A stretch of 64,000 nt of DNA, taken from Ceratothoa steindachneri. Taxonomy: Eukaryota > Arthropoda > Malacostraca > Isopoda > Cymothoidae. A program made the translations under genes and the position numbers. The stretch lies in contig OZ018321.1 in NCBI GenBank assembly GCA_963969495.1, positions 105,676,066 to 105,740,065 on the forward strand, read 5' to 3'. Shown here piece by piece: positions 1-64,000 of the stretch. Under the pieces are notes generated by a model. The model was not told the DNA's origin and made no database searches. It saw only the letters and a program-made list of their open reading frames with translations. Position 1 is the stretch's first letter, and every line of letters starts with the position of its first letter.

Positions 1-148
1 TATTAAGTTTAACATAAAATGATTTAATTTACAAAAGTTGAAGTAAATTAATTGAAAGATTAAATTGACAAAGTTAAAGTAAAATAATTGAATGATTAAA
101 TTAACAAAGTTAAAGTAAAATAATTGAATGAATTTTATACATAATAAA

Positions 149-150
<2 letters not shown>
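1..150 (+). repeat. 3' part of the upstream LTR of LTR-B
   Basis: This stretch is repeated at 6591-6740 with only scattered substitutions. Position 1 aligns with 6591, so the repeat begins before the window. I read it as the 3' part of the upstream LTR of an older retroelement whose other LTR is 6024-6781. About 570 bp of this LTR would lie outside the window. The copy is interrupted by an (AT)n tract and by LTR-A, and resumes at 5782-5806. Confidence 0.6.

Positions 151-215
<65 letters not shown>
151..215. repeat. (AT)n microsatellite, left of LTR-A
   Basis: This is a pure AT dinucleotide tract. The matching site in the downstream LTR copy (about 6740-6753) has only a few AT units, so the tract expanded in this copy. 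LTR-A is inserted in it; the tract resumes at 5703. Confidence 0.95.
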
Positions 216-219
<4 letters not shown>

Positions 220-1519
220 ATAGAACGAGTTGAATCTGTGTTAAATTCAACTCCTATCCCATATTAGTTAAAACCTCGAGGAGGCCCACGTGCATCTTCG
301 ATTCGAGGCTTGGAGTCTTATCAACAGCTGCCGGACGTCAATGTTTAAACAAGGAGGTTATCGTCCCCCCGTTCGCCCCCATACGCCGACCTCGCCAGAT
401 CGAGTTAGGCTTATGAACAGATAAGGCATTTTTCTCCGGCCCAGCTGTGCGTTCCCTCCAAGCTTTCACTCCATTCTCCCCCACGCCAAGGAGATGTCCT
501 GGCTATTTATATGGACTCTTTACCACTAAGATCAGATTGGAGATCCAGATTTTCGTCGCGAAACATCACCACGACCCTCTCTCCCTTTGTGCGCCAAGGG
601 ACCTTGGCCTCGAGATTCACCATCACTTGTCCAGGAGGACAATATTCCTTGAGTGCCAAAGGTTCGAGCCTTTAGTGACGTCAAGTCTCAAGGCATTCCC
701 CCCTGCTGTTCAAGGAGAACAGCATTAGAACAGCCATTGTTCGTTTTGAGCCCTTCGCCAAGAAACGGTTCTCATCCCCCCCCCCCTGTTGTTCAAGGAG
801 AACAACATTAGAACAGCCATTGTTCGTTTTGAGCCCTTCGCCAAGAAACGGTTCTCACCCCCTCCCCTGTTGTTCAAAGGAGAACAACATTAGAACAGCC
901 ATTGTTCTTGAGCCTGTAGACAAGAGACGGTTCTCATCCCCCCTTTGTTCAGAAGAGAACAACCTAGAACAGCCATTGTTCTTCCAGCCGTTCGTCGAGA
1001 AACGGTTCTCCTTCCCAAGACGCCACGTCAGGATCATCTTTCCCCCCCCCCCTTTGGCTGGAACTCGCCAGCGGACCGAATATTCCTTCAAGTACCTTCC
1101 ACTGCACCCTAACGGAAGTTACGTAAGCCAAGCGTCACCGTTTGAGTATTGATCCCTTATTTGTCAATTCTATCCTGATCTTTAAATGGTTTATCGAACC
1201 ATCCCATCTCTTTAACTCCATTTTGTTTTACCCTTTTTGATCCCTTAAATCCTTGGATTAGCCCGAGTCTCCACGACCCTTTCCATTCTGTTTGTCAATA
1301 TTTTCCGTTTTTGTGTATTGTTTATAGTTATTATTAATAAAACTCTATTTTATTAATGATAGCCATATTATTATCCTTGAGCTCAGTTCCACTTCTTAAG
1401 CATTTTTGAAGATACATAATATCGGCCGCCAAGACAGTAAAACGCACTCTAGAGATAATTAAGGAAGTTCCCTCAACGAATAGTATATATATGGTATCGT
1501 CGGGAGTCATTCTACGACA
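216..1519 (+). repeat. LTR-A 5' LTR
   Basis: This 1,304-bp LTR begins TGTGATAGAAC and ends CTACGACA. A TATA-like TATTTATA (504-511) and AATAAA (1336-1341) would define a transcription start near 535 and a polyadenylation site near 1360. That would give an unusually long R region containing the tandem repeats at 704-1012. U3, R and U5 limits are inferred, not shown. Confidence 0.9.
704..1012 (+). repeat. Tandem palindrome-bearing repeats in the LTR-A 5' LTR
   Basis: Four degenerate tandem units of about 75-83 bp begin near 704, 787, 868 and 943. Each contains an inverted repeat such as TGTTGTTC/GAACAACA with a 5-nt loop. This is followed by AGAACA-5 nt-TGTTC(T/G) and a GAAACGGTTCTC-type motif, and the units are separated by C-runs. 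The array recurs in the 3' LTR at 4888-5196. Confidence 0.85.
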
Positions 1520-1881
1520 TATATATATATACTATTTAATTTGGTATCAGGTGTGTAAGGTTTAACGCTATATCTTTGCAAACACTGGTCTCAGTCGAGT
1601 AAAGCATAGTGTTATTCGTTATAATAATAGAATATAGTAGTTCCCTTTTGTTTTAACGATTGCTATCCCCTTTTTTTTTGAAACTTAAGAAGCTGGAGTA
1701 GCTCAAGGAACGGTTAAAATAATTTGTTTGTGTTTTTTGTGATTTTAGTCAGTGGTTATTTAGAGTAAGAAACCAAGTACGAATAGGTCAGTGCCCATAT
1801 TTAGGTAGGCTAATTCTATAGAGGCATAATTCTTGTTGCGAGGAATTTTAGTTGGTTGACTAGTGCGCCCCAAGTGCAAAG

Positions 1882-3990
1882 ATGACTCCGTTCGAAATCT
1901 TTAAAGCGCAAGGAGAGTCCTGTGGACTTTCCGGAAAAGAACTAACTGAGTACATTCTAGAGGAGCAAAGAAGAAAGGAAGAAAGAGAAATACAACGAGA
2001 AGAAAGAGAGGAACGGATAAGACAAGCTGACCATTAGATTGAATTAGCTCGGATTGAAGCAGAATTTCAAAGAAAAATGGAAGTAATAGAAAGGGAAAGA
2101 GTAATCCAACGAGAAGAAAGAAGGAAGGATTCGCGCCCCTTCCCAGGGAAGCTGACAAAGTTTCCGAGCCCCGTAAAACCCCAAAACTTCTTTCCCCAAA
2201 ACCAACAACGGGACTCCAAACCTCCCGTTAAGACTTCTCCTCCATCTCTCTTCCCGAAGCGACCAACCATATGCTTCACCTGTGGTGTAGAAAACCACAT
2301 GAGCTGGAATTGCCCCCAAAATTCTAGGCTTAAAAGCGGACCAGCCCACCAAGTTCGCCAGATTAATGCAACTCCGGCTCCCCCGGTGGTGCAGACCCAA
2401 GCAGAAACTTCTCCCCCTCCGTCAGGCCACCAGGTAAATTTTTTTTGGAATAAAAGTTCAGCGGGAACTTTGAAATATGAGGAGGGCAGCGTGGACAGCT
2501 GTCGAGTATTGACTCTCGTCAGGGACACAGGATGTACATGCTTCATCGTGTCCGACGAACTCCTCCCAGTGGCCTCTAACCACGAAAAATTTGCGGTGGT
2601 ACGTGACTACCTTGGGCGGGCGAACAGATTCCCCGTCGCTAGATGTTACCTGCAGTTTCAATATTATAATGGCTGGGCTGAAGTCATTGTAGCACCAATA
2701 AAATTCTGTTCCGTACTTATAGGAAAGAGCCCCCAAGTAAGTTTCGACCCTGTGTTTCAGGCCGCCCTTCCTCAAGGCCGAGATAAGAAAGAAGCCCAGG
2801 AGCCCGTCCCCATCAGAACCCCGATACCGTCCGATTTCTCGGAGACCCCTAACCAGGACTTTAGGACGGAAAAAGAGGAATGTGATTCACTAAAACCCTT
2901 AGGTGATAAGGCCCCAGACAAGGACACGGAGACTGTCCCTGGACCCCAAGAAAAAAAGAACCCCCAACGCGCCCATGGAGATACCTTCGTAGAACTAGAC
3001 GAAGCATCGGCGCTTGAAGAGGATTGCCCCGCGGAGTCCCTTAAGGTAATCCAGACAGTGTGCATCCAACCTGATGCCGATTACCCTCCTCCTTCCCTAC
3101 CAGGCAAGTCTTTGGAACCCTCTGACCTGGATAGTGACGCGCAGCTGACACCACGTCAGAAGAGTCAGCTCCAAGAACTAATTAAATGGAATCACCATTT
3201 ATCCACCCTATTAGCTCTTTTCGAGCAACTGCGTGGAAATGGCCTCACCATTGGCCCCAGCAAATGCCAGTTTGCCCACGAAACCATCAAATATTTGGGT
3301 TTCAAAATAGGACAAAGCAAGTCAGGTCCCCACGAGAACAAGATTAAGGCAATCGCCGACATGCCCCTCCCGATTACAAAGAAGCCATTAAGATCGATCC
3401 TAGGATCAGCTTCTCCCTATCAGCGATTTGTTCCGAATTTCGCTGCAAATTCGGCCCCCCTATGCCCCCTTCAGGAAAAGAATTTCTCCGATCGTTTACG
3501 TTGGAATGATGTCGCTGTTTCCCATTTTAATCAGCTCAAAAATAAGTTCATTTCTGCCCCCATTTTTAAGTTGCCCAACCCGGAAAAATCCTTTGGGGTT
3601 AAGACCGACGTGATCAACGAGGGCATTGGAGGTGTACCCCTTCAATACGAGGATGACAGAACGAGTCATCCAGTTGCATATGCTAGCCATCTATTATTAC
3701 CACGCGAAAAGAGATATGCCACTAGAGAAAAGATAGCTCTATCAATTATCTGGGTCATAGACAAATTCAAGCTGTACTTGATATGTAAAGAATTTCGAAT
3801 AGGAACCGACCACCGTCCGTTAGCCTATATTAGGAATTTGAGACACTCAAACGGCCGCATCATGCGCTGGAGTTTACTCTTGCAAGAGTATCGATTTAAA
3901 ATAAATTATATCAAAGGTTCCGATAACCAGGTCGCTGACGCACTCAGTAGGAATGCGTTACCAAATAGTGTAGAACAATTGTATTCATAG
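1882..3990 (+). pseudogene. LTR-A gag-pol: zinc knuckle, protease remnant, RNase H; no RT core or integrase
   Basis: A Gag-like start at ATG 1882 runs in frame to a TAG at 2035-2037. The same frame then stays open from ATG 2077 to 3990 (637 residues). Near residues 65-78 there is a CX2CX4HX4C zinc knuckle, and near residue 150 a D-T-G protease motif. Residues 350-430 go from a proximal RT-like segment straight to the region that normally follows the catalytic YxDD box (KCQF...YLGF), so the palm is missing. RNase H/tether sequence follows, with TDHRPL and ADALSR. No integrase follows. Capsid sequence between the charged N-terminus and the zinc knuckle is also absent. The long stop-free frame is surprising for a defective element; it may be young or may be under some constraint. 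Confidence 0.85.
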
Positions 3991-4387
3991 GATTAGTATC
4001 TCCATGTCGGTATATACCGTCTTGTACGACTTAATTTAAGATTCTTTTGTAATATAGTTATTTAAGGTATGTCTGAATTTTGCAACGCTCAATGTCTAAT
4101 ATTTTTTTTTTGATGTATATATATTTGTTCTTATTAATTTACGTATAAATTATTTTGTCCCGTATGTACTAAGTTTATAACATTTCATTGTTCCATGCCC
4201 TTTTTCTTTTATTAAGTTGTATTAAAGGTTATTTTCCCCTGTAATCTAAATATCAAAATAATCATGTATTGAGGTAATAATAGTTAGGTGCAGGAAGATA
4301 CGGTTGGTACAAGAAAACGAGTTCCCTACAACGGAGCTCTATCGTTGTCCCTTCTCTCTTTTTTTTTCGAAGTGACAACTTCCCCTG
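3991..4387 (+). other. LTR-A 3' untranslated internal region
   Basis: AT-rich sequence between the stop of the gag-pol frame and the polypurine tract. I see no coding sequence here; an integrase would be expected in a complete element. Confidence 0.7.
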
Positions 4388-4398
4388 GAATGGAGGGG
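4388..4398 (+). promoter_or_regulatory. LTR-A polypurine tract
   Basis: The purine-rich GAATGGAGGGG lies directly against the TG that opens the 3' LTR, the expected place for plus-strand priming. Only one T interrupts it. Confidence 0.75.
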
Positions 4399-5699
4399 TG
4401 TGATAGAACGAGTTGAATCTGTGTTAAATTCAACTCCTATCCCATATTAGTTAAAACCTCGAGGAGGCCCACGTGCATCTTCGATTCGAGGCTTGGAGTC
4501 TTATCAACAGCTGCCGGACGTCAATGTTTAAACAAGGAGGTTATCGTCCCCCCGTTCGCCCCCATACGCCGACCTCGCCAGATCGAGTTAGGCTTATGAA
4601 CAGATAAGGCATTTTTCTCCGGCCCAGCTGTGCGTTCCCTCCAAGCTTTCACTCCATTCTCCCCCACGCCAAGGAGATGTCCTGGCTATTTATATGGACT
4701 CTTTACCACTAAGATCAGATTGGAGATCCAGATTTTCGTCGCGAAACATCACCACGACCCTCTCTCCCTTTGTGCGCCAAGGGACCTCGGCCTCGAGATT
4801 CACCATCACTTGTCCAGGAGGACAATATTCCTTGAGTGCCAAAGGTTCGAGCCTTTAGTGACGTCAAGTCCCCAAGGCATTCCCCCCTGCTGTTCAAGGA
4901 GAACAGCATTAGAACAGCCATTGTTCGTTTTGAGCCCTTCGCCAAGAAACGGTTCTCATCCCCCCCCCCACCTGTTGTTCAAGGAGAACAACATTAGAAC
5001 AGCTATTGTTCGTTTTGAGCCCTTCGCCAAGAAACGGTTCTCACCCCCCCCTGTTGTTCAAAGGAGAACAACATTAGAACAGCCATTGTTCTTGAGCCTG
5101 TAGACAAGAGACGGTTCTCATCCCCCCTTTGTTCAGAAGAGAACAACCTAGAACAGCCATTGTTCTTCCAGCCGTTCGTCGAGAAACGGTTCTCCTTCCC
5201 AAGACGCAACGTCTGGATCATCTTATCCCCCCCCCCTTTGGCTGGAACTCGCCAGCGGACCGAATATTCCTTCAAGTACCTTCCACTGCACCCTAACGGA
5301 AGTTACGTAAGCCAAGCGTCACCTTTTGAGTATTGATCCCTTATTTGTCAATTCTATCCTGATCTTTAAATGGTTTATCGAACCATCCCATCTCTTTAAC
5401 TCCATTTTGTTTTACCCTTTTTGATCCTTAAATCCTTGGATTAGCCCGAGTCTCCACGACCCTTTCCATTCTGTTTGTCAATATTTTCCGTTTTTGTGTA
5501 TTGTTTATAGTTATTATTAATAAAACTCTATTTTATTAATGATAGCCATATTATTATCCTTGAGCTCAGTTCCACTTCTTAAGCATTTTTGAAGATACAT
5601 AATATCGGCCGCCAAGACAGTAAAACGCACTCTAGAGATAATTAAGGAAGTTCCCTCAACGAATAGTATATATATGGTATCGTCGGGAGTCATTCTACG

Positions 5700-5702
<3 letters not shown>
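4399..5702 (+). repeat. LTR-A 3' LTR
   Basis: Direct repeat of 216-1519 with the same ends. Its AATAAA is at 5519-5524 and its tandem array at 4888-5196. Differences from the 5' copy are few and mostly affect C-run lengths and single bases. Confidence 0.9.

Positions 5703-5781
<79 letters not shown>
5703..5781. repeat. (AT)n microsatellite, right of LTR-A
   Basis: Continuation of the AT tract interrupted by LTR-A. Long overlapping reading frames here encode only Tyr-Ile repeats and are artefacts. Confidence 0.95.
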
Positions 5782-5783
<2 letters not shown>

Positions 5784-5980
5784 TTTCCCAGGAGGTTTTT
5801 ATTATAACCAGCAAGCGGATAACCTTCGCTCCGGCAACCTTGTCTCGTGCCAGTGCCTCGTGCAACGCTAATGTTCCTGCCACATCAAATCTGTGTCCTC
5901 GTACCCGCAGCCAAAAAAATGGCACTGTCACACGCTCCGGTCGCGTCGTCAGGAGGCCTCGTCGGTACTCGGACTTATAA
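5782..5980 (+). pseudogene. LTR-B remnant: LTR end and gypsy Pol C-terminal tail
   Basis: The segment 5782-5806 repeats 6757-6781 and is read as the end of the upstream LTR-B LTR. From there a frame runs to TAA at 5978-5980. It ends in a basic tail (TRSGRVV then RRPRRYSDL) typical of the C-terminus of gypsy-type Pol polyproteins. A purine run ending TAGAGGGGGGG at 6013-6023 follows, as a polypurine tract would. Almost the whole internal region of LTR-B has therefore been lost. Confidence 0.6.
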
Positions 5981-6023
5981 TTTCAAAATAGTAAAAGGGG
6001 TGGTAACCTTCTTAGAGGGGGGG

Positions 6024-6781
6024 ACATTCGTTGATTTTATCAATATATTTATATTTGTGTAATTGTTTTTCTTAAAGCCCAAGTCATTATTCAAAAAATT
6101 ATTTCGCTGTCGCCTTTAGGCCTAAAACTAACGGCAGACATCTTCGATCCAACAAAATTTATAGTTATGGTTTTTCGAAACGCTATCTAGGCTGATTTAT
6201 TGACCTAAGATAAATGACATTGATAACCATACACTATAGAGTAAATAATAATATATTAAATAATATAGAGTATCTATGATGGACTGAATTGGAGCTGCAA
6301 AGAGAAGTAAATATAATTATGATCTACTCTCGTATGGTCGTTTGCAAAGAATTGTGAGAGAAAATGGAATTAACTAAGTATGATTTGTTTGGAGCTAAAT
6401 GGATAATTGTAGAAGAAATTATTATCGACCTTTATACGAAGAAAGCTGCGAGTCGAGTGGGCGGAATAGCGGGCCATTTTGATCGGGGTGGGAACGTGTG
6501 TTTGTTTGTTTGTTTGTGAAATTTAAGAGATGTTGTTTGGAACAGTATACGTTAATTGAATTGACAAGTAAAATTAATGAATTAATTAATTATTAAGTTT
6601 AACATAAAATGATTTGATTTACAAAAGTTGAAGTAGATTAACTGGAAGATTAAATTGACAAAGTTAAAGTAAAATAATTGAATGATTAAATTAACAAAGT
6701 TAAAGTACAATAATTGAATGAATTTTATACATAATAAATGATGATATATATATTTTAGTTTCCCAGGAGGTTTTTATTATA
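6024..6781 (+). repeat. LTR-B downstream LTR
   Basis: This begins right after a polypurine-like run and ends where the copy shared with 5782-5806 stops. Its last part matches 1-150. Its length is about 758 bp. Its ends (ACATTCG, TATTATA) are not the usual TG and CA, so the boundaries are approximate. Confidence 0.5.
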
Positions 6782-8360
6782 GGAATGCCCAGAGGCATTG
6801 CTATACCTACAAGAAGATAAAAAGTGGCCAAAACACATCGTTCATTGAGTGATAGTTTAAAGTACGAAAAAGTGTAGAAAATCGAGAAAAAAAACGAATA
6901 TTGACGATAATAAAGTGATTAGTGCGAAAAATAAATAATAATTACGGAAAAGGAATAACGATAATAATTGAATAAATAGCGATAATAAAGTGACTTAATT
7001 TGTGATTAAAACAAGTTATCGGATAATAACGAAAAATGGATATATGAAGTAGAAGTTAATAATGAAAAGCGAATAAATAATGATAATAAAGTTATTAAAA
7101 CAAATTAGGAAAATAAATAATGATTAAAACAAATTATTGTTAAATAATTATCTAAAGTGAGAAAAGTAAATAATATTAACGAAAAGTTAATAAATAATGA
7201 TACTAAAGTGATTAAAATATGTTTACAATAAATAAGCAGATATGACTAAAATAAACAACAACGAATAAAGGAATAACTCAAATTAGACATATGTATATAC
7301 TATAGTAATTGAATGCCACCAAAAATGGTATATATGGTTATATTAAAATTTAATAATGTGAATAATCTATTCTAAAAATTAGTAATATGTTTTTTATACA
7401 AAAACAAACCCAATAAATGTACAATATAAAAGATAAAATTAACTAATGTATAGATTAAAACAATATGACCCCCTGACAATTCCGGGGGAAACCCCTTTTC
7501 TTTATTTCTTACTCATACTCATATCTTACTCTTCTCCGCTTTTCATGATTAACCGACTGCGTAGAACTCTTGGTTGAAGTACTCCAGCAATTTACCTCAG
7601 AAATTCGGTAAAGGAGGTAACGTTTCGGGGAGATCGAAACACGCCTCCGAGAATTGGTTTCTATTCATAGAAACCACAATTACGAAAGAGAGCTATACGT
7701 TGTACTCATATCACCATTCATCATCACTACTAATCTTCAGTTTTCTTTTTAGTGGCCCCACCAAAGCAGAAGATTGTTTAAGGCTCCCCCCCCCCACTAC
7801 GTGAACTACTCCCGGATGGGAGGGGATTGCCATTCATGTTTCGTTACAACTATACCGGGCAGTTGCTAAGACATAATTGGGGGCATTGGAGGAATCTGGT
7901 TTGAGGAGTAGCTCACAGCCGATAACAATGTCACAAACCATTCCAGACAAGTGACGGACTGCAACCTCTGCTGCTCATCACACCAGGGGCCCCTTACAAG
8001 ACCATAGAGGGACATGCAACCGTCTCTATGGTATGTTGGGATGCGGACGCGATTAAAAGACCTTCGCAGGAGAGAGGGTGGCGTTGTCAATAAGTCCTTC
8101 ATACAATCACCCCCCCGAGAGGATTCCCCCCCCGGATTCATCTCATCCTTCGTTATCATTCATCTCAAAGGCAATTACCATTTACATCCAGGCGGCGGCA
8201 TGGAGAGGGTGGGCCCTCTTCTCCCAAAGGCAAATTATAAAAAAATAGAAACAACCGACAAACTCTTAAACATATACACTAGTGTGTTCCTATATAACAG
8301 AAAAATATCAGGGCTAGAACAAAGTGCGCTCCACTCTTCAAGGGCTGCTCACCACCATAA
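6782..8360. other. Gene-free AT-rich region
   Basis: 6782-7440 is low-complexity sequence rich in AATAAT and GATAATAAAG words, with stops in all frames. 7441-8360 is less biased and includes C-runs, but I see no coding sequence with family resemblance. The part nearest 8360 may be the 5' leader of the non-LTR element that follows. Confidence 0.6.
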
Positions 8361-9649
8361 TGGCGACCAAAAATGCCGCGAGGGTCCCATTGAAATTCCT
8401 AAGCAGACTTGAAAACCCGGACAAGGCAGGGGGTGTTTGAAAGCCTATTCGGCAAATTAAACATTGCAATCCTTCGACTACACACACCGACAGCAATGGT
8501 CGCAATATGCAAAAAGGAGGAAGACATAGAGACACTCACAAAGGAGGAAGGGGTAAAAGCCTTGAAGAAAATAAATCTACAGCCAAGCACTCCTCCTCAG
8601 ATCCAAGCACACAGAAACGTGGTGTGCAGAAGGCTTGACCCCTAGATCGGCCAGCACACTAAAGAATAAATCAAAGAGGAAATACAAAGGAACTAGCAAT
8701 GGGCAAGGATTTTTGAAATAATCAAATTTAGAAACATAAGAGAAAACACAGAATATCATCACGTGTTTAAAATAATCTTTTCAGATATGCAGATGGCGAC
8801 AAAGGCAAAAGAGAAAGGGCTATTTCTCTTCAATACAAAAATAAGCGGTGAGCAAATCGATCGGGAGGAATTCACCCGGGTGCAGATTTGTTTTAGATGC
8901 ATTAGCCTCGAGCACCTTTACCACGAAAGATTGCAAGGAGTAGGAATCAACCTATTTCAGATGCAGTAAAAGAGGACAGCGGATGGTGCGAATGCCCAGC
9001 AGCAGAAAATACTGCCCAAACTGTGGACAAAAACACGGGGCAATGACGCTGTCCTGTCCCACAAATAAAGAGATCCTGAAGAGAAAAAAGCAGAAGGAAT
9101 CCTGAGAGCGATTACCTCCTACGCCAAAGCGGCAAAAGCGCACACGCTGGAAATATCAAGAACGTCACACGAAAAACTTATCTGAATATCGGCAACGAAA
9201 ACTCGACGAAAATACTCACGTGCATACTATTTTCCAACGTGAGGAACATGACGAACCCAGGCTGCTTCGTTAAAGAGCTAAATACTATGCTCAAGAATAA
9301 TAACTTAGCAGAAATGTGGTTCCCGAAAAAAAACATCAGGGAAAGTCCTTCAGCTGCACTTCCAGCCCGAGGAAGAGGCACCAGCGACTGCCTTCCCAAT
9401 AGGAGAAGAAGAAAAAACGGAAAAGAGCACGAATACCCGGAACCCACCCCAGTTCCTCAAAGGCCCGCAAACAGGGACCCCAGAATTGAGGCCAGAAGGC
9501 AACAGGAAAAGAGTGTAAAAAGACCAGCCAGTAGGATCAAACGGGTTGAGGGTAACCTCTCTGGTTCTGCTTCCTCATCTGAAGAAGAACGAGAGTGCTC
9601 CCAGCCTCCTAAGGCCCATGAGAGAGCAAGAGTAATGGAAAGAGAATAA
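8361..9649 (+). pseudogene. NL-1 ORF1 (Gag-like) remnant
   Basis: A start at ATG 8361 shifts frame within 30 codons. Fragments continue in other frames, with a segment around 8409-8645 that is generic ORF1 sequence. Cysteine-rich blocks follow at 8890-9060 (CFRC, then CPNCGQKHG), as in LINE nucleic-acid-binding ORF1 proteins. A charged, Ser/Arg-rich C-terminal part (9239-9649) follows. Frameshifts and stops are numerous. Confidence 0.6.
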
Positions 9650-9960
9650 AATCCGATTTTACAGGACGGCTAAAACTCCCTTCCCAGGGGATCCCAACTT
9701 CAGGGAGACCATAGAAGGAATCAAAGCAGGCTTATTGAAATAGACGTATGATGCGCCAGTCCAAGAAGCGCTAATTGACGAGGCTCTCATGACGACAGAA
9801 ATAAAAATACATAGGAACTCCTGCCTCGAGATAGGTGAAGCAGAATTTTTCAAAATCAAAAACGGAAAAAAGAGACTTAATATACCAGTAGAAGAGGACA
9901 CACGCATACACACACAAATAAAAGACAAGCACTAGACAACACAAACATGGAAAACACAAA

Positions 9961-10900
9961 TAAGATTAAAAATACTTACAATTAACGTAAATGGATGGGA
10001 AGGGAAACATATTCTGTACAGTGGATCCCGACCTGATCCTTATCATTGAACACGATGTTAACACGAATACAAACCGAACTTAAGATACGAAATTACAGTT
10101 ATAAATAAAACCACATATAGGATCGTTACGATTGGGCAGCCATCACAATACAAAAAAAAACATTACATACAGAACACTTCCAAACCTAGAAGAGTCATTT
10201 TTTGCCTTTGAAATATCAACCCTTGTGGAAAACCTGACCATGGCGGCTGCCTATCAACCTCCACATCGCAAATACCTGCTGATTAACAACTTTTACATTC
10301 TTTTCGAGCGTGGGAAACTAATATTGCTTGGCGGTGATCTAAACGCCAAATGCAGAGCGTCAGGCTACGGTAGCACCCAACCAAAGAGGAAGAAACCTTG
10401 AGTTACTACTCGAAAGATACAGACTTCAGAAGGTCGGGCCGGATTTCCCGACCTTCTTAACGCATCGTTTGGCAACTAAACCGGGTGTGGTGTTAACGAG
10501 CAAAAACTTCCCCTTGAATATTACAATCAGCCCGGACCAGTGGTACCAAACGATCACATCCCGATTATCACCACAATCTCGCTTGTCCAACTACTCAAGC
10601 CTGTCCAACTTAGGGAAAGCTATGATAAAGCAAACTGGGAGCTATATAGAGAGATACTCAGTGCATACCAACCAACTGACCTGTGAGACGCTAATCTTGA
10701 ATAGATTGATGAAGAGATACATAAGATCACCAATCTCCTCATACAAGCTGATGAGAGATGCGTCCCCAGAATCTCCTATAAAATGCTCCCACAACCTAGA
10801 TGGACGAACAAGATGAGAGAAATCGTCCAGGAACATAGATGAATCTATGAAGATATCGGCAGGACATGCACCATTCGGGAAAGAACAGCCAGAATAAGAC
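9961..10900 (+). pseudogene. NL-1 endonuclease remnant
   Basis: Frame fragments carry the endonuclease hallmarks AAYQPP (near 10246) and LLGGDLNAK (near 10326), followed by PNDHIPI-like sequence near 10540. These belong to the APE-type nuclease domain that nicks target DNA. At least three frame changes break it. Confidence 0.65.
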
Positions 10901-10984
10901 AACTATGAGAGAAACTAAAGAACATACTAATTGAAAAGCAAAGAGCAATCTGGAATTACATCATTGTTAGGATGGACAGGGAGG

Positions 10985-11880
10985 GCAATCCTGTAGGATT
11001 TTGAAACAGCATCCTGGAAAGGATGCTCTGTTACTTTGTAATGGACAGAAGGGCATGTCTCGTGATTGAGGGCTATAGAGGACCTGAATTCGTACTAAAG
11101 GCGGGCCTTCCCCAGGAAAGCTGCCTGAGCCCACTGCTTTACCTGGTCTTCACCATCGACCTCCCAACTCCGGTACACAGGGACACGATGTATCTGCAAT
11201 TCGCAGGTGACATCACGCAAATCGTCCGATGCTCGAAGAGGAAAGCAAGGGCACAGGTAGATTGCACGATAGCGGAAATCAATAACATCAACCTGTACGA
11301 GAGAGGATGGAAGATCAGGACCAACGTGGACAATTTTAAAATCGTCCCGCTGAGCCGCAAGTTGACATGGCCAATAATCATAGAAGGGAGGATATACGGC
11401 TACTCCACCGAAGGCATTGTCCCAGCCCTAAAGATCTCCGACCATGGATCCTCGCGACACCACACGAAAAGGCAGAACCTAGCAAGGATATAAATCTCCA
11501 AGCTATACAGGTTTAGAGGTCTTAGTTCGGCCAAAATCAGGAAAATATATATGATGTATGTCCGGGCTAAGCTTATCGATCCCGCAGTAGTAACTCAAGC
11601 GCCCAGCAAATCTTCGATGAGAAGACTTCAACGTGTCCAGAACACTGCATCCATATTTATTAATAAAGACAGACGGCGTGATCACCATTGACAAATAGAT
11701 TTACACAGGAGGAAACGATTAGAACCCATCAATATCGCCACCTCAAAACTTGGAAGAAAGGTCTGGTTCACCCTAGCGAATGGTGTCATTCCGGAGCTAT
11801 AGGGAACAGGCGGCATGTTTAACATACCTTCAAGACTACGGGAAAAATTCTCAGGTCGACGTCAGTTCCCGAGCACCAAA
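10985..11880 (+). pseudogene. NL-1 reverse transcriptase remnant
   Basis: The segment 11023-11493 encodes a truncated RT with a GLPQ-SCLSPLLY block. Its catalytic box reads FAGD instead of F(A/V)DD, which would abolish catalysis. Later parts of the RT connection domain continue in other frames to about 11880. The fingers and early palm are deleted. Confidence 0.75.
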
Positions 11881-11973
11881 CTATGCTCACAAGAAGGCAT
11901 TTCACCAATATATACATAAATGAAATCCTGATTGCCTAAATTTTGTATAACTTATGTTTATCTATAATAACTA

Positions 11974-11976
<3 letters not shown>

Positions 11977-12036
<60 letters not shown>
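11977..12036. repeat. (AT)n microsatellite between NL-1 and the Penelope fragment
   Basis: Uninterrupted AT dinucleotides separate the 3' end of the plus-strand NL-1 from the 3' end of the minus-strand Penelope copy. Confidence 0.95.
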
Positions 12037-12040
<4 letters not shown>

Positions 12041-12044
12041 AAAA

Positions 12045-12827
12045 TTAATGCAACATCGCAAGAAAAGATGAGGAATTAAACCACATTCTCCGAAGACAAT
12101 TTAATTCAAAACAGTTTCGGTGTATCTCACACCCTTTTTCAACTGACACTGGGTAGAAAATATAAGAGAAGTGCATATAAGCATAACACAAGATCCCCTC
12201 TTTTTCCCCCAATTCCCTACATGTGGCTAATCTGGGAAAGGGGTTAGGCCTAAACATATTGAAGGGCTGACATTTAACTATTTTGTTCATATGCTTTCTT
12301 ATTACAGGATTAAAAGAAAATTGACCCTCAGATAGATTTAAATTAGGAACTGACGATATCAAGCTCGATTCTACGATTCTTCTCTTAACATAGTTAGCCG
12401 ATTTAAATACCATTTTACTTCCATTGAAATCGATCGTATGATTCTTGTCTCTAACATGGCAAAATATTCCACTGCTTTCGTTGCCCATTCTAATATCTCT
12501 TTTGTGTTCGTACAATCTCTTGTCTAGATTTCTCCCCGTTTCCCCTATATAAACTTTATGGCAATCGTTGCATGGTACTGTATATAATCCTATGTTAGGA
12601 TGTTCTTTGGGTTTCTTGGCCATCATCAATTGGTTTAAGGAATTATTATATTTAAAGGCTAGATTAATACCCGCTTTTCCAAATATGTCCTTTAAACTAT
12701 TTAATTTATTATTGAATGGCAACGTTATACATTTGTTGAAGTCGTTAGTGCGGGAAGGCTTATTACCATAGAATGTTTTCCTAGCTGCAAAATGGGCAGA
12801 CAATATGAACCAATCGGGGTAATACAA
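12045..12827 (-). pseudogene. Penelope GIY-YIG endonuclease part
   Basis: About 260 residues. Near residues 80-110 there is GLYTVPC, a CX2C pair, then VYIGETGR and an H-x-R-D segment, the GIY-YIG nuclease core with the cysteine insert found in Penelope elements. This nuclease makes the target nick for retrotransposition. The frame is open from the linker to a stop at 12045, but it is out of frame with the RT, so this copy cannot make the full polyprotein. Confidence 0.85.
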
Positions 12828-12865
12828 ATTAGAAAAAATGGTCCTGATAATGACAATTTCTTCAT

Positions 12866-13480
12866 CTAAATAGGAAGAATGACATATTTTGTATGCTCTA
12901 AGGAAAAGGTTAGAAATTGCCGAAATTTTTTAACAGTATTATCGTGAAACGAAAAATAATGTATATAGGCATTCGAGTGGGTTGGTTTCCTATACACGTC
13001 AAGTTTTAATTCATGGTGATCTTTATTAATGAGGACATCTAAAAAGGGTAATCTATTATCATATTCCCATTCATATTTAAATTTGATGCAGACATGCAAA
13101 TTATTCAAATTATTAAAAAAAGGATCAAAATCATGGCCATTAGGCCATACAGAAAATACATCGTCAATGTACCTTAACCATATAAAGTTAGGGAGAGAAA
13201 TTGTGGGAAGGAGTTCAGTCTCAAAATATTCCATGAAGAGACATGCCAATATCGGAGATAAACTATTTCCCATGCTAAGGCCAAATATTTGTCTATAAAA
13301 CTCATTATTTACTCGAAACACATTGTCACAGAGACATAATTCAACTAAATCGATAAATTTACTCGTAGAAATGGGAAGATCCAAATTAAGTCTCTAGACA
13401 TGATTTCCCGCAGAAGGCCCATGGTTTGGTCAACCGGAACTTTGGTAAACAAAGAGTTTACATCAAAGCTCACAAGTTTT
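12866..13480 (-). pseudogene. Penelope reverse transcriptase part
   Basis: Minus-strand sequence at 13385-13480 encodes LVSFDV-SLFTKVPVD, an early RT motif of this family. After a frame change, 13384-12866 continues with GLSMGNSLSPILA, the catalytic YIDD box (within RYIDDVF), and the LPFLDVLI and YRKPTHSN motifs. The catalytic residues are kept. The N-terminal part is missing. Confidence 0.85.
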
Positions 13481-13485
13481 CCATC

Positions 13486-13530
13486 CGGTAATTGCAAGTG
13501 GTTGACCGCCTCAACCACTTGCAATTACCG
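13486..13530. repeat. Perfect 20-bp inverted repeat at the Penelope 5' truncation
   Basis: The arms 13486-13505 and 13511-13530 are exact reverse complements with a 5-bp CCGCC loop. The left arm is RT coding sequence and the right arm is its inverted copy, so the element turns back on itself at its broken end. Confidence 0.95.
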
Positions 13531-14605
13531 CGTCGAACGCTCTAAAGTACATTCTGAATACCTTGGATATCTTAAAAATGTGTACGAATGATATATTATT
13601 TATTATATGTAAACACACTTCATGTTTTCGGGGCGAACTCCTGTCGTAGTGGAACCACATTATAGAAATGAATATGACTCAAAAGTAACTAAAATAATTA
13701 GCCTTTTGTCGTCATATCGATTTTATATTCGGTTCGCACGCAGAACTCTTATTTGTTATTCATTGGCAGAGTAAAAATTTTAGTATTTGTTGCCTCTTTA
13801 TTAAGGGCAAATAAGAATTTACTGCTACACTGTTGTCATTGGTGGGTGGTGCTAGCAAGCCTTTGCAAGGTGAAGGCGTTTTCGTACACTCTGAAACCGT
13901 TACCTCCTTTACTGGGTAGCGGCATGTAGAAAGCCAATATACTTCGTCGCGTTGTTTCCTCAATGATTTCTGAGCAGTTAATAATGAAAAATTGAATTGA
14001 TGAATATTAGTTAAGAAAAAAATTGATGTAGAAGATAAGATGATAGATTGTGGGTGAAGAGAGTGTGTAGGGTTTGCCCTGGTAGTGAGGGCTACGCTTT
14101 ACATTATTCTTTGATGTTGTTTTCGTTGTACATGACCTTAAAGCTCCTTAACTTGAGTTTATGTTATAACGCATTCAAGCTTTTCTTTTATACTTATTTT
14201 GCAACTTTATTTTTATTTTCCTTAACTTTGAACTAATTTTTTAAAATTATTAAATATATTTATTTTAGTTTATTTATTTTCTATTTTTGTATCTTTTTTT
14301 AGTTCGTTTATAGTATCTTTCTTCTCTGCCTTTTTTATTTTATTTATTTTATTTGTTTTTTATAATTTTATATATTTATCTCCTTAGTACTATACTTATT
14401 TTAAGATAGATAACATTTTCAAAAGTAGTAATATAGTTAATCACCCATTCTAAATCTTCTATACTAATTTAAGAATTTGTTTTTGTTTTGTCATTTTTTC
14501 TTAACTACTAGTTATATTGACATATATACACTTATATACAATTATTTCGGTTTCATTCAAACCCATTGATTCATGTTTTTGAGTGTAGCTGTTAATATAT
14601 AGCAT
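13531..14605. other. AT-rich stretch without recognised features
   Basis: This contains T-rich low-complexity sequence and no frame with family resemblance. Short frames at 13760-13963 and 14048-14236 look like chance. Confidence 0.6.
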
Positions 14606-15082
14606 AGGTGGGCGCGATAACGAAAAAATGTATCACGATAACCGATAAATCGATAACGATAACCTTATCGCCAATAAAAGATAATCGATAACTGGCGATA
14701 AATTTATCGCCCGGTAAGGTGATAACCGATAAATCCAAAATTATAATACAATATTGATTATTGACTATATATAGCGTTATTTTATAATAAGATAGTAAAA
14801 ATATTTGAATACTGTTTCTTAGTTTCTTACCTGGTGAGGCTCTCCTTCATCTCCTCATAGGTTTTGAGGATCCTCCTCCCCAGCTCGGACCTACCTATTT
14901 CTGCCTCCAAGTCACGCGCTGCTCGCCCCTGTGTTAAACTGGAACAAAAAAACTGAAACTATCGATTATCGCTAGTTTAGAACCAAAAGTATTGGCGATA
15001 CCGATGAATCGATAACGTGGGAAAAATAGGATAACCGATAACCTCATATCGGCGCGATAATTTATCGCGATAACGCCCACCT
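14606..15082. mobile_element. hAT-like MITE with GATAA-rich ends
   Basis: This 477-bp unit begins AGGTGGGCG and ends CGCCCACCT, an inverted repeat of the GGTGGGC type common in hAT elements. Both ends carry many CGATAA/TTATCG words arranged as subterminal repeats. The flanks ATAGCAT and ATAGTAT (2 bp beyond the right end) could be a decayed 8-bp target duplication. There is no transposase. Confidence 0.65.
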
Positions 15083-15089
15083 GAATAGT

Positions 15090-16245
15090 ATGTGTAGTTG
15101 TTTGTGCAGTATAATCTCTATGTAAACAACGGTGCCAGCTGTTCCTCGGAGCAATGTCTCGAGCTCGGAAATTGCCTTGTTCTGGCCACTTTCTCACTTT
15201 TGTTCGCTGGGATGTTTAGACCCTCAGTTAGTTCGGGTCCCGTTTCACTCAGGATCCTATCTCGTGTTCTTTTGGCCAGACTTTGGGTCGCTAGATTGAT
15301 TGGTGTCAAGGCGATTCTCCGGTGGAGTTATCTCTGAGTTATTCGATCTCTCCTTCTGCGTTTGTTCATATAGAGAGTCGCCTTGTTCTGGACTCTTTGC
15401 AGGCGCTTTAAGCGAGACGTACTTAGGGTTTGGGTTAGCACCGCGGGGTATATGAGCGTTGCTCGAATATGCATGAGATATATTTTTCTGATGTTGTTAG
15501 AGCTCAGATTTCTAAATCAATGAAGTTTATTGAGTTCTAACTTCGCCAGATTTTCCCGCATTATGAAGTGGTGACTATATCCGGTGGAGCTGATGTGTAG
15601 TCCCAGAACACTCCCTTCTTGGTAATAGGGATATATTAGCTGCTCTATTGTTACATCCACTTTTTTTTCTGCGGACGAGAGCGAGGATCTTGAATTTTCA
15701 GCTATTCGTCCGGATCTTCCACTTTCTTTCGTATTCATTTACGTTCCGAATTTCGTTTGGAGTCTCGAGAGCCTGAGCCCTGGGATTTCTGAATGTACCA
15801 GGGATCACCTGGGTTATATCATGCGCAAACTGGAGATATAATGAGTCCTCCTTTACAGGAGTTGGTAAATCTATTATGTAGATTAGATAAAGGATGGGGC
15901 TCAGACAACTTCCTTTAGGTAATCCTGCCTTGAGGAGGAACTCTGGTCCTTGGTGACCCTCTATTATAATCCGAGGGCGCCATTCCATGACGAAGTCGCA
16001 GATGATTCGTTCTAGGATTGGATCTAACTGAAGGTTTAGGATCTTATGTTGAAGGCCCCTCAGCCAGACCTTATCGAAGGCCTTTTGCACGTCCTTTAGT
16101 ACGATGTCAATGTAATTTCTATCCGCTCGGTACTTGGCTATTTTCTCGGTTAGGAGCGCGAGTGCGGTGTTCGTTTCGCGGCTCTTCCTGAACCCGTGTT
16201 GTTTTGGGTTGTGGGCCTCCTTTTCGTCAAGTTAATTCTAAAGTC
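15090..16245 (-). pseudogene. NL-1 family reverse transcriptase fragment, inverted
   Basis: The minus strand reads into HNPKQHGFRKS near 16205-16180, then QKAFDKVWLRGL, GLPKGSCLSPILY and a catalytic box FAHD (FADD mutated). It is frameshifted near 15740 and continues to C-terminal sequence NLATQSLAKRT near 15290. It covers the RT region deleted from the copy at 8361-11976, and shares with it the peptide ERKWKIRTN (ERGWKIRTN there). Confidence 0.8.
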
Positions 16246-16489
16246 TGTTGGCTAGAGATGATTTTCGACACCTTGTATCCGTCAGGGATAATGAAAAAAA
16301 TCATTTCAGTGACGCCTATATTCGTAAACCATGAACATAAACCTTTCTGTAATTCTGACTTAACGCTGAGTGGCCGATTTTTGTAGCACGTATGTATTCA
16401 TTTGTCTTAAATTAAACATAAAATTGTCATGAAATCTGCTTAATGCTGATTAGCTAAATTTTGTATAGCTTATGTTTACGTATAATAAC
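16246..16489 (+). mobile_element. 3' tail of an NL-1 family copy
   Basis: The segment 16425-16489 resembles the 3' terminus of NL-1 at 11915-11976, including the shared TTTTGTATA and TATAATAACT words. It lies next to the inverted RT fragment and ends where the mariner begins. It may be the 3' part of the same insertion (see findings). Confidence 0.5.
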
Positions 16490-17804
16490 TAAAGGTTCTT
16501 TCAACAAGGAAGCTCGAGCTTTGTCAGGCGTTAGTGGCTGGCCATGTTGTTAAAGCGACATCTGGCAACCTCACTGTGAACTGTTCATTAGTACTTGGCA
16601 AGTCACGATAGAAGGTTATAGCGTTGAACAGCGTGTGGAAATCATCAAATATTATTATCAAAATCAGTGCTCCGTTCGACAAACGTTTCGCTCATTACGT
16701 GATTTCTATCTTCGCCACAATCGTCCTGCCGAGTGCACTGTTCGACGCTCGGTGGCCAAATTCGAGGCAAAAGGTTCCATCAACAATCAGCCAACACCCG
16801 TACGTCGCTGAAACGCAAGGTCTGCTGAAAACATGGCTGCCGTAAATGAGAGTGTACGGGAAAATCTGAGGCAGTCAATTTCTCGTCGTTCACAAGAACT
16901 TGGCCTTTCTGCGACTTCAGTTCGGCGAATTATGCGTAGGGACTTGGGTCTGCACCCGTACAGATCCAACTTACCCAGGAACTTAAGGTAAACGACCATA
17001 AACAACGCCGTGTGTTCGCTGATTAGGCTCTAGGGCAGTTGGAAGTTGCTCCAAAATCCGCCAAAAAATCATCTTCCAAGACGATGCCCATTTTTGGATG
17101 AATGGATTTGTGAACAAGCAAAATTGTCGGATTTGGGACGAAAACAATCCACATGAGATACACCCGCACCGATTGCATCCCAACAAAGAGACTGTTTGGT
17201 GCGGATTTTCGTCTAACGGAATCATCGGTCCGTATTTTTTTGAGAACGAAGATGGGATTGCCACAATCATCAACGGCGAGACCTACAGATCGATAATAGG
17301 CAACTTCTTGTGGCCTCAACTGGATTATATGCTTGATATGATACTGGCGACATGTGGTTCTAACAGGACGGCTTTATGTGCCACACTGCGCACGCCACGA
17401 TGGACATTTTGCACCAGCGATTTCAGGGCAGGGTCATCTCGCGCGGCTGCGACGTCAACTGGCCACCGAGATCATGCGATTTAACGCAATTAGATTACTT
17501 TCTTTGGGGCTACCTTAAATCGCAGGTCTATACGAATAATCTGCAAACAGTTGATGTCCTCAAAGTCAACATAACGAACACCATCCAGCAAATTCAGCCA
17601 GATTTATGCGACAAAGTTATCGAAAATTGTGCCTCTCGAATACGTTCCACCAAGCGAAGCCGCGGCGAACATTTGAACGAAGTCATATTCCACACTTAAT
17701 GCCATAAAATGTACTCTCAGATTTAAAATATATTGAGTGCATATATCACACACAACTTGTTTTATTTACATTTAAAAATTGAGCGACTTTATTGAAAGAC
17801 CCTA
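16490..17804 (+). mobile_element. rosa-type (DD41D) mariner, decayed
   Basis: The left end TAAAGGTTCTTTCAACAAGG and the right end, read in reverse as TAGGGTCTTTCAATAAAG, form imperfect inverted repeats next to TA dinucleotides. Between them is a transposase of the DD41D mariner type. It is about 1.3 kb, a normal mariner length, and is inserted at the 3' end of an NL-1 copy. Confidence 0.8.
16625..17699 (+). pseudogene. rosa-type mariner transposase, frameshifted
   Basis: The N-terminal helix-turn-helix part (EQRVEIIKYYY near 16630) is followed by frame changes and stops up to about 17070. Then come QDDAHFWMNGF (first catalytic Asp), WCGFSSNGIIGPYFF, DGATCHT-like sequence (in another frame near 17368), and SCDLTQLDYFLWGYLKS. 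With the frames joined by eye, 41 residues lie between the second and third Asp. The C-terminal 107 residues (17376-17699) are open. Confidence 0.8.
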
Positions 17805-18162
17805 TATATAGAGAGAGCATTATTTTGTGAAAAATGGAGTTATCGACAGTTTTTTCTTGTACTAGACTTGAATATAAGTCCATGCTCTCGCCGAATAAAG
17901 CCTTTGTGAATTCAGCTCAAAATTTACATCCACCTTTAGAGGAAGCTACGATCACGCCAGTTACCCAACCCACCAAACTACACGAGAGAAATCTTCTCGC
18001 CCCCATTAAATAACTCTCGGATCACTCACTAAGTGCAACTAAATAAAGTTTTAAGGTATCTGAAAAGAGCAAGCTTTTATACTCAGGTCCAAAAACATAG
18101 TTAATGTATATTAAAAATAAAATTGGCCTATAACACAACTTTGAAGAATACCACTTGTCCCA
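17805..18162. other. Unassigned spacer
   Basis: No coding sequence or repeat family recognised between the mariner end and the 3' terminus of CR1 copy a. Confidence 0.5.
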
Positions 18163-18405
18163 TTAACATAATTTCCCGGATGACAAAAGCCACAAGGGCC
18201 TATCAAAGGCCATCCGTATCCATCAAATCCACCTACATAAATCATCCATAGGATTTTGTCAGATCATGCATCTACAATATATAATTTAAAGCCTCCATAG
18301 GAGTCTGTCAAAAACAAAATCAAAGTCCCCCAAAATATACAATAAAAAGAAACTGCATCCACAGGAATGAGTCAAGAAACATATCCACATACCGAAAGTA
18401 AGAAA

Positions 18406-21371
18406 TTAACCCTCCATCCCCATATAATCATCCAATCTGTGCTTGAAAACATTCAAGTTCCGGCTGTGTACAGTCTCAGGTACCAAACTATTCCAATAAT
18501 CCACCACTCTGTTAGTGAAAAAATATTTTCTAACATCCAGTCTGCACCTCTGTTTTTTAATCTTTAAGTGGTGGCCTCTAGTTCTATTACTACCTTCTAA
18601 CTCAAATAACTCGCTGAAATCCAATTTATCCACCCCAGAAAAGATTTTAAAAAGCTCAATCATATCTCCCCTCACACACCTTCTTTCAAATGAAAACATA
18701 TTTAATACCCTCAGTCTATCTTCACATTCAAGGTGCTTCAGGGATGGTATTATTTTTATTGCCTTCCTTTGTACTGACTCTAATAAGTTTATATCATGTC
18801 TAAAATGTGGTGACCATGCCTGTATACAGTACTCTAAATGTGGCCTGACATAAGAGTTGTATAGTTTAAGGATAACCTCCTTACTCTTGTAGCTAACATT
18901 TCTTTTAATGTAACCTAGCACCCTATTTGCTCTATTTTTTGCCTCAATACACTGCTTTGAAAATTCCAGTGACCTATCTACTACTACTCCTAAGTCCTTC
19001 TCATCTTCAACTGAATTAAGCCAATACCCATCCATCTCATAGCTAAATTCCCTATTATCTCTCTCATGTTAATAACTTTGCATTTATTAAGGTTAAAAGT
19101 CATCTGCCACTAGTGAGCCCAAGCTAACAACTTATTTAAGTCGCCCTGCACTTTAAAGCTACCCTCAACCTCTTTGACTACTGCTGCCAATTTAGTGTCA
19201 TCAGCAAAAATTGATACTTTGCTATTCACACCTTGCCCAAGATCATTTACAGAGATTATAAATAATAAAGGGCCTAAAACTGATCCCTGAGGTACGCCAC
19301 TAATAACATTCCTCCACTCTGACCTCACTCCATTCAGTACACCTCTCTGTTTCCTATTTTTCAGCCATTCAGTTATCCAATTTAAAGCGTTCCCACATAT
19401 CCCATGCAGCTTTAATTTATGAACTAGTCTTCTATGTGGAACCTTATCAAAAGCTTTGCTGAAATCTAAGTAGATCACATCAACTTTCTCACCCCTATCT
19501 AATTCTTTAGTTACATAATCCATAAAATCCAGTAAATTAGTTAAACACGATCTACTTTTTCTAAAACCATGCTGAGGATCATTAATTAACATGCTACTCT
19601 CTAGATGAACAGAAATTCCCTTCTTAACCATCTTCTCAAGAATTTTACAGACTATAGAAGTTAAGCTTACTGGTCTAAAGTTATTTGGGTCCTCTTTGTT
19701 TCCCTTTTTAAAAATTGGTACTACATTTGCCAATTTCCAAGCATTTGGTATTTCTCCAGACTCTAGTGATCTAATAAATATCTTCTCAAGAGCTACTGCA
19801 ATACTTTCTACACCTTCTTTGAGTATCCTAGAATGAATGTTGTCAGGGCCAGATGCCTTACTAGTATTTAACTGCATTATAATCCCTTTAATTTCTTCTC
19901 TGTCTATATTAATAGAATTTATCACTACTTCCCTTGACCAAGAATTATCATCAATTAATCTAACTGGTTTCTCTTCTGTGAATACTGAAGCAAAATGATC
20001 ATTAAGGATCTCTTCTATTTTCTCATCAGATTCTTTCAAAACCCCTTCATATTTAATAGGCCCTATTTTATCACTGTTAGATTTATTATTGATTTTATAA
20101 TAGCTAAAGAATTTTTTAGGATCTTTATTATTATTTTTAGCTAAATTAATTTCGGCTGTCCTTTTGGTCTTCTTAATAATCTTATTTAGTTCATTTCTGG
20201 TTGACCTATAATGGTTTAAATTATCTAAACTACTCTCAATTTGTAATCTCTGGTATGCCCTTTTTTTCTTTGAAACTTTATTAGCTATTTCTTGATTCCA
20301 CCATAATGGTTTCCTACATTTTTTCCTAATAGACTTCATTGGAATACACTGTCCTAAACCATGTTTAATATAGTCTTAAAACTATCCCCCATCTCATAAG
20401 TATTCTTTACATGGAATTTTATATCCCACCTAATCTGATTTAGCATGCTGCGTAATTTATCGTAATCTCCCCTATAAAAATTTGGAATTCTTGTGGAGTT
20501 TGTCGCTGTTCTACCCATAACTATTTGCAAATTAAACCAAACCATCTGATGATCACTGTTTCCCATTGATTCCCCTACACTCAATCCTTGAACTAAGTGA
20601 TCATCATTTGAAAGAATTAAGATCTAATATATTGGCACCCCTTGTTGGCTTATTAACAAATTGGGTCAAAAAGTTATCCCCCAAACACTCCATAAACTTA
20701 CAACTTGCTCTATCTCTTCCTATCATATTTTCCCAGTCTACAGAAGTTAAATTAAAGTCACCAAGAATAACTGTATCTTCTTTGCATCCTTTACTTATTT
20801 CCCTAATCATTAACTCATCGATGCTATCAGTCTGTCCTGGTGGTCTATAAAAAGCTCCCAAGTGTATTTTCCTATTTTTACCAACCTTAATATCTATCCA
20901 TAATGATTCACCTTCTCCTTGCTTTATAGAGTTATTTAGATTTGAAGAAATGCTATTTCTGATATTCATAATCAACCCACCACCAGTCCTATCTCTCCTT
21001 TGACTAATGTACATAGTATAACTTTCTAGTTCAAATTCACTGACATTATCATTAAATATATTTTCATTAACCCATGATTCAACTATACATATTATATCTA
21101 TATCTTCATGAGTGATATGACTAAATAATTCATCCCTCTTATTTCTAAGTCTACGAGCATTTGTGTAAAGACAACTTAGCCCACCTATCCCTGAAGCACC
21201 TGAGGGCCTATCTCCTCTGTATCTCCTTTCTCTCCTTCCCCGACCCTGTACTCTTGTATTTCCCTGACCACTATCACTACTCAAGTAATTTAACCCTAAA
21301 GCACTTCCATTAGCCTGCCTACCTTCTACAAATCTGTGTTTGCTTCCTATCCCTGCCTCACTTTGAGCCAT
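18406..21371 (-). pseudogene. CR1-a ORF2: endonuclease and reverse transcriptase, broken
   Basis: The N-terminal APE-type endonuclease (21371-20604) shows SCLYTNARRLRNK, FYRPPGQ and ILGDFNL. It shifts frame near 20600, continues at 20584-20354 (NSDHQMV), and shifts again. The RT at 20339-19110 has KPLWWN, ASGPDNIHSR, IYLDFSKAFDKVPH, GVPQGSVLGPLLF and the catalytic FADDTKL. An in-frame TAG right after LLAWAH and a further frame change near 19050 separate the C-terminal thumb region (19035-18406). CR1-b shows the undisturbed joins. Confidence 0.9.
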
Positions 21372-21397
21372 TAAATTTCCCTGACCACTATCAAAAC

Positions 21398-22426
21398 CTA
21401 GTTTCCCGCCTCTAAAGACCTAATAACACTATCTAATTCCCGCCACAAAACCTCCACCCCATCTCGGCTCAGATGGAGTCCATCCATCGCATACAAACCC
21501 TTATTCCCATAAAACCTACTCCAAAAATCTACAATCACCAATCCTGACTCCTGGCTCAAACCTTTTACACATTCATTCAACCCCATTGCACGAGACAACC
21601 ATTCCATCCCCACATCCATTCTCGGAAGCACACCTGAAACAACGCCTTTTACTCTACTTTCACACATCCTTTCAATCAGCCTTTTATACCGCTGTCGTAA
21701 CTCACAAGTACCCACCTTCTTTACATCGTTTACTCCGACATGTGTAATCACAACTGCTTCCCTTTCAAACCCAGACACCAACCTATCATACCTCTCACAC
21801 ACATCATTTACACCAGCACCCGGCAGACAAACTCTCACTCCCTTACATTTACTTTCACTCAACTTCCTATCTAAATACCTAATCTGAGAGTCACCCATCA
21901 CAATCACCTCAGTTATTCTCCTATTCTCTCTAGGCCTAGTATTTCCCTCCCTCCTGCTCTCACTCACTCGACCTCCTATTCTACTTTCAGGCACGGCCAC
22001 ACCAGACAAATCTCTTTCAAATTCTTCCTCTCTCAGGGCATCAAATCTGTTAGTTAGCCAAACAGGTTCCATGTCCCTCTCATTCACACACCTAACCTGT
22101 CCTAACTTATCTATTCTGTTCACTTTCACCCACCACTCATCATCACTTACTTCACTTACTGCTTTCTCTCCAGTCCCTATTCTAGGCCTAACTTCCTCCC
22201 TCCTGGTCCCAATCTGACTCTTCAAACGTACACTTGCATTTCTTCTCACTTTACACACTAAATCGTTTAGTCTCAAGCATTCCGCACGTAATCGACTCAC
22301 CTCCTCAGTCAAAGCACATACACGGCATTCATACACTTTCACTCTCCTCTCTACACCACAGACATCGCACACTACATACACACTACTTTCAAAAGGCATA
22401 CTCTCTACATCCAAACAGTCAGCCAT
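21398..22426 (-). CDS. CR1-a ORF1: zinc-ribbon and SGNH/GDSL-type esterase protein
   Basis: I chose ATG 22426 because the next residues lead directly into CDVCG and the CRVC pair. The frame also stays open upstream to 22498, but that part is hydrophobic and lacks support. The protein is about 342 residues. Its N-terminus has two CX2C pairs (a zinc-binding module); then come a variable charged middle and a C-terminal SGNH-hydrolase-like domain with MGDSQIRYLDR (Ser nucleophile block), HVGVNDV (Asn block) and DGLHLS (Asp-His block). An esterase-bearing ORF1 is known for the CR1/L2 group; its exact role is unsettled. The frame is intact. Confidence 0.9.
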   Translation of the reverse strand: MADCLDVESMPFESSVYVVCDVCGVERRVKVYECRVCALTEEVSRLRAECLRLNDLVCKVRRNASVRLKSQIGTRREEVRPRIGTGEKAVSEVSDDEWWVKVNRIDKLGQVRCVNERDMEPVWLTNRFDALREEEFERDLSGVAVPESRIGGRVSESRREGNTRPRENRRITEVIVMGDSQIRYLDRKLSESKCKGVRVCLPGAGVNDVCERYDRLVSGFEREAVVITHVGVNDVKKVGTCELRQRYKRLIERMCESRVKGVVSGVLPRMDVGMEWLSRAMGLNECVKGLSQESGLVIVDFWSRFYGNKGLYAMDGLHLSRDGVEVLWRELDSVIRSLEAGN

Positions 22427-22703
22427 ACTTAAACAAGAACAATAATAGAAACAAAAACTTACAAACAACAAGAATTTGACCCGAATTTGTGCACGCAAGT
22501 TTAAAACCTGCTAATCAAGGTGGCCACCGAAGTAAACAAAAGTCACTTTCTCACCTAAACAAAATAACCACAATTCAACTTTGTTATATTAACCAAATAT
22601 ATGATCTAATAACTTAATATTTATGTTTATGTCACACACCAAAGTATTTCAAATAATCAAAATATTATGAGAGCTCTACGAAACACGTGCTACCTGTTCG
22701 AAG

Positions 22704-23004
22704 GTCAGTCGATTCTATTGGTTGAGAATTTTCCACTTATTATTCTAGATTCATTAGAAATCATTCTTTAATATTTTATTATTTTCTCGTTATTTTAAAT
22801 TAGTATCCGGTTATTTTTTTAGGTGAAATCTATTATTATAATTATAGTTGGTATTTCTTGAACTTGTAAACTTATTTATACCCATATCGAAAACAAAGGC
22901 CGGTTGTCTTGTTGTCGGTTGTAGAAGAAAGAAAGTGCTACTGCTCTTCACTGCTCGTCGTCCTCTGCTTTTGGTTATTCCTTTTCTAATATTAACAATT
23001 AAAT
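22704..23004 (+). promoter_or_regulatory. ATP5ME: ATP5ME proximal promoter and 5' UTR region
   Basis: This 301-bp unique stretch lies between the 5' end of CR1-a and the ATP5ME start codon. It contains TTATTTATA near 22870 and a pyrimidine-rich run (about 22960-22990) just before the ATG. I infer that the promoter and leader lie here, but the start site cannot be placed. The CR1-a 5' end points away from the gene. Confidence 0.5.
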
Positions 23005-23049
23005 ATGACTACATTAGGAGCTCCAGTTAAAGTTTCGCCTTTAATTAAG
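23005..23049 (+). CDS. ATP5ME: ATP synthase subunit e, coding exon 1
   Basis: This exon encodes 15 residues, MTTLGAPVKVSPLIK. It carries the conserved PV-VSPLIK start of mitochondrial ATP synthase subunit e, a small inner-membrane protein of the F0 stalk region needed for complex dimerisation. The exon ends in phase 0 at a good donor (AAG|GTGAGT). The reading frame joins exon 2 at 38498. The start ATG is the only reasonable one and follows a pyrimidine-rich leader. It is too short to be found by an ordinary reading-frame search. Confidence 0.92.
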
Positions 23050-23323
23050 GTGAGTTATTGCGTCCTAACCAAGAATTGTTTAATTTCCTTGACTTGGCAT
23101 TGATATTTAATTTCGAGCCATTTTGGTCGAAATAAAAATAATTTGGTGCCAATTCACAGTAGAATCCCGGGTAGTAGCCTGTTCAGCCTTTGGGACCCGG
23201 TTCATCATTGGGTTTTAAATCAGTTATCCTTCTCATATGTGGACTTCCTGTCATGGCTATGAGCTCTACCTACCCATTCCTAAACGTGATGCCTTTCATG
23301 GAGCTAACCTCGCTAGCAAATAA
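23050..23323 (+). other. ATP5ME intron 1, first unique segment
   Basis: Unique intronic sequence after the GTGAGT donor. I see no gene or repeat family in it until the CR1 tail at 23324. Confidence 0.6.
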
Positions 23324-23424
23324 CATAACATAATTTCACGGATGATAAAAGATAAAAGCCACAAGAGCCTATCAAAGGTCATTTGCATCTGTCAAAAACC
23401 ACCCACAATATGCATCCATAGGAT
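23324..23424 (-). mobile_element. CR1 3'-tail fragment hosting MITEs
   Basis: CATAACATAATTTCACGGATG and the following CCACAAGAGCCTATCAAAGG match the 3' end of CR1-a at 18163 onward. The tail continues after the first MITE at 23817-23856. It is a short 3'-end insertion in intron 1. Confidence 0.8.
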
Positions 23425-23816
23425 GGTAAATATGTAGACGAGCGGCCCGGCCGATAAGATGTACTATTCTAGTCCGTGTTCCAAAATGTTTCACGTTTTT
23501 GGAGTACATTTATAGGGGACGGCTCATGGGGGGTTAAACACTATGCATGGACCGCACTACGATGATCCTGAGTTTCATTAAATTGGGGGGGGGGGTCTGT
23601 GGGGCACAGCCCCCCCAGTATGTAATTCTAATTTTTCTAATGTTCTGACGTTTACAGAGGTGAATGCTTTGACTACATCATGTCAGTGCCTTTAATCATT
23701 TTGCGAATTATAATAGGGGTTGAGGGTGGGGTATGATGTCAGAAATGACACTGGTCAACGATAATATTTATACAAAATAATTTTTTCCAGCCGGGCCGCT
23801 CGTCTCAATGTTTACC
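23425..23816. mobile_element. MITE with 27-bp inverted repeats and 8-bp target duplication
   Basis: The 392-bp element begins GGTAAATATGTAGACGAGCG and ends with the near-complement CGCTCGTCTCAATGTTTACC. The 8-bp CATAGGAT flanks it on both sides (23417-23424 and 23817-23824), and the uninterrupted site is present in CR1-a near 18250. There is no coding capacity. An 8-bp duplication fits hAT or Merlin transposases, but the termini are not the usual hAT ones; the superfamily is open. Confidence 0.88.
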
Positions 23817-23856
23817 CATAGGATTGTGTCTGATCAGGCATCTACAATATACAGTT

Positions 23857-24510
23857 AATATGTAAATTAGCGACTTTGCCAAAAAAGTGGGGTTTTTTTG
23901 GTAAATATTTTCATTCACTCCTACCGGAATATTCATGCGCGTTTGGTTGTCTGATGTTAGACCCCACCCCCATTATAATTCACAATCTCATTTCTGACAT
24001 CATATCCCATCCTTAGCCCCTATTATAATTCGCAAAACGATTAAAGGCGCTGACATGATGTTAAAGCATTCACCTCTGTAAATGTCAGAACATTAGAAAA
24101 ATTAGGATTATATACTGGGGGTTGTCCCCCCCGGGACCCCCCCACCCAATTTAATGAAACTCAGGATCATCGTAGTGCGGTCCATGCATCGTGTTTAACC
24201 CCGCATGAGCCGTCCCCTATAAATGTACTCCAAAAACGTGAAACATTTTGGAACACAGACGAAATAGTACATCTTATCGGCCGGGCGGCTCGTCTACATA
24301 TTTACCCTGTTACCATTAGCACATTAGTCAATAAACAGACCCCCCTCCCCCCAATTTAATGAAACTCAGGATCATCATAGTGTGGTCCTCCCCATTGTGT
24401 TTACCCCCACCTGAGCCGTCCCCTTAAATATACTCCAAAAACGTGAATCCTTTTGGAACACGGACAAAATAGTACGTCCCATCGTTCAAGTCGCTAATCT
24501 ACATATTTAC
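23857..24510. mobile_element. Composite of two further MITE copies, inverted relative to the first
   Basis: Sequence at about 23960-24306 is the reverse complement of the 23425-23816 MITE. A third, partial copy (about 24325-24510) has the same orientation as the second. The outer ends, TATGTAAATTAGCGACTT near 23860 and its complement AAGTCGCTAATCTACATA ending near 24505, form their own inverted repeat. They differ from the inner GACGAGCGGCCCGG type. ATACAGTTA and ATACAATTA flank the block. Confidence 0.7.
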
Positions 24511-24726
24511 CTAATATACAATTAGAACCATACACAGGAATGTGCTAAAATTATTTTAACAATTCTAAAACTGTCTTAAGTAAATTTACCAAAAATTTGT
24601 AAAAGGCCTAAGCAACTTTGTTGGCCATTGTCCTGACCCAGATAAGGGAGCCTATATGCCTTAGCATAAGACCTGGACATTTAAATTTAAATTAGAATCG
24701 CAATTAAATTAATAATTTTGGAGATC

Positions 24727-25224
24727 ATGAAGTCAATAAATATGGTGGACGGTAAAGGAAACAACAACAATAGAAGAGGTGTTGGGGGGGGGGGGACCAG
24801 GCAGAAGGATAAAGTGACAACTAACCTACCTGTACAAGAAAAGAAGAGGAAACATAGTGACCTATGTTTGGGGTGTGGAGAAATGGTAAAATATAATGGC
24901 AAGTCCGTCGGATATGAGCTATGGTTCCATATAGAATGTGAGGGCATACCAGAAGCAGTATACAACTTCATAAATGATGAAAAAGCAGGAAAGCAATTTC
25001 TTTGGCTATGCAACTCATGCAAAAATGGGTACAACAAAATGTTTAAAACAATCCAGCAACTAGGACAGCAACAATTAGAGCTGGAATCAAAACAGAAAGC
25101 GATGGAAGTTGAGATTACAGAGTTAAAAGAAATTGTAGATCGGGAAAAGAAAGAAAGAAAGGACATGGAAATAAGATTGGGTAGCTTAGAGGCTAAATGC
25201 ATGGATTTAGAGAACACACAGTAG
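24727..25224 (+). pseudogene. PHD-finger and coiled-coil ORF1 fragment of a LINE
   Basis: ATG 24727 (or 24742) opens a frame of about 165 residues. A cysteine/histidine cluster (CLGCG, WFHIEC, WLCNSC) has the spacing of a PHD-type finger, followed by a 60-residue coiled coil rich in Glu and Lys. This arrangement is usual for ORF1 proteins of CR1/L2-type LINEs. No endonuclease-RT follows in the same orientation, so it is a fragment. It is unlikely to be a host exon: it ends at a TAG and runs into a CR1 tail. Confidence 0.65.
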
Positions 25225-25248
25225 AGACCAACATTAAGGCAAAGGCAT

Positions 25249-25800
25249 TAACATAACATAATTTCACAGATGACTAATTCCACAAGGGCCTATCAAAGGT
25301 CATCTGCATCCGACAAAACCCATCCACAAAAAGCACCATCACCAGGGGAAGACAAAATCAAAGTCCCCCACAATATAATATAACTTTCTGGAGTTCGTAA
25401 CAAATCAAGTAGATAAGGGAGAGAATGTAGATGTAATTTACTTGGATTTTAGTAAAGCATTTGATAAGGTACCACATAGGAGACTAGTTCATAAATTAAA
25501 AATGATTGGGATATGTGGGGGTGTTTCAAATTGGATAGCTGAGTGGGTGAAAGATAGGAAGCAAAGGGTAGTGCTAAATGGTGTAAAGTCAGAGTGGAGG
25601 GATGTTATCAGTGGGGTTCCTCAGGGATCAGTTCTCGGTCCATTATTTTTTGTCATCTATATAAACGATCTTAGGGAGGCAGTTAATAATAAAGTGTCAA
25701 TTTTTGTGGATGATACCAAATTAGTAGCTGTAGTTAAAGATATTGATGATAATTTTAAAGTGCAGGGGGACTTAAATAAATTGTTATCCTGGGCACATAG
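25249..25800. mobile_element. CR1 fragment with inverted 5' part
   Basis: 25249-25381 is a CR1 3' tail on the minus strand, from the AACATAACATAATTTCAC end to CCCCCACAATATAATATA. At 25382 it switches to plus-strand CR1 RT sequence (VIYLDFSKAFDKVPH, GVPQGSVLGPL, FVDDTKL) running to about 25800. The two parts point away from each other, the signature of twin-primed insertion. The RT frame (25442-25800) is open but partial. Confidence 0.75.
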
Positions 25801-25833
25801 TCGTTAGACTCACAGGAGGCAACACCCCTGAAG

Positions 25834-26406
25834 ATGGTCGCTAGGCCATCTTCCGGGGTTCCTAAAGCTGTCCCCCAAAAGGAGGACAGCAACAAAGGAG
25901 CTTCGGCTCCTTCGCCCATGCCCCGAGGTGTGGCGAGTGGCTCGGAGACGGTGGTTCCTCGAAAAGAGGGCCCCCTGCCTCTGAAGCCGCAACGCCTGCC
26001 TAAGGTTTCGAGGCGGAGGGAGGAAAAGACTCGCATTTCTAGCCCAACCTCCCCCAATAAGTCCTCGAAGGCGACAGCGCCTTCAGCGCTTTGTCCGGCC
26101 AACAGCACCTTCAGCGCTTTGTCCAGCCAACAGCGCCCGGGGTTCTGCCCCCGGGAAGCGTACGGCCATTCCCGTGAGGGTCTTCAATTCGAGAAGGGCC
26201 CCCGCGTCTCCTCCGAGCTAGGCCTGGAGGGCATATTCCTTCAATGGAATTGCCGTGGACTCCGGGCCAACTGGGAGGAGCTGCGGAGGCTCGTCTCGTC
26301 CCGTTCCCCGTTATTTATCTTTTTGCAGGAGACCATGCTAGGCGCATGCCCGCGGGATGCGCGGTTTACACCCGGCATGATGTCTCCATTCTTCCTTTCT
26401 CTTTAG
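25834..26406 (+). pseudogene. I-a N-terminal linker and start of endonuclease
   Basis: A 190-codon open frame from Pro/Ser/Arg-rich sequence passes without a stop into GIFLQWNCRGL, the start of the APE-type endonuclease, and LQETML. The frame then breaks near 26400. The same continuity appears in copy c (52381-52785), so this linker may be the true N-terminus of ORF2 or the end of a fused ORF1. Confidence 0.7.
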
Positions 26407-27530
26407 ATACCTCCTTTCAGGCAGTGGCTGTGCAGCTGCACCTGGATAGGAGGTATACTATCATTTCTGCGTACATTCCACCTTCAGCTGACTTCGATGC
26501 GGGGGACTTCGCCGCGTCGTGGCCTGGTTGCCGAGGCCCTATCTCTTGCTTGGAGATCTGAACGGCAGGCATCCTCTCTGGGGAGATTACTCCATGAATC
26601 CCAGGGAAAAAGTCCTTGCCGATCTGATCGAAGAGCTTGAGATGGGTGTCCTAAACATGGATGAGTTTACGCATCACTGTCTGAGAACCGCTTCATTTTC
26701 TTGCCTTGACCTATCTTTGTGCTCTTCGGATGCACAGCCTGATTTTGATTGGGGGGTGGTCGATGACCTCCATGGTAGTGATCACTTTCCCATTCAAATA
26801 TCATTTTCAGGGCAACTGCCGCCTCGGTGGTGCCTGTCGCAGGCGCGGTGGCCTGCATTTCAGGAAATGACTGAATTCTCTATCTCAGTCAAGGAGTTTA
26901 GGTCGGTAGATGAGGCCGTTGAGTTCTTCTCCGGCAACCTCATCGCCGTTGGCCTGACTACTATTCCTAGGACGTCTGGCTGTTTTGCACGTCGACCACT
27001 CCCATGGTGGTCGGCCGAGTGTGAGACGGCCCTCAAACAGAAGCGTTATGCCTATAAGCGCCGCCCGAACGATTTCACTGTCGCTGAATTTCGTCGGGCT
27101 AAGGCTAGGTTCCGGTATATTTCGAAGCACGCCCGCCGCTGTTCTTAGCGGGCATACGTGTCTTCACAACAGGAACACCCCTTTAGCTGAGGTGTGGAAG
27201 CGAGTCAAAAGGATTCGGGGCAAGTTCTTGCAGGACCCCCCTCCCGTTCTCCAGGAGAATGGGACCGTAATCTCGGACCCCGCGTCCGTGGCGGAATCCT
27301 TAGCCACTGCTTTTTCCACATTCTCTAGCCGGGATGCTGCTCCACCAGCATTCAATGCACGTCGTGATTTCGCGGAAGGCCGCTGGCTGGACTTTACCTC
27401 CAGAGGTGGAGAACCCTTCAACGACAAGTTTACTGTGAGTGAGTTGCGTTCCGCTCTCGCTTCGTGCGTGGACACCGCCCATGGTCCGGACGATGTCCCG
27501 TACGCCATGCTTCGACACCTGGGTGAGTGA
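26407..27530 (+). pseudogene. I-a endonuclease and linker, frameshifted
   Basis: The parts at 26519-27148 show LLGDLNG, LDLSLCSS and GSDHFPIQI, the last catalytic block of the nuclease. A frame change near 27130 leads to 27164-27530 with the linker to the RT (WKRVKRIRGK) and AHGPDDVPYAML. The TGA at about 27528 precedes the fingers. Confidence 0.75.
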
Positions 27531-27533
27531 AGC

Positions 27534-28163
27534 ATGGCCTTTCTGTTAGATTTGTTCAACAGGATCTGGGTGGAAGGTCTTCTCCCAGACTCCTGGCGAA
27601 TCGCTACTGTGCTAGCCTTTCGCAAACCGGGGAGAGATCACTCTACTCCGGCCGGTTTCCGCCCAATCTCTCTAACCTCTTGCGTGTGCAAGTTGATGGA
27701 GAAATTGGTAAATGTTAGATTAGCCTTTTTCCTGGACAGCGGAGGCCATCTGTCTTCCGCACAGTGCGGCTTCCGCAAGTTCCACTCCACATCGGATGCT
27801 CTGCTCTGACTGGAAAATGCCGTCTGCGAGGCTTTTTCGATCTGGAGAAGGCCTATGATACCGCATGGCGATACGGTATCATGGAGACTCTCGACACGAT
27901 GGGGGCGAGGGGACGCCTCCCAATATTTATATCTGAATTTTTGCGAGATCCGTCGATTCCGCGTACGGTTGGGGGGAGCCCTCTCCGGCCCAAAGGAGCA
28001 GGAAGAGGTTGTCCCACAGGGAAGTGTCCTCAGTGTCACACTCTTTGCCCTGAGCCTCAACGGCATCACCTCGGTGCTGCTGGAAGATGTTCTCGCTACG
28101 CTCTACGTGGACGACCTATCGATCTCTTTTGGCGCAGCCCAGATGACAACTCTGGAGCTTTGA
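27534..28163 (+). pseudogene. I-a reverse transcriptase palm, frameshifted
   Basis: 27534-27809 carries GFRPISLTS and CGFRKFHST. After a frame change, 27855-28163 carries VPQGSVLSVTLFAL and the catalytic box YVDD intact. Two frame changes stop expression. Confidence 0.8.
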
Positions 28164-28175
28164 CTCCAACAGGCA

Positions 28176-29729
28176 TTGAACCGCGTCTCTTGCTATGCCG
28201 AAGCGCACAGGTTTCGGTTTTCTTTGGCCAAGACTAAGGTGGTGCACTTCTGCCGCCATCCACAACTTCACCCCGACCCAGATTTGTTTCTTAATGGGGT
28301 GCGCCTGGATGTGGTTGAGTCGCACCGTTTCCTTGGTCTTGTATTCGACCGACGCCTCACCTGGGAGGCTCATATTCGCAGCCTTAGGGTCTCTTGTACC
28401 TGCGCCATGGACATTCTCCGCTCCGTGACGTTCAGCGCTTGGGGCGCTGATAGGGCTACTGCCTTACTTTTTTATCGATCCTTTGTTCCCTCGAAGCTCG
28501 ACTACGGATGCGAGTTTTCTGCATCCGCAGCCGAGCATTCATTGCGGAAGGTGGATTCGATCCACCACACCGGCCTTCGCCTTGCGACCGGTGCCTTCCG
28601 CACTTCCCCCATTGACAGCCTGTTGGTCGATGCTGGGGAGATGCCACTCGCTCTGCGCCGCGTGCAGGGCATCACTCGTTTGTACACACGAGCGCGGCGC
28701 CTCCCTGAGTCGCCAACAGCTCTCACTGCATCCGCAGACGAGAAACGCCAGTCATACCTTAAACCCAAAGGGTTTAGGGCCAGGAAACTCCTTCGAGAGG
28801 TAGATATAGCTCTCGGGCTGGTGGCGCCCCTGGTTCTGCCCAGGACGCCACCCTGGAGGGTACCACATTTGGCTATTTGTCGCCCCGCCTCTGCGCCGGG
28901 AGTATTGCGTTCGACCTTTTTGGAGCACACATCGTGTCATGCTGGAACCGTGCCAGTGTATACGGATGGCTCCAAGTCCCAAGAGGGGGTCGGCTTCCAT
29001 GCTGTATCCCCTCTGTTTGAAGTCAGCGGGGCTCTACCAGGCGCTGCGTCTGTCTTCACGGCCGAGCTGGTGGCAATACACCACTCGGTACGGGAGATTA
29101 CGCAACGTGCCCTGTTCGGAGACCGGATTGTGATCTATAGCGACTCACAAAGCGCCCTGAGTGCTCTCGGGGCATTGGAATCTCCGCATCCCCTGGTTCG
29201 CGATATCCGTGACGCCACGGTTTTGGCGAGCCGGGCGGATGTTGAGATTATCTTCTGCTGGGTGTCTGGACATGTAGGAATTGCGGGGAATGAGTGCGCC
29301 AAAGAGTCCGCGAGGACTCTGCGCCCGGACCAGCGTTTCGCTCTTCCTCACACCGACTACATGGCAGGAATACGGGCAGCTCTTCGGACTGCTTGGCAAA
29401 GAAGATGGGAGACGGTCGAAGGGAACTTAAAGTTGTGTGCCATTGCGCCGCGACTGTTCCCATGGACCTATCCCCCAATGCCGCTGCGGCTTCAGGTTGC
29501 TTTCTGTCATATCCGAATCGGACACACTCGTGTGACGCATCGCTATTTGATGGAGCGCTCACCTGCACCCTATTGCAATGACTGCGTCGTCCCCCAGACT
29601 GTTCAGCACATTCTTGTCGAATGTCCCAGTCTGGTTGATCTTCGCACACGATACCTGTCCTGGGATGGGCGGGGGCGCTACCGCCTGTCCCTTGTACTCG
29701 GGACAGATTCGTGCACATTGACTTGTTGA
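28176..29729 (+). pseudogene. I-a RT thumb, RNase H and C-terminal zinc knuckle
   Basis: A 517-codon open stretch. After the RT connection (FLGLVFDRRLTW) comes an RNase H with VYTDGSKS (first Asp), FTAELVAI (Glu), IYSDSQSAL (Asp) and GHVGIAGNE, then a final CX2C-H-C knuckle (CNDC...HILVEC). It ends in TGA at 29727-29729. It is intact within itself but lacks its upstream frame. The RNase H helps remove template RNA during reverse transcription. Confidence 0.85.
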
Positions 29730-30003
29730 CTTCTTGGGGGAGGCCGGCCTTCTCCCTATTATTTAAGTAAGTTTTTTTTGTTTTTTGCATTTGTTTTTTT
29801 TTCCTTTGGTTGCCGGCTCCTGCGCCGGGGGGACCTCTCCCCGGCGCACCAGCTTGCTTCCTTTCCCCCTTTTGGGGGTGTTGTTTTTTGTTGTTTTTTC
29901 TCTCTAATTTTGTTTTAAAGTAGCCTAGAACTAGGCCAGTTCTAATACGGCGACTAATGCCCAAGTATGCAGTCGCCAGATGAGTTCTTAAAAAAAAAAA
30001 AAA

Positions 30004-31265
30004 TGATTCAGCAGCACCTCAAAGCATATAGCAACTGAGTGAAGGCCTCCTAAAAATGCCTCTGTGAAATTGTCAGTCTCGGTTCTGGTGTTTGGGGGTT
30101 TAAAAACAGGGGTACTGTATCTTGGAAACTATATCAGCTACAGAGCTGAAATTTTGCACAGGTCTGTTTTGGCCAAGTACTAACTTGTGTACTGAATTTC
30201 ATCAAAATCTGAGATGGTGAGGTAGCATTGGGCTACTTGAATATAGAGATGGAGCAAAGTTGGAACAAGTTTAGGAAAGTGGTTGTGTGTGATGCAAAGG
30301 TTGTCTGGGTAATCTAGAGCTGGAAAATGGAATAACACTGAGACATACATTTGAGAAGAAATGGGTGGTATACTGGTTGAAAACTGGTGCATTCCTGGTT
30401 GCAAATGTTGATTGCCCATAAATTATGTTAATTTTTAGTGTTAGTGCTTCAGCATTGGTTCTTGGTGATACAAATGGGAACCTCATCTGAGGGTGCCTTC
30501 TTGGGCCGTAATTTAGTTGGAGTCCTTGCTGATGGTCAAGCAGTAGGAACCTTGCATTGACTGAGAGGAGGTTCTGACCAATGCATAGAGACCAAACAGT
30601 AAGTTTTTTTTTAAGCTTAAATTTTTCTTTAGCTGAACTCATTTCACAAGTTCTTTTAACTGTAGGTGGTTAGCCTTTGGAGAATTCTGAGTTAAACTAC
30701 CCTTTATAACAAATGTCCTAAACTATAAATGGCAATTTCCAGAAGTGGAGCTAATTCAGGTTACCATTTTACTACAAGGGTCTCTCTCCATTCTTACTTC
30801 ATTTTACATGTGCTAAGAGAGGTCTTACATTAGAACCACCAATTAACACAGATTTGGTTGGTGCATGGGTGTGTTTGTTTATATCTAATTCAATCAGGAT
30901 TTGTCAAAAGTAATTTTTAAGAATAGGGCCTTAGTTGGAGGGAATTTCTTGGTGAGCTGGATGATTGGAAGAATGGTATGGTTACACCATTGCAAGTAAA
31001 TGTGCTTTCGAAGAAGGGGGTGTATGATTCAACATGATTTTGCAAGAAATTGTCAGAAAAGATGAGTTGTTGAAAGTGTATGTGCATGTCTGTTGTTGAC
31101 TCATACAACTTTCTCTGAAATTTTGCAGAATTTAAATTTAAACACTGGTTTTAAGGGCTGAATTCCTATGACTTCTCAATCAGACTGAAGTATGCATATA
31201 TACTTATATACAACTATGCGCATATCTATTTATACTAATAAATACACACATATATATATATATAT
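30004..31265 (+). other. ATP5ME intron 1, unassigned segment
   Basis: No coding sequence or repeat family recognised. The reading frames here are short and lack resemblance. A short (AT)n run closes the segment at about 31250. Confidence 0.55.
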
Positions 31266-31680
31266 TTAGGTCAATGTACTTCTGAAGGTGATGTTTCTAC
31301 CTGACTAGTCCCTCTCTGAAGAACTGACTTTTTGAATTGCACCATGTCTTGACCTAATTAATGTTTTACCTCTTGTTCCCTTTAAATATTCCTTAAAGAA
31401 GAAATAGTCTGATGGGGCAAGATCAGGGCTATAGGGTGGATGGGGTATGATTTGCCATTGAAATAACCTCAAAGTTTCCCTTGTTAACCCTGAATAATGG
31501 GCTGGAGCATTGTCAGAAAGCTTGCTGACACCAAGATGCTGTTAAAATCGCATATGCTGCTCCTTGGGAAATATTTCTTTCGCAATAAATATAATGATAA
31601 TCCTGCAATTTTTATCCAGAAGTTTTTGAATGGCAGCCACCTTTTCTGCATTGGTTGATGTGGATGGTCTCCCTTCTCTG
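31266..31680 (-). pseudogene. DD34D mariner transposase, C-terminal piece
   Basis: The minus strand reads GRPSTSTN, AEKVAAIQKLL and NCRII, then after an internal deletion DNAPAHYSG and PHPPYSPDLAPSDYFF. The spacing between the last two catalytic Asp residues is 34, the true mariner signature. It stops at 31681 where CR1-b is inserted and resumes at 37669. Confidence 0.85.
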
Positions 31681-32012
31681 TCATAACATAACATAATTAC
31701 ACGGATGACAAAAGCCACAAGGGCCTATCAAAGGTCATCCGCCTCCGTCAAAACCCACCCACAAAAAGCACCATCACCAGGGGAAGAAAAAATCAAAGTC
31801 CCCCACAATATAATATAACGGATGACAAAAGCCACAAGGGCTCATCATAGGTCATCCGAGTCAAGCGGCCTCTTTTTCAAGGCACCCAAACTCCCAGGAA
31901 AACTACATCCAGAGGATTGCATCCAGAAACAAGGGTATCACCAATCAAGGCTTGTCAAGAACTAAATCATGCAGCTATAGATATATACAAACAATATTAA
32001 TATATACAAAAC

Positions 32013-33097
32013 TTAGGAACCATCACAACCTTCCCTTCCCATAAACTCATCCAACCTACTCTTAAATACATTTAGATTTGGACTACCTACTACCCTCTGC
32101 GGCAATTTGTTCCAGAAGTCTACCACTCTATTGGTGAAAACATATTTTCTTAAATCCAACCTACACCCTTGCTTTTTAATTTTCAAGTGGTGACCTCTAG
32201 TCCGATTTCCATCATCTAACTCAAAAAACTTGCTAACATCCATTTTATCTATCCAGGAAAAATTTTTAAAGAGCTCAATTATATCCCCTCTCACACACCT
32301 CCTTTCGAACGAGAACATATTTAATACCCTCAGTCTATCTTCATATTCAAGGTGCCTCAGGGAAGGAATAATCTTTGTTGCCCTCCGTTGCACTGACTCA
32401 AGAAGGTTAATATCGTGTCTAAAATGTGGGGACCATGCCTGTATACAGTACTCTAGATGTGGCCTAACATAAGAGTTATAGAGTTTAAGAATAACCTCCT
32501 TACTTTTGTAACTGACATTTCTCTTAATAAAACCCAGCACTCTATTTGCCCTATTTCTGGCTTCAATACACTGCTTAGAAAACCTTAATGACTTATCTAT
32601 TACTACTCCTAGATCTTTCTCATCCTCTACTGAGCTCAGCCAATGCCCATCCATTTCATAGTTAAATTCTCTATTATCTTTTCCCATGTTAATAACTTTG
32701 CACTTATCAAGGTTGAAAGTCATTTGCCACTTATGTGCCCAGGATAACAATTTATTTAAGTCCCCCTGCACTTTAAAATTATCATCAATATCTTTAACTA
32801 CAGCTGCTAATTTGGTATCATCCACAAAAATTGACACTTTATTATTAACTGCCTCCCCAAGATCGTTTATATAGATGACAAATAATAATGGACCGAGAAC
32901 TGATCCCTGAGGAACCCCACTGATAACATCCCTCCACTCTGACTTTACACCATTTAGCACTACCCTTTGCTTCCTGTCTTTCAGCCACTCAGCTATCCAA
33001 TTTGAAGCACCCCCACATATCCCAATCATTTTTAATTTATGAACTAGTCTCCTGTGTGGTACCTTATCAAATGCTTTACTAAAATCTAAGTAAATTA
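32013..33097 (-). pseudogene. CR1-b ORF2, RT second half
   Basis: From the Tc1 junction the frame continues with YLDFSKAFDKVPH, GVPQGSVLGPLLFV, the catalytic box FVDD (within IFVDDTKL), then the thumb and C-terminal region to the stop at 32013. No stop interrupts this half. It confirms the reading of the broken CR1-a copy. Confidence 0.9.
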
Positions 33098-34507
33098 CAG
33101 TGGCGGCAACAAAAAAAGTGACATTGAATATTGGCAACAGAGATCGATACACAAAATCGCTTTCACAATTTTACTTGCCAACAAGCCAATAAAAAGGGGC
33201 TTGGCTTATGCCGTGAGTGGACGACTTTCCTGAGCTAAGACAACAGAACTGTGCTTTATTGCAACTCAAGTGTCTCGTTTGAGCTCGTACAGTGAGGTTT
33301 TAGTGTACAGCGCTCCAGCGTCCTGATTTCCTGCATTTGTGCCTACATTTGATGTGCTATAACTTCTGTGCAAGTGGATACAATGGGGCGGAAAAAGCTT
33401 TCTATTACAGAGAAAAGCTGTGCCTTTACCCTATTAGAGCGGTTAAAGTCTTTTATTGATGTAGCAGCAGATTTATGAACCTCAAGAAATATGATTTATC
33501 GCCTAAAACGGGCAGCTGAGTTATTGCTACCAGGTACCATACCAAAGAGGAAGGAGGGCACTGGTGCAGCTAGGAAGACATCTCCAAGGACTGATAATAT
33601 CCTAAGGCGTGAAGTGATGTCAGACCCTTCTGTAACCTCCGCTTCAATCAAGAAAAAACACCCAGACCTCCTCCAGAACATCGCCCTCAGGACCATCCCT
33701 CATCGCTTACAGACGGACTTAGGCCTACCGGCTCGCCGCGCTGCCAAGAAGCCACTTCTTACCAAGGCTATCAAGATGAAAAGGCTCAAATTTTGCAAGA
33801 CCTATAAACAATGGACAGCTGCCCATTGGAAGAAGGTCATGTTCAGTGATTAGAGCACCTTTAGGCTGGTCAGAGGAGAGTCAAAGATCGTGCGTCGTCC
33901 CAGCAATATGTCTCGGTATGACCCAAAATATACAGTGAAAACTGTGAAGCACCCTGATAGTGTGATGGTGTGGGGTGCCTTTAGTGGAAACAAGGTCAGA
34001 GGAGGTCTGTACTTCCTTCCCAAGAATGTAACCATGAGGGGGACTAACTATCTCGAAGTTTTGAAGCAGCAAATGCTGCCATTTTGGGAAATTCATCAGT
34101 GTGAATTTTTCATGCATGATGGTGCCCCTGCTCACAGGTCCCAGTTAGTAAAAAAGTTCTTCATTGATAATAATATTAGTGTTTTGGAGTGGCCTGGTAA
34201 TTCCCCGGACCTAAATCCTATTGAGAATACTTGGAATCTCATGAAAACCAAAGTTCAAGAGACAGCACTAGGCAGCATCAAGGACCTGATAGAATCACTG
34301 AAGAAGATCTGGATTACGATCGACAGCACCTACTTCGTAAACTTCCCTGAATTAATGCCCAATTGACTCAGGATGGTCACCAAGTGCAAGGGCAACATGA
34401 CCAGGTATTAACTTTCATGAAATATTCATAATAAAATATGTAAGTTGCATTTTTCTGTTTCATTTTTCCCGAATTGTCACATGTCACTTTTTTTGTTGCC
34501 ACCACTG
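33098..34507 (+). mobile_element. Tc1-type transposon nested in CR1-b
   Basis: A 1,410-bp element with inverted ends CAGTGGCGGCAACAAAAAAA and, read in reverse, CAGTGGTGGCAACAAAAAAA, continuing GTGACAT on both sides. It is flanked by the TA duplication (33096-33097 and 34508-34509). Both ends and the transposase frame are present in full length. Confidence 0.96.
33383..34411 (+). pseudogene. Tc1 transposase, full-length frame with three stops
   Basis: ATG 33383 opens one continuous frame of 342 codons to TAA 34409-34411. It is broken only by TGA at 33476-33478, TAG at 33851-33853 and TGA at 34364-34366. The N-terminal part is the paired helix-turn-helix DNA-binding region. The catalytic triad is visible: SD before the second stop, HDGAPAH, and NPIENTW, with 34 residues between the last Asp and Glu (DD34E). 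There are no frameshifts, so decay has only begun. Confidence 0.93.
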
Positions 34508-34509
34508 TA

Positions 34510-36326
34510 TATCTACATTCTCTCCCTTATCTACTTGATCTGTTACAAACTCCAGAAAGTCTAGTAAGTTAGTCAAACATGATCTACCTGATCTAAACCC
34601 ATGCTGAGCATCGCTGATTAACCCCTCCCTCTAGATGTTGGCAAATCCCTTTTTTAACTATTTTCTCAAGAATTTTACAGACTACAGGAGTTAGGCTAAC
34701 CGGTCTAAAGTTATTTGGATCCTCTTTACTACCCTTCTTGAAAATGGGGACTACATTTGCTCTCTTCCAATCATCGGGTATTTCTCCATATTCCAATGAC
34801 CTAGTATATAACTTGTCCAGAGCTATTGAGATACTTTCTACCCCTTCTTTAAGTATCCTAGAATGAATATTATCAGGGCCGGAGGCCTTGGTAGTATCTA
34901 AATCACCTATTAGTCCTTTTATCATCCTCTGATCCACACAAATGTTAGTAAACACCTCTTTTCCTGACCTATGAGTACTATACATAGGACTATTTAGTTT
35001 CTCTTTTGTAAATACTGATGCAAAATGACCATTTAGTACCTCAACTATTTCCTCATCAGTTTCTCTCACAAACCCTTCATATTTGATAGGTCCTATTTTA
35101 ACTCTGCCAGACTTGTTATTAGTTTTATAGTAACTAAAGAACTTTCTAGGATCTTTGTTGCTATCCTGAGCTAATTTAATTTCTGACACCCTTTTGTTCT
35201 TCTTTATAATCTTATTTAACTCATTCCTAGCCATTCTATAATCACTTAAATTTTGAATATTATTTTGTACCTGTAATTTTTTATATGCCCTTTTCTTCTC
35301 TGAAATTTTTCTAGCTATCTCCTGATTCCACCATAATGGTTTCCTACTTTTGTTCCTAATGGTCTTCATTGGGATACATTGTTCTTGGACTACATTTATT
35401 ATATGCTTGAAAGTATCCCACATCCCATAAGCATTTTTACCTCTGAATTCTATATCCCAGTCTACCAAATTTAGCAAGCTTCGAAGTTTTACATAATCTC
35501 CCTTATGAAAATTTGGAACTTTTACAGCATTCTCGGTTATTTTACCCTTCTCAATTCCCAAGTTAAAACGAACTATCTGATGGTCACTATTTCCCAATGC
35601 TTCCCCAACAGTCAATTCTTGAACTAAATGATCACTGTTAGAAAGTACTAAATCTAATATATTGTCCCCCCTCGTTGGCTCATTAACAAATTGATTCAAA
35701 AAATTATCCTCAAAGCATTCTATGAACCTGCCACTTGTTCTATCCCTACCTATCATATTTTTCCAGTCCACAGAGTTTAAGTTGAAGTCCCCAATAATAA
35801 CTGCATCTGTTTCACATCCCTTACTTATTTCCCTTATCATTAGTTCATCTATATCATCAGTCTGCCCAGGTGGCCTGTAAAAAGCTCCCAAATGCACCAT
35901 TCTATTTTTACTGAACCTAATATCTATCCAAAGTGACTCAACTCCATCCTGCTTTATTGAAGTATTTAAACTTGAAACAATGTTGTTTTTTATATAGATA
36001 ATTATTCCTCCACCAATCCTACCTGTCCTTTGACTAATGTACATATTATAGCCCTGTAAATCAAATTCACTTATAGTGTCACTAAATTCTATTTCATTAA
36101 CCCATGATTCAGTAACGCATAATATATCTATATCCTCATTGCTAATATAACTAAATAGCTCATCCTTCTTGTTTCTAAGACTACGAGCATTTGTATAGAA
36201 ACAATTTAACCCCCCTATCCCTGAAGCACCTCTTGAAACTTGAATGACCTCACCTCTATCGCCTTGGAACCTATTTCTGTTATCTGCCAAGTCCATTCTA
36301 CTTTCAGTACTATAATGTCCTCTCAT
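34510..36326 (-). pseudogene. CR1-b ORF2, endonuclease and first half of RT
   Basis: This part is open from ATG 36326 for 577 codons. The endonuclease (NCFYTNARSLRNK, ESWVNE, YRPPGQ, IIGDFNLNSVDW, GNSDHQIV) and the early RT (KPLWWN, TTKASGPDNIHSR, VVPIFKKG, NFRPVSLT) are complete. A one-base shift near 34630 throws the last residues out of frame before QHGFRSGRS-like sequence, shortly before the Tc1 insertion at 34507. Confidence 0.9.
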
Positions 36327-36349
36327 AATTCCCTGACCACTATTAGTAT

Positions 36350-37504
36350 CTAGTTTCCCGCCCGCAAAGACCTAATAACACGATCATACTCCTCCCACAA
36401 CACATCTACCCCCCTCCTACTCAAATGCAGTCCATCCATCGCATACATTTCTTTCATTCCAACAAACCTATCCCACACATCCACAAACATGACACCTTCC
36501 ATCTCACACATCCTCCTCACATAATCATTCAGCCCAATTGCACGAGACATCCATTCTACCCCAACATCCATTCTTGGAAGCACACCTGTCACAACACCTT
36601 TCATTCTACTTTCTTTCACCTTTTCAATCAACCTCTTGTAGCTCTCACGTAACTCACATGCACCCACTTTCTTCACATCATTCACTCCTACATGTGTAAT
36701 CACAACCGCATCCCTTGCACAGCCAGACACCAGTTCCTCATACCTATCAGACAGATCTCTCACTCCAGCACCCGGCAAACACACCCTCAAACCATTCAAT
36801 CTACTTGCATTCAACTTCCTATCTAAATATCTAACTCGCGAATCACCCATCACAAGCACTTCAGTCAGACTCCTATTCCTAACCCCCACAGACCTAACTC
36901 CATCCCCACTCCTATTCTCATTCAAACTACCAGTCACTCTACCTCCACCCCCACCCCCATCAGTCATATCACTTCCAGTTACTTCCTCTCTTAGGGCACT
37001 GAATCTATTAGTCAAGCTAATAGGTTCTGTGTCCCTCTGACTCACACACCTATTCTCCCCCTGGCTAACCACCTCAACAGAGGCAACCCTATTCTCACAA
37101 AGAACAGGAGAAGCCTCCCTAGCTTCATGTTTCCTAACCACTCTCCACTGTCCCCCATCCTCACTAGGCCTATTTCTAACTAATCTAAGGGGGCTAACTT
37201 CACTAGAACTATCATATCCTACCTCCTCCACCGGCCCTCTACCTTCACCTGAAACATCTAACTGGCCTACCTCACCACCTAACCTATTCCCAAATCTAGG
37301 CCTAACACTAAGTTCCCTCCTGAGCTCAGCAACTAACCCCTCCAGCCTACATATCCTGTCTAAATCCTGCCTTCTCATCCCCTCTAAATCTACAATGCAT
37401 TCACGCAGCCCACATACAACACATGTATACCCCTCACCTAATACACCACAACCAATGCATACATTCCGACACTCATGCTCACTTTCATCCCCAAACTCCA
37501 TCAC
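36350..37504 (-). CDS. CR1-b ORF1: zinc-ribbon and SGNH/GDSL-type esterase protein
   Basis: An intact 384-residue frame from ATG 37504. The N-terminal CIGCG and CVVCG pairs form a zinc-binding module, followed by a short coiled coil, a low-complexity Gly/Ser-rich middle, and a C-terminal esterase-like domain: MGDSRVRYLDRKL (Ser block), HVGVNDV (Asn block), DGLHLSRRGV (Asp and His). It is strongly similar to CR1-a ORF1 at the C-terminal half and divergent in the middle, so the esterase is the constrained part. Confidence 0.92.
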   Translation of the reverse strand: MMEFGDESEHECRNVCIGCGVLGEGYTCVVCGLRECIVDLEGMRRQDLDRICRLEGLVAELRRELSVRPRFGNRLGGEVGQLDVSGEGRGPVEEVGYDSSSEVSPLRLVRNRPSEDGGQWRVVRKHEAREASPVLCENRVASVEVVSQGENRCVSQRDTEPISLTNRFSALREEVTGSDMTDGGGGGGRVTGSLNENRSGDGVRSVGVRNRSLTEVLVMGDSRVRYLDRKLNASRLNGLRVCLPGAGVRDLSDRYEELVSGCARDAVVITHVGVNDVKKVGACELRESYKRLIEKVKESRMKGVVTGVLPRMDVGVEWMSRAIGLNDYVRRMCEMEGVMFVDVWDRFVGMKEMYAMDGLHLSRRGVDVLWEEYDRVIRSLRAGN

Positions 37505-37668
37505 TTATTCAAACAAAGAAAGAATTTAAGTAGCAATAAGAAAAAAAAGAAGAGCAACTTAGCTTTCGCTGATTGTGGTGAGAAAAAAAACAAACAAACT
37601 ATAGAAAAATCTGAAAAATAGATCAACAGACTGAGAGCTCTATAAAACACGTGCTACCTGTTTGAAGG

Positions 37669-38005
37669 GGAAAAATCGCATAGTCATCATCATTAAGGTC
37701 ATCTCTTCCTTCTTTGAAATGTTTCATCCACCTCAAAAGTGTTTCTATGTGGTGTAAACTCACCATAAACATACTGCAAAGAATGATAACAGCTCTGAAC
37801 GCAAAAGTTTGCTTTTCCATGGATAAAACAAAGTAATTTCTTGTAAGCACTCACTTGCTACTTAAAATGCATCAGAGGAATGAATGATGGTTTTGCAGGT
37901 ATCAGCACAAACAAATGATATAATCAAATGTGTTTTGACTTGAAAATTTCCAATAATCTTTAAAACTGAAGGCTTGCACCAAAACTTTTTGAAGATCCCT
38001 CATAT
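37669..38005 (-). pseudogene. DD34D mariner, N-terminal piece and end
   Basis: Minus-strand sequence encodes MEKQTFAFRAVI and, after divergent residues, LRWMKHFKEGRDDLNDDD, the N-terminal part of mariner transposase. It continues the piece at 31266-31680 across the CR1-b insertion. The likely transposon end is near 38003 (ATGAGGGATCTTCAAAAAG in minus orientation). The partner end on the far side was not found, so it is probably lost. Confidence 0.75.
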
Positions 38006-38497
38006 AACTTAAATACAATACTGGAAGCGTCTACGTCATTGTTACCTTCTATTCTATTTCACTTACCCTAGTTTTATTAATGCTTCCACTGTAAATGGAG
38101 CACATTCACACTTTCATATGCTTCATAGTGCAGATGAGCATGTCAATAATACTACTAAATTGATGCATTTGTAAGGTAGAATGAAGATCTAGATTGTATC
38201 AGGAAATTATTTTGGAAGGGAAGTGAGAAAGGTAAGAAACAAAAAGAGCTGTGTGAACATGTAAGAATGGAAGTGTAGGTAGGGGTTAGTTAACTTGCCC
38301 CAAGTATCATCCAGCAACCTCAATGAAATCTACTGACCACGACTCTGGATTGCTTACAAAGGTTTATTGCCCTATGTATCTCAATTTGTGCCAACTTCTA
38401 TTGACTTGAGACTTGATAGTAGTTAATCTTCCATGTTTAAAGTCAAGCTGATATGATTAGTTGTGATTTCTTTATAACATTTAATCTTCTTTTATAG
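38006..38497 (+). other. ATP5ME intron 1, last unique segment
   Basis: Unassigned intronic sequence leading to the pyrimidine-rich acceptor of exon 2. No gene or repeat seen. Confidence 0.6.
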
Positions 38498-38654
38498 ACT
38501 GGTAGATGGGTAGGTCTTATTGCTGGTCTTATCTATGGTTCAATGCATTTCAAGAGCCTTTCCAAGCAGGAAACACTTCGACGAGAAGAAGAAGCAAGAA
38601 TTGCTGAACTTCGCAAGGACGAAGTAGCCCGCGAACTTGAAAGAGCCCGTCAAG
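38498..38654 (+). CDS. ATP5ME: ATP synthase subunit e, coding exon 2
   Basis: The acceptor is TTTTATAG|ACT and the donor CAAG|GTAACA; 157 nt give 52 codons plus one base. It encodes the single membrane segment beginning TGRWVGLIAGLIYG, including the G-x-x-x-G motif through which subunit e pairs in ATP synthase dimers. A charged amphipathic helix rich in Arg and Glu follows. The leftover G combines with AG of exon 3 to give Glu. The assignment rests on domain order and motif match with the animal subunit e family. Confidence 0.93.
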
Positions 38655-38960
38655 GTAACATAACTACTTTATTTTTTAGAAATTAAGGTTTGTCCTATGA
38701 AATGCATCTGCTAGAATTTGCTACCTATTTGAAGAGTTTTGACAAGTGGCTAATACATAAATGACTTGTGCTATTTCTGTTCCTTTGTTCGGAAGTGGGG
38801 CAAAATCTGAGTTTACCATCCTTCCCATTCCTAATACTACAAAAAGTCTCCAGTTTTGACTACTTGTCTGTATCTTCCCCACTCCCCACCATTTTCCATT
38901 ACATCAGTTCTTTATCAACCTTTTTGCCAGGAATCACACAGTCCTTGGTCGGTTTGTGAG
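38655..38960 (+). other. ATP5ME intron 2, first segment
   Basis: Donor GTAACA, then unassigned sequence. Nothing recognised. Confidence 0.55.
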
Positions 38961-39354
38961 CTATAATTATCACTGTATCTTCTATAGGATTTAATTCAGG
39001 CTCTGTGCAGGCCAGTTATCACAGTATTTTCAGTATCCTAGAAGAAGTGCTTCGCCGCCTTTGCTGTGTATCATGGTGCATTGTTTTGCATGAAAACAGG
39101 CTTGTGTACTTACAATGTTCTGAAAGAAAAGACCTCATACTCCTGAAGAATATTCTTATATATTGCAGCATTTACTTGTTGTATACACAAATGACAAGAC
39201 TGACCCCAGAGCTTGAAAACATGCCCCACCCACATCATAATGCTACCACCTCCAATTTGACCATCTTTGACTTGTACAATGCCTTACATACCGCTTCCCA
39301 TTTGATCTGAAGAAATTAAATCTGCTTCCTTAAAAGACACCTTTTTGACATTCC
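38961..39354 (-). pseudogene. Decayed Tc1-like transposase fragment
   Basis: The minus strand gives GGGSIMMW (a usual GGGSVMVWG motif) and MQNNAPCYTAKAAKHFF (the second catalytic Asp block, with Asp changed to Asn), with stops and frame changes. It is a separate, older element from the Tc1 at 33098, and is interrupted on its left in the window by LTR-C. Confidence 0.65.
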
Positions 39355-39358
39355 ACAT

Positions 39359-40357
39359 TGTAGCGGTGGGATCGCGAGTCCCTAGCCAAAAGTTCCCGCC
39401 GCCCTGACAAGGTCCGCTCGGTGGTTCAAGAAGAGGGTATTGAGGAGAGAGAGTATTTTCTAAATTTAATTTAGAAACCGTAATTATAGCAAAATAATCA
39501 ACCCCAAATATTATATAACTCTCAACCTAAACCAAAATACATTACATATAAATATATAAATACAGTTGGCCTTACAATACTCTGGCCAACCACCAGACGT
39601 ATATATTTACCAAAAGGCCTTACATAAGATCTTGGCCACGCAAACGAATAATAAAACCAAGATATTGCGAAAGACGGGTGCACCCTTATCTAACTAATGG
39701 AGTGAGATGTGTTGGAGAAAGTGGGAGATGGATCACTTTCTGCGGGATTCTGAGGGGTCCAGGACTCGGTAAAGCCGAGGATTTTGGGTAGCTGGGATGC
39801 TTGTTGGTCCCAACTGCTGGGTCACAGTCGGTTGGACACTGCTTCAACCACTCCCTGGAGACTGGAAGGTGCTGGCCAAGGTCCACACCTTAGAAAATTG
39901 CCCCAAAAGGTAGGCGCACCTGCGAGGGTCAGGATTGGCTTCAGCCGTCTCCTAAAGCCAGATGTCGACGACAATCGGTACCACGGAACTGGAAAAGAGA
40001 AGGCACATTCAGTCACCTATTCACTGCCACACTCAAACATCTTTACTCCTAACTCATTCAACCATATCCACTCTCACACAATCTTCACTCACCTATCTTC
40101 CATCTAGGCGGCTCTTCCTTCCTCAGTCACAAACTTTACTTCCAAACTTTTACCTACACTTTCTAAAGAAAAATATTTGCTGAAAGAATCCGCCTAAAAA
40201 GAAAACAGGAGATGAATGGGGGAGCACAATAGAGATCCATCAAGTCTCCCCACACAAAGTAAAGACGGTGATCACACGATCCACACCCACACACATTCTG
40301 CAAAAGAAGAAAGAGATTAGACATAGGGGAGGGGAGGCGGACAACCAAACTACTACA
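39359..40357 (-). repeat. LTR-C 3' LTR
   Basis: Direct repeat of 47220-48219, starting at TGTAGCGG on the plus strand and ending CTACTACA. The two differ at roughly ten positions seen by eye (for example T against C in AGCGGTGGG and AGCGGCGGG). Confidence 0.95.
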
Positions 40358-40368
40358 TCCCTCCCAGC
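40358..40368 (-). promoter_or_regulatory. LTR-C polypurine tract
   Basis: In minus orientation the sequence GCTGGGAGGGA directly abuts the 3' LTR. GGTGA repeats lie further upstream. Confidence 0.75.
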
Positions 40369-40419
40369 TAAATTCACCTCACCTCACCTCACCATGTCTC
40401 AATCCCCATCTTCATTCAT

Positions 40420-40716
40420 TCACAATGCTTTCAACATCACCCAGTCATAGTCTTTCACTCTGCCTCTCCTCCTAGTCACAGGTCCATCAACTGTCTCTGT
40501 CATCTGTCGTAATGTCTCCTCATGTCTGTCCATGGCCCCTTCTCTATGTACTTCATCCACACACACATCCGACATTCCCTGACCAATCCCACTCAAATCC
40601 TCAACTAACCTCTCTACTACATCCATCAAACCTTCCCATTCTTTCATAGCATTTATCGACTCTTGTTCCAATTTCGCACTTATCCCATTTACACTCTCTA
40701 GCATAGACTCACTCAT
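40420..40716 (-). CDS. LTR-C 3' short open frame
   Basis: ATG 40716 overlaps the end of the pol frame by 8 nt (pol TGA at 40709-40711) and encodes 98 residues. It is Glu-rich and probably helical. Its last 25 residues, including VTRRRGRVKDYDW, resemble the basic Pol tail of other gypsy elements. It may be the true C-terminus of Pol reached by a shift, or a separate small protein. No membrane segment, so it is not an envelope protein. Confidence 0.6.
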   Translation of the reverse strand: MSESMLESVNGISAKLEQESINAMKEWEGLMDVVERLVEDLSGIGQGMSDVCVDEVHREGAMDRHEETLRQMTETVDGPVTRRRGRVKDYDWVMLKAL

Positions 40717-41830
40717 TCAACGGAAACTTACAAATACTGTACGTTCTATCATATACTCCATCTTGATCTTTCACAAACCCAGAAAACTCTCTCAAATCAC
40801 TCTCACCAAACTGTTCCATCCATTCATCCTTTCTCAACCGTTTACTCTTACGCTTCCCCCTTCGATGTTCAACTAACACTAACTGCTTCCCCTCTAAAGC
40901 ACTAGCTATATCATCCACCATTTCACAGTCTTCCATTCTTTCAGACAGATATTCATTCACTGGATGTTGCACCAAATATTCAGGAGGTTCACGCCACTTT
41001 CGCAACTGACCTTGATGCGCTCTACGTTCATCCAAACTTCCATCCTCTCTTTCACGAACTATCACATAACTTACCCCATTTGACCAAACCTTTCTTACTA
41101 CAAACGGACCTTCAAATTTCTCTTTCAACTTATCCACATTCAGTCTACCTTTTGTCTCAATCTCCTTTAGTACTTTATCACCCACAGAAAAACTCTCAAA
41201 CCTTTCATTCCCTTTTCTCCACAACTCACGATCCTTCTCACTAAGTCCCATATGTGGCCTAATCATTCGTTCAAAGTTCATCAAATACTTACATGGTGAC
41301 ATTCCAATCGCCTTATGCACTGTCATGTTATACGCCCAAAGCTCTCTTCCCAAACATTCATCCCATTCTTTCCCATCTTTCACCATCAATCGTAACATCT
41401 CACTCAAAGTTCTTATCGTCCTTTCAGCCAAACCATTCGCACTAGGCATATACAGCGTTGTTCGCACATGATCTATTCCCCATTCACTCAACATCTCCTC
41501 AAAAGCACGTCCTACAAACTCAGGTCCATTGTCACTCAACATTCGCACAGGCTTACACATGCACATGGGCAACATTCTCTCACTCACTTCTCTAGCAACA
41601 GTCAATGAAGATTTATTTGTCACAGGTGCAGCATACGCAAATTTGCTCTTATGATCCACCATCACAATCATCCCTACATACCCTCTTGCAGTCCTCGGAA
41701 AAGACACGCAATCGATCGCTACCATTTCAAAGGGTTCATTCACACTCAACTTTAATACAGGTGGGGCGACATACACTCTCTGATACTTTCTCTTCTGGCA
41801 TACTTCCACGTAGTCGCTACATCCACGCAA
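40709..41830 (-). pseudogene. LTR-C integrase
   Basis: About 373 residues in one open frame after a frame change at its N-terminus. The catalytic triad is present: AIDCVSF (Asp), LSDNGPEF (Asp), and AERTIRTL (Glu), with 35 residues between the last two. A C-terminal region follows with GPFVVRK and YVIV, like the GPF/Y module of gypsy integrases. The H2C2 zinc part precedes it in the other frame (VHDRFGHMGKNKLW near 41890). Integrase inserts the cDNA into host DNA. Confidence 0.9.
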
Positions 41831-43065
41831 ATCTTTCTAAAAAAGGGACTAAATATACATCCTTTCATACATTCCCACAATTTATTCTTACCCATATGTC
41901 CAAACCTATCATGCACAATCTTCACCATTCCAATCGTGCCACACACGGAAAACACCGGAATATATACATCCTCATCATCTATACATTGCACAAAATACAC
42001 TAAACCCTTGCACACTACAAACTTTCCAGCAAACCTTCTAAACTCTCTTAATATGCAACTCCATTCATTCACAGGAACACTGGTCATCACACTATCTTTC
42101 AATTCACGCACCATCGGACATGACTCTTGCATGCTCTCTATATCTTCAGCAGTCAACAGCTCTTCACTCAAATCGACACCTGCCACTCCTACAAATCCAG
42201 TTGAGCCTACAAGCTCACTCTGCAACTTCCCAACTGTTACACCATCTTTCACTAAACATTCATTACATACATCCACAGAAATCCTATTCTTACGCAGAAA
42301 ATCAATCCCAAACAGAAAACAATAAGGTAACTCATTCTCGCTTAGCACAACAAATTCATGCAATATATCATTCAACTTCCCCATGCTTACAGACAAACTC
42401 ACTTCCTCCCATGCCATAATACGTCCACTTCCGAGTCCACTTATCGAAACTGTCACACCTTTTCTAGAAACATTCCAACTCATATTATCAACATCACACA
42501 CAACTTTTGCATTCACCAAGGAAATTTGCGCACCTGTGTCAATCATTCCACAATAGCTCTTCCCATTCATAGTCAAGGTAACTTGCACTCTCTCTTCAAG
42601 TCCATGTTCACACATTATATTCAACACTTCGGTCTGTTCCACAAACACTTCTGCAGCATCCAAACCTTCATCTTCACTAACAGGAACAATTCCTTCGCAA
42701 ATGTAGTCAATCTCTCTTCTTACATAATTCTTTTTCTCAATCAGCCAATTATAATGCACACCACTCAAACATTGCAGATGCAACTCACATCCATTCACTC
42801 GGTCTACACCTTTACCACGATACATCACTGGCTTCTCCACACCATAATACACATATACTCTCACACCAAACAGCTTACTCACTATCGCTAACACTTCCTG
42901 AAACATCATCACTCCTGGCATACACATACTTCTCAAGTCTTTTCTTAACCTACTTGAATTTTCCATTCCCAATTGCTCTGGTCTCTTACACGCTTCTTCC
43001 ATAACCACCTTTCGTAATGCATTCACACTTTCTGGCACCTTTTCAAGCAATCCATCTTTCACCAA
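41752..43065 (-). pseudogene. LTR-C OTU-like domain, second retropepsin domain and integrase zinc part
   Basis: One open frame of 437 codons. Residues 1-110 complete an OTU-like fold that begins in the upstream frame at GDSMF (43112-43090): helices ending LRKVV, then MCMPGVMMFQEVLAIVSKLF, VRVYVYYG, and the terminal HYN motif (His codon 42754-42756). The position of the usual catalytic Cys is Ser (43098-43100), so deubiquitinase activity is doubtful. Residues 165-270 form a second aspartic-protease-like domain: MIDTGAQISLV (Asp codon 42538-42540) and later FLFGIDFL. The end carries the integrase H2C2 histidines. Domain assignment is by motif only. Confidence 0.75.
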
Positions 43066-43652
43066 GTCTCGTAAACCATAAACACACTTTCGAACATAGA
43101 ATCACCTCGACCATTACATTTTCTTCCAACAACTACACCTGCTGGCAAATACTCAGGATTTATGCTTACAGTCTCGCTCTCATTCAAACTACATGGCAAA
43201 CGTGACATCAAATCAGCAATCACATTCCTTTCACCTGGCAAATACTCAACCACAAAATCAAAATCCTCTATCGTCCTTGCAAGCCTACTATCAACTAACC
43301 TCATACGCTGCAAATACACTAGTGGCTGGTGATCTGTTCTCACTACAAACCGTACTCCATACAGAAATGGTCGTAACGACTTGAGACAGAATCTTAACGC
43401 AGCCAGCTCTCTTTCAATCGTTGAATATGCACGCTCTGCCACACTAAATGCCTTAGAAACATACGCAATTACTCGCTTTCTTTTAACTCCATTCACAACT
43501 TGATCTTGCATCAAACATCCACCCATCGAATGACCACTTGCATCCGTATACACTTCAAGCATTCCTGCATTTGTTCCATATGCTGGATATGCAAGTTCCA
43601 CATCTTTTGCAACTTCCGTTTTTAACTTTTCAAACGCTGCATTCATAGTCAT
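43059..43652 (-). pseudogene. LTR-C RNase H and start of OTU-like domain
   Basis: About 197 residues. VYTDASGHSMGG (first catalytic Asp), AERAYSTIERELAAL (Glu), RTDHQPL (Asp) and ERNVIADLMSR are the standard gypsy RNase H blocks. The frame then reads CNGRGDSMFESV, the opening motif of an OTU domain, before a frame change near 43075 moves to the next frame. Confidence 0.88.
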
Positions 43653-44609
43653 TCCACTTAATCACAGCACTCTTCTTTTTCCCAGTCCATACACTCAACG
43701 GTTTCATTACAAATGAACAATCTTTCATAAACTTTCTTCCAAACTCAACTAAACCAAGAAATCCACGCAACTCTCTGACTGCGGTAGGCTTAGGGAAATT
43801 CCTAACCTTTCCCACGAACTTCTCCGATTTACGCAATCCAACTGCACTCACCTTATGTCCTAAAAACTCAACTTCACTAGCAAACCATACACATTTAGAC
43901 AACTTCACTTTGACACCAACCTCTTCCAACTTTCTTAAAACATCATTCACCAAGGTCATATGTTCTCACTCATCACCAAAATATCATCCAAAAACACTCA
44001 TACATTCTTACACGGAAAACCACTCAACTCTACATTCATAGCACGCTGAAAAGCAGCTGGGGCATTCGCCAACCCAAAGCTCAGGTTTCTAAAATGATAA
44101 TGGCGCTTTGAGGTAGAGAACGCTGTAATAGGCCTACTCTCTTCAGCCACAGGCATCTGGTAGTATCTACGTACCAGATCCATCTTAGAAAACACTTTCA
44201 TTCCATACATACTGTACACACATTCAGACACAACACTCATAGGCAACTTGTCTTTCAACATTCGTTCATTCACTCTTCTATAGTCAATGCACAGTAGCAA
44301 ACGTCCATCTGGCTTTCGTACAGGTACAATCGGACTATTCCAGGCACTCACACTCGGTTCAATCACGCCAATTCTCTCTAATTCCTCACACTGTTCCTCA
44401 ATCTCTTGAGCCACAGGGGCAGGAAAATGACGAGGCCTTTGATAAATTGGCATATCATCGCTCAAAATTATTTTGAACTCAGGCAAGTGAGCATTGCCAA
44501 AGTCCTCATCCCCTTGACTCAAAGCACCTCTCCTATTCCACAACATCCTGTAAACTTTTTGCTTCTCACATTCACTCAACTTTTCTTCGAATTTCACTTG
44601 CTCAATCAA
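43630..44609 (-). pseudogene. LTR-C reverse transcriptase
   Basis: 44609-43998 carries the N-terminal RT blocks: QRPRHFP, ERIGVIEPS, SAWNSPIVPVRKPDGR, CIDYRRVNE, FSKMDL and FGLANAPAAFQRAM. A TGA at 43995-43997 stands four codons before the catalytic FLDD box (Asp codons 43983-43988). A one-base change near 43960 then leads to 43959-43630 with VGVKVKLSKC, FLGHKVS and LRGFLGLV. It joins the protease frame through a single TAA at 44613-44615. Confidence 0.92.
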
Positions 44610-44612
44610 ATC

Positions 44613-45452
44613 TTAATACTTCCAAACATTCGACGTTACACTCACGGAAAACACATTTGCGTTCACCACATGCATATCATTCTCCATATTCACCACTGTA
44701 TTTAACACACCCAATTTATCTCCCACTTGCACTCCTCTAAGACTCTTCCTTCGCAGATCAGGCCAAACTTGTATGCAGACACGCGGATCTTTTATATCAA
44801 TTATACCATCAAACACATGCACCACTCGCCTTAATCGACGGTTCACAGCACTACCATCCAAGACATAAATATTCCCATCATTCTCATTTATCTCGACATC
44901 CGAATTCCATCCAATCCTTACACTCAATGTTTCATTCTGCTTGACAGGCACACTCTCAATCGCATATACCTCCAGACCTTTCATGATGTTCACTCTCACA
45001 CTTCCATCTGGATTCACATACCATTGACATTTCATACTTCCATTCTTCTTACATTCAATCATCTCTAAATCCGGGTGAATCACAATACCATTCGCTTTCA
45101 AAAACTTATAACCTAATAGCATGTCATACTTCTTGTTTGCACCTTCTACAACACAAAATTCATCTTCATTCATCCGGACACCGGCAATCAAAACACTCTC
45201 TCTAAACCTTGCAACAATCGGCACATCCTGTTCACCTAATCCAGTCAAATGATATCCACGATCCTTAACTTCACTTACTTTCATTCCTACAAATGCTTCA
45301 TAGTACACCACATTCACCTTACATCCTGTATCAATCAATGCACTAACTTCTCGTTCTCCACACTTAATTTTAACACACATACACCTATTCACTCTCTGAC
45401 CCCAATTCACTCCACGATTTGACAATCCTTCTCTCACATTCATCACTTGCAC
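44613..45452 (-). pseudogene. LTR-C first protease domain
   Basis: About 279 residues. SALIDTGCKVNVV (Asp codon 45330-45332) is the retropepsin active site; LLGYKFL near residue 115 is the second conserved hydrophobic block. About 130 residues of unknown function follow before the RT. The gag frame ends at 45481 and this frame differs from it, so a gag-pro frameshift is possible, programmed or accidental. The frame is closed by a TAA, after which the RT continues in the same frame. Confidence 0.85.
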
Positions 45453-45480
45453 TCTAGAGAATTCCCCAGAAGGAACCCTC

Positions 45481-47106
45481 TCATTCCTTAGTTTCCCTGA
45501 GTCGTATCCTCTCGATTACTTGCATCATTCCCATGCATCTTTCTCCGGTCCTACACAACCTTGTTGCATGACCTACCATTCCGCATTTACCACAGGTAGC
45601 TCTTGGACTGGCACACATCCTGGCATAATGCCCTATCTGCCCACAATTACCACACACTCCAGGTCCACTCATATTTACTCGACCACCTTCCCTGCAATCT
45701 CAAACCAAGTGGCCCATTCTTCCACATCCATAACATGCTCTTTCCCTCGCACGACTACAATCTTTTATCATGTGCCCCATTTGTCCACAGCCAAAGCAAC
45801 TTCCTTGTGACCAGCGACAGTCAACCCTCATATGTCCAACTTTCTTGCACCTCAGACACCTAGGCTCATTTACTCTAGATCTACTGTCATTCCTACCATT
45901 TGTGCGACCACTATTCCGACCATTCTGAACCCTACTCCACCCATTCCGACTCTCACTCCTACTTTTACTCCCTCTCGGTTGGCGGCCAACATACACACTC
46001 TGTTGTTCATTCTGCCCGCTGTAATAATTTTCCAAAAATCTAGACATCACTTCGATCGGGTTCTCTGTCAATGCGTCCCGATATGATAGTTGAGTTGCGC
46101 ACAGTGTGAATCGAGGCCTCCTCCCTTCCATAATCCTCAAATTCACGGTCCTCTAACATCTCCAGTACATCCTTCCATGGCAATCTTTCACCAGCCCATT
46201 TCATCTTCTCTTTCCTCTTATACGTCACATACTCACTCACTTCATTCGGAACCGTATTTAAAAACTTCTTCATCAGCTCCTTATTCCCATTTATTCCGTC
46301 ATCTCCAAATCTCATTCGTGCCAAGGACTCTAAGCGATGCGCATAAGAATTCACATCCTCATTCTTCCCCATTCTCGCTTCCTCAAACCCATTTGTTTTC
46401 TTATACTTCACACTTGTCTTCATCCTCTTACAGTGCTCTATTATTCTCTCTTTCATAACATCCCACTTAGGCTCACCCACGCTCATAATCGTCCAGTAAA
46501 AATCCTTCCCCCCAGAAACTCGCACAACTCTTTCACCCAAAACCTATTATTCTCTCCAAATTTTTCCTTGCAATAATTTTCATACTCTTTCAAAAACACT
46601 TTCACATCTTTTGCTCCTTCCACTCTAAACTTACTTAACTTTGGCACTTCTCTGATCAGTATACTCCGATGAACCTCAGCATCACTTTCACTATCACTCA
46701 TTTCTCTCCCACTTTCACTCATGCCTTCATTCGAGCTGAAATATAAGGAGTCAATACTAGCCAGTCGGGTCCTTTCCTGTCGGTCTGGGCATCTAGTCTT
46801 TGGGGTCTTCTTTTTTCGATGCCTAGTCATTTGCAGGGGTTCCTTTATGCCTGTCAATCCCTTTTTATCAGTCATGTCAATTCCAAGTGGAGTCGAGGCC
46901 ACCCCCCCACCAATTGCACCTGATTCTCCCATTTTCTCATTCAGCATTCGCATCAATCTTTCCTCCATTCGCACCTCACTGTCTTTAATCCTCTCTTCCA
47001 TTCTCACTTCCATCTCCCTCATTTTCCTTTTCAAACTATCATTCTCTTCTCTCAAATGCGCATTTTCTCTGTCTTTCTGCCGCACTAACTCATTTAGTCT
47101 TCTCAT
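45481..47106 (-). pseudogene. LTR-C gag with five zinc knuckles
   Basis: ATG 47106 is the first AUG in the leader-proximal frame; open frame extends upstream to 47184 without ATG. The N-terminal 60 residues are a charged coiled coil. A capsid-like middle with FRVEGAKDVKVFLKEYENY (near 46640-46580) is split by frame changes near 46500 and 46090. The C-terminal part has five CX2CX4HX4C knuckles between 45835 and 45560. A TGA at 45700-45702 falls inside the third. Gag packages the RNA into particles. Confidence 0.85.
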
Positions 47107-47195
47107 CTCCAACTCCGTGGTCCCAATCTGTTCCTCCTCCTTTAGGGACAAAAGACACAGGCTCTCACTCCTCTCCTTCCTCAAACCACCGGGCA

Positions 47196-47213
47196 GTCCC
47201 TATTCGGGTGCCA
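47196..47213 (-). promoter_or_regulatory. LTR-C primer-binding site
   Basis: In minus orientation the 18-mer TGGCACCCGAATAGGGAC lies 6 nt inside the 5' LTR. Its complement ends in CCA, as the 3' end of a tRNA does. It differs at two positions from the well-known lysine-tRNA site of lentiviruses, so a lysine-type tRNA is the likely primer. Confidence 0.75.
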
Positions 47214-47219
47214 AAAATA

Positions 47220-48219
47220 TGTAGCGGCGGGATCGCGAGTCCCTAGCCAAAAGTTCCCGCCGCCCTGACAAGGTCCGCTCGGTGGTTCAAGAAGAGGGTA
47301 TTGAGGAGAGAGAGTATTATCTAAATTTAATTTAGAAACCGTAATTATAGCAAAATAATCAACCCCAAATATTATATAACCCTCAACCTAAACCAAAATA
47401 CATTACATATAAATATATAAATACAGTTGGCCTTACAATACTCTGGCCAACCACCAGACGTATATATTTACCAAAAGGCCTTACATAAGATCTTGGCCAC
47501 GCAAACGAATAATAAAACCAAGATATTGCGAAAGACGGGTGCACCCTTATCTAACTAATGGAGTGAGACGTGTTGGAGAAAGTGGGAGATGGATCACTTT
47601 CTGCGGGATTCTGAGGGGTCCAGGACTCGGCAAAGCCGAGGATTTTGGGTAGCTGGGACGCTTGTTGGTCCCAACTGCTGGGTCACAGTCGGTTGGACAC
47701 TGCTTCAACCACTCCCTGGAGACTGGAAGGTGCTGGCCAAGGTCCACACCTTAGAAAATTGCCCCAAAAGGTAGGCGCACCTGCGAGGGTCAGGATTGGC
47801 TTCAGCCGTCTCCTAAAGCCAGATGTCGACGACAATCGGTACCACGGAACTGGAAAAGGGAAGGCACATTCAGTCACCTATTCACTGCCACACTCAAACA
47901 TCTTTACTCCTAACTCATTCAACCATATCCACTCTCACACAATCTTCACTCACCTATCTTCCGTCTAGGCGGCTCTTCCTTCCTCAGTCACAAACTTTAC
48001 TTCCAAACTTTTACCTACACTTTCTAAAGAAAAAATATTTGCTGAAAGAATCCGCCTAAAAAGAAAACAGGAGATGAATGGGGGAGCACAATAGAGATCC
48101 ATCGAGTCCCCCTACACAAAGTAAAGACGGTGATCACACGATCCACACCCACACACATTCTGCAAAAGAAGAAAGAGATTAGACATAGGGGAGGGGAGGC
48201 GGACAACCAAACTACTACA
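47220..48219 (-). repeat. LTR-C 5' LTR
   Basis: Transcription would begin in this copy and run leftward. Its limits are defined by identity with 39359-40357 and by the ACAT duplication outside. Confidence 0.95.
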
Positions 48220-48223
48220 ACAT

Positions 48224-48780
48224 AACATACTAAGCAGTGAAAGCTAACAGGGCTGCTTTATTCTTTGCTTTGAGGGTTTTCTTTGCAGGGGAGTGTTATG
48301 AGTCACATCTCAAGTAATGCTAGACATTCCGGTGAGAGACATTGTTGCCGTGCCGTCTCAAATGGGTTGTTCTTCAACATCCATCGCATCATGCATTCTT
48401 CTCTGGGAGTGTGTCCCATTTTCCTCAACTCTCAGGACTCAGTATCCTCATGGAGCTTGTATGTGAAATCACTTTTTGACTGATTACAATGCATTGAAAT
48501 ATTGGTGTGATTCCTTTACTCTTCCAATGGACAACCATCATTCTGAAGGATTTGTTGATTTTGCTCATCTCGCCATCCTGATAAATTAGTAATACCATCG
48601 ATAGTTGTCTACAATACACATGGGGCAATGTCATAACTTCCATTATAAATGTTTACATGTACTCAAAGTTACAAGCTATCGTTCTGTAGTTTTGGATGCA
48701 TCCTTTCTTCAAATACACTTTACTTACCTCATAGCAGGAACATTTTTTAGCCACTGTACTATGAAATAATACCCCGTAAG
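48224..48780 (+). other. ATP5ME intron 2, unassigned segment
   Basis: I see no recognisable coding region. Short frames on the minus strand (48425-48643) show no known motif. Confidence 0.5.
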
Positions 48781-51700
48781 GGGCGCGGTGATTTGCCTTC
48801 CTGGCCACTGTGCTGACAGGACTCAGCCCCCCGTCTGGCCCCAGCTTAATCTTTTCTTTCTGACAGCCTGTGTTTTTACCCTACTTCATCACTTTCCCTA
48901 CAACCTCTCCCACAACTTTGTATGGTTGGCCGCTAATTTCACAGGGTAGACGCCACCAGCTTCCTCTAACCCATCCATCCCGAATCGTGGGGGATCCCCC
49001 CACATCCCTGAGCTCCGGTTTGCGGGGGAGGTTAACAACCTGCTTCATCCCCACTCACAAATTTCACTAAGGTGGAGCCGCTAGGTGGGAGGAGTGGCTT
49101 CAAATGGCGGCAGCTGGTTCTGCCGGCCCTGTATTCACCCCTCCCAGAGCGGGGGTACTGCGTGGGGTGATTAGCGTTTGCTTCCTGTATCACTAATAAG
49201 ATCACCATGCCCAATGATGAGAATATAAAAAAAGCAATCTCTCCCTCTTTCCCCTTCACCAGCGACGGAGCCGCCCTCGGGTAGCTCCACTGAAAAAATG
49301 AAGGTCCCCTCCCCCCTCTGTGCTTGCATAGGGGACCCTCCAAAACTGTTCAACTGAAGAGGAGGCTTACTCCTCTCCTTTGCCTAGGGGACTCACCCCC
49401 TTCTCCGGAGGTGCCCTCGGGTGCCTCCCTCTTTCCAGCGGCAGTCCCCCCTTTACTTTGTAAGGGGGCTGCCAAGAAAGGCAGGTGGCCCATAATTGAC
49501 ACGAGCGGCATGATGGGGCCAACCTCCTTAGGGGGAGGAGGGAAGACAGTTCCCGTCGGCCTCTTACCTCTAAAGACCTGCGGTCTCGCATATTGAGCTT
49601 AGCGGAGGTCACCATATCTACCCCCCCCCTCTTTCCCAACCAAAGACTTTGGGACCTCTGATGTCATGGGGTGGGGATGGCCATATTGAGGCCCCCCATG
49701 AAATGGACATGGTCCCTGAGGCAACCCAGCCCCAGACGGTAGGACCTCCTCATTCAGAGGCGACCTGGCGTTATCGACCCTGATGTCTTCAATCGTTTCC
49801 TTGTTGTTCGCCCCACTGATGGCCAAGGACAACATGATGTATCAGAGGAGAGCTCTAGCTAGTGTGATTGGTAGAGAACCGTAGGTGACCCGTTTCTCGG
49901 AGGGAAGCCTTTTGGTGAATGCGTCGAATCCCTCCGAGGCGGCCATGATTAGTGCTCTTCGGACAATTGATGGCACGCCTGTGAGTGTGATGCACTCTAC
50001 CATGAACTTCGTGAAAGGAGTAGTTTATGCGAGGGAACTCGTGGACTACGACATAGATGACACCTTAGAGCTTGGTCGACCATGGGGCTGTCAAGGTCGA
50101 GCTTATGATGAGAAAACAGGGAGGGGCCTCGAGACCCACTCCTATACTCTTCGCTACGTTCGACTGTGATAAGCGTGCCGGTTGGTATCGCTACCGCGTG
50201 AAGGCATTCGTGCTACTGCCGCGGAGGTGCTATTACTGTCACGGCTTCGGCCATAAAATCGCTCCTGTCGACGTGTAAAGTTCGGGTTACCCGAAGTCTG
50301 TGTAAGTTACTTCAAGGCCGCACACGATAAGTCCAAATCGTGTGTGGCCAAGTGTGCCAATTGCAGAGAGCCGCATCGCACTTCTTCGAAGCAATGTGGT
50401 GCGTATCTCCTTGAGAATTAAATTCTAGCCGTTCAGACTCAGGATCGTCTCTCATTTCGCGAGGCTAAGGACTTGGTCCTGGCGCGCCCGGTGCTGCCTG
50501 GGACGTCCTATGCTTCAATGTTGAAAGACACCCTCTGCTCCTGGCCCATCCAGTCCTACGAGCACGGTCGTTTCCGCACCCATTCGGAACCCTTATGCGG
50601 GTTCTACCCAGGCACTTCTCTGGTAGAGCTGGCGGTACAAAGTGTTCATACGACTCAAACCAGGGCTCCCATCCTTTTCCCCAGCGTGCCTATCGCGTCA
50701 GGCGAAACCACCGCGCGCCTCCACCGAGTCGTAGACTCAGGAGGCAACACCCCTGAAGAAGGTCGCGATGCTATCTTCCGATGTTCCTAAAGCTGTGCCC
50801 CGAAATGAGCTTCTGCTCCTTCGCCCACACCCAGTGAAAGGCTGGGTGGCTTGGAGACGGTGGATCCTCGAAAAGAGGGCCCCCAGCCTCCGAAGCCGCC
50901 TCGCTCGCCTAAGGTTTCGAGGCGGAGGGAGGAAAAGACGAATGGCGAGCACAGCGCCGTGAGTATTGCTTTCTCCTTTTTGGAGCACACTCCGTGTCAC
51001 GCGGGAACCGTGCCATTGTATGGGGATGGCTCCAAATCCCAAAAGGGGCTCGGTTTCCACGCCGCATACCATTTGTTTGAAGTCAGCTGGTTGCAATACA
51101 CGGCCTGGTACGTAAGATGACGCGACGTGCCCGGTTCAGAGACCGGATTGTGATTTAGACTCACAAAGCGTCCCGAGTGCTCTCGGAGCATTGGAATCTC
51201 TGCATCCCCTGGTTCGCGATATCCGTGACGTCACGGTTTGGGCGAGCTGGGCGGATGTTGAAATTATTTCTGCTGAGTTCCTGGACATGTAGGAATGAGC
51301 GCTCTAAAGAGTCCGCGAGGACTTGACCACCAGACCAGAGTTTCGCTCTTCCTCACACCGATTACTTGGCAGGAATACTGGCTGCTTGGCAAATAAGATG
51401 GGAGACGGTCGAAGGGAACCTAAAGTTGCGTGTCATTGCGCCATGACTTCCCATGGACCTACCCCCCCAATGCCGCGACAGCTTCGGGTTGCTTTCTGTC
51501 GTCAACGAATTGGACACACAAGCGGGACTTACCAACATTTGATGGAGCGGTCGCCTGCGCCTTATTATGACGACTGCGTTTTCCCCCCAGTCTGGTTGGT
51601 CTTCGTGCACGTTACCTGTCCCGATACCGGGATGAGTGGGGTCGCTATCGCTTGTCCCTTGTACTCGGGACGAGTTCGTGCACACTGACTTGTAGACATT

Positions 51701-51887
51701 TTGGAGGAGGCTGGCCCCCTCCACTTTATCTAACCGTTTTTTTTGTAGATCGCACGTTCCTGCTCCGGAGCCTCCCCTCGACGCCCGAGCATGCTTCCTG
51801 CCCTTTTCGTTTTTTTATTGTTATTGTTTTTTTGCAGATTATTTTAATTTAGCTTAGTACTAGGCTAAGGGCAACATGATCCATCAG
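48781..51887 (+). mobile_element. I-b: I/Nimb-like LINE copy with ORF2 mostly deleted
   Basis: This copy starts with leader sequence shared with the minus-strand copy at 60270-59400, then has ORF1 (about 49700-50760). It jumps near 50965 straight from the linker into RNase H (FLEHTPCHAGTVPLY), losing the endonuclease and RT. It ends with the 3' region near 51887, without a clear poly(A). It is heavily mutated. Confidence 0.8.
49830..50790 (+). pseudogene. I-b ORF1 remnant with zinc knuckles
   Basis: The frame 49885-50169 (VTRFSEGSLLVNAS...MISALRTIDG) is the RNA-binding part of ORF1. A frame change leads to ILFATFDCDKRAGWYR and the knuckle CYYCHGFGHK near 50235. Further cysteine pairs follow at 50340-50400, then FREAKDL...ARPVLPGTSYASML at 50460-50530. 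The same block, read on the minus strand, is better preserved at 58087-58389. Confidence 0.75.
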
Positions 51888-53090
51888 TAGCTAGTGCGAT
51901 TGGTAGAGAGCCAAAGGTGACCCGTTTCTCGGACGGGAGCAATGTGGTGCATATCTCCTTGAGAAGGAAATCCTGGCCGTTCAGGCCACGCATCCGCTCC
52001 TAAAGACATGGTCGTGGTGCGCCCAGCGCAGCCTGGGACATCCTATGCCCCAATGTTAAGAAAGACTGCTCGGGGCTTACGAGCACCGTCGTTTCCGCGC
52101 TTATTCGGAACCCTTCTGCGGGTTCTAACCACCCCGGACGCTCCCCTAGTAAAGCTCGCGGCACAAAGGGTTAACAACCAAGCCCCGGCTAAAACCACGG
52201 CTCCCCTTCTTCCCCCAGCGTGACTGTGGCGAAACGGCCGCGCGCCTACACCGAGTCGTTAGAATCACAGGAGGCATCACCCCTGGAAGATGGTCTTGAA
52301 TCCATCTTCCGGGGTTTCTAAAGCTGCCCTCCGAAAGGAGGACAGCACTAAAGGAGCTTCGGCTCCTTCGCCCACACTTAGTGGGTATGCTGAGTTGTTC
52401 GGAGACGGTGGATCCTCCAAAAGAGGGATCCCCGCCTCCAAAGCCACCCCGCTCGCTTAAGGTTTCGAGGCGGAGAGGGGAAAAGACTCGCATGGCGAGC
52501 CCAACCTTCCCCGATAAGTCGTCGAAGGCGACAGCGCATTGTCCGGCCAACAGCCTCCGGGAATCGTACGGCATTTCCCGTGAGGGTCTTCTCTTCGAAG
52601 AGTGCCCCCGCATCTCCTCCGAGCTAGGCCTGGAGGGCATATTCCTTTATTGGAATTGCCGCAGATTCCGTGCCAACTGGGCGGAGCTGCGGAGGCTCGT
52701 CTCGTCCCTTCGCGTTAGCTATATTTTTGCAGTAGACCATGACCATGGCGGGCGCGTGCCCCCTGTTCACCCTCCCTCGGTATAAGGGTTTTGCGACCCT
52801 ACCACCATAAGATGAGGGCCCGGCGGGCGAGTGGGTACGCGATTTACACCCGGCATGATGTCTCCTTTCTTCTCTTCGCTTTAGCTACCTCACTTCAGGG
52901 TAGCTGTGCAATTGCACCTTGATATGAGGTATACTGTTATTTCCGCCTACATTGTACAGTCAGCCGACTTCGACCCGGGAAAGTCCTTCATTTTATTCAA
53001 ATCTATTCTAGGTCGCATGTTCCTGCGCCGAGTGGAGGCGCGATTCCTTGTTTATATTTTGTTTTTTTCAGCTTGTTTTCTAGCCTTTGA
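51888..53090 (+). mobile_element. I-c: I/Nimb-like LINE fragment, ORF1 to endonuclease
   Basis: This begins with ORF1 sequence (TAGCTAGTGCGATTGGTAGAG, as at 49857), with a deletion that joins it to the knuckle end at about 51940. It continues through the linker (52381-52620) to GIFLYWNCRRF, the start of the endonuclease, and breaks off near 52985. A short 3'-UTR-like piece near 53010-53090 may be its end. Confidence 0.7.
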
Positions 53091-53367
53091 CATGTTTATT
53101 TATTTAATCTCGTTTAGTAATTAGTCTTTAGCGTGATTATGGCTCTTAAAATTAAAAAGCAAACAACCCAGAGCCATGTTTACGATGTCTTTTATCGCGC
53201 ACTTGGAACCTATAGTTAGTTTAACGTTTGATCTGAACTACATATCTGCAGCCTATTCTAGCCGCAGTGAAATTGACCCGAATCGGAAGCAGTATTTTCA
53301 CTTGGCTTGGCCTTATAACATGCCTGTAATTCTGCTTAGCACTACTTTTATTTTCTTTCTTTTGCAG

Positions 53368-53411
53368 AGGAGCTTGCAATTTTGGCGAAAGAAGCAGGAA
53401 TACTTAAGTAA
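53368..53411 (+). CDS. ATP5ME: ATP synthase subunit e, coding exon 3 and stop
   Basis: The acceptor is TTTTGCAG|AGG. With the split codon it encodes EELAILAKEAGILK and TAA at 53409-53411. The complete protein is 81 residues, in the range of animal subunit e (human about 69). The ending -LK resembles the family C-terminus. The intron before it is 14.7 kb. Confidence 0.9.
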
Positions 53412-53500
53412 ATTAAATGCCTTTAGTCCATTCTCTGTATAAAGTAATCATTTATTAAATATACTTTTTATAGTTTTATTGTATAAAATCCCATTAGTTC
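53412..53500 (+). terminator. ATP5ME: ATP5ME 3' UTR with overlapping signals for the convergent gene
   Basis: ATTAAA at 53454-53459 is a variant polyadenylation signal on the plus strand. On the minus strand, AATAAA reads at 53456-53451 and 53480-53475, suited to the optineurin-like transcript whose stop is at 53706. If used, the two mRNAs would overlap at their 3' ends. Assignment is by motif only. Confidence 0.5.
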
Positions 53501-53705
53501 GAATAACTATATTAGTGACTAGATGTACTAATGCATTTTTAAAAACGAGACGCATTTGGCACATAATACTCTGGTGCTTTAAGAATTTTTTTTTTGGGGG
53601 GGAGGAAAAAAAAAAAAACAAAAAAAACGCTGATTGAGAAAATTAACAAGCGTGTCCATCCGTATACACATCACGGACAGTCCATGAAACATTCTAGTCC
53701 TTAAA

Positions 53706-53834
53706 TTAATCTTCATCAAGACAGCGGTTGACATGTTCTTCAAGGGGTCTGAGTTCTACAAAGGATTTGTTGCATTTGGGACAATATAAAAGGTTCTCAT
53801 CAACTTCAGTCTCCTCCTTTTGAGCCTCATCAAT
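53706..53834 (-). CDS. Optineurin/NEMO-like gene, last coding exon (C2HC zinc finger)
   Basis: Acceptor TTTTCAG at 53841-53835 (minus), then 42 codons and TAA at 53708-53706. The sequence LLYCPKCNKSF followed by LEEHVNRCLDED forms CX2CX12HX3C. That finger has the C-terminal position and the CPKC...HV..C pattern of NEMO and optineurin, where it binds ubiquitin. The exon starts in phase 0, as exon 54146-54069 ends. The gene converges on ATP5ME. Confidence 0.85.
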   Translation of the reverse strand: MDEAQKEETEVDENLLYCPKCNKSFVELRPLEEHVNRCLDED

Positions 53835-54068
53835 CTGAAAAGTATTACTATGAATCCAATGCTAATCTCTGGTAAAGGCATTAATTGAATGTCTTACTTT
53901 TCATTTAATTACTCTTATGGTCCAGGCCCTGAATATATATTCTATTTTGACTCGTGACCCCCTTTTCAGCCAGCGTCAGAAAAATACATTAGAACATTAC
54001 GAAACACCGGAATATTTTTTTTTCCCAGCAGTTTAAAACTACAATTTGGGACATTTTATCTTCCTGAC

Positions 54069-54146
54069 TCTTTGTCCACTTGTTTTGATTAACTCTACTG
54101 CCTGAGCAAAGTTCTCCCAGGATCCAATACGTAATTTATCTAGTGG
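54069..54146 (-). CDS. Optineurin/NEMO-like gene, penultimate exon
   Basis: After a C/T-rich acceptor ending CCGACAG, 26 codons encode PLDKLRIGSWENFAQAVELI and six more residues, in phase 0 at both ends. The donor AGA|GTCAGG is weak. If it is not used, the frame runs only ten codons further to a stop. Phase agreement with both neighbours supports the exon, but the function of this linker is unknown. Confidence 0.6.
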
Positions 54147-54179
54147 CTGTCGGGAAAAAAAACAAAACGCGTAGGTTAG

Positions 54180-54809
54180 GAATAGGGACAATCAGTAGTC
54201 ACTATCACGGGATGCTCCAGAATGCAACTAGTTTACCACAAGATGGAACTCTTCGTCAAAGAGGAATGATTGCGGAATTGTAGAGGCGCTGCTGGACTTT
54301 ACCTCACGAATAGAGGTATCAAGACTCTAGGGACAAGCATACCACCAACTGTCCGGCTTGTATCCAGTTGATGGGGGCTTGTGAAGCCCTTGTATCCTGG
54401 GAGGGTGATCAGTGGGGACGCAGGGAACTAACTTGGGCAAGAGAAAAGAAGAGCTTCCTTCAGTCAATCCAGAATCGTGAGTTCACGAACACATCTAGAG
54501 TACTTAAGACGAGAGGTGCTCGCGCGAAGCTCCCTCCCTAGAACTGGGACATGCAAGGAGAACGTGACGCACAGTCGTGGGTACAAAGTAGTCGTAAGTA
54601 AGGTATGGGGAGACTTGCAATACCTCGAGGAGTGCCCGAGTAGGAGACGCAAAAGGTTCCCGTCGGCTGTTTGCCATGGAACACCGAAAGTTGAGCTAAT
54701 TCCTGGGTATAGACGCCGAAATTACTCTTCTTTTATTATTATTTGCCGTCTAGCCTATTAAAAAATCAAGAGAGAAAGGTACACTCAACCGCTACAATGT
54801 AAAGGCCAG
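54180..54809 (-). mobile_element. Degenerate I/Nimb-like sequence
   Basis: Around 54530-54720, stretches such as CTGGGACATGCAAGGAGAA resemble the RNase H/knuckle region of the copy at 55925 onward (CTGGGACATTCGAGAAGAA), in the same orientation but much more diverged. Limits are not visible; 54180-54470 is unassigned. Confidence 0.4.
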
Positions 54810-55623
54810 CCTCCAGTAACTGCTGTGCACATACCAGTCACGAATACAAGGGACAACCGGTAGCGAAACCGCTCGTTCCGGTAACGTGCGTGATCACCCA
54901 GACTGGGACATTCAACAAGAATGTCCCGAACAGTCTAGGGGGACAAGGCAGTCGTCGCAGCAAGGCGCAGGCGAGCGCTCTTAGTGGCGGTGCGTCCCGC
55001 GAGCGTTTCCAATTCAGAAACAAGAGAAAGCAGCCTGAGTGGCGGCGCAATGGCACATTGTTTTAAGTTTCCCCTCGACCATCTCGCATCATCTTTCCCA
55101 AGCAGGCCGTATTCCTTCCATGTAATCGGTACGACGAAGAGCGAAACGCTGGTCTGGTCGCCCAGTCCTCGGCGGACTCTGGCGCCCTCATTACCCGCAA
55201 TTCCTAAGTATCTAGGAATCCAGCAGAAGATGCGGAGATTTCAATGCTCCGAGCGCACTCGAGGCACTTTATAGGTCTATAAATCACAATCGCGTCTCCG
55301 AAACGGGCATGTGGCGTTATCTCGTACCAAGCGGTATAATGGAACCTACTCGGCCGTGAAGACAGACGCAGCGACTGGCAGAAGCCTGCCGACTTCAAAA
55401 AAGGGATACGGAGTGGAAACCGACTCACTCTTGACGCTTGGAGCAATCAGTATACAGTGGCACGGTTTCAACGTGACACAAAGTGTGCTCCAAAAAAGGC
55501 CGAACACAATACTCCCGGCACTGTAGAAGCTTTGGGAGCAGTGGCGACAGAACCAGGAGAGCTATACCTAGCTCTCGAAGGAATTTCCTGGCCTTAAACC
55601 CGAAGGGCTTAAGAGGCACTGTC

Positions 55624-56697
55624 AATTTTTTTTTTTTTTTGATTAAGGGGCTATCTGGCGACTGCCGACTTAGGCATAAGTTGCCGTAAACAAACAGCCT
55701 AGTTCTAGGCTACTTCAAAATAATTCAACAGGAAACAACAATAAAAAGAAATAACAATAACAAAAAAACATAACAACAACAATAAAACCGGGTTAAATGA
55801 AAGGGAGAAGGCCGGCCTCCCCCCAAAAGTCAATAAGTCCACCAGTCATGGTGCACGCAATCGTCCCGAGTACAAGGGACAGGCGGTAGCGACCCCGCCC
55901 ATCCTGGTACCGAGACAGGTATCGTGCTCGAAGATCACCCAGACTGGGACATTCGAGAAGAATATGCCGAACAGTCTGGGGGACGACGCAGTCGTTGCAA
56001 TAGGGCGCATGCGAGCGCTCCATCAAGTAGCGATGCGTCACACGAGTGTGTCCGATTCGAAGACGACAGAAAGCAACCTGAAGCCGCCGCGGCATTGGGG
56101 GATAGATCCATGGGAACAGTCGCGGCGCAATGGCACGCAACTTTAAGTTCCCTTCGACCGTCTCCCATCTTCTTTGCCAAGCAGTCCGAAGAGCTGCCCG
56201 TATTCCTGCCATGTAGTCGGTGTGAGGAAGAGCGAAACGCTGGTCCGGTCGCAGAGTCCTCGCGGACTCTTTGGCGCCCTCATTCCCCGCAATTCCTACA
56301 TGTCCAGGAACCCAGCAGAAGATAATCTCGACATCTGCCCGGCTCGCCAAAACCGTGGCGTCACGGATATCGCGAACCAGGGGATGCGGAGATTCCAATG
56401 CCCCGAGAGCACTCAGGGCGCTTTGTGAGTCGCTATAGATCACAATCCGGTCTCCGAACCGGGCACGTCGCGTAATCTCCCGTACCGAGTGGTGTATTCC
56501 CACCAGCTCGGCCGTGAAGACAGACGCAGCGCCTGGTAGAGCCCCGCTGACTTCAAACAGAGGGGATACGGCGTGGAAGCCGACCCCCTCTTGGGACTTG
56601 GAGCCATCCGTATACACTGGCACGGTTCCAGCGTGACACGATGTGTGCTCCAAAAACGTGGATTGGCCGGATACCAGTGCAACATCTGCAAGATTCC
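55624..56697 (-). mobile_element. I-e: 5'-truncated I/Nimb-like copy nested in I-d, with target duplication
   Basis: The poly(T) run from 55626 is the poly(A) tail of a minus-strand insertion. The 12-bp AGAGGCACTGTC flanks it at 55612-55623 and 56698-56709. The element holds 3' UTR and RNase H and was truncated after about 1.07 kb. About 40 bp at its 5' end (near 56660-56697) has no counterpart in the other copies and is probably filler. Confidence 0.9.
55793..56653 (-). pseudogene. I-e RNase H and zinc knuckle
   Basis: An open frame of about 286 codons with VYTDGSKSQEG, TAELVGIHHS, IYSDSQSAL, GHVGIAGNE-like sequence and the terminal CNDC knuckle. It is almost identical in sequence to the end of I-a (28900-29729) and undamaged within itself, so these two are the youngest copies in the window. 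Confidence 0.85.
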
Positions 56698-56759
56698 AGA
56701 GGCACTGTCGAGATCAGTGAGAGCTATTAGCAACTGAGGGGAAGGGGGGGAGGGGCGCA

Positions 56760-58072
56760 AAGAGTGTGACAATGAGGACACTTCCATGCAAGACACCCTC
56801 TTCCTGTTTCATTGGGCCGGGGAGGGCTCCCCCTACACGTATGTGGAATCACGATTTTGAAAAAATTCAGATATAAAGATTGGGAGGCGTTCCCTCGACC
56901 CCATCGTGCAGAGAGTCTCTTATGATACCGTATTGGAAAGCGGTATCAAAGGCTTTCTCTAGATCGACAAACACTGGCCTAGTACTGTCTACGAGGGATT
57001 ACCTCGGAGACGGCATTTTCCAAGCGGAGCATAGCATCCGACGTGGAGCGGAACTTAGGAAGCCGCACTGTGTAGAAGAAAGATGGCCTCCACTGTCCAG
57101 AAAAAAGGCTAATCTAACATTTACCAATTTCTCCATCAAATTGCACACGCAAGAGATTGGGCGGAAACCGGCGGGAGTAGAGTGATCTCTCTCCGGTTTG
57201 CGAAAGGCGAGCAGAGTAGCGATTCGGCAGTAATCCGGGAGGAGACCCTCCACCCAGATCCTGTTGAATAAAGCTAACAGAAAGGCCATGCCTCGCTCAC
57301 CCAGGTATCAAGCATGGCGTACGGGACATCGTCCGAACAATGGGCGGTGTCCGTGCACGAAGCAAGACCAGAACACAACTAACTCTGATTAAACCTGTCG
57401 TTGAAGGGTTCTCCGCCTCTGGAGGTAAAGTCCAGCCGGCGGCCTTCCGCGACATCATGACGTGCGCATTGAATACTGTCGGAGCAGCATCCCGACTAGA
57501 GAATGCGGAGAAAGCGGTCGCAAAGGATTCCGCAACGGACGAGGGGTCAGAGATTGCGGTCTCATTATCCTGGAGAACGGGAGGGGAGTCCTGCGAGAAT
57601 TTGCCCCGAATCCTTTTGACTCGCTTCCACACCTCTGCTAGAGGGGTCTTCCCGTTAAGTGAAGACATATGCCTGCCAAGAAGAGCGGCTTCGAAATATA
57701 CTGTAACCTAACCCTAGCCCGACGAAATTCAGCGACAGTGAAATCGTTCGGGCGGCGCTTCTGCTGGTTGCCAGAGAACTCAACGGCCAAATCTACCGAC
57801 CTAAACTCCTCGACTGAGATAGAGAATTCAGTAATTTCCTGAAATGTAGACCACCACGCCCGCACCAAGCACCACTGGGGCGGGCTCTCGTGTGGCAGCG
57901 GTCCAGAAAATGATATTTGAATGGGAAAGTGATCACTACTATGTAGGTCATCAACCACTCCCCAATCAAAATCGGGCTGTGCATCCAGAGAGCAAAAAGA
58001 TAGATCTTGGCAGGAAAATGATGCGGTTCTCTGGCAGTGATGCGTAAACTTATCCACAATTAGGATACCCAT
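56760..58072 (-). pseudogene. I-d RT fingers, linker and endonuclease remnants
   Basis: The frame 57289-56999 shows LFNRIWVEGLLPDYCRI and FRPISCVC. 57668-57297 shows the linker (LAEVWKRVKRIRGK). 58072-57638 shows DLSFCSLDAQPDFDWGVVDDL and SDHFPIQISF, the last nuclease block. About 600 bp of RT between VLS-like sequence (56770) and the thumb is missing compared with I-a. Confidence 0.75.
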
Positions 58073-58086
58073 CTCAAGCTTGTCAA

Positions 58087-58800
58087 TCAGGTCGGCAAGT
58101 CCTTAGCTTCGCGAAATGAGAGACGATCCAGAGCCTGCACGGCCAGGATTTCCTTCTCAAGGAGATATGCACCACATTGCTTCGAAGAAGCAGGGTGCGG
58201 CCCTCCGCAATTGACACACTTGGCCACACACAATTTGAACTTATAGTGTGTAGCCTTGGAGCAACTTACACAGGTTTCGGGTAACCTCGACTTTGCACGT
58301 TGACAGGAGCGATTAGTATGGCCGAAGCGGTGGCAGTAATAGCACCTCCGGGCAGTAGCACGAGTACTTTCACGCGGTAGCGATATCAACCGGTACGCAC
58401 CGATTCAGGGAGCTTGTCACAGTCAAACGTGACGAAGAGTATAGGGGTGGGTCTCGAGGCTCCTCCCTGTTTACTCATTACACGTTCGACCTTGACCGCC
58501 TAATGCTCGGCCAGCTCTAAGGTGATGACCTCTATGGAGTAGTCCACGAGTTCCCTCACATAAACTACTCCTTTCACGAAGTTCATGGTAAGTGTGGCGT
58601 CACACTCACACGAGTGACATCGAGTGTCTGAAAGGCACTAATCATGGCATCCTCGGAGGGATTCGACGCATTCGCCAAAAGGCTCCCATCCGAGAAACGG
58701 GTCACCTTCGACTCTCTACCAATCACACTAGCTAGAGCTCTCATCTGATAGATCATGTTACCATTAGCCAACAGGCTGCCATTAGTGGAGCGAATAACAA
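58087..58800 (-). pseudogene. I-d ORF1 remnant with three knuckles
   Basis: 58389-58087 encodes RRCYYCHRFGHTNRSC, then CVSC and CVNCGGPHPASSKQC, a run of cysteine knuckles, followed by LDRLSFREAKDL. Upstream at 58771-58583, the RNA-binding part (KVTRFSDGSLLANAS, MISAFQTLD) is preserved. It is the best-preserved ORF1 of this family here. Confidence 0.8.
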
Positions 58801-60275
58801 GGAAGCGTTTGCAGCCAGCAAGCTCGAAAACGTCAGGTAGCTTGTGAATGAGGGGCCCCGACGTAATCGATGCTCCGCTCTGCGCAGTTTTGGTCTTCGT
58901 CTGGTCTGAGACTCTCTACCCAGGGAAGCAACGGGGCCGGAGGTGCAGATCTTGGCTTGGTCGCTTACCGAAACGGCAGCGGCCCCCGCCGAAGGAGAGG
59001 TGCCCAGAGTCTTCTTCGTCTTCTTCTTTTTAGGAGAGGAGGGCGGGGAATGAATCCGCTTCTTCCCTCCACCGGCAGAAGCCCCCAGGGCAGATGGACC
59101 GGACTCAGCAAGATCTCTCTCCGAGATGGAGAAGGAAAGCCGAGATGGCTTTCACAGGGGCACAAGCGGGAGGAGGAGATATCCCTCTCCTTCTACAGTC
59201 TTGGAGATCCGAGCCGTCTGAGGAGGACCTAGCACAGGGGCGGACTCAGGTTCGGTGCTTGGCACCGAGCCTAGGATCGTCCCCATGTCCATCTTAGGAG
59301 AGGAGGGGGGCTCCTCCATGTGCCTCCCCCCAGGACATCACGAGTTTCATTAGTCGGGGAAAAGAAGGGGGCACGTACGGTGACCCCCTCTTAGTTCAAA
59401 ATTCGAGCCCGCAGGCCTTTGGAGGGAAGAGGCCGAAGCGCCCTGTCTTCCCTCCTAGCCCTAAGGGGGTTGACCCTATCGTTCTGCTCCCACCGAGAGC
59501 GGTCAATTACGGGCAGCCTGCCTTTCTTGGCAGTCCCCTTAGAAAGTAAAGAGGAGACTGCCGCTGGAAAGAGAGAGGTACCCGAGGGCACCTCCAGAGA
59601 ATGGGGTGAGGGGGAGTCCCCTACACCGTTAGGCAAAGGAGATGAGTAAGCCTCCTCTCCGGTTGAAGAGTTTGGAGGATCCCCTGCGAAAGCACAGTGG
59701 AGCTGCCCGAGGGCGGCTCCGACGATGGACGAGGAGAAGGCAAGGGAGTTTTTTTTAATTTCATCATTGGGCAAATGGGGACCCTGTTTTAAATACGGGA
59801 TGCAAACGCTAATCACCCCACGTAGTAGCCCGTTCTGTGAGGGGTGAGTACGGGGCCGGCAGACCCAGTTGCCGCCATTTGGGGCCACACCTCCCGCTTA
59901 GTGGCATGGCGGCTCCACCATGGGCTTGGCGTAAAATGGATAGAAGAAAGGGGAAGTGAGGAAGGTGTGGATGGGTATGAAGCAGGTTGTTAAAAACCCA
60001 CCACCCCAGACCGGAGCTCGGAACATTGTCCCCTCCTCCTTCAGCCCTGATCCGGGATAGTTGGGTGAGAGGAAGCTGGTCAGCGTCTGCCCTGTGAAAT
60101 TAGAGGCCGACCAGAGAAAGTTGTGGGAGAGGTTGTTGGGAAAGTGAGGAAGTAGGGTAGAAAACACAGTCTGTTAGAAAGAAGAAGAGGAGGCTAAGCT
60201 AGTGTCGGACGGTGCCCTGAGTCACGTCCCGTCAGCACGGCGGCCAGGAAGGCAAATCGCCACACCCTTACTTCT

Positions 60276-61192
60276 CCACTTCTAGACTTAAAATGCACTG
60301 GACAGCCTTCAGGGAGCTATTGACGTGCTTAAATGCTGCTCCGAGAAATCGGTCGTGAGGATCTCAACCACGGACGCTGGGTCCGAAATTGCGGTTCCAT
60401 TGCCCCGGAGGACGGGAGAAGAGGTCCTGGGAGAATTTGCTCTGAATCGCAAAAGCAAAACAACACTCTTTACCTCTATCACCAAATTGCACTTTATCCA
60501 CCATCCGACACAAACTTCTTTCCCATTCATATTGGTCTCATATAACGCAAGTCTATCACCTCCCCTTTTAAACAAATTGTTCACTTCGCCCCTCTTCCCT
60601 TGACCACATATAACCATCACAAGAGGATCCACACTTAAGAATTGTATTTACGAAATGTACGGGAAAACCATATGGGTATTGTTCCGTACTCCACATACAG
60701 GCAGAAGACTGAATAAGAATAAAACAAATATAGGGACTTCAACAAAGTGTGGACAATAGAACTACACATCATCCTACAGGCATTGGAGCCAGAGAGCAAA
60801 CTGCGAGTGTTGGGGCAGAAGTGCAAGGAAGCCTCCAGCTATTTATCACCTTAGGGGGTGCATAAAAAAATAATAAATAATAAATAGTGGACGAAAGCTG
60901 GTCGGCGACTACCTCACGATATTAGCCGCAGACCAAGAAAATGAGCAAGAGTGTAAAGAAAGTAGCCGCAAAAAAAGAGTTGGGTGAAAATATCTAGAAT
61001 AAATAAAGCCTGGGTAGAAACAATCGCGTTTGAGACTGCTGGGGATACAAGGCAAGAAGGCGTGTCGCTCCGCCAAGTACCAGGTGTATGTCTACACGAG
61101 GCACCACATGACCGAGACTAAATTCTCCATTAAAGTGTGTGTTTTTAAATAAAATACCGCCAGTTTTAAAAGGAAGCAACATAAAATTTTAC
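60276..61192 (-). other. Optineurin-like gene intron with a short I-like scrap
   Basis: 60330-60450 resembles the linker region of I-d at 57530-57610 (ATTGCGGTTCCATTGCCCCGG and similar) and is a minus-strand fragment. The rest of the stretch is unassigned intronic sequence. Confidence 0.5.
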
Positions 61193-61325
61193 CTTTTTAG
61201 GATCTGAGCCGGATGATAGTTTTTCCCAAAGGGATTCCGGACTGAGAGATTGTGGTTGTATTCCTTTAGGGTCCTTCTGAGTACTAGCATCAGGTTCCTC
61301 AGAACCTGACCTGGAATTTCGCGGT
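61193..61325 (-). CDS. Optineurin/NEMO-like gene, linker exon
   Basis: The acceptor is TTATTTCAG|ACC and the donor AAAAAG|GTAAAA. It starts by completing a Gly codon begun in exon 62601-62441 and ends in phase 0 after 44 codons. The encoded stretch is hydrophilic, rich in Ser, Pro, Asp and Lys (for example SLSPESLWEKL), and looks disordered. It joins the UBAN exon to the C-terminal part, like the Ser/Pro-rich linkers in NEMO and optineurin. Confidence 0.8.
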
Positions 61326-62440
61326 CTGAAATAAATACAAAGCACCATTAACATGGATAAAGAGATTCCCAAAAATAAATACAGGGTACTAGTCAAGGTT
61401 TTAGCAATCTGCAGAGCAAGACATCGAATCATTTGGGGACTGCCACTAACGGCTCAGTCGCAGAATTAAATTAGGCTATGTTAAAATAAATAAGGAAAAA
61501 ACAACAAGGATGCTTTGGAATTGGAGGAGGGGAGGGGAAAGGGGCGATCATGGACCTAACTACTGAATAAATGGAGGTGGCAAGGAATGTTGCCGATATC
61601 CACCCTTGAGATGGAACGGATCTCCTTCACCAGGGGACACGAATGTTCTTACCTGTTCTCTGGTTGGTTTCAAAACCAGCCACACAAAATACTCGCCGAT
61701 ACTTACAATCGCGCTCACTAGTGATTATTATGCTAATCTTTATGTTTGTTTCATTATCCGGTCGCGGGGGTGGCGTTCTAGCCAAGATACGGAGGGCATT
61801 ATCTGCCTACCTACATTCAACAGACTTATCCCCATATTACTGCACTCTTCCACTTTCAAAAGCATTACAACACGACCACCACTACTTTTGAGGATCTCAG
61901 CGACTATATCAACTACTCCAGCTACCATTTATCAAATTTCTCACAGTACTAACCTATTGCCACCTTATTTACCCCTTCCATGAATTTTAAACCACCATTA
62001 TATGAATTCACTACTACTCATCAGGCAAGGTTGTGTTTTTTAAGCTCTAGCCACCCTGTAGGAGACGAGGAAGGAATTGAAGAGTGGTCAGTGATTCTCA
62101 AGTGGAAATGACATATGGAGGCAATCCTCACTTGGATGTATTCCACGTGGTTGAGTTGCAGTAGAAATTCCACTTCATACCTGTTGCATGGACCACTAGC
62201 ACAGGGGGGTGCTATAAAATTCCCACAGCATGCAACAGCCTGTCTCCAATCTAATCTGATCCCTTAGGACAGCTTCACAGAAAGCACAGCCCCACTTAAT
62301 TGGGGTGCCGATGACGGGGGCGTACAACACAGGCTGTAGGGAGCAGATATGCCATCTACACCTAGGAAGCTAGAAATAACCTTAATACTTTTTATAACAG
62401 TTGCTAGCACAAGCATCCTTTGGTAGGATCCCTTCCTTAC
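61326..62440 (-). other. Optineurin-like gene intron
   Basis: A 1,115-bp intron. No repeat or gene recognised. Confidence 0.55.
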
Positions 62441-62601
62441 CCTTGGTTAAAATGCTTTCTTTGATACGACTCGAGCTCGTCCATAAGCTGGGCGTTGCGC
62501 ACTTGAAGATGTCGCATGTCTTCGCGCAGCCTCTCTCTATCTGCCGCCATAGCTTCTCGAGCCTCCCTCTCTGCTCGGAAATCGCTTTGGTACACCTCTA
62601 C
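62441..62601 (-). CDS. Optineurin/NEMO-like gene, UBAN exon
   Basis: The acceptor is CCCTTTCAG|GTA and the donor CCAAGG|GTAAGG. The 161 nt encode 53 residues beginning VEVYQSDFRAEREAREAM. This is the UBAN motif (DFxAERxAREx), a coiled coil that binds linear ubiquitin chains in NEMO, optineurin and ABIN proteins. VEVYQSDF is nearest to optineurin (MEVYCSDF in the human protein), which together with the C-terminal finger suggests an optineurin or NEMO relative, acting in NF-kB signalling or selective autophagy. Upstream exons must lie beyond 64000. Confidence 0.88.
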
Positions 62602-62879
62602 CTGAAAGGGAAAAGATTTTCAGGGCTTACACCGCTATATGTAAAGCAAAAGATTAGTTTTGTATGGTTTTCAGCACTTTCGGACACAGTTCAGTGCATG
62701 TCAACAAAATCGACAGCAGTCGGCTCCCATCCGAAGACTAGCAAAACCAAATTGGGTTAAATTTATCTTATAACGATAAACGGTCGGAATTTCTGGGTAT
62801 TTACCATATTAATAGCTAGACTATTCCTAGGCTAAATTACAAGATAACGAAAAAAAAGCCCAACCCCAACAAAGACCAA
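62602..62879 (-). other. Optineurin-like gene intron upstream of the UBAN exon
   Basis: Unassigned sequence next to the UBAN acceptor. No gene or repeat seen. Confidence 0.5.
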
Positions 62880-64000
62880 GACCTTGCCTGATCAGGTACC
62901 GAAAGGTAGCCCGCTTCCTCCGGCACCTAAACCAAAAGAACTATATACAGTGGAGGAGGCCTGCTTACTCCAAGAACTGATGAAGGCCGCAAGTCGGTGT
63001 GAACGAATCAATCCCGAGTACATAGGACAAGAGGTAGCGACCCCGCACAAGTAACGTGCGCGAAGAAACAGAAAGCGACTTGAAGCTGTTGTGGAATTGG
63101 GGGTAGGCCAATGGAAACAGTCGCACCGCAATGGTACTCAACTTTATCTTCTCCTCGGCCGTTTCCCATCTTCTCTGCCAAGCAGCCTGGGGAGCTGCGC
63201 TAATTCCTGTTATGTACTCGGAGTGAGGAAGAGCGAAACGTGGTATGGTCGCATAATCCCCGCGGACTCTTTGGCGCGCTGATTTACCGCAATTTCCACA
63301 TGCCCAGAAACACAACAGAAGATAACCTCGACGCAACAGGAGGTCACTGATACCGCGAACCAGATGGTGTGAAGATTCCAATACCCAGACAGCACTCAGG
63401 ACGCTTTGAGTCGCTAAAGATCACAACCCGGTCTCCGAACCGGGCACATCGCGTTATCTCCCGTACCGAGCGGTGTATTGCAACCAGATCGGCCGTGAAG
63501 ACAGACTCAGACCCGGCCAGAGCCCCGCTGACTTCAAACAGATGGGATACAAGGTGGAAACTGACCCCCTCTGGGACTTAAGAGCCATCCGTATACACTG
63601 ACACGGTTCCAGCGTGACACGAAGTGTGCTCCAAAAAGGTCGAACGCAATACTCCCGGCGCTGTAGAAGCTTTGGGAGCACAGGTGTGGAGACAAATAGC
63701 CAAAGGTGGTACTCCCCAAGGTGGCGTCCTGGTAGAACCAGGGGCGCCACTGGCCCGAGAGTTATACCTAGCTCTCGGAGATTCCTAGTCCTAAACCCAA
63801 AGGGCTTAGGGTATGACTGGCGTCTCTCTGCGGCATAGGTCCCGTCGAGATCAGCTGCGGATGAAGTGAGAGCTGTTGGCGACTGAGGGAGGCGCCGACC
63901 TCGCGCGTACAGGCGAATAATGCACTGTGCACGGCTCAGAGCGAGTAGCATGTCCCCAGCATCGACAAGCTCTCAATGGGAAAAGTGCGGAAGGCACCGG
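62880..64000 (-). mobile_element. I-f: I/Nimb-like LINE fragment, runs off the window
   Basis: Minus-strand RNase H and RT-thumb sequence, from the final region at 62965 (RYLLSYVLGIDSFT) up to LALSRAQCIIRLYARGRRL near 63950. It is broken into several frames (63381-62965, 63951-63454). The copy continues beyond 64000. Confidence 0.75.

Follow-up and report, generated by a model that had tools for sequence, protein, structure and literature searches.

The locus considered here raises the question of whether a Ty3/gypsy-type retrotransposon can carry two extra domains in its pol region, an OTU-like domain and a second retropepsin, and, if so, whether they belong to a single copy or to a whole lineage. 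The element, LTR-C, lies on the minus strand of a 64-kb stretch of contig OZ018321.1 of Ceratothoa steindachneri, hereafter the window. An initial annotation had read, between its RNase H and its integrase, an OTU-type motif order (GDSMF...PGV...HYN) with a Ser at the position of the catalytic Cys, followed by a second DTG protease-like block, and had proposed that the element itself gained both. The window also holds other mobile elements. A second LTR element lies on the plus strand (216-5702, repeats at 216-1519 and 4399-5702), and its ORF 2038-3987 contains, by eye, CCHC, DTGC and RNase H regions. Two minus-strand LINE copies (18409-22510 and 32016-37504), whose first ORF looks esterase-like, are about 75-81% identical in repeat pairs, and inside the second lies a piece resembling a Tc1/mariner transposase (33854-34363), both likenesses being judged by eye. 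Visual inspection also suggested a LINE with RNase H plus several inverted partial copies (25801-29726 and 49-64 kb) and a minus-strand Penelope-like RT that includes a GIY-YIG-like region (12048-13393). Across the 64 kb, ARAGORN detected no tRNA and no Rfam family reached its gathering score.

LTR-C belongs to the Ty3/gypsy type of LTR retrotransposons, and the copy is broken in several places. Its 5' LTR (1000 bp, 47220-48219) and 3' LTR (999 bp, 39359-40357) were identical at 988 of 1000 positions when compared with each other by blastn. The termini are TG..CA and the sequence ACAT stands on either side (48220-48223 and 39355-39358), in agreement with the TG..CA ends and 4-6 bp target duplications of Ty3/gypsy elements. 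A sigma-70 scan of the LTR gave values at the level of shuffled sequence and carries no meaning here. Reading of the sequence revealed a primer-binding-site-like stretch directly inside the 5' LTR, TGGCACCCGAATAGGGAC (47196-47213), which may resemble tRNA-Lys, and a polypurine stretch adjoining the 3' LTR (40358-40365).

The coding region consists of ORFs in shifting frames for gag, zinc knuckles, the first protease (PR1), two pieces of reverse transcriptase, RNase H, a 449-residue ORF and integrase, and the Pfam matches follow the Ty3/gypsy order PR-RT-RNase H-integrase with extra domains ahead of the integrase. Two gag ORFs in differing frames span 46043-47199 (the piece 46043-46543 had no Pfam match) and the CCHC zinc knuckles of the nucleocapsid piece lie at 45703-46152 (PF00098, 38.5 bits, 3 stretches). 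PR1 (45096-45371, ORF 45515-44616), with the motif DTGC, was located with PF13975 and by alignment with the PR1 of 6 relatives; taken as a piece, it scored 22.9 bits with PF13975 against a cut-off of 28.2 and stayed under all Pfam cut-offs. It is followed by the two reverse transcriptase pieces at 44001-44612 (PF00078, 39.2 bits) and 43633-43965 (PF00078, 22.2 bits, under its cut-off) and by RNase H at 43266-43559 (ORF 43661-43062; PF17917, 92.4 bits). Further downstream, the integrase comprises an H2C2 zinc-binding region (41833-41925), whose PF17921 match is weak in LTR-C (12.9 bits), and a core (41450-41740, ORF 41836-40712; PF00665, 46.8 bits), after which a GPF motif (KFEGPFVV) can be read in the same ORF. 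The C-terminal tail of pol, taken from the ORF listing (40420-40716), looks by eye, unscored, like that of a relative, P0002. The LTRs diverge by only 1.2%, yet the part between them (40420-47199) has many frame changes, which point to indel errors of the assembly or else to copying from an element already broken.

The extra domains occupy the region between RNase H and integrase. As a plain single-protein query against a length-filtered set, the 449-residue ORF gave no match, probably because full-length pols fell outside the length filter and the remaining fragments were too distant for one sequence. Of the first relatives found, two covered 94% of this ORF, with identities of 50% and 45%, and two more distant ones had 25% identity. 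In all, 24 other proteins, each from its own contig, bear the module wholly or partly, and 23 of them aligned to the window ORF at 21-50% identity; the viral contigs and prokaryote genome contigs scanned yielded no relative. The module is thus a trait of a lineage, and the proposal that LTR-C itself gained it does not hold.

In LTR-C the OTU-like domain was delimited by the family alignment as an N-terminal piece (43062-43151) with GRGDSMF, Ser codon 43098-43100, and a C-terminal piece (42721-43101) with PGV and HLQCLSGVHYN, His codon 42754-42756, the latter backed also by column counts and the family fold. The motifs of the initial annotation are therefore present, though not in one frame: GDSMF ends the RNase H frame and PGV and HYN stand in the next, because LTR-C has a frame change within the domain. 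Neither piece could be assigned directly, the larger (42622-43101) having no Pfam, PHROG or PDB sequence match at E<=10 and the N-terminal one no Pfam match, and the assignment consequently rests on the relatives. A five-row profile of the domain ranked an AMP-activated kinase first (0.0067) and OTUD3 next (0.0073), with further kinases below. With 22 rows, OTUD3 was found at 1.6e-6 and the kinases were absent; six OTU sequences were matched, only OTUD3 below 0.001, and one unrelated mutase appeared among them (E 0.31). The Pfam OTU family PF02338 matched four of the 22 domains at E<=1 when these were excised, the lowest value being 3.8e-5, and in whole proteins it matched P0024 alone of the 24 (0.0016, under its cut-off), so that the cut-off was reached in none. 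The structure predicted for P0024, a relative that itself has no second retropepsin, shows the three-dimensional OTU fold, the model being of this relative and not of the window copy. On these sequence profiles and this predicted structure, we regard an OTU fold as established for the family domain between RNase H and the second protease.

We refer to this domain as OTU*, since the nucleophile Cys is usually a Ser and the upstream Asp a Gly, while the His-x-Asn pair is kept. Ser occupies the nucleophile position in 20 of 22 rows, the two others having Cys (P0011) and Thr (P0012). The initial annotation was right about this residue, and the Asp three positions upstream has been lost as well: it is Gly in all 22 rows and Arg in LTR-C, where the GGG[DN] that precedes the nucleophile residue in the relatives reads GRGD. 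These Ser and GGG counts leave out the window, P0019 and P0021. OTU* thus lacks the catalytic Cys of OTU cysteine proteases in nearly all rows and their Asp in every one, while all 25 rows that could be counted, among them that of the window, have the His (25/25) and the Asn at His+2 (25/25). The Ser cannot be ascribed to decay of one copy: it is common to the relatives and is therefore the usual state of the family. The most conserved part of OTU* surrounds what was once the active site: GGG, the PG loop and the His and Asn residues rank highest and the Ser slightly lower, and elsewhere one Arg and one Pro are also invariant. In addition, a Cys lies five residues ahead of the catalytic His (HLQC; window 42721-43101) in 23 of 25 rows and, judging from the strands of the model, probably faces the His across a hairpin.

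The second retropepsin, PR2 (42289-42582, motif DTGA), follows OTU*. Its catalytic Asp codon lies at 42538-42540 and that of PR1 at 45330-45332, exactly where the initial annotation had placed them. Cut out alone, PR2 passed three Pfam cut-offs (PF13975, 30.7 vs 28.2 bits; PF13650, 24.6 vs 24.3; PF00077, 24.1 vs 20.7) and fell short of a fourth (PF09668, 21.3 vs 26); when the complete 449-residue ORF was scanned, none of the four families reached its cut-off. The profile searches proposed earlier thus succeeded for PR2 and left the OTU pieces of the window unmatched, the latter domain being supported through the profile of its relatives. PR2 has the D-T/S-G motif, a G-x-G flap and the hydrophobic-hydrophobic-Gly (hhG) motif of retropepsins, and a five-row profile matched PDB retropepsins, with chains of the DDI1 type ahead of others (lowest E 1.3e-7). 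This ranking was rejected as a sign that PR2 descends from a DDI1-like protein, since DDI1 was likewise the top match for PR1 of P0003 and for an ordinary gypsy protease.

A set of Cys and His residues accompanies PR2 (window 42202-42630, and P0001-P0023). A Cys at Asp-4 was found in 23 of 23 relatives with PR2 and in none of 7 PR1 sequences. A C-x(1-3)-H, with its Cys 21-26 residues ahead of the PR2 Asp, was present in 22 of 23 relatives (the His is missing in P0012) and reads C-x-H in LTR-C (42604-42612); the search pattern was C-x(1-2)-H, and the longer cases P0015, P0016 and P0018 were read from the sequence. Finally, a Cys at hhG-4 occurred in all 23 covering rows, the window included. 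P0024, which has no PR2, was left out of these counts, and the truncated P0022 also of the last. Our guess is that this set may form a metal (zinc) site in the retropepsin.

PR2 could have arisen by duplication of PR1 inside the lineage, as opposed to capture from another retroelement or from a cellular retropepsin, an origin that we hold only tentatively and find somewhat doubtful. Profiles of the two proteases can be aligned across 122 columns (hhalign 99.4%), the two window sequences are 25% identical by BLASTP (E 7e-4), and a grouping of PR1 and PR2 against ordinary proteases was not rejected (p-AU 0.445). The protease tree, however, splits PR1 (90/91) from PR2 (59/92) and places six ordinary proteases on the PR2 side of its midpoint-drawn root.

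Both proteases were detected by Pfam in a single ORF in 6 of the 24 relatives (P0001, P0003, P0005, P0008, P0012 and P0016), the remaining 18 being judged to be fragments or to start too far downstream. The H2C2 region (PF17921) scored over the cut-off in 18 of 24, under it in two (P0001 and P0019) and was unmatched in four (P0020, P0022, P0023 and P0024). In 16 family pols, Pfam coordinates put 444-544 residues (median 466) between RNase H and H2C2, a count that left out P0011, whose value of 478 falls inside the range; the figure for 7 ordinary pols was 143-189. Among 7 of the 8 ordinary gypsy pols (P0030 was left out of the scan), none matched an OTU family or had more than one protease stretch, and 3 of the 7 had no protease match at all at E<=0.01. 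That an OTU-fold module and another retropepsin stand between RNase H and integrase, as the initial annotation had it, is thereby borne out, with relatives sharing the order and these seven gypsies being without it. In an RT-RNase H tree, 21 family rows (including the RNase H piece of the window) were split with full support from 9 ordinary rows, none of them named and one of them on a very long branch. The order PR1-RT-RNase H-OTU*-PR2-integrase marks one lineage among the sampled pols and, being common to related elements, indicates a distinct lineage and not an accident of one copy. All 24 relatives were found through the OTU-PR2 part; the statement holds within that sample, and pols of the same clade lacking the module would therefore have been missed.

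What this module does can be approached from its residues. We give roughly an even chance to the reading that OTU* is a non-cleaving binder of ubiquitin or of a ubiquitin-like protein, while PR2 is an active dimeric protease acting on the OTU*-integrase end. According to a report on yeast Otu2 (PMC10175282), the triad of this enzyme is Cys178-His300-Asn302, and its C178S form is inactive yet associates stably with ubiquitinated 40S; crystals were obtained with this form. The natural OTU* family therefore looks like this trap and, in addition, is missing the upstream Asp. PR1 would probably perform the usual gag-pol processing. In the scheme that we infer for ubiquitin binding, PR2 activity, PR2 targets and OTU*-PR2 cooperation, OTU* would most likely bind ubiquitin or a ubiquitin-like protein, carried by a host factor or by the element's own proteins, without cleavage, and a PR2 dimer would most likely free or trim the OTU*-integrase end of the polyprotein, perhaps guided by the OTU* ligand or processing something that OTU* brings near. 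Having the residues of a complete retropepsin, PR2 is most likely an active enzyme.

A binding-only OTU* sits uneasily with the conservation of Ser, His and Asn, which are among the most conserved columns of the domain and which a mere binding domain need not keep, and with the two exceptions at the Ser position, Cys and Thr, both of them nucleophiles too. The main alternative, which we consider unlikely, is that OTU* is an active Ser-His-Asn hydrolase (a protease, isopeptidase or esterase) that cuts the polyprotein or a ubiquitin-like conjugate. The three residues have persisted in domains only 27-58% identical to the first row of the alignment, and replacement of the Ser by Cys or Thr, its only substitutes, takes two changes in total among Ser rows when mapped on the RT-RNase H tree, so that thiol and hydroxyl seem exchangeable. 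Against such an enzyme stand the Gly that invariably replaces the canonical Asp in the relatives and the fact that we know of no natural serine OTU enzyme; in Otu2, moreover, the Cys-to-Ser change inactivates the enzyme (PMC10175282). The fuller version, in which a natural Ser-His-Asn enzyme of OTU fold, acting on ubiquitin-like tags or the polyprotein, is coupled to a PR2 whose Cys/His set may bind zinc, appears quite unlikely; if true, one polyprotein would hold two chemically different hydrolases besides PR1. It is improbable that OTU* is a structural spacer or platform, for instance for integrase assembly, with the His and Asn kept for structural reasons. Its place upstream of PR2 and integrase across the family would suit such a role, and gypsy integrases already bear N-terminal extensions, but conservation is highest around the former catalytic residues. 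Lastly, the several broken frames of LTR-C might suggest that a single copy had been fused by chance or misassembled; this is refuted by the presence of all or part of the module in proteins from 24 other contigs, the comparison with relatives that the initial annotation had suggested. Returning to an OTU* that binds without cutting, the swap of Cys for Ser with a kept His-Asn pair raises a clean question, that of a binding domain versus new chemistry.

Comparison with known systems places this family among, and apart from, several of them. The deubiquitinases OTUD3 and yeast Otu2 (4bou, 7pl7) differ from OTU*, which has Ser for the Cys and Gly for the Asp at -3. Troyka (PMC12440569) is likewise an animal LTR element with gypsy domain order, but its ends are CG..CG, its target duplications measure 3 bp and it is without a GPF/Y motif; the TG..CA ends and ACAT duplication rule out this identity for LTR-C. 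The dUTPase-carrying retroelements of rotifers and retroviruses also have an extra enzyme-derived domain in pol, although of another fold and, in the rotifer elements, between PR and RT (PMC5408684). In the open-licence literature, as far as its accessible text extends, OTU domains are described in Ginger and Helitron elements and none in an LTR pol, nor is a second retropepsin there; Repbase or GyDB may list the lineage. Helitrons and Helentrons with an OTU-like protease are mobile elements that have acquired an OTU domain, but they are rolling-circle DNA transposons with unrelated replication (PMC6431247 and PMC2836005). Among DNA transposons, Ginger1 elements that end in an OTU or Ulp1 domain combine a gypsy-like integrase and an OTU domain within one protein; they are cut-and-paste elements (PMC2836005) with terminal inverted repeats and carry the OTU after the integrase, whereas in LTR-C it lies before the integrase, beside a second protease. 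A Ginger1 identity is ruled out by the direct LTRs and the RT of LTR-C. With Ty3/gypsy elements (Metaviridae) LTR-C shares the PR-RT-RNase H-integrase order, a CCHC gag, TG..CA LTRs, a 4-bp duplication and GPF after the integrase core, and its family differs from them in about 300 extra residues, the OTU fold and second retropepsin, between RNase H and integrase. GGG[DN]S...H[YF]N followed by DTGA could serve as an annotation marker where Pfam fails to recognise the OTU domain of such elements. In the LTR-C family pol has six parts, two of them retropepsins, and this retrotransposon lineage would link LTR elements, like Ginger and Helentrons, to the ubiquitin system.
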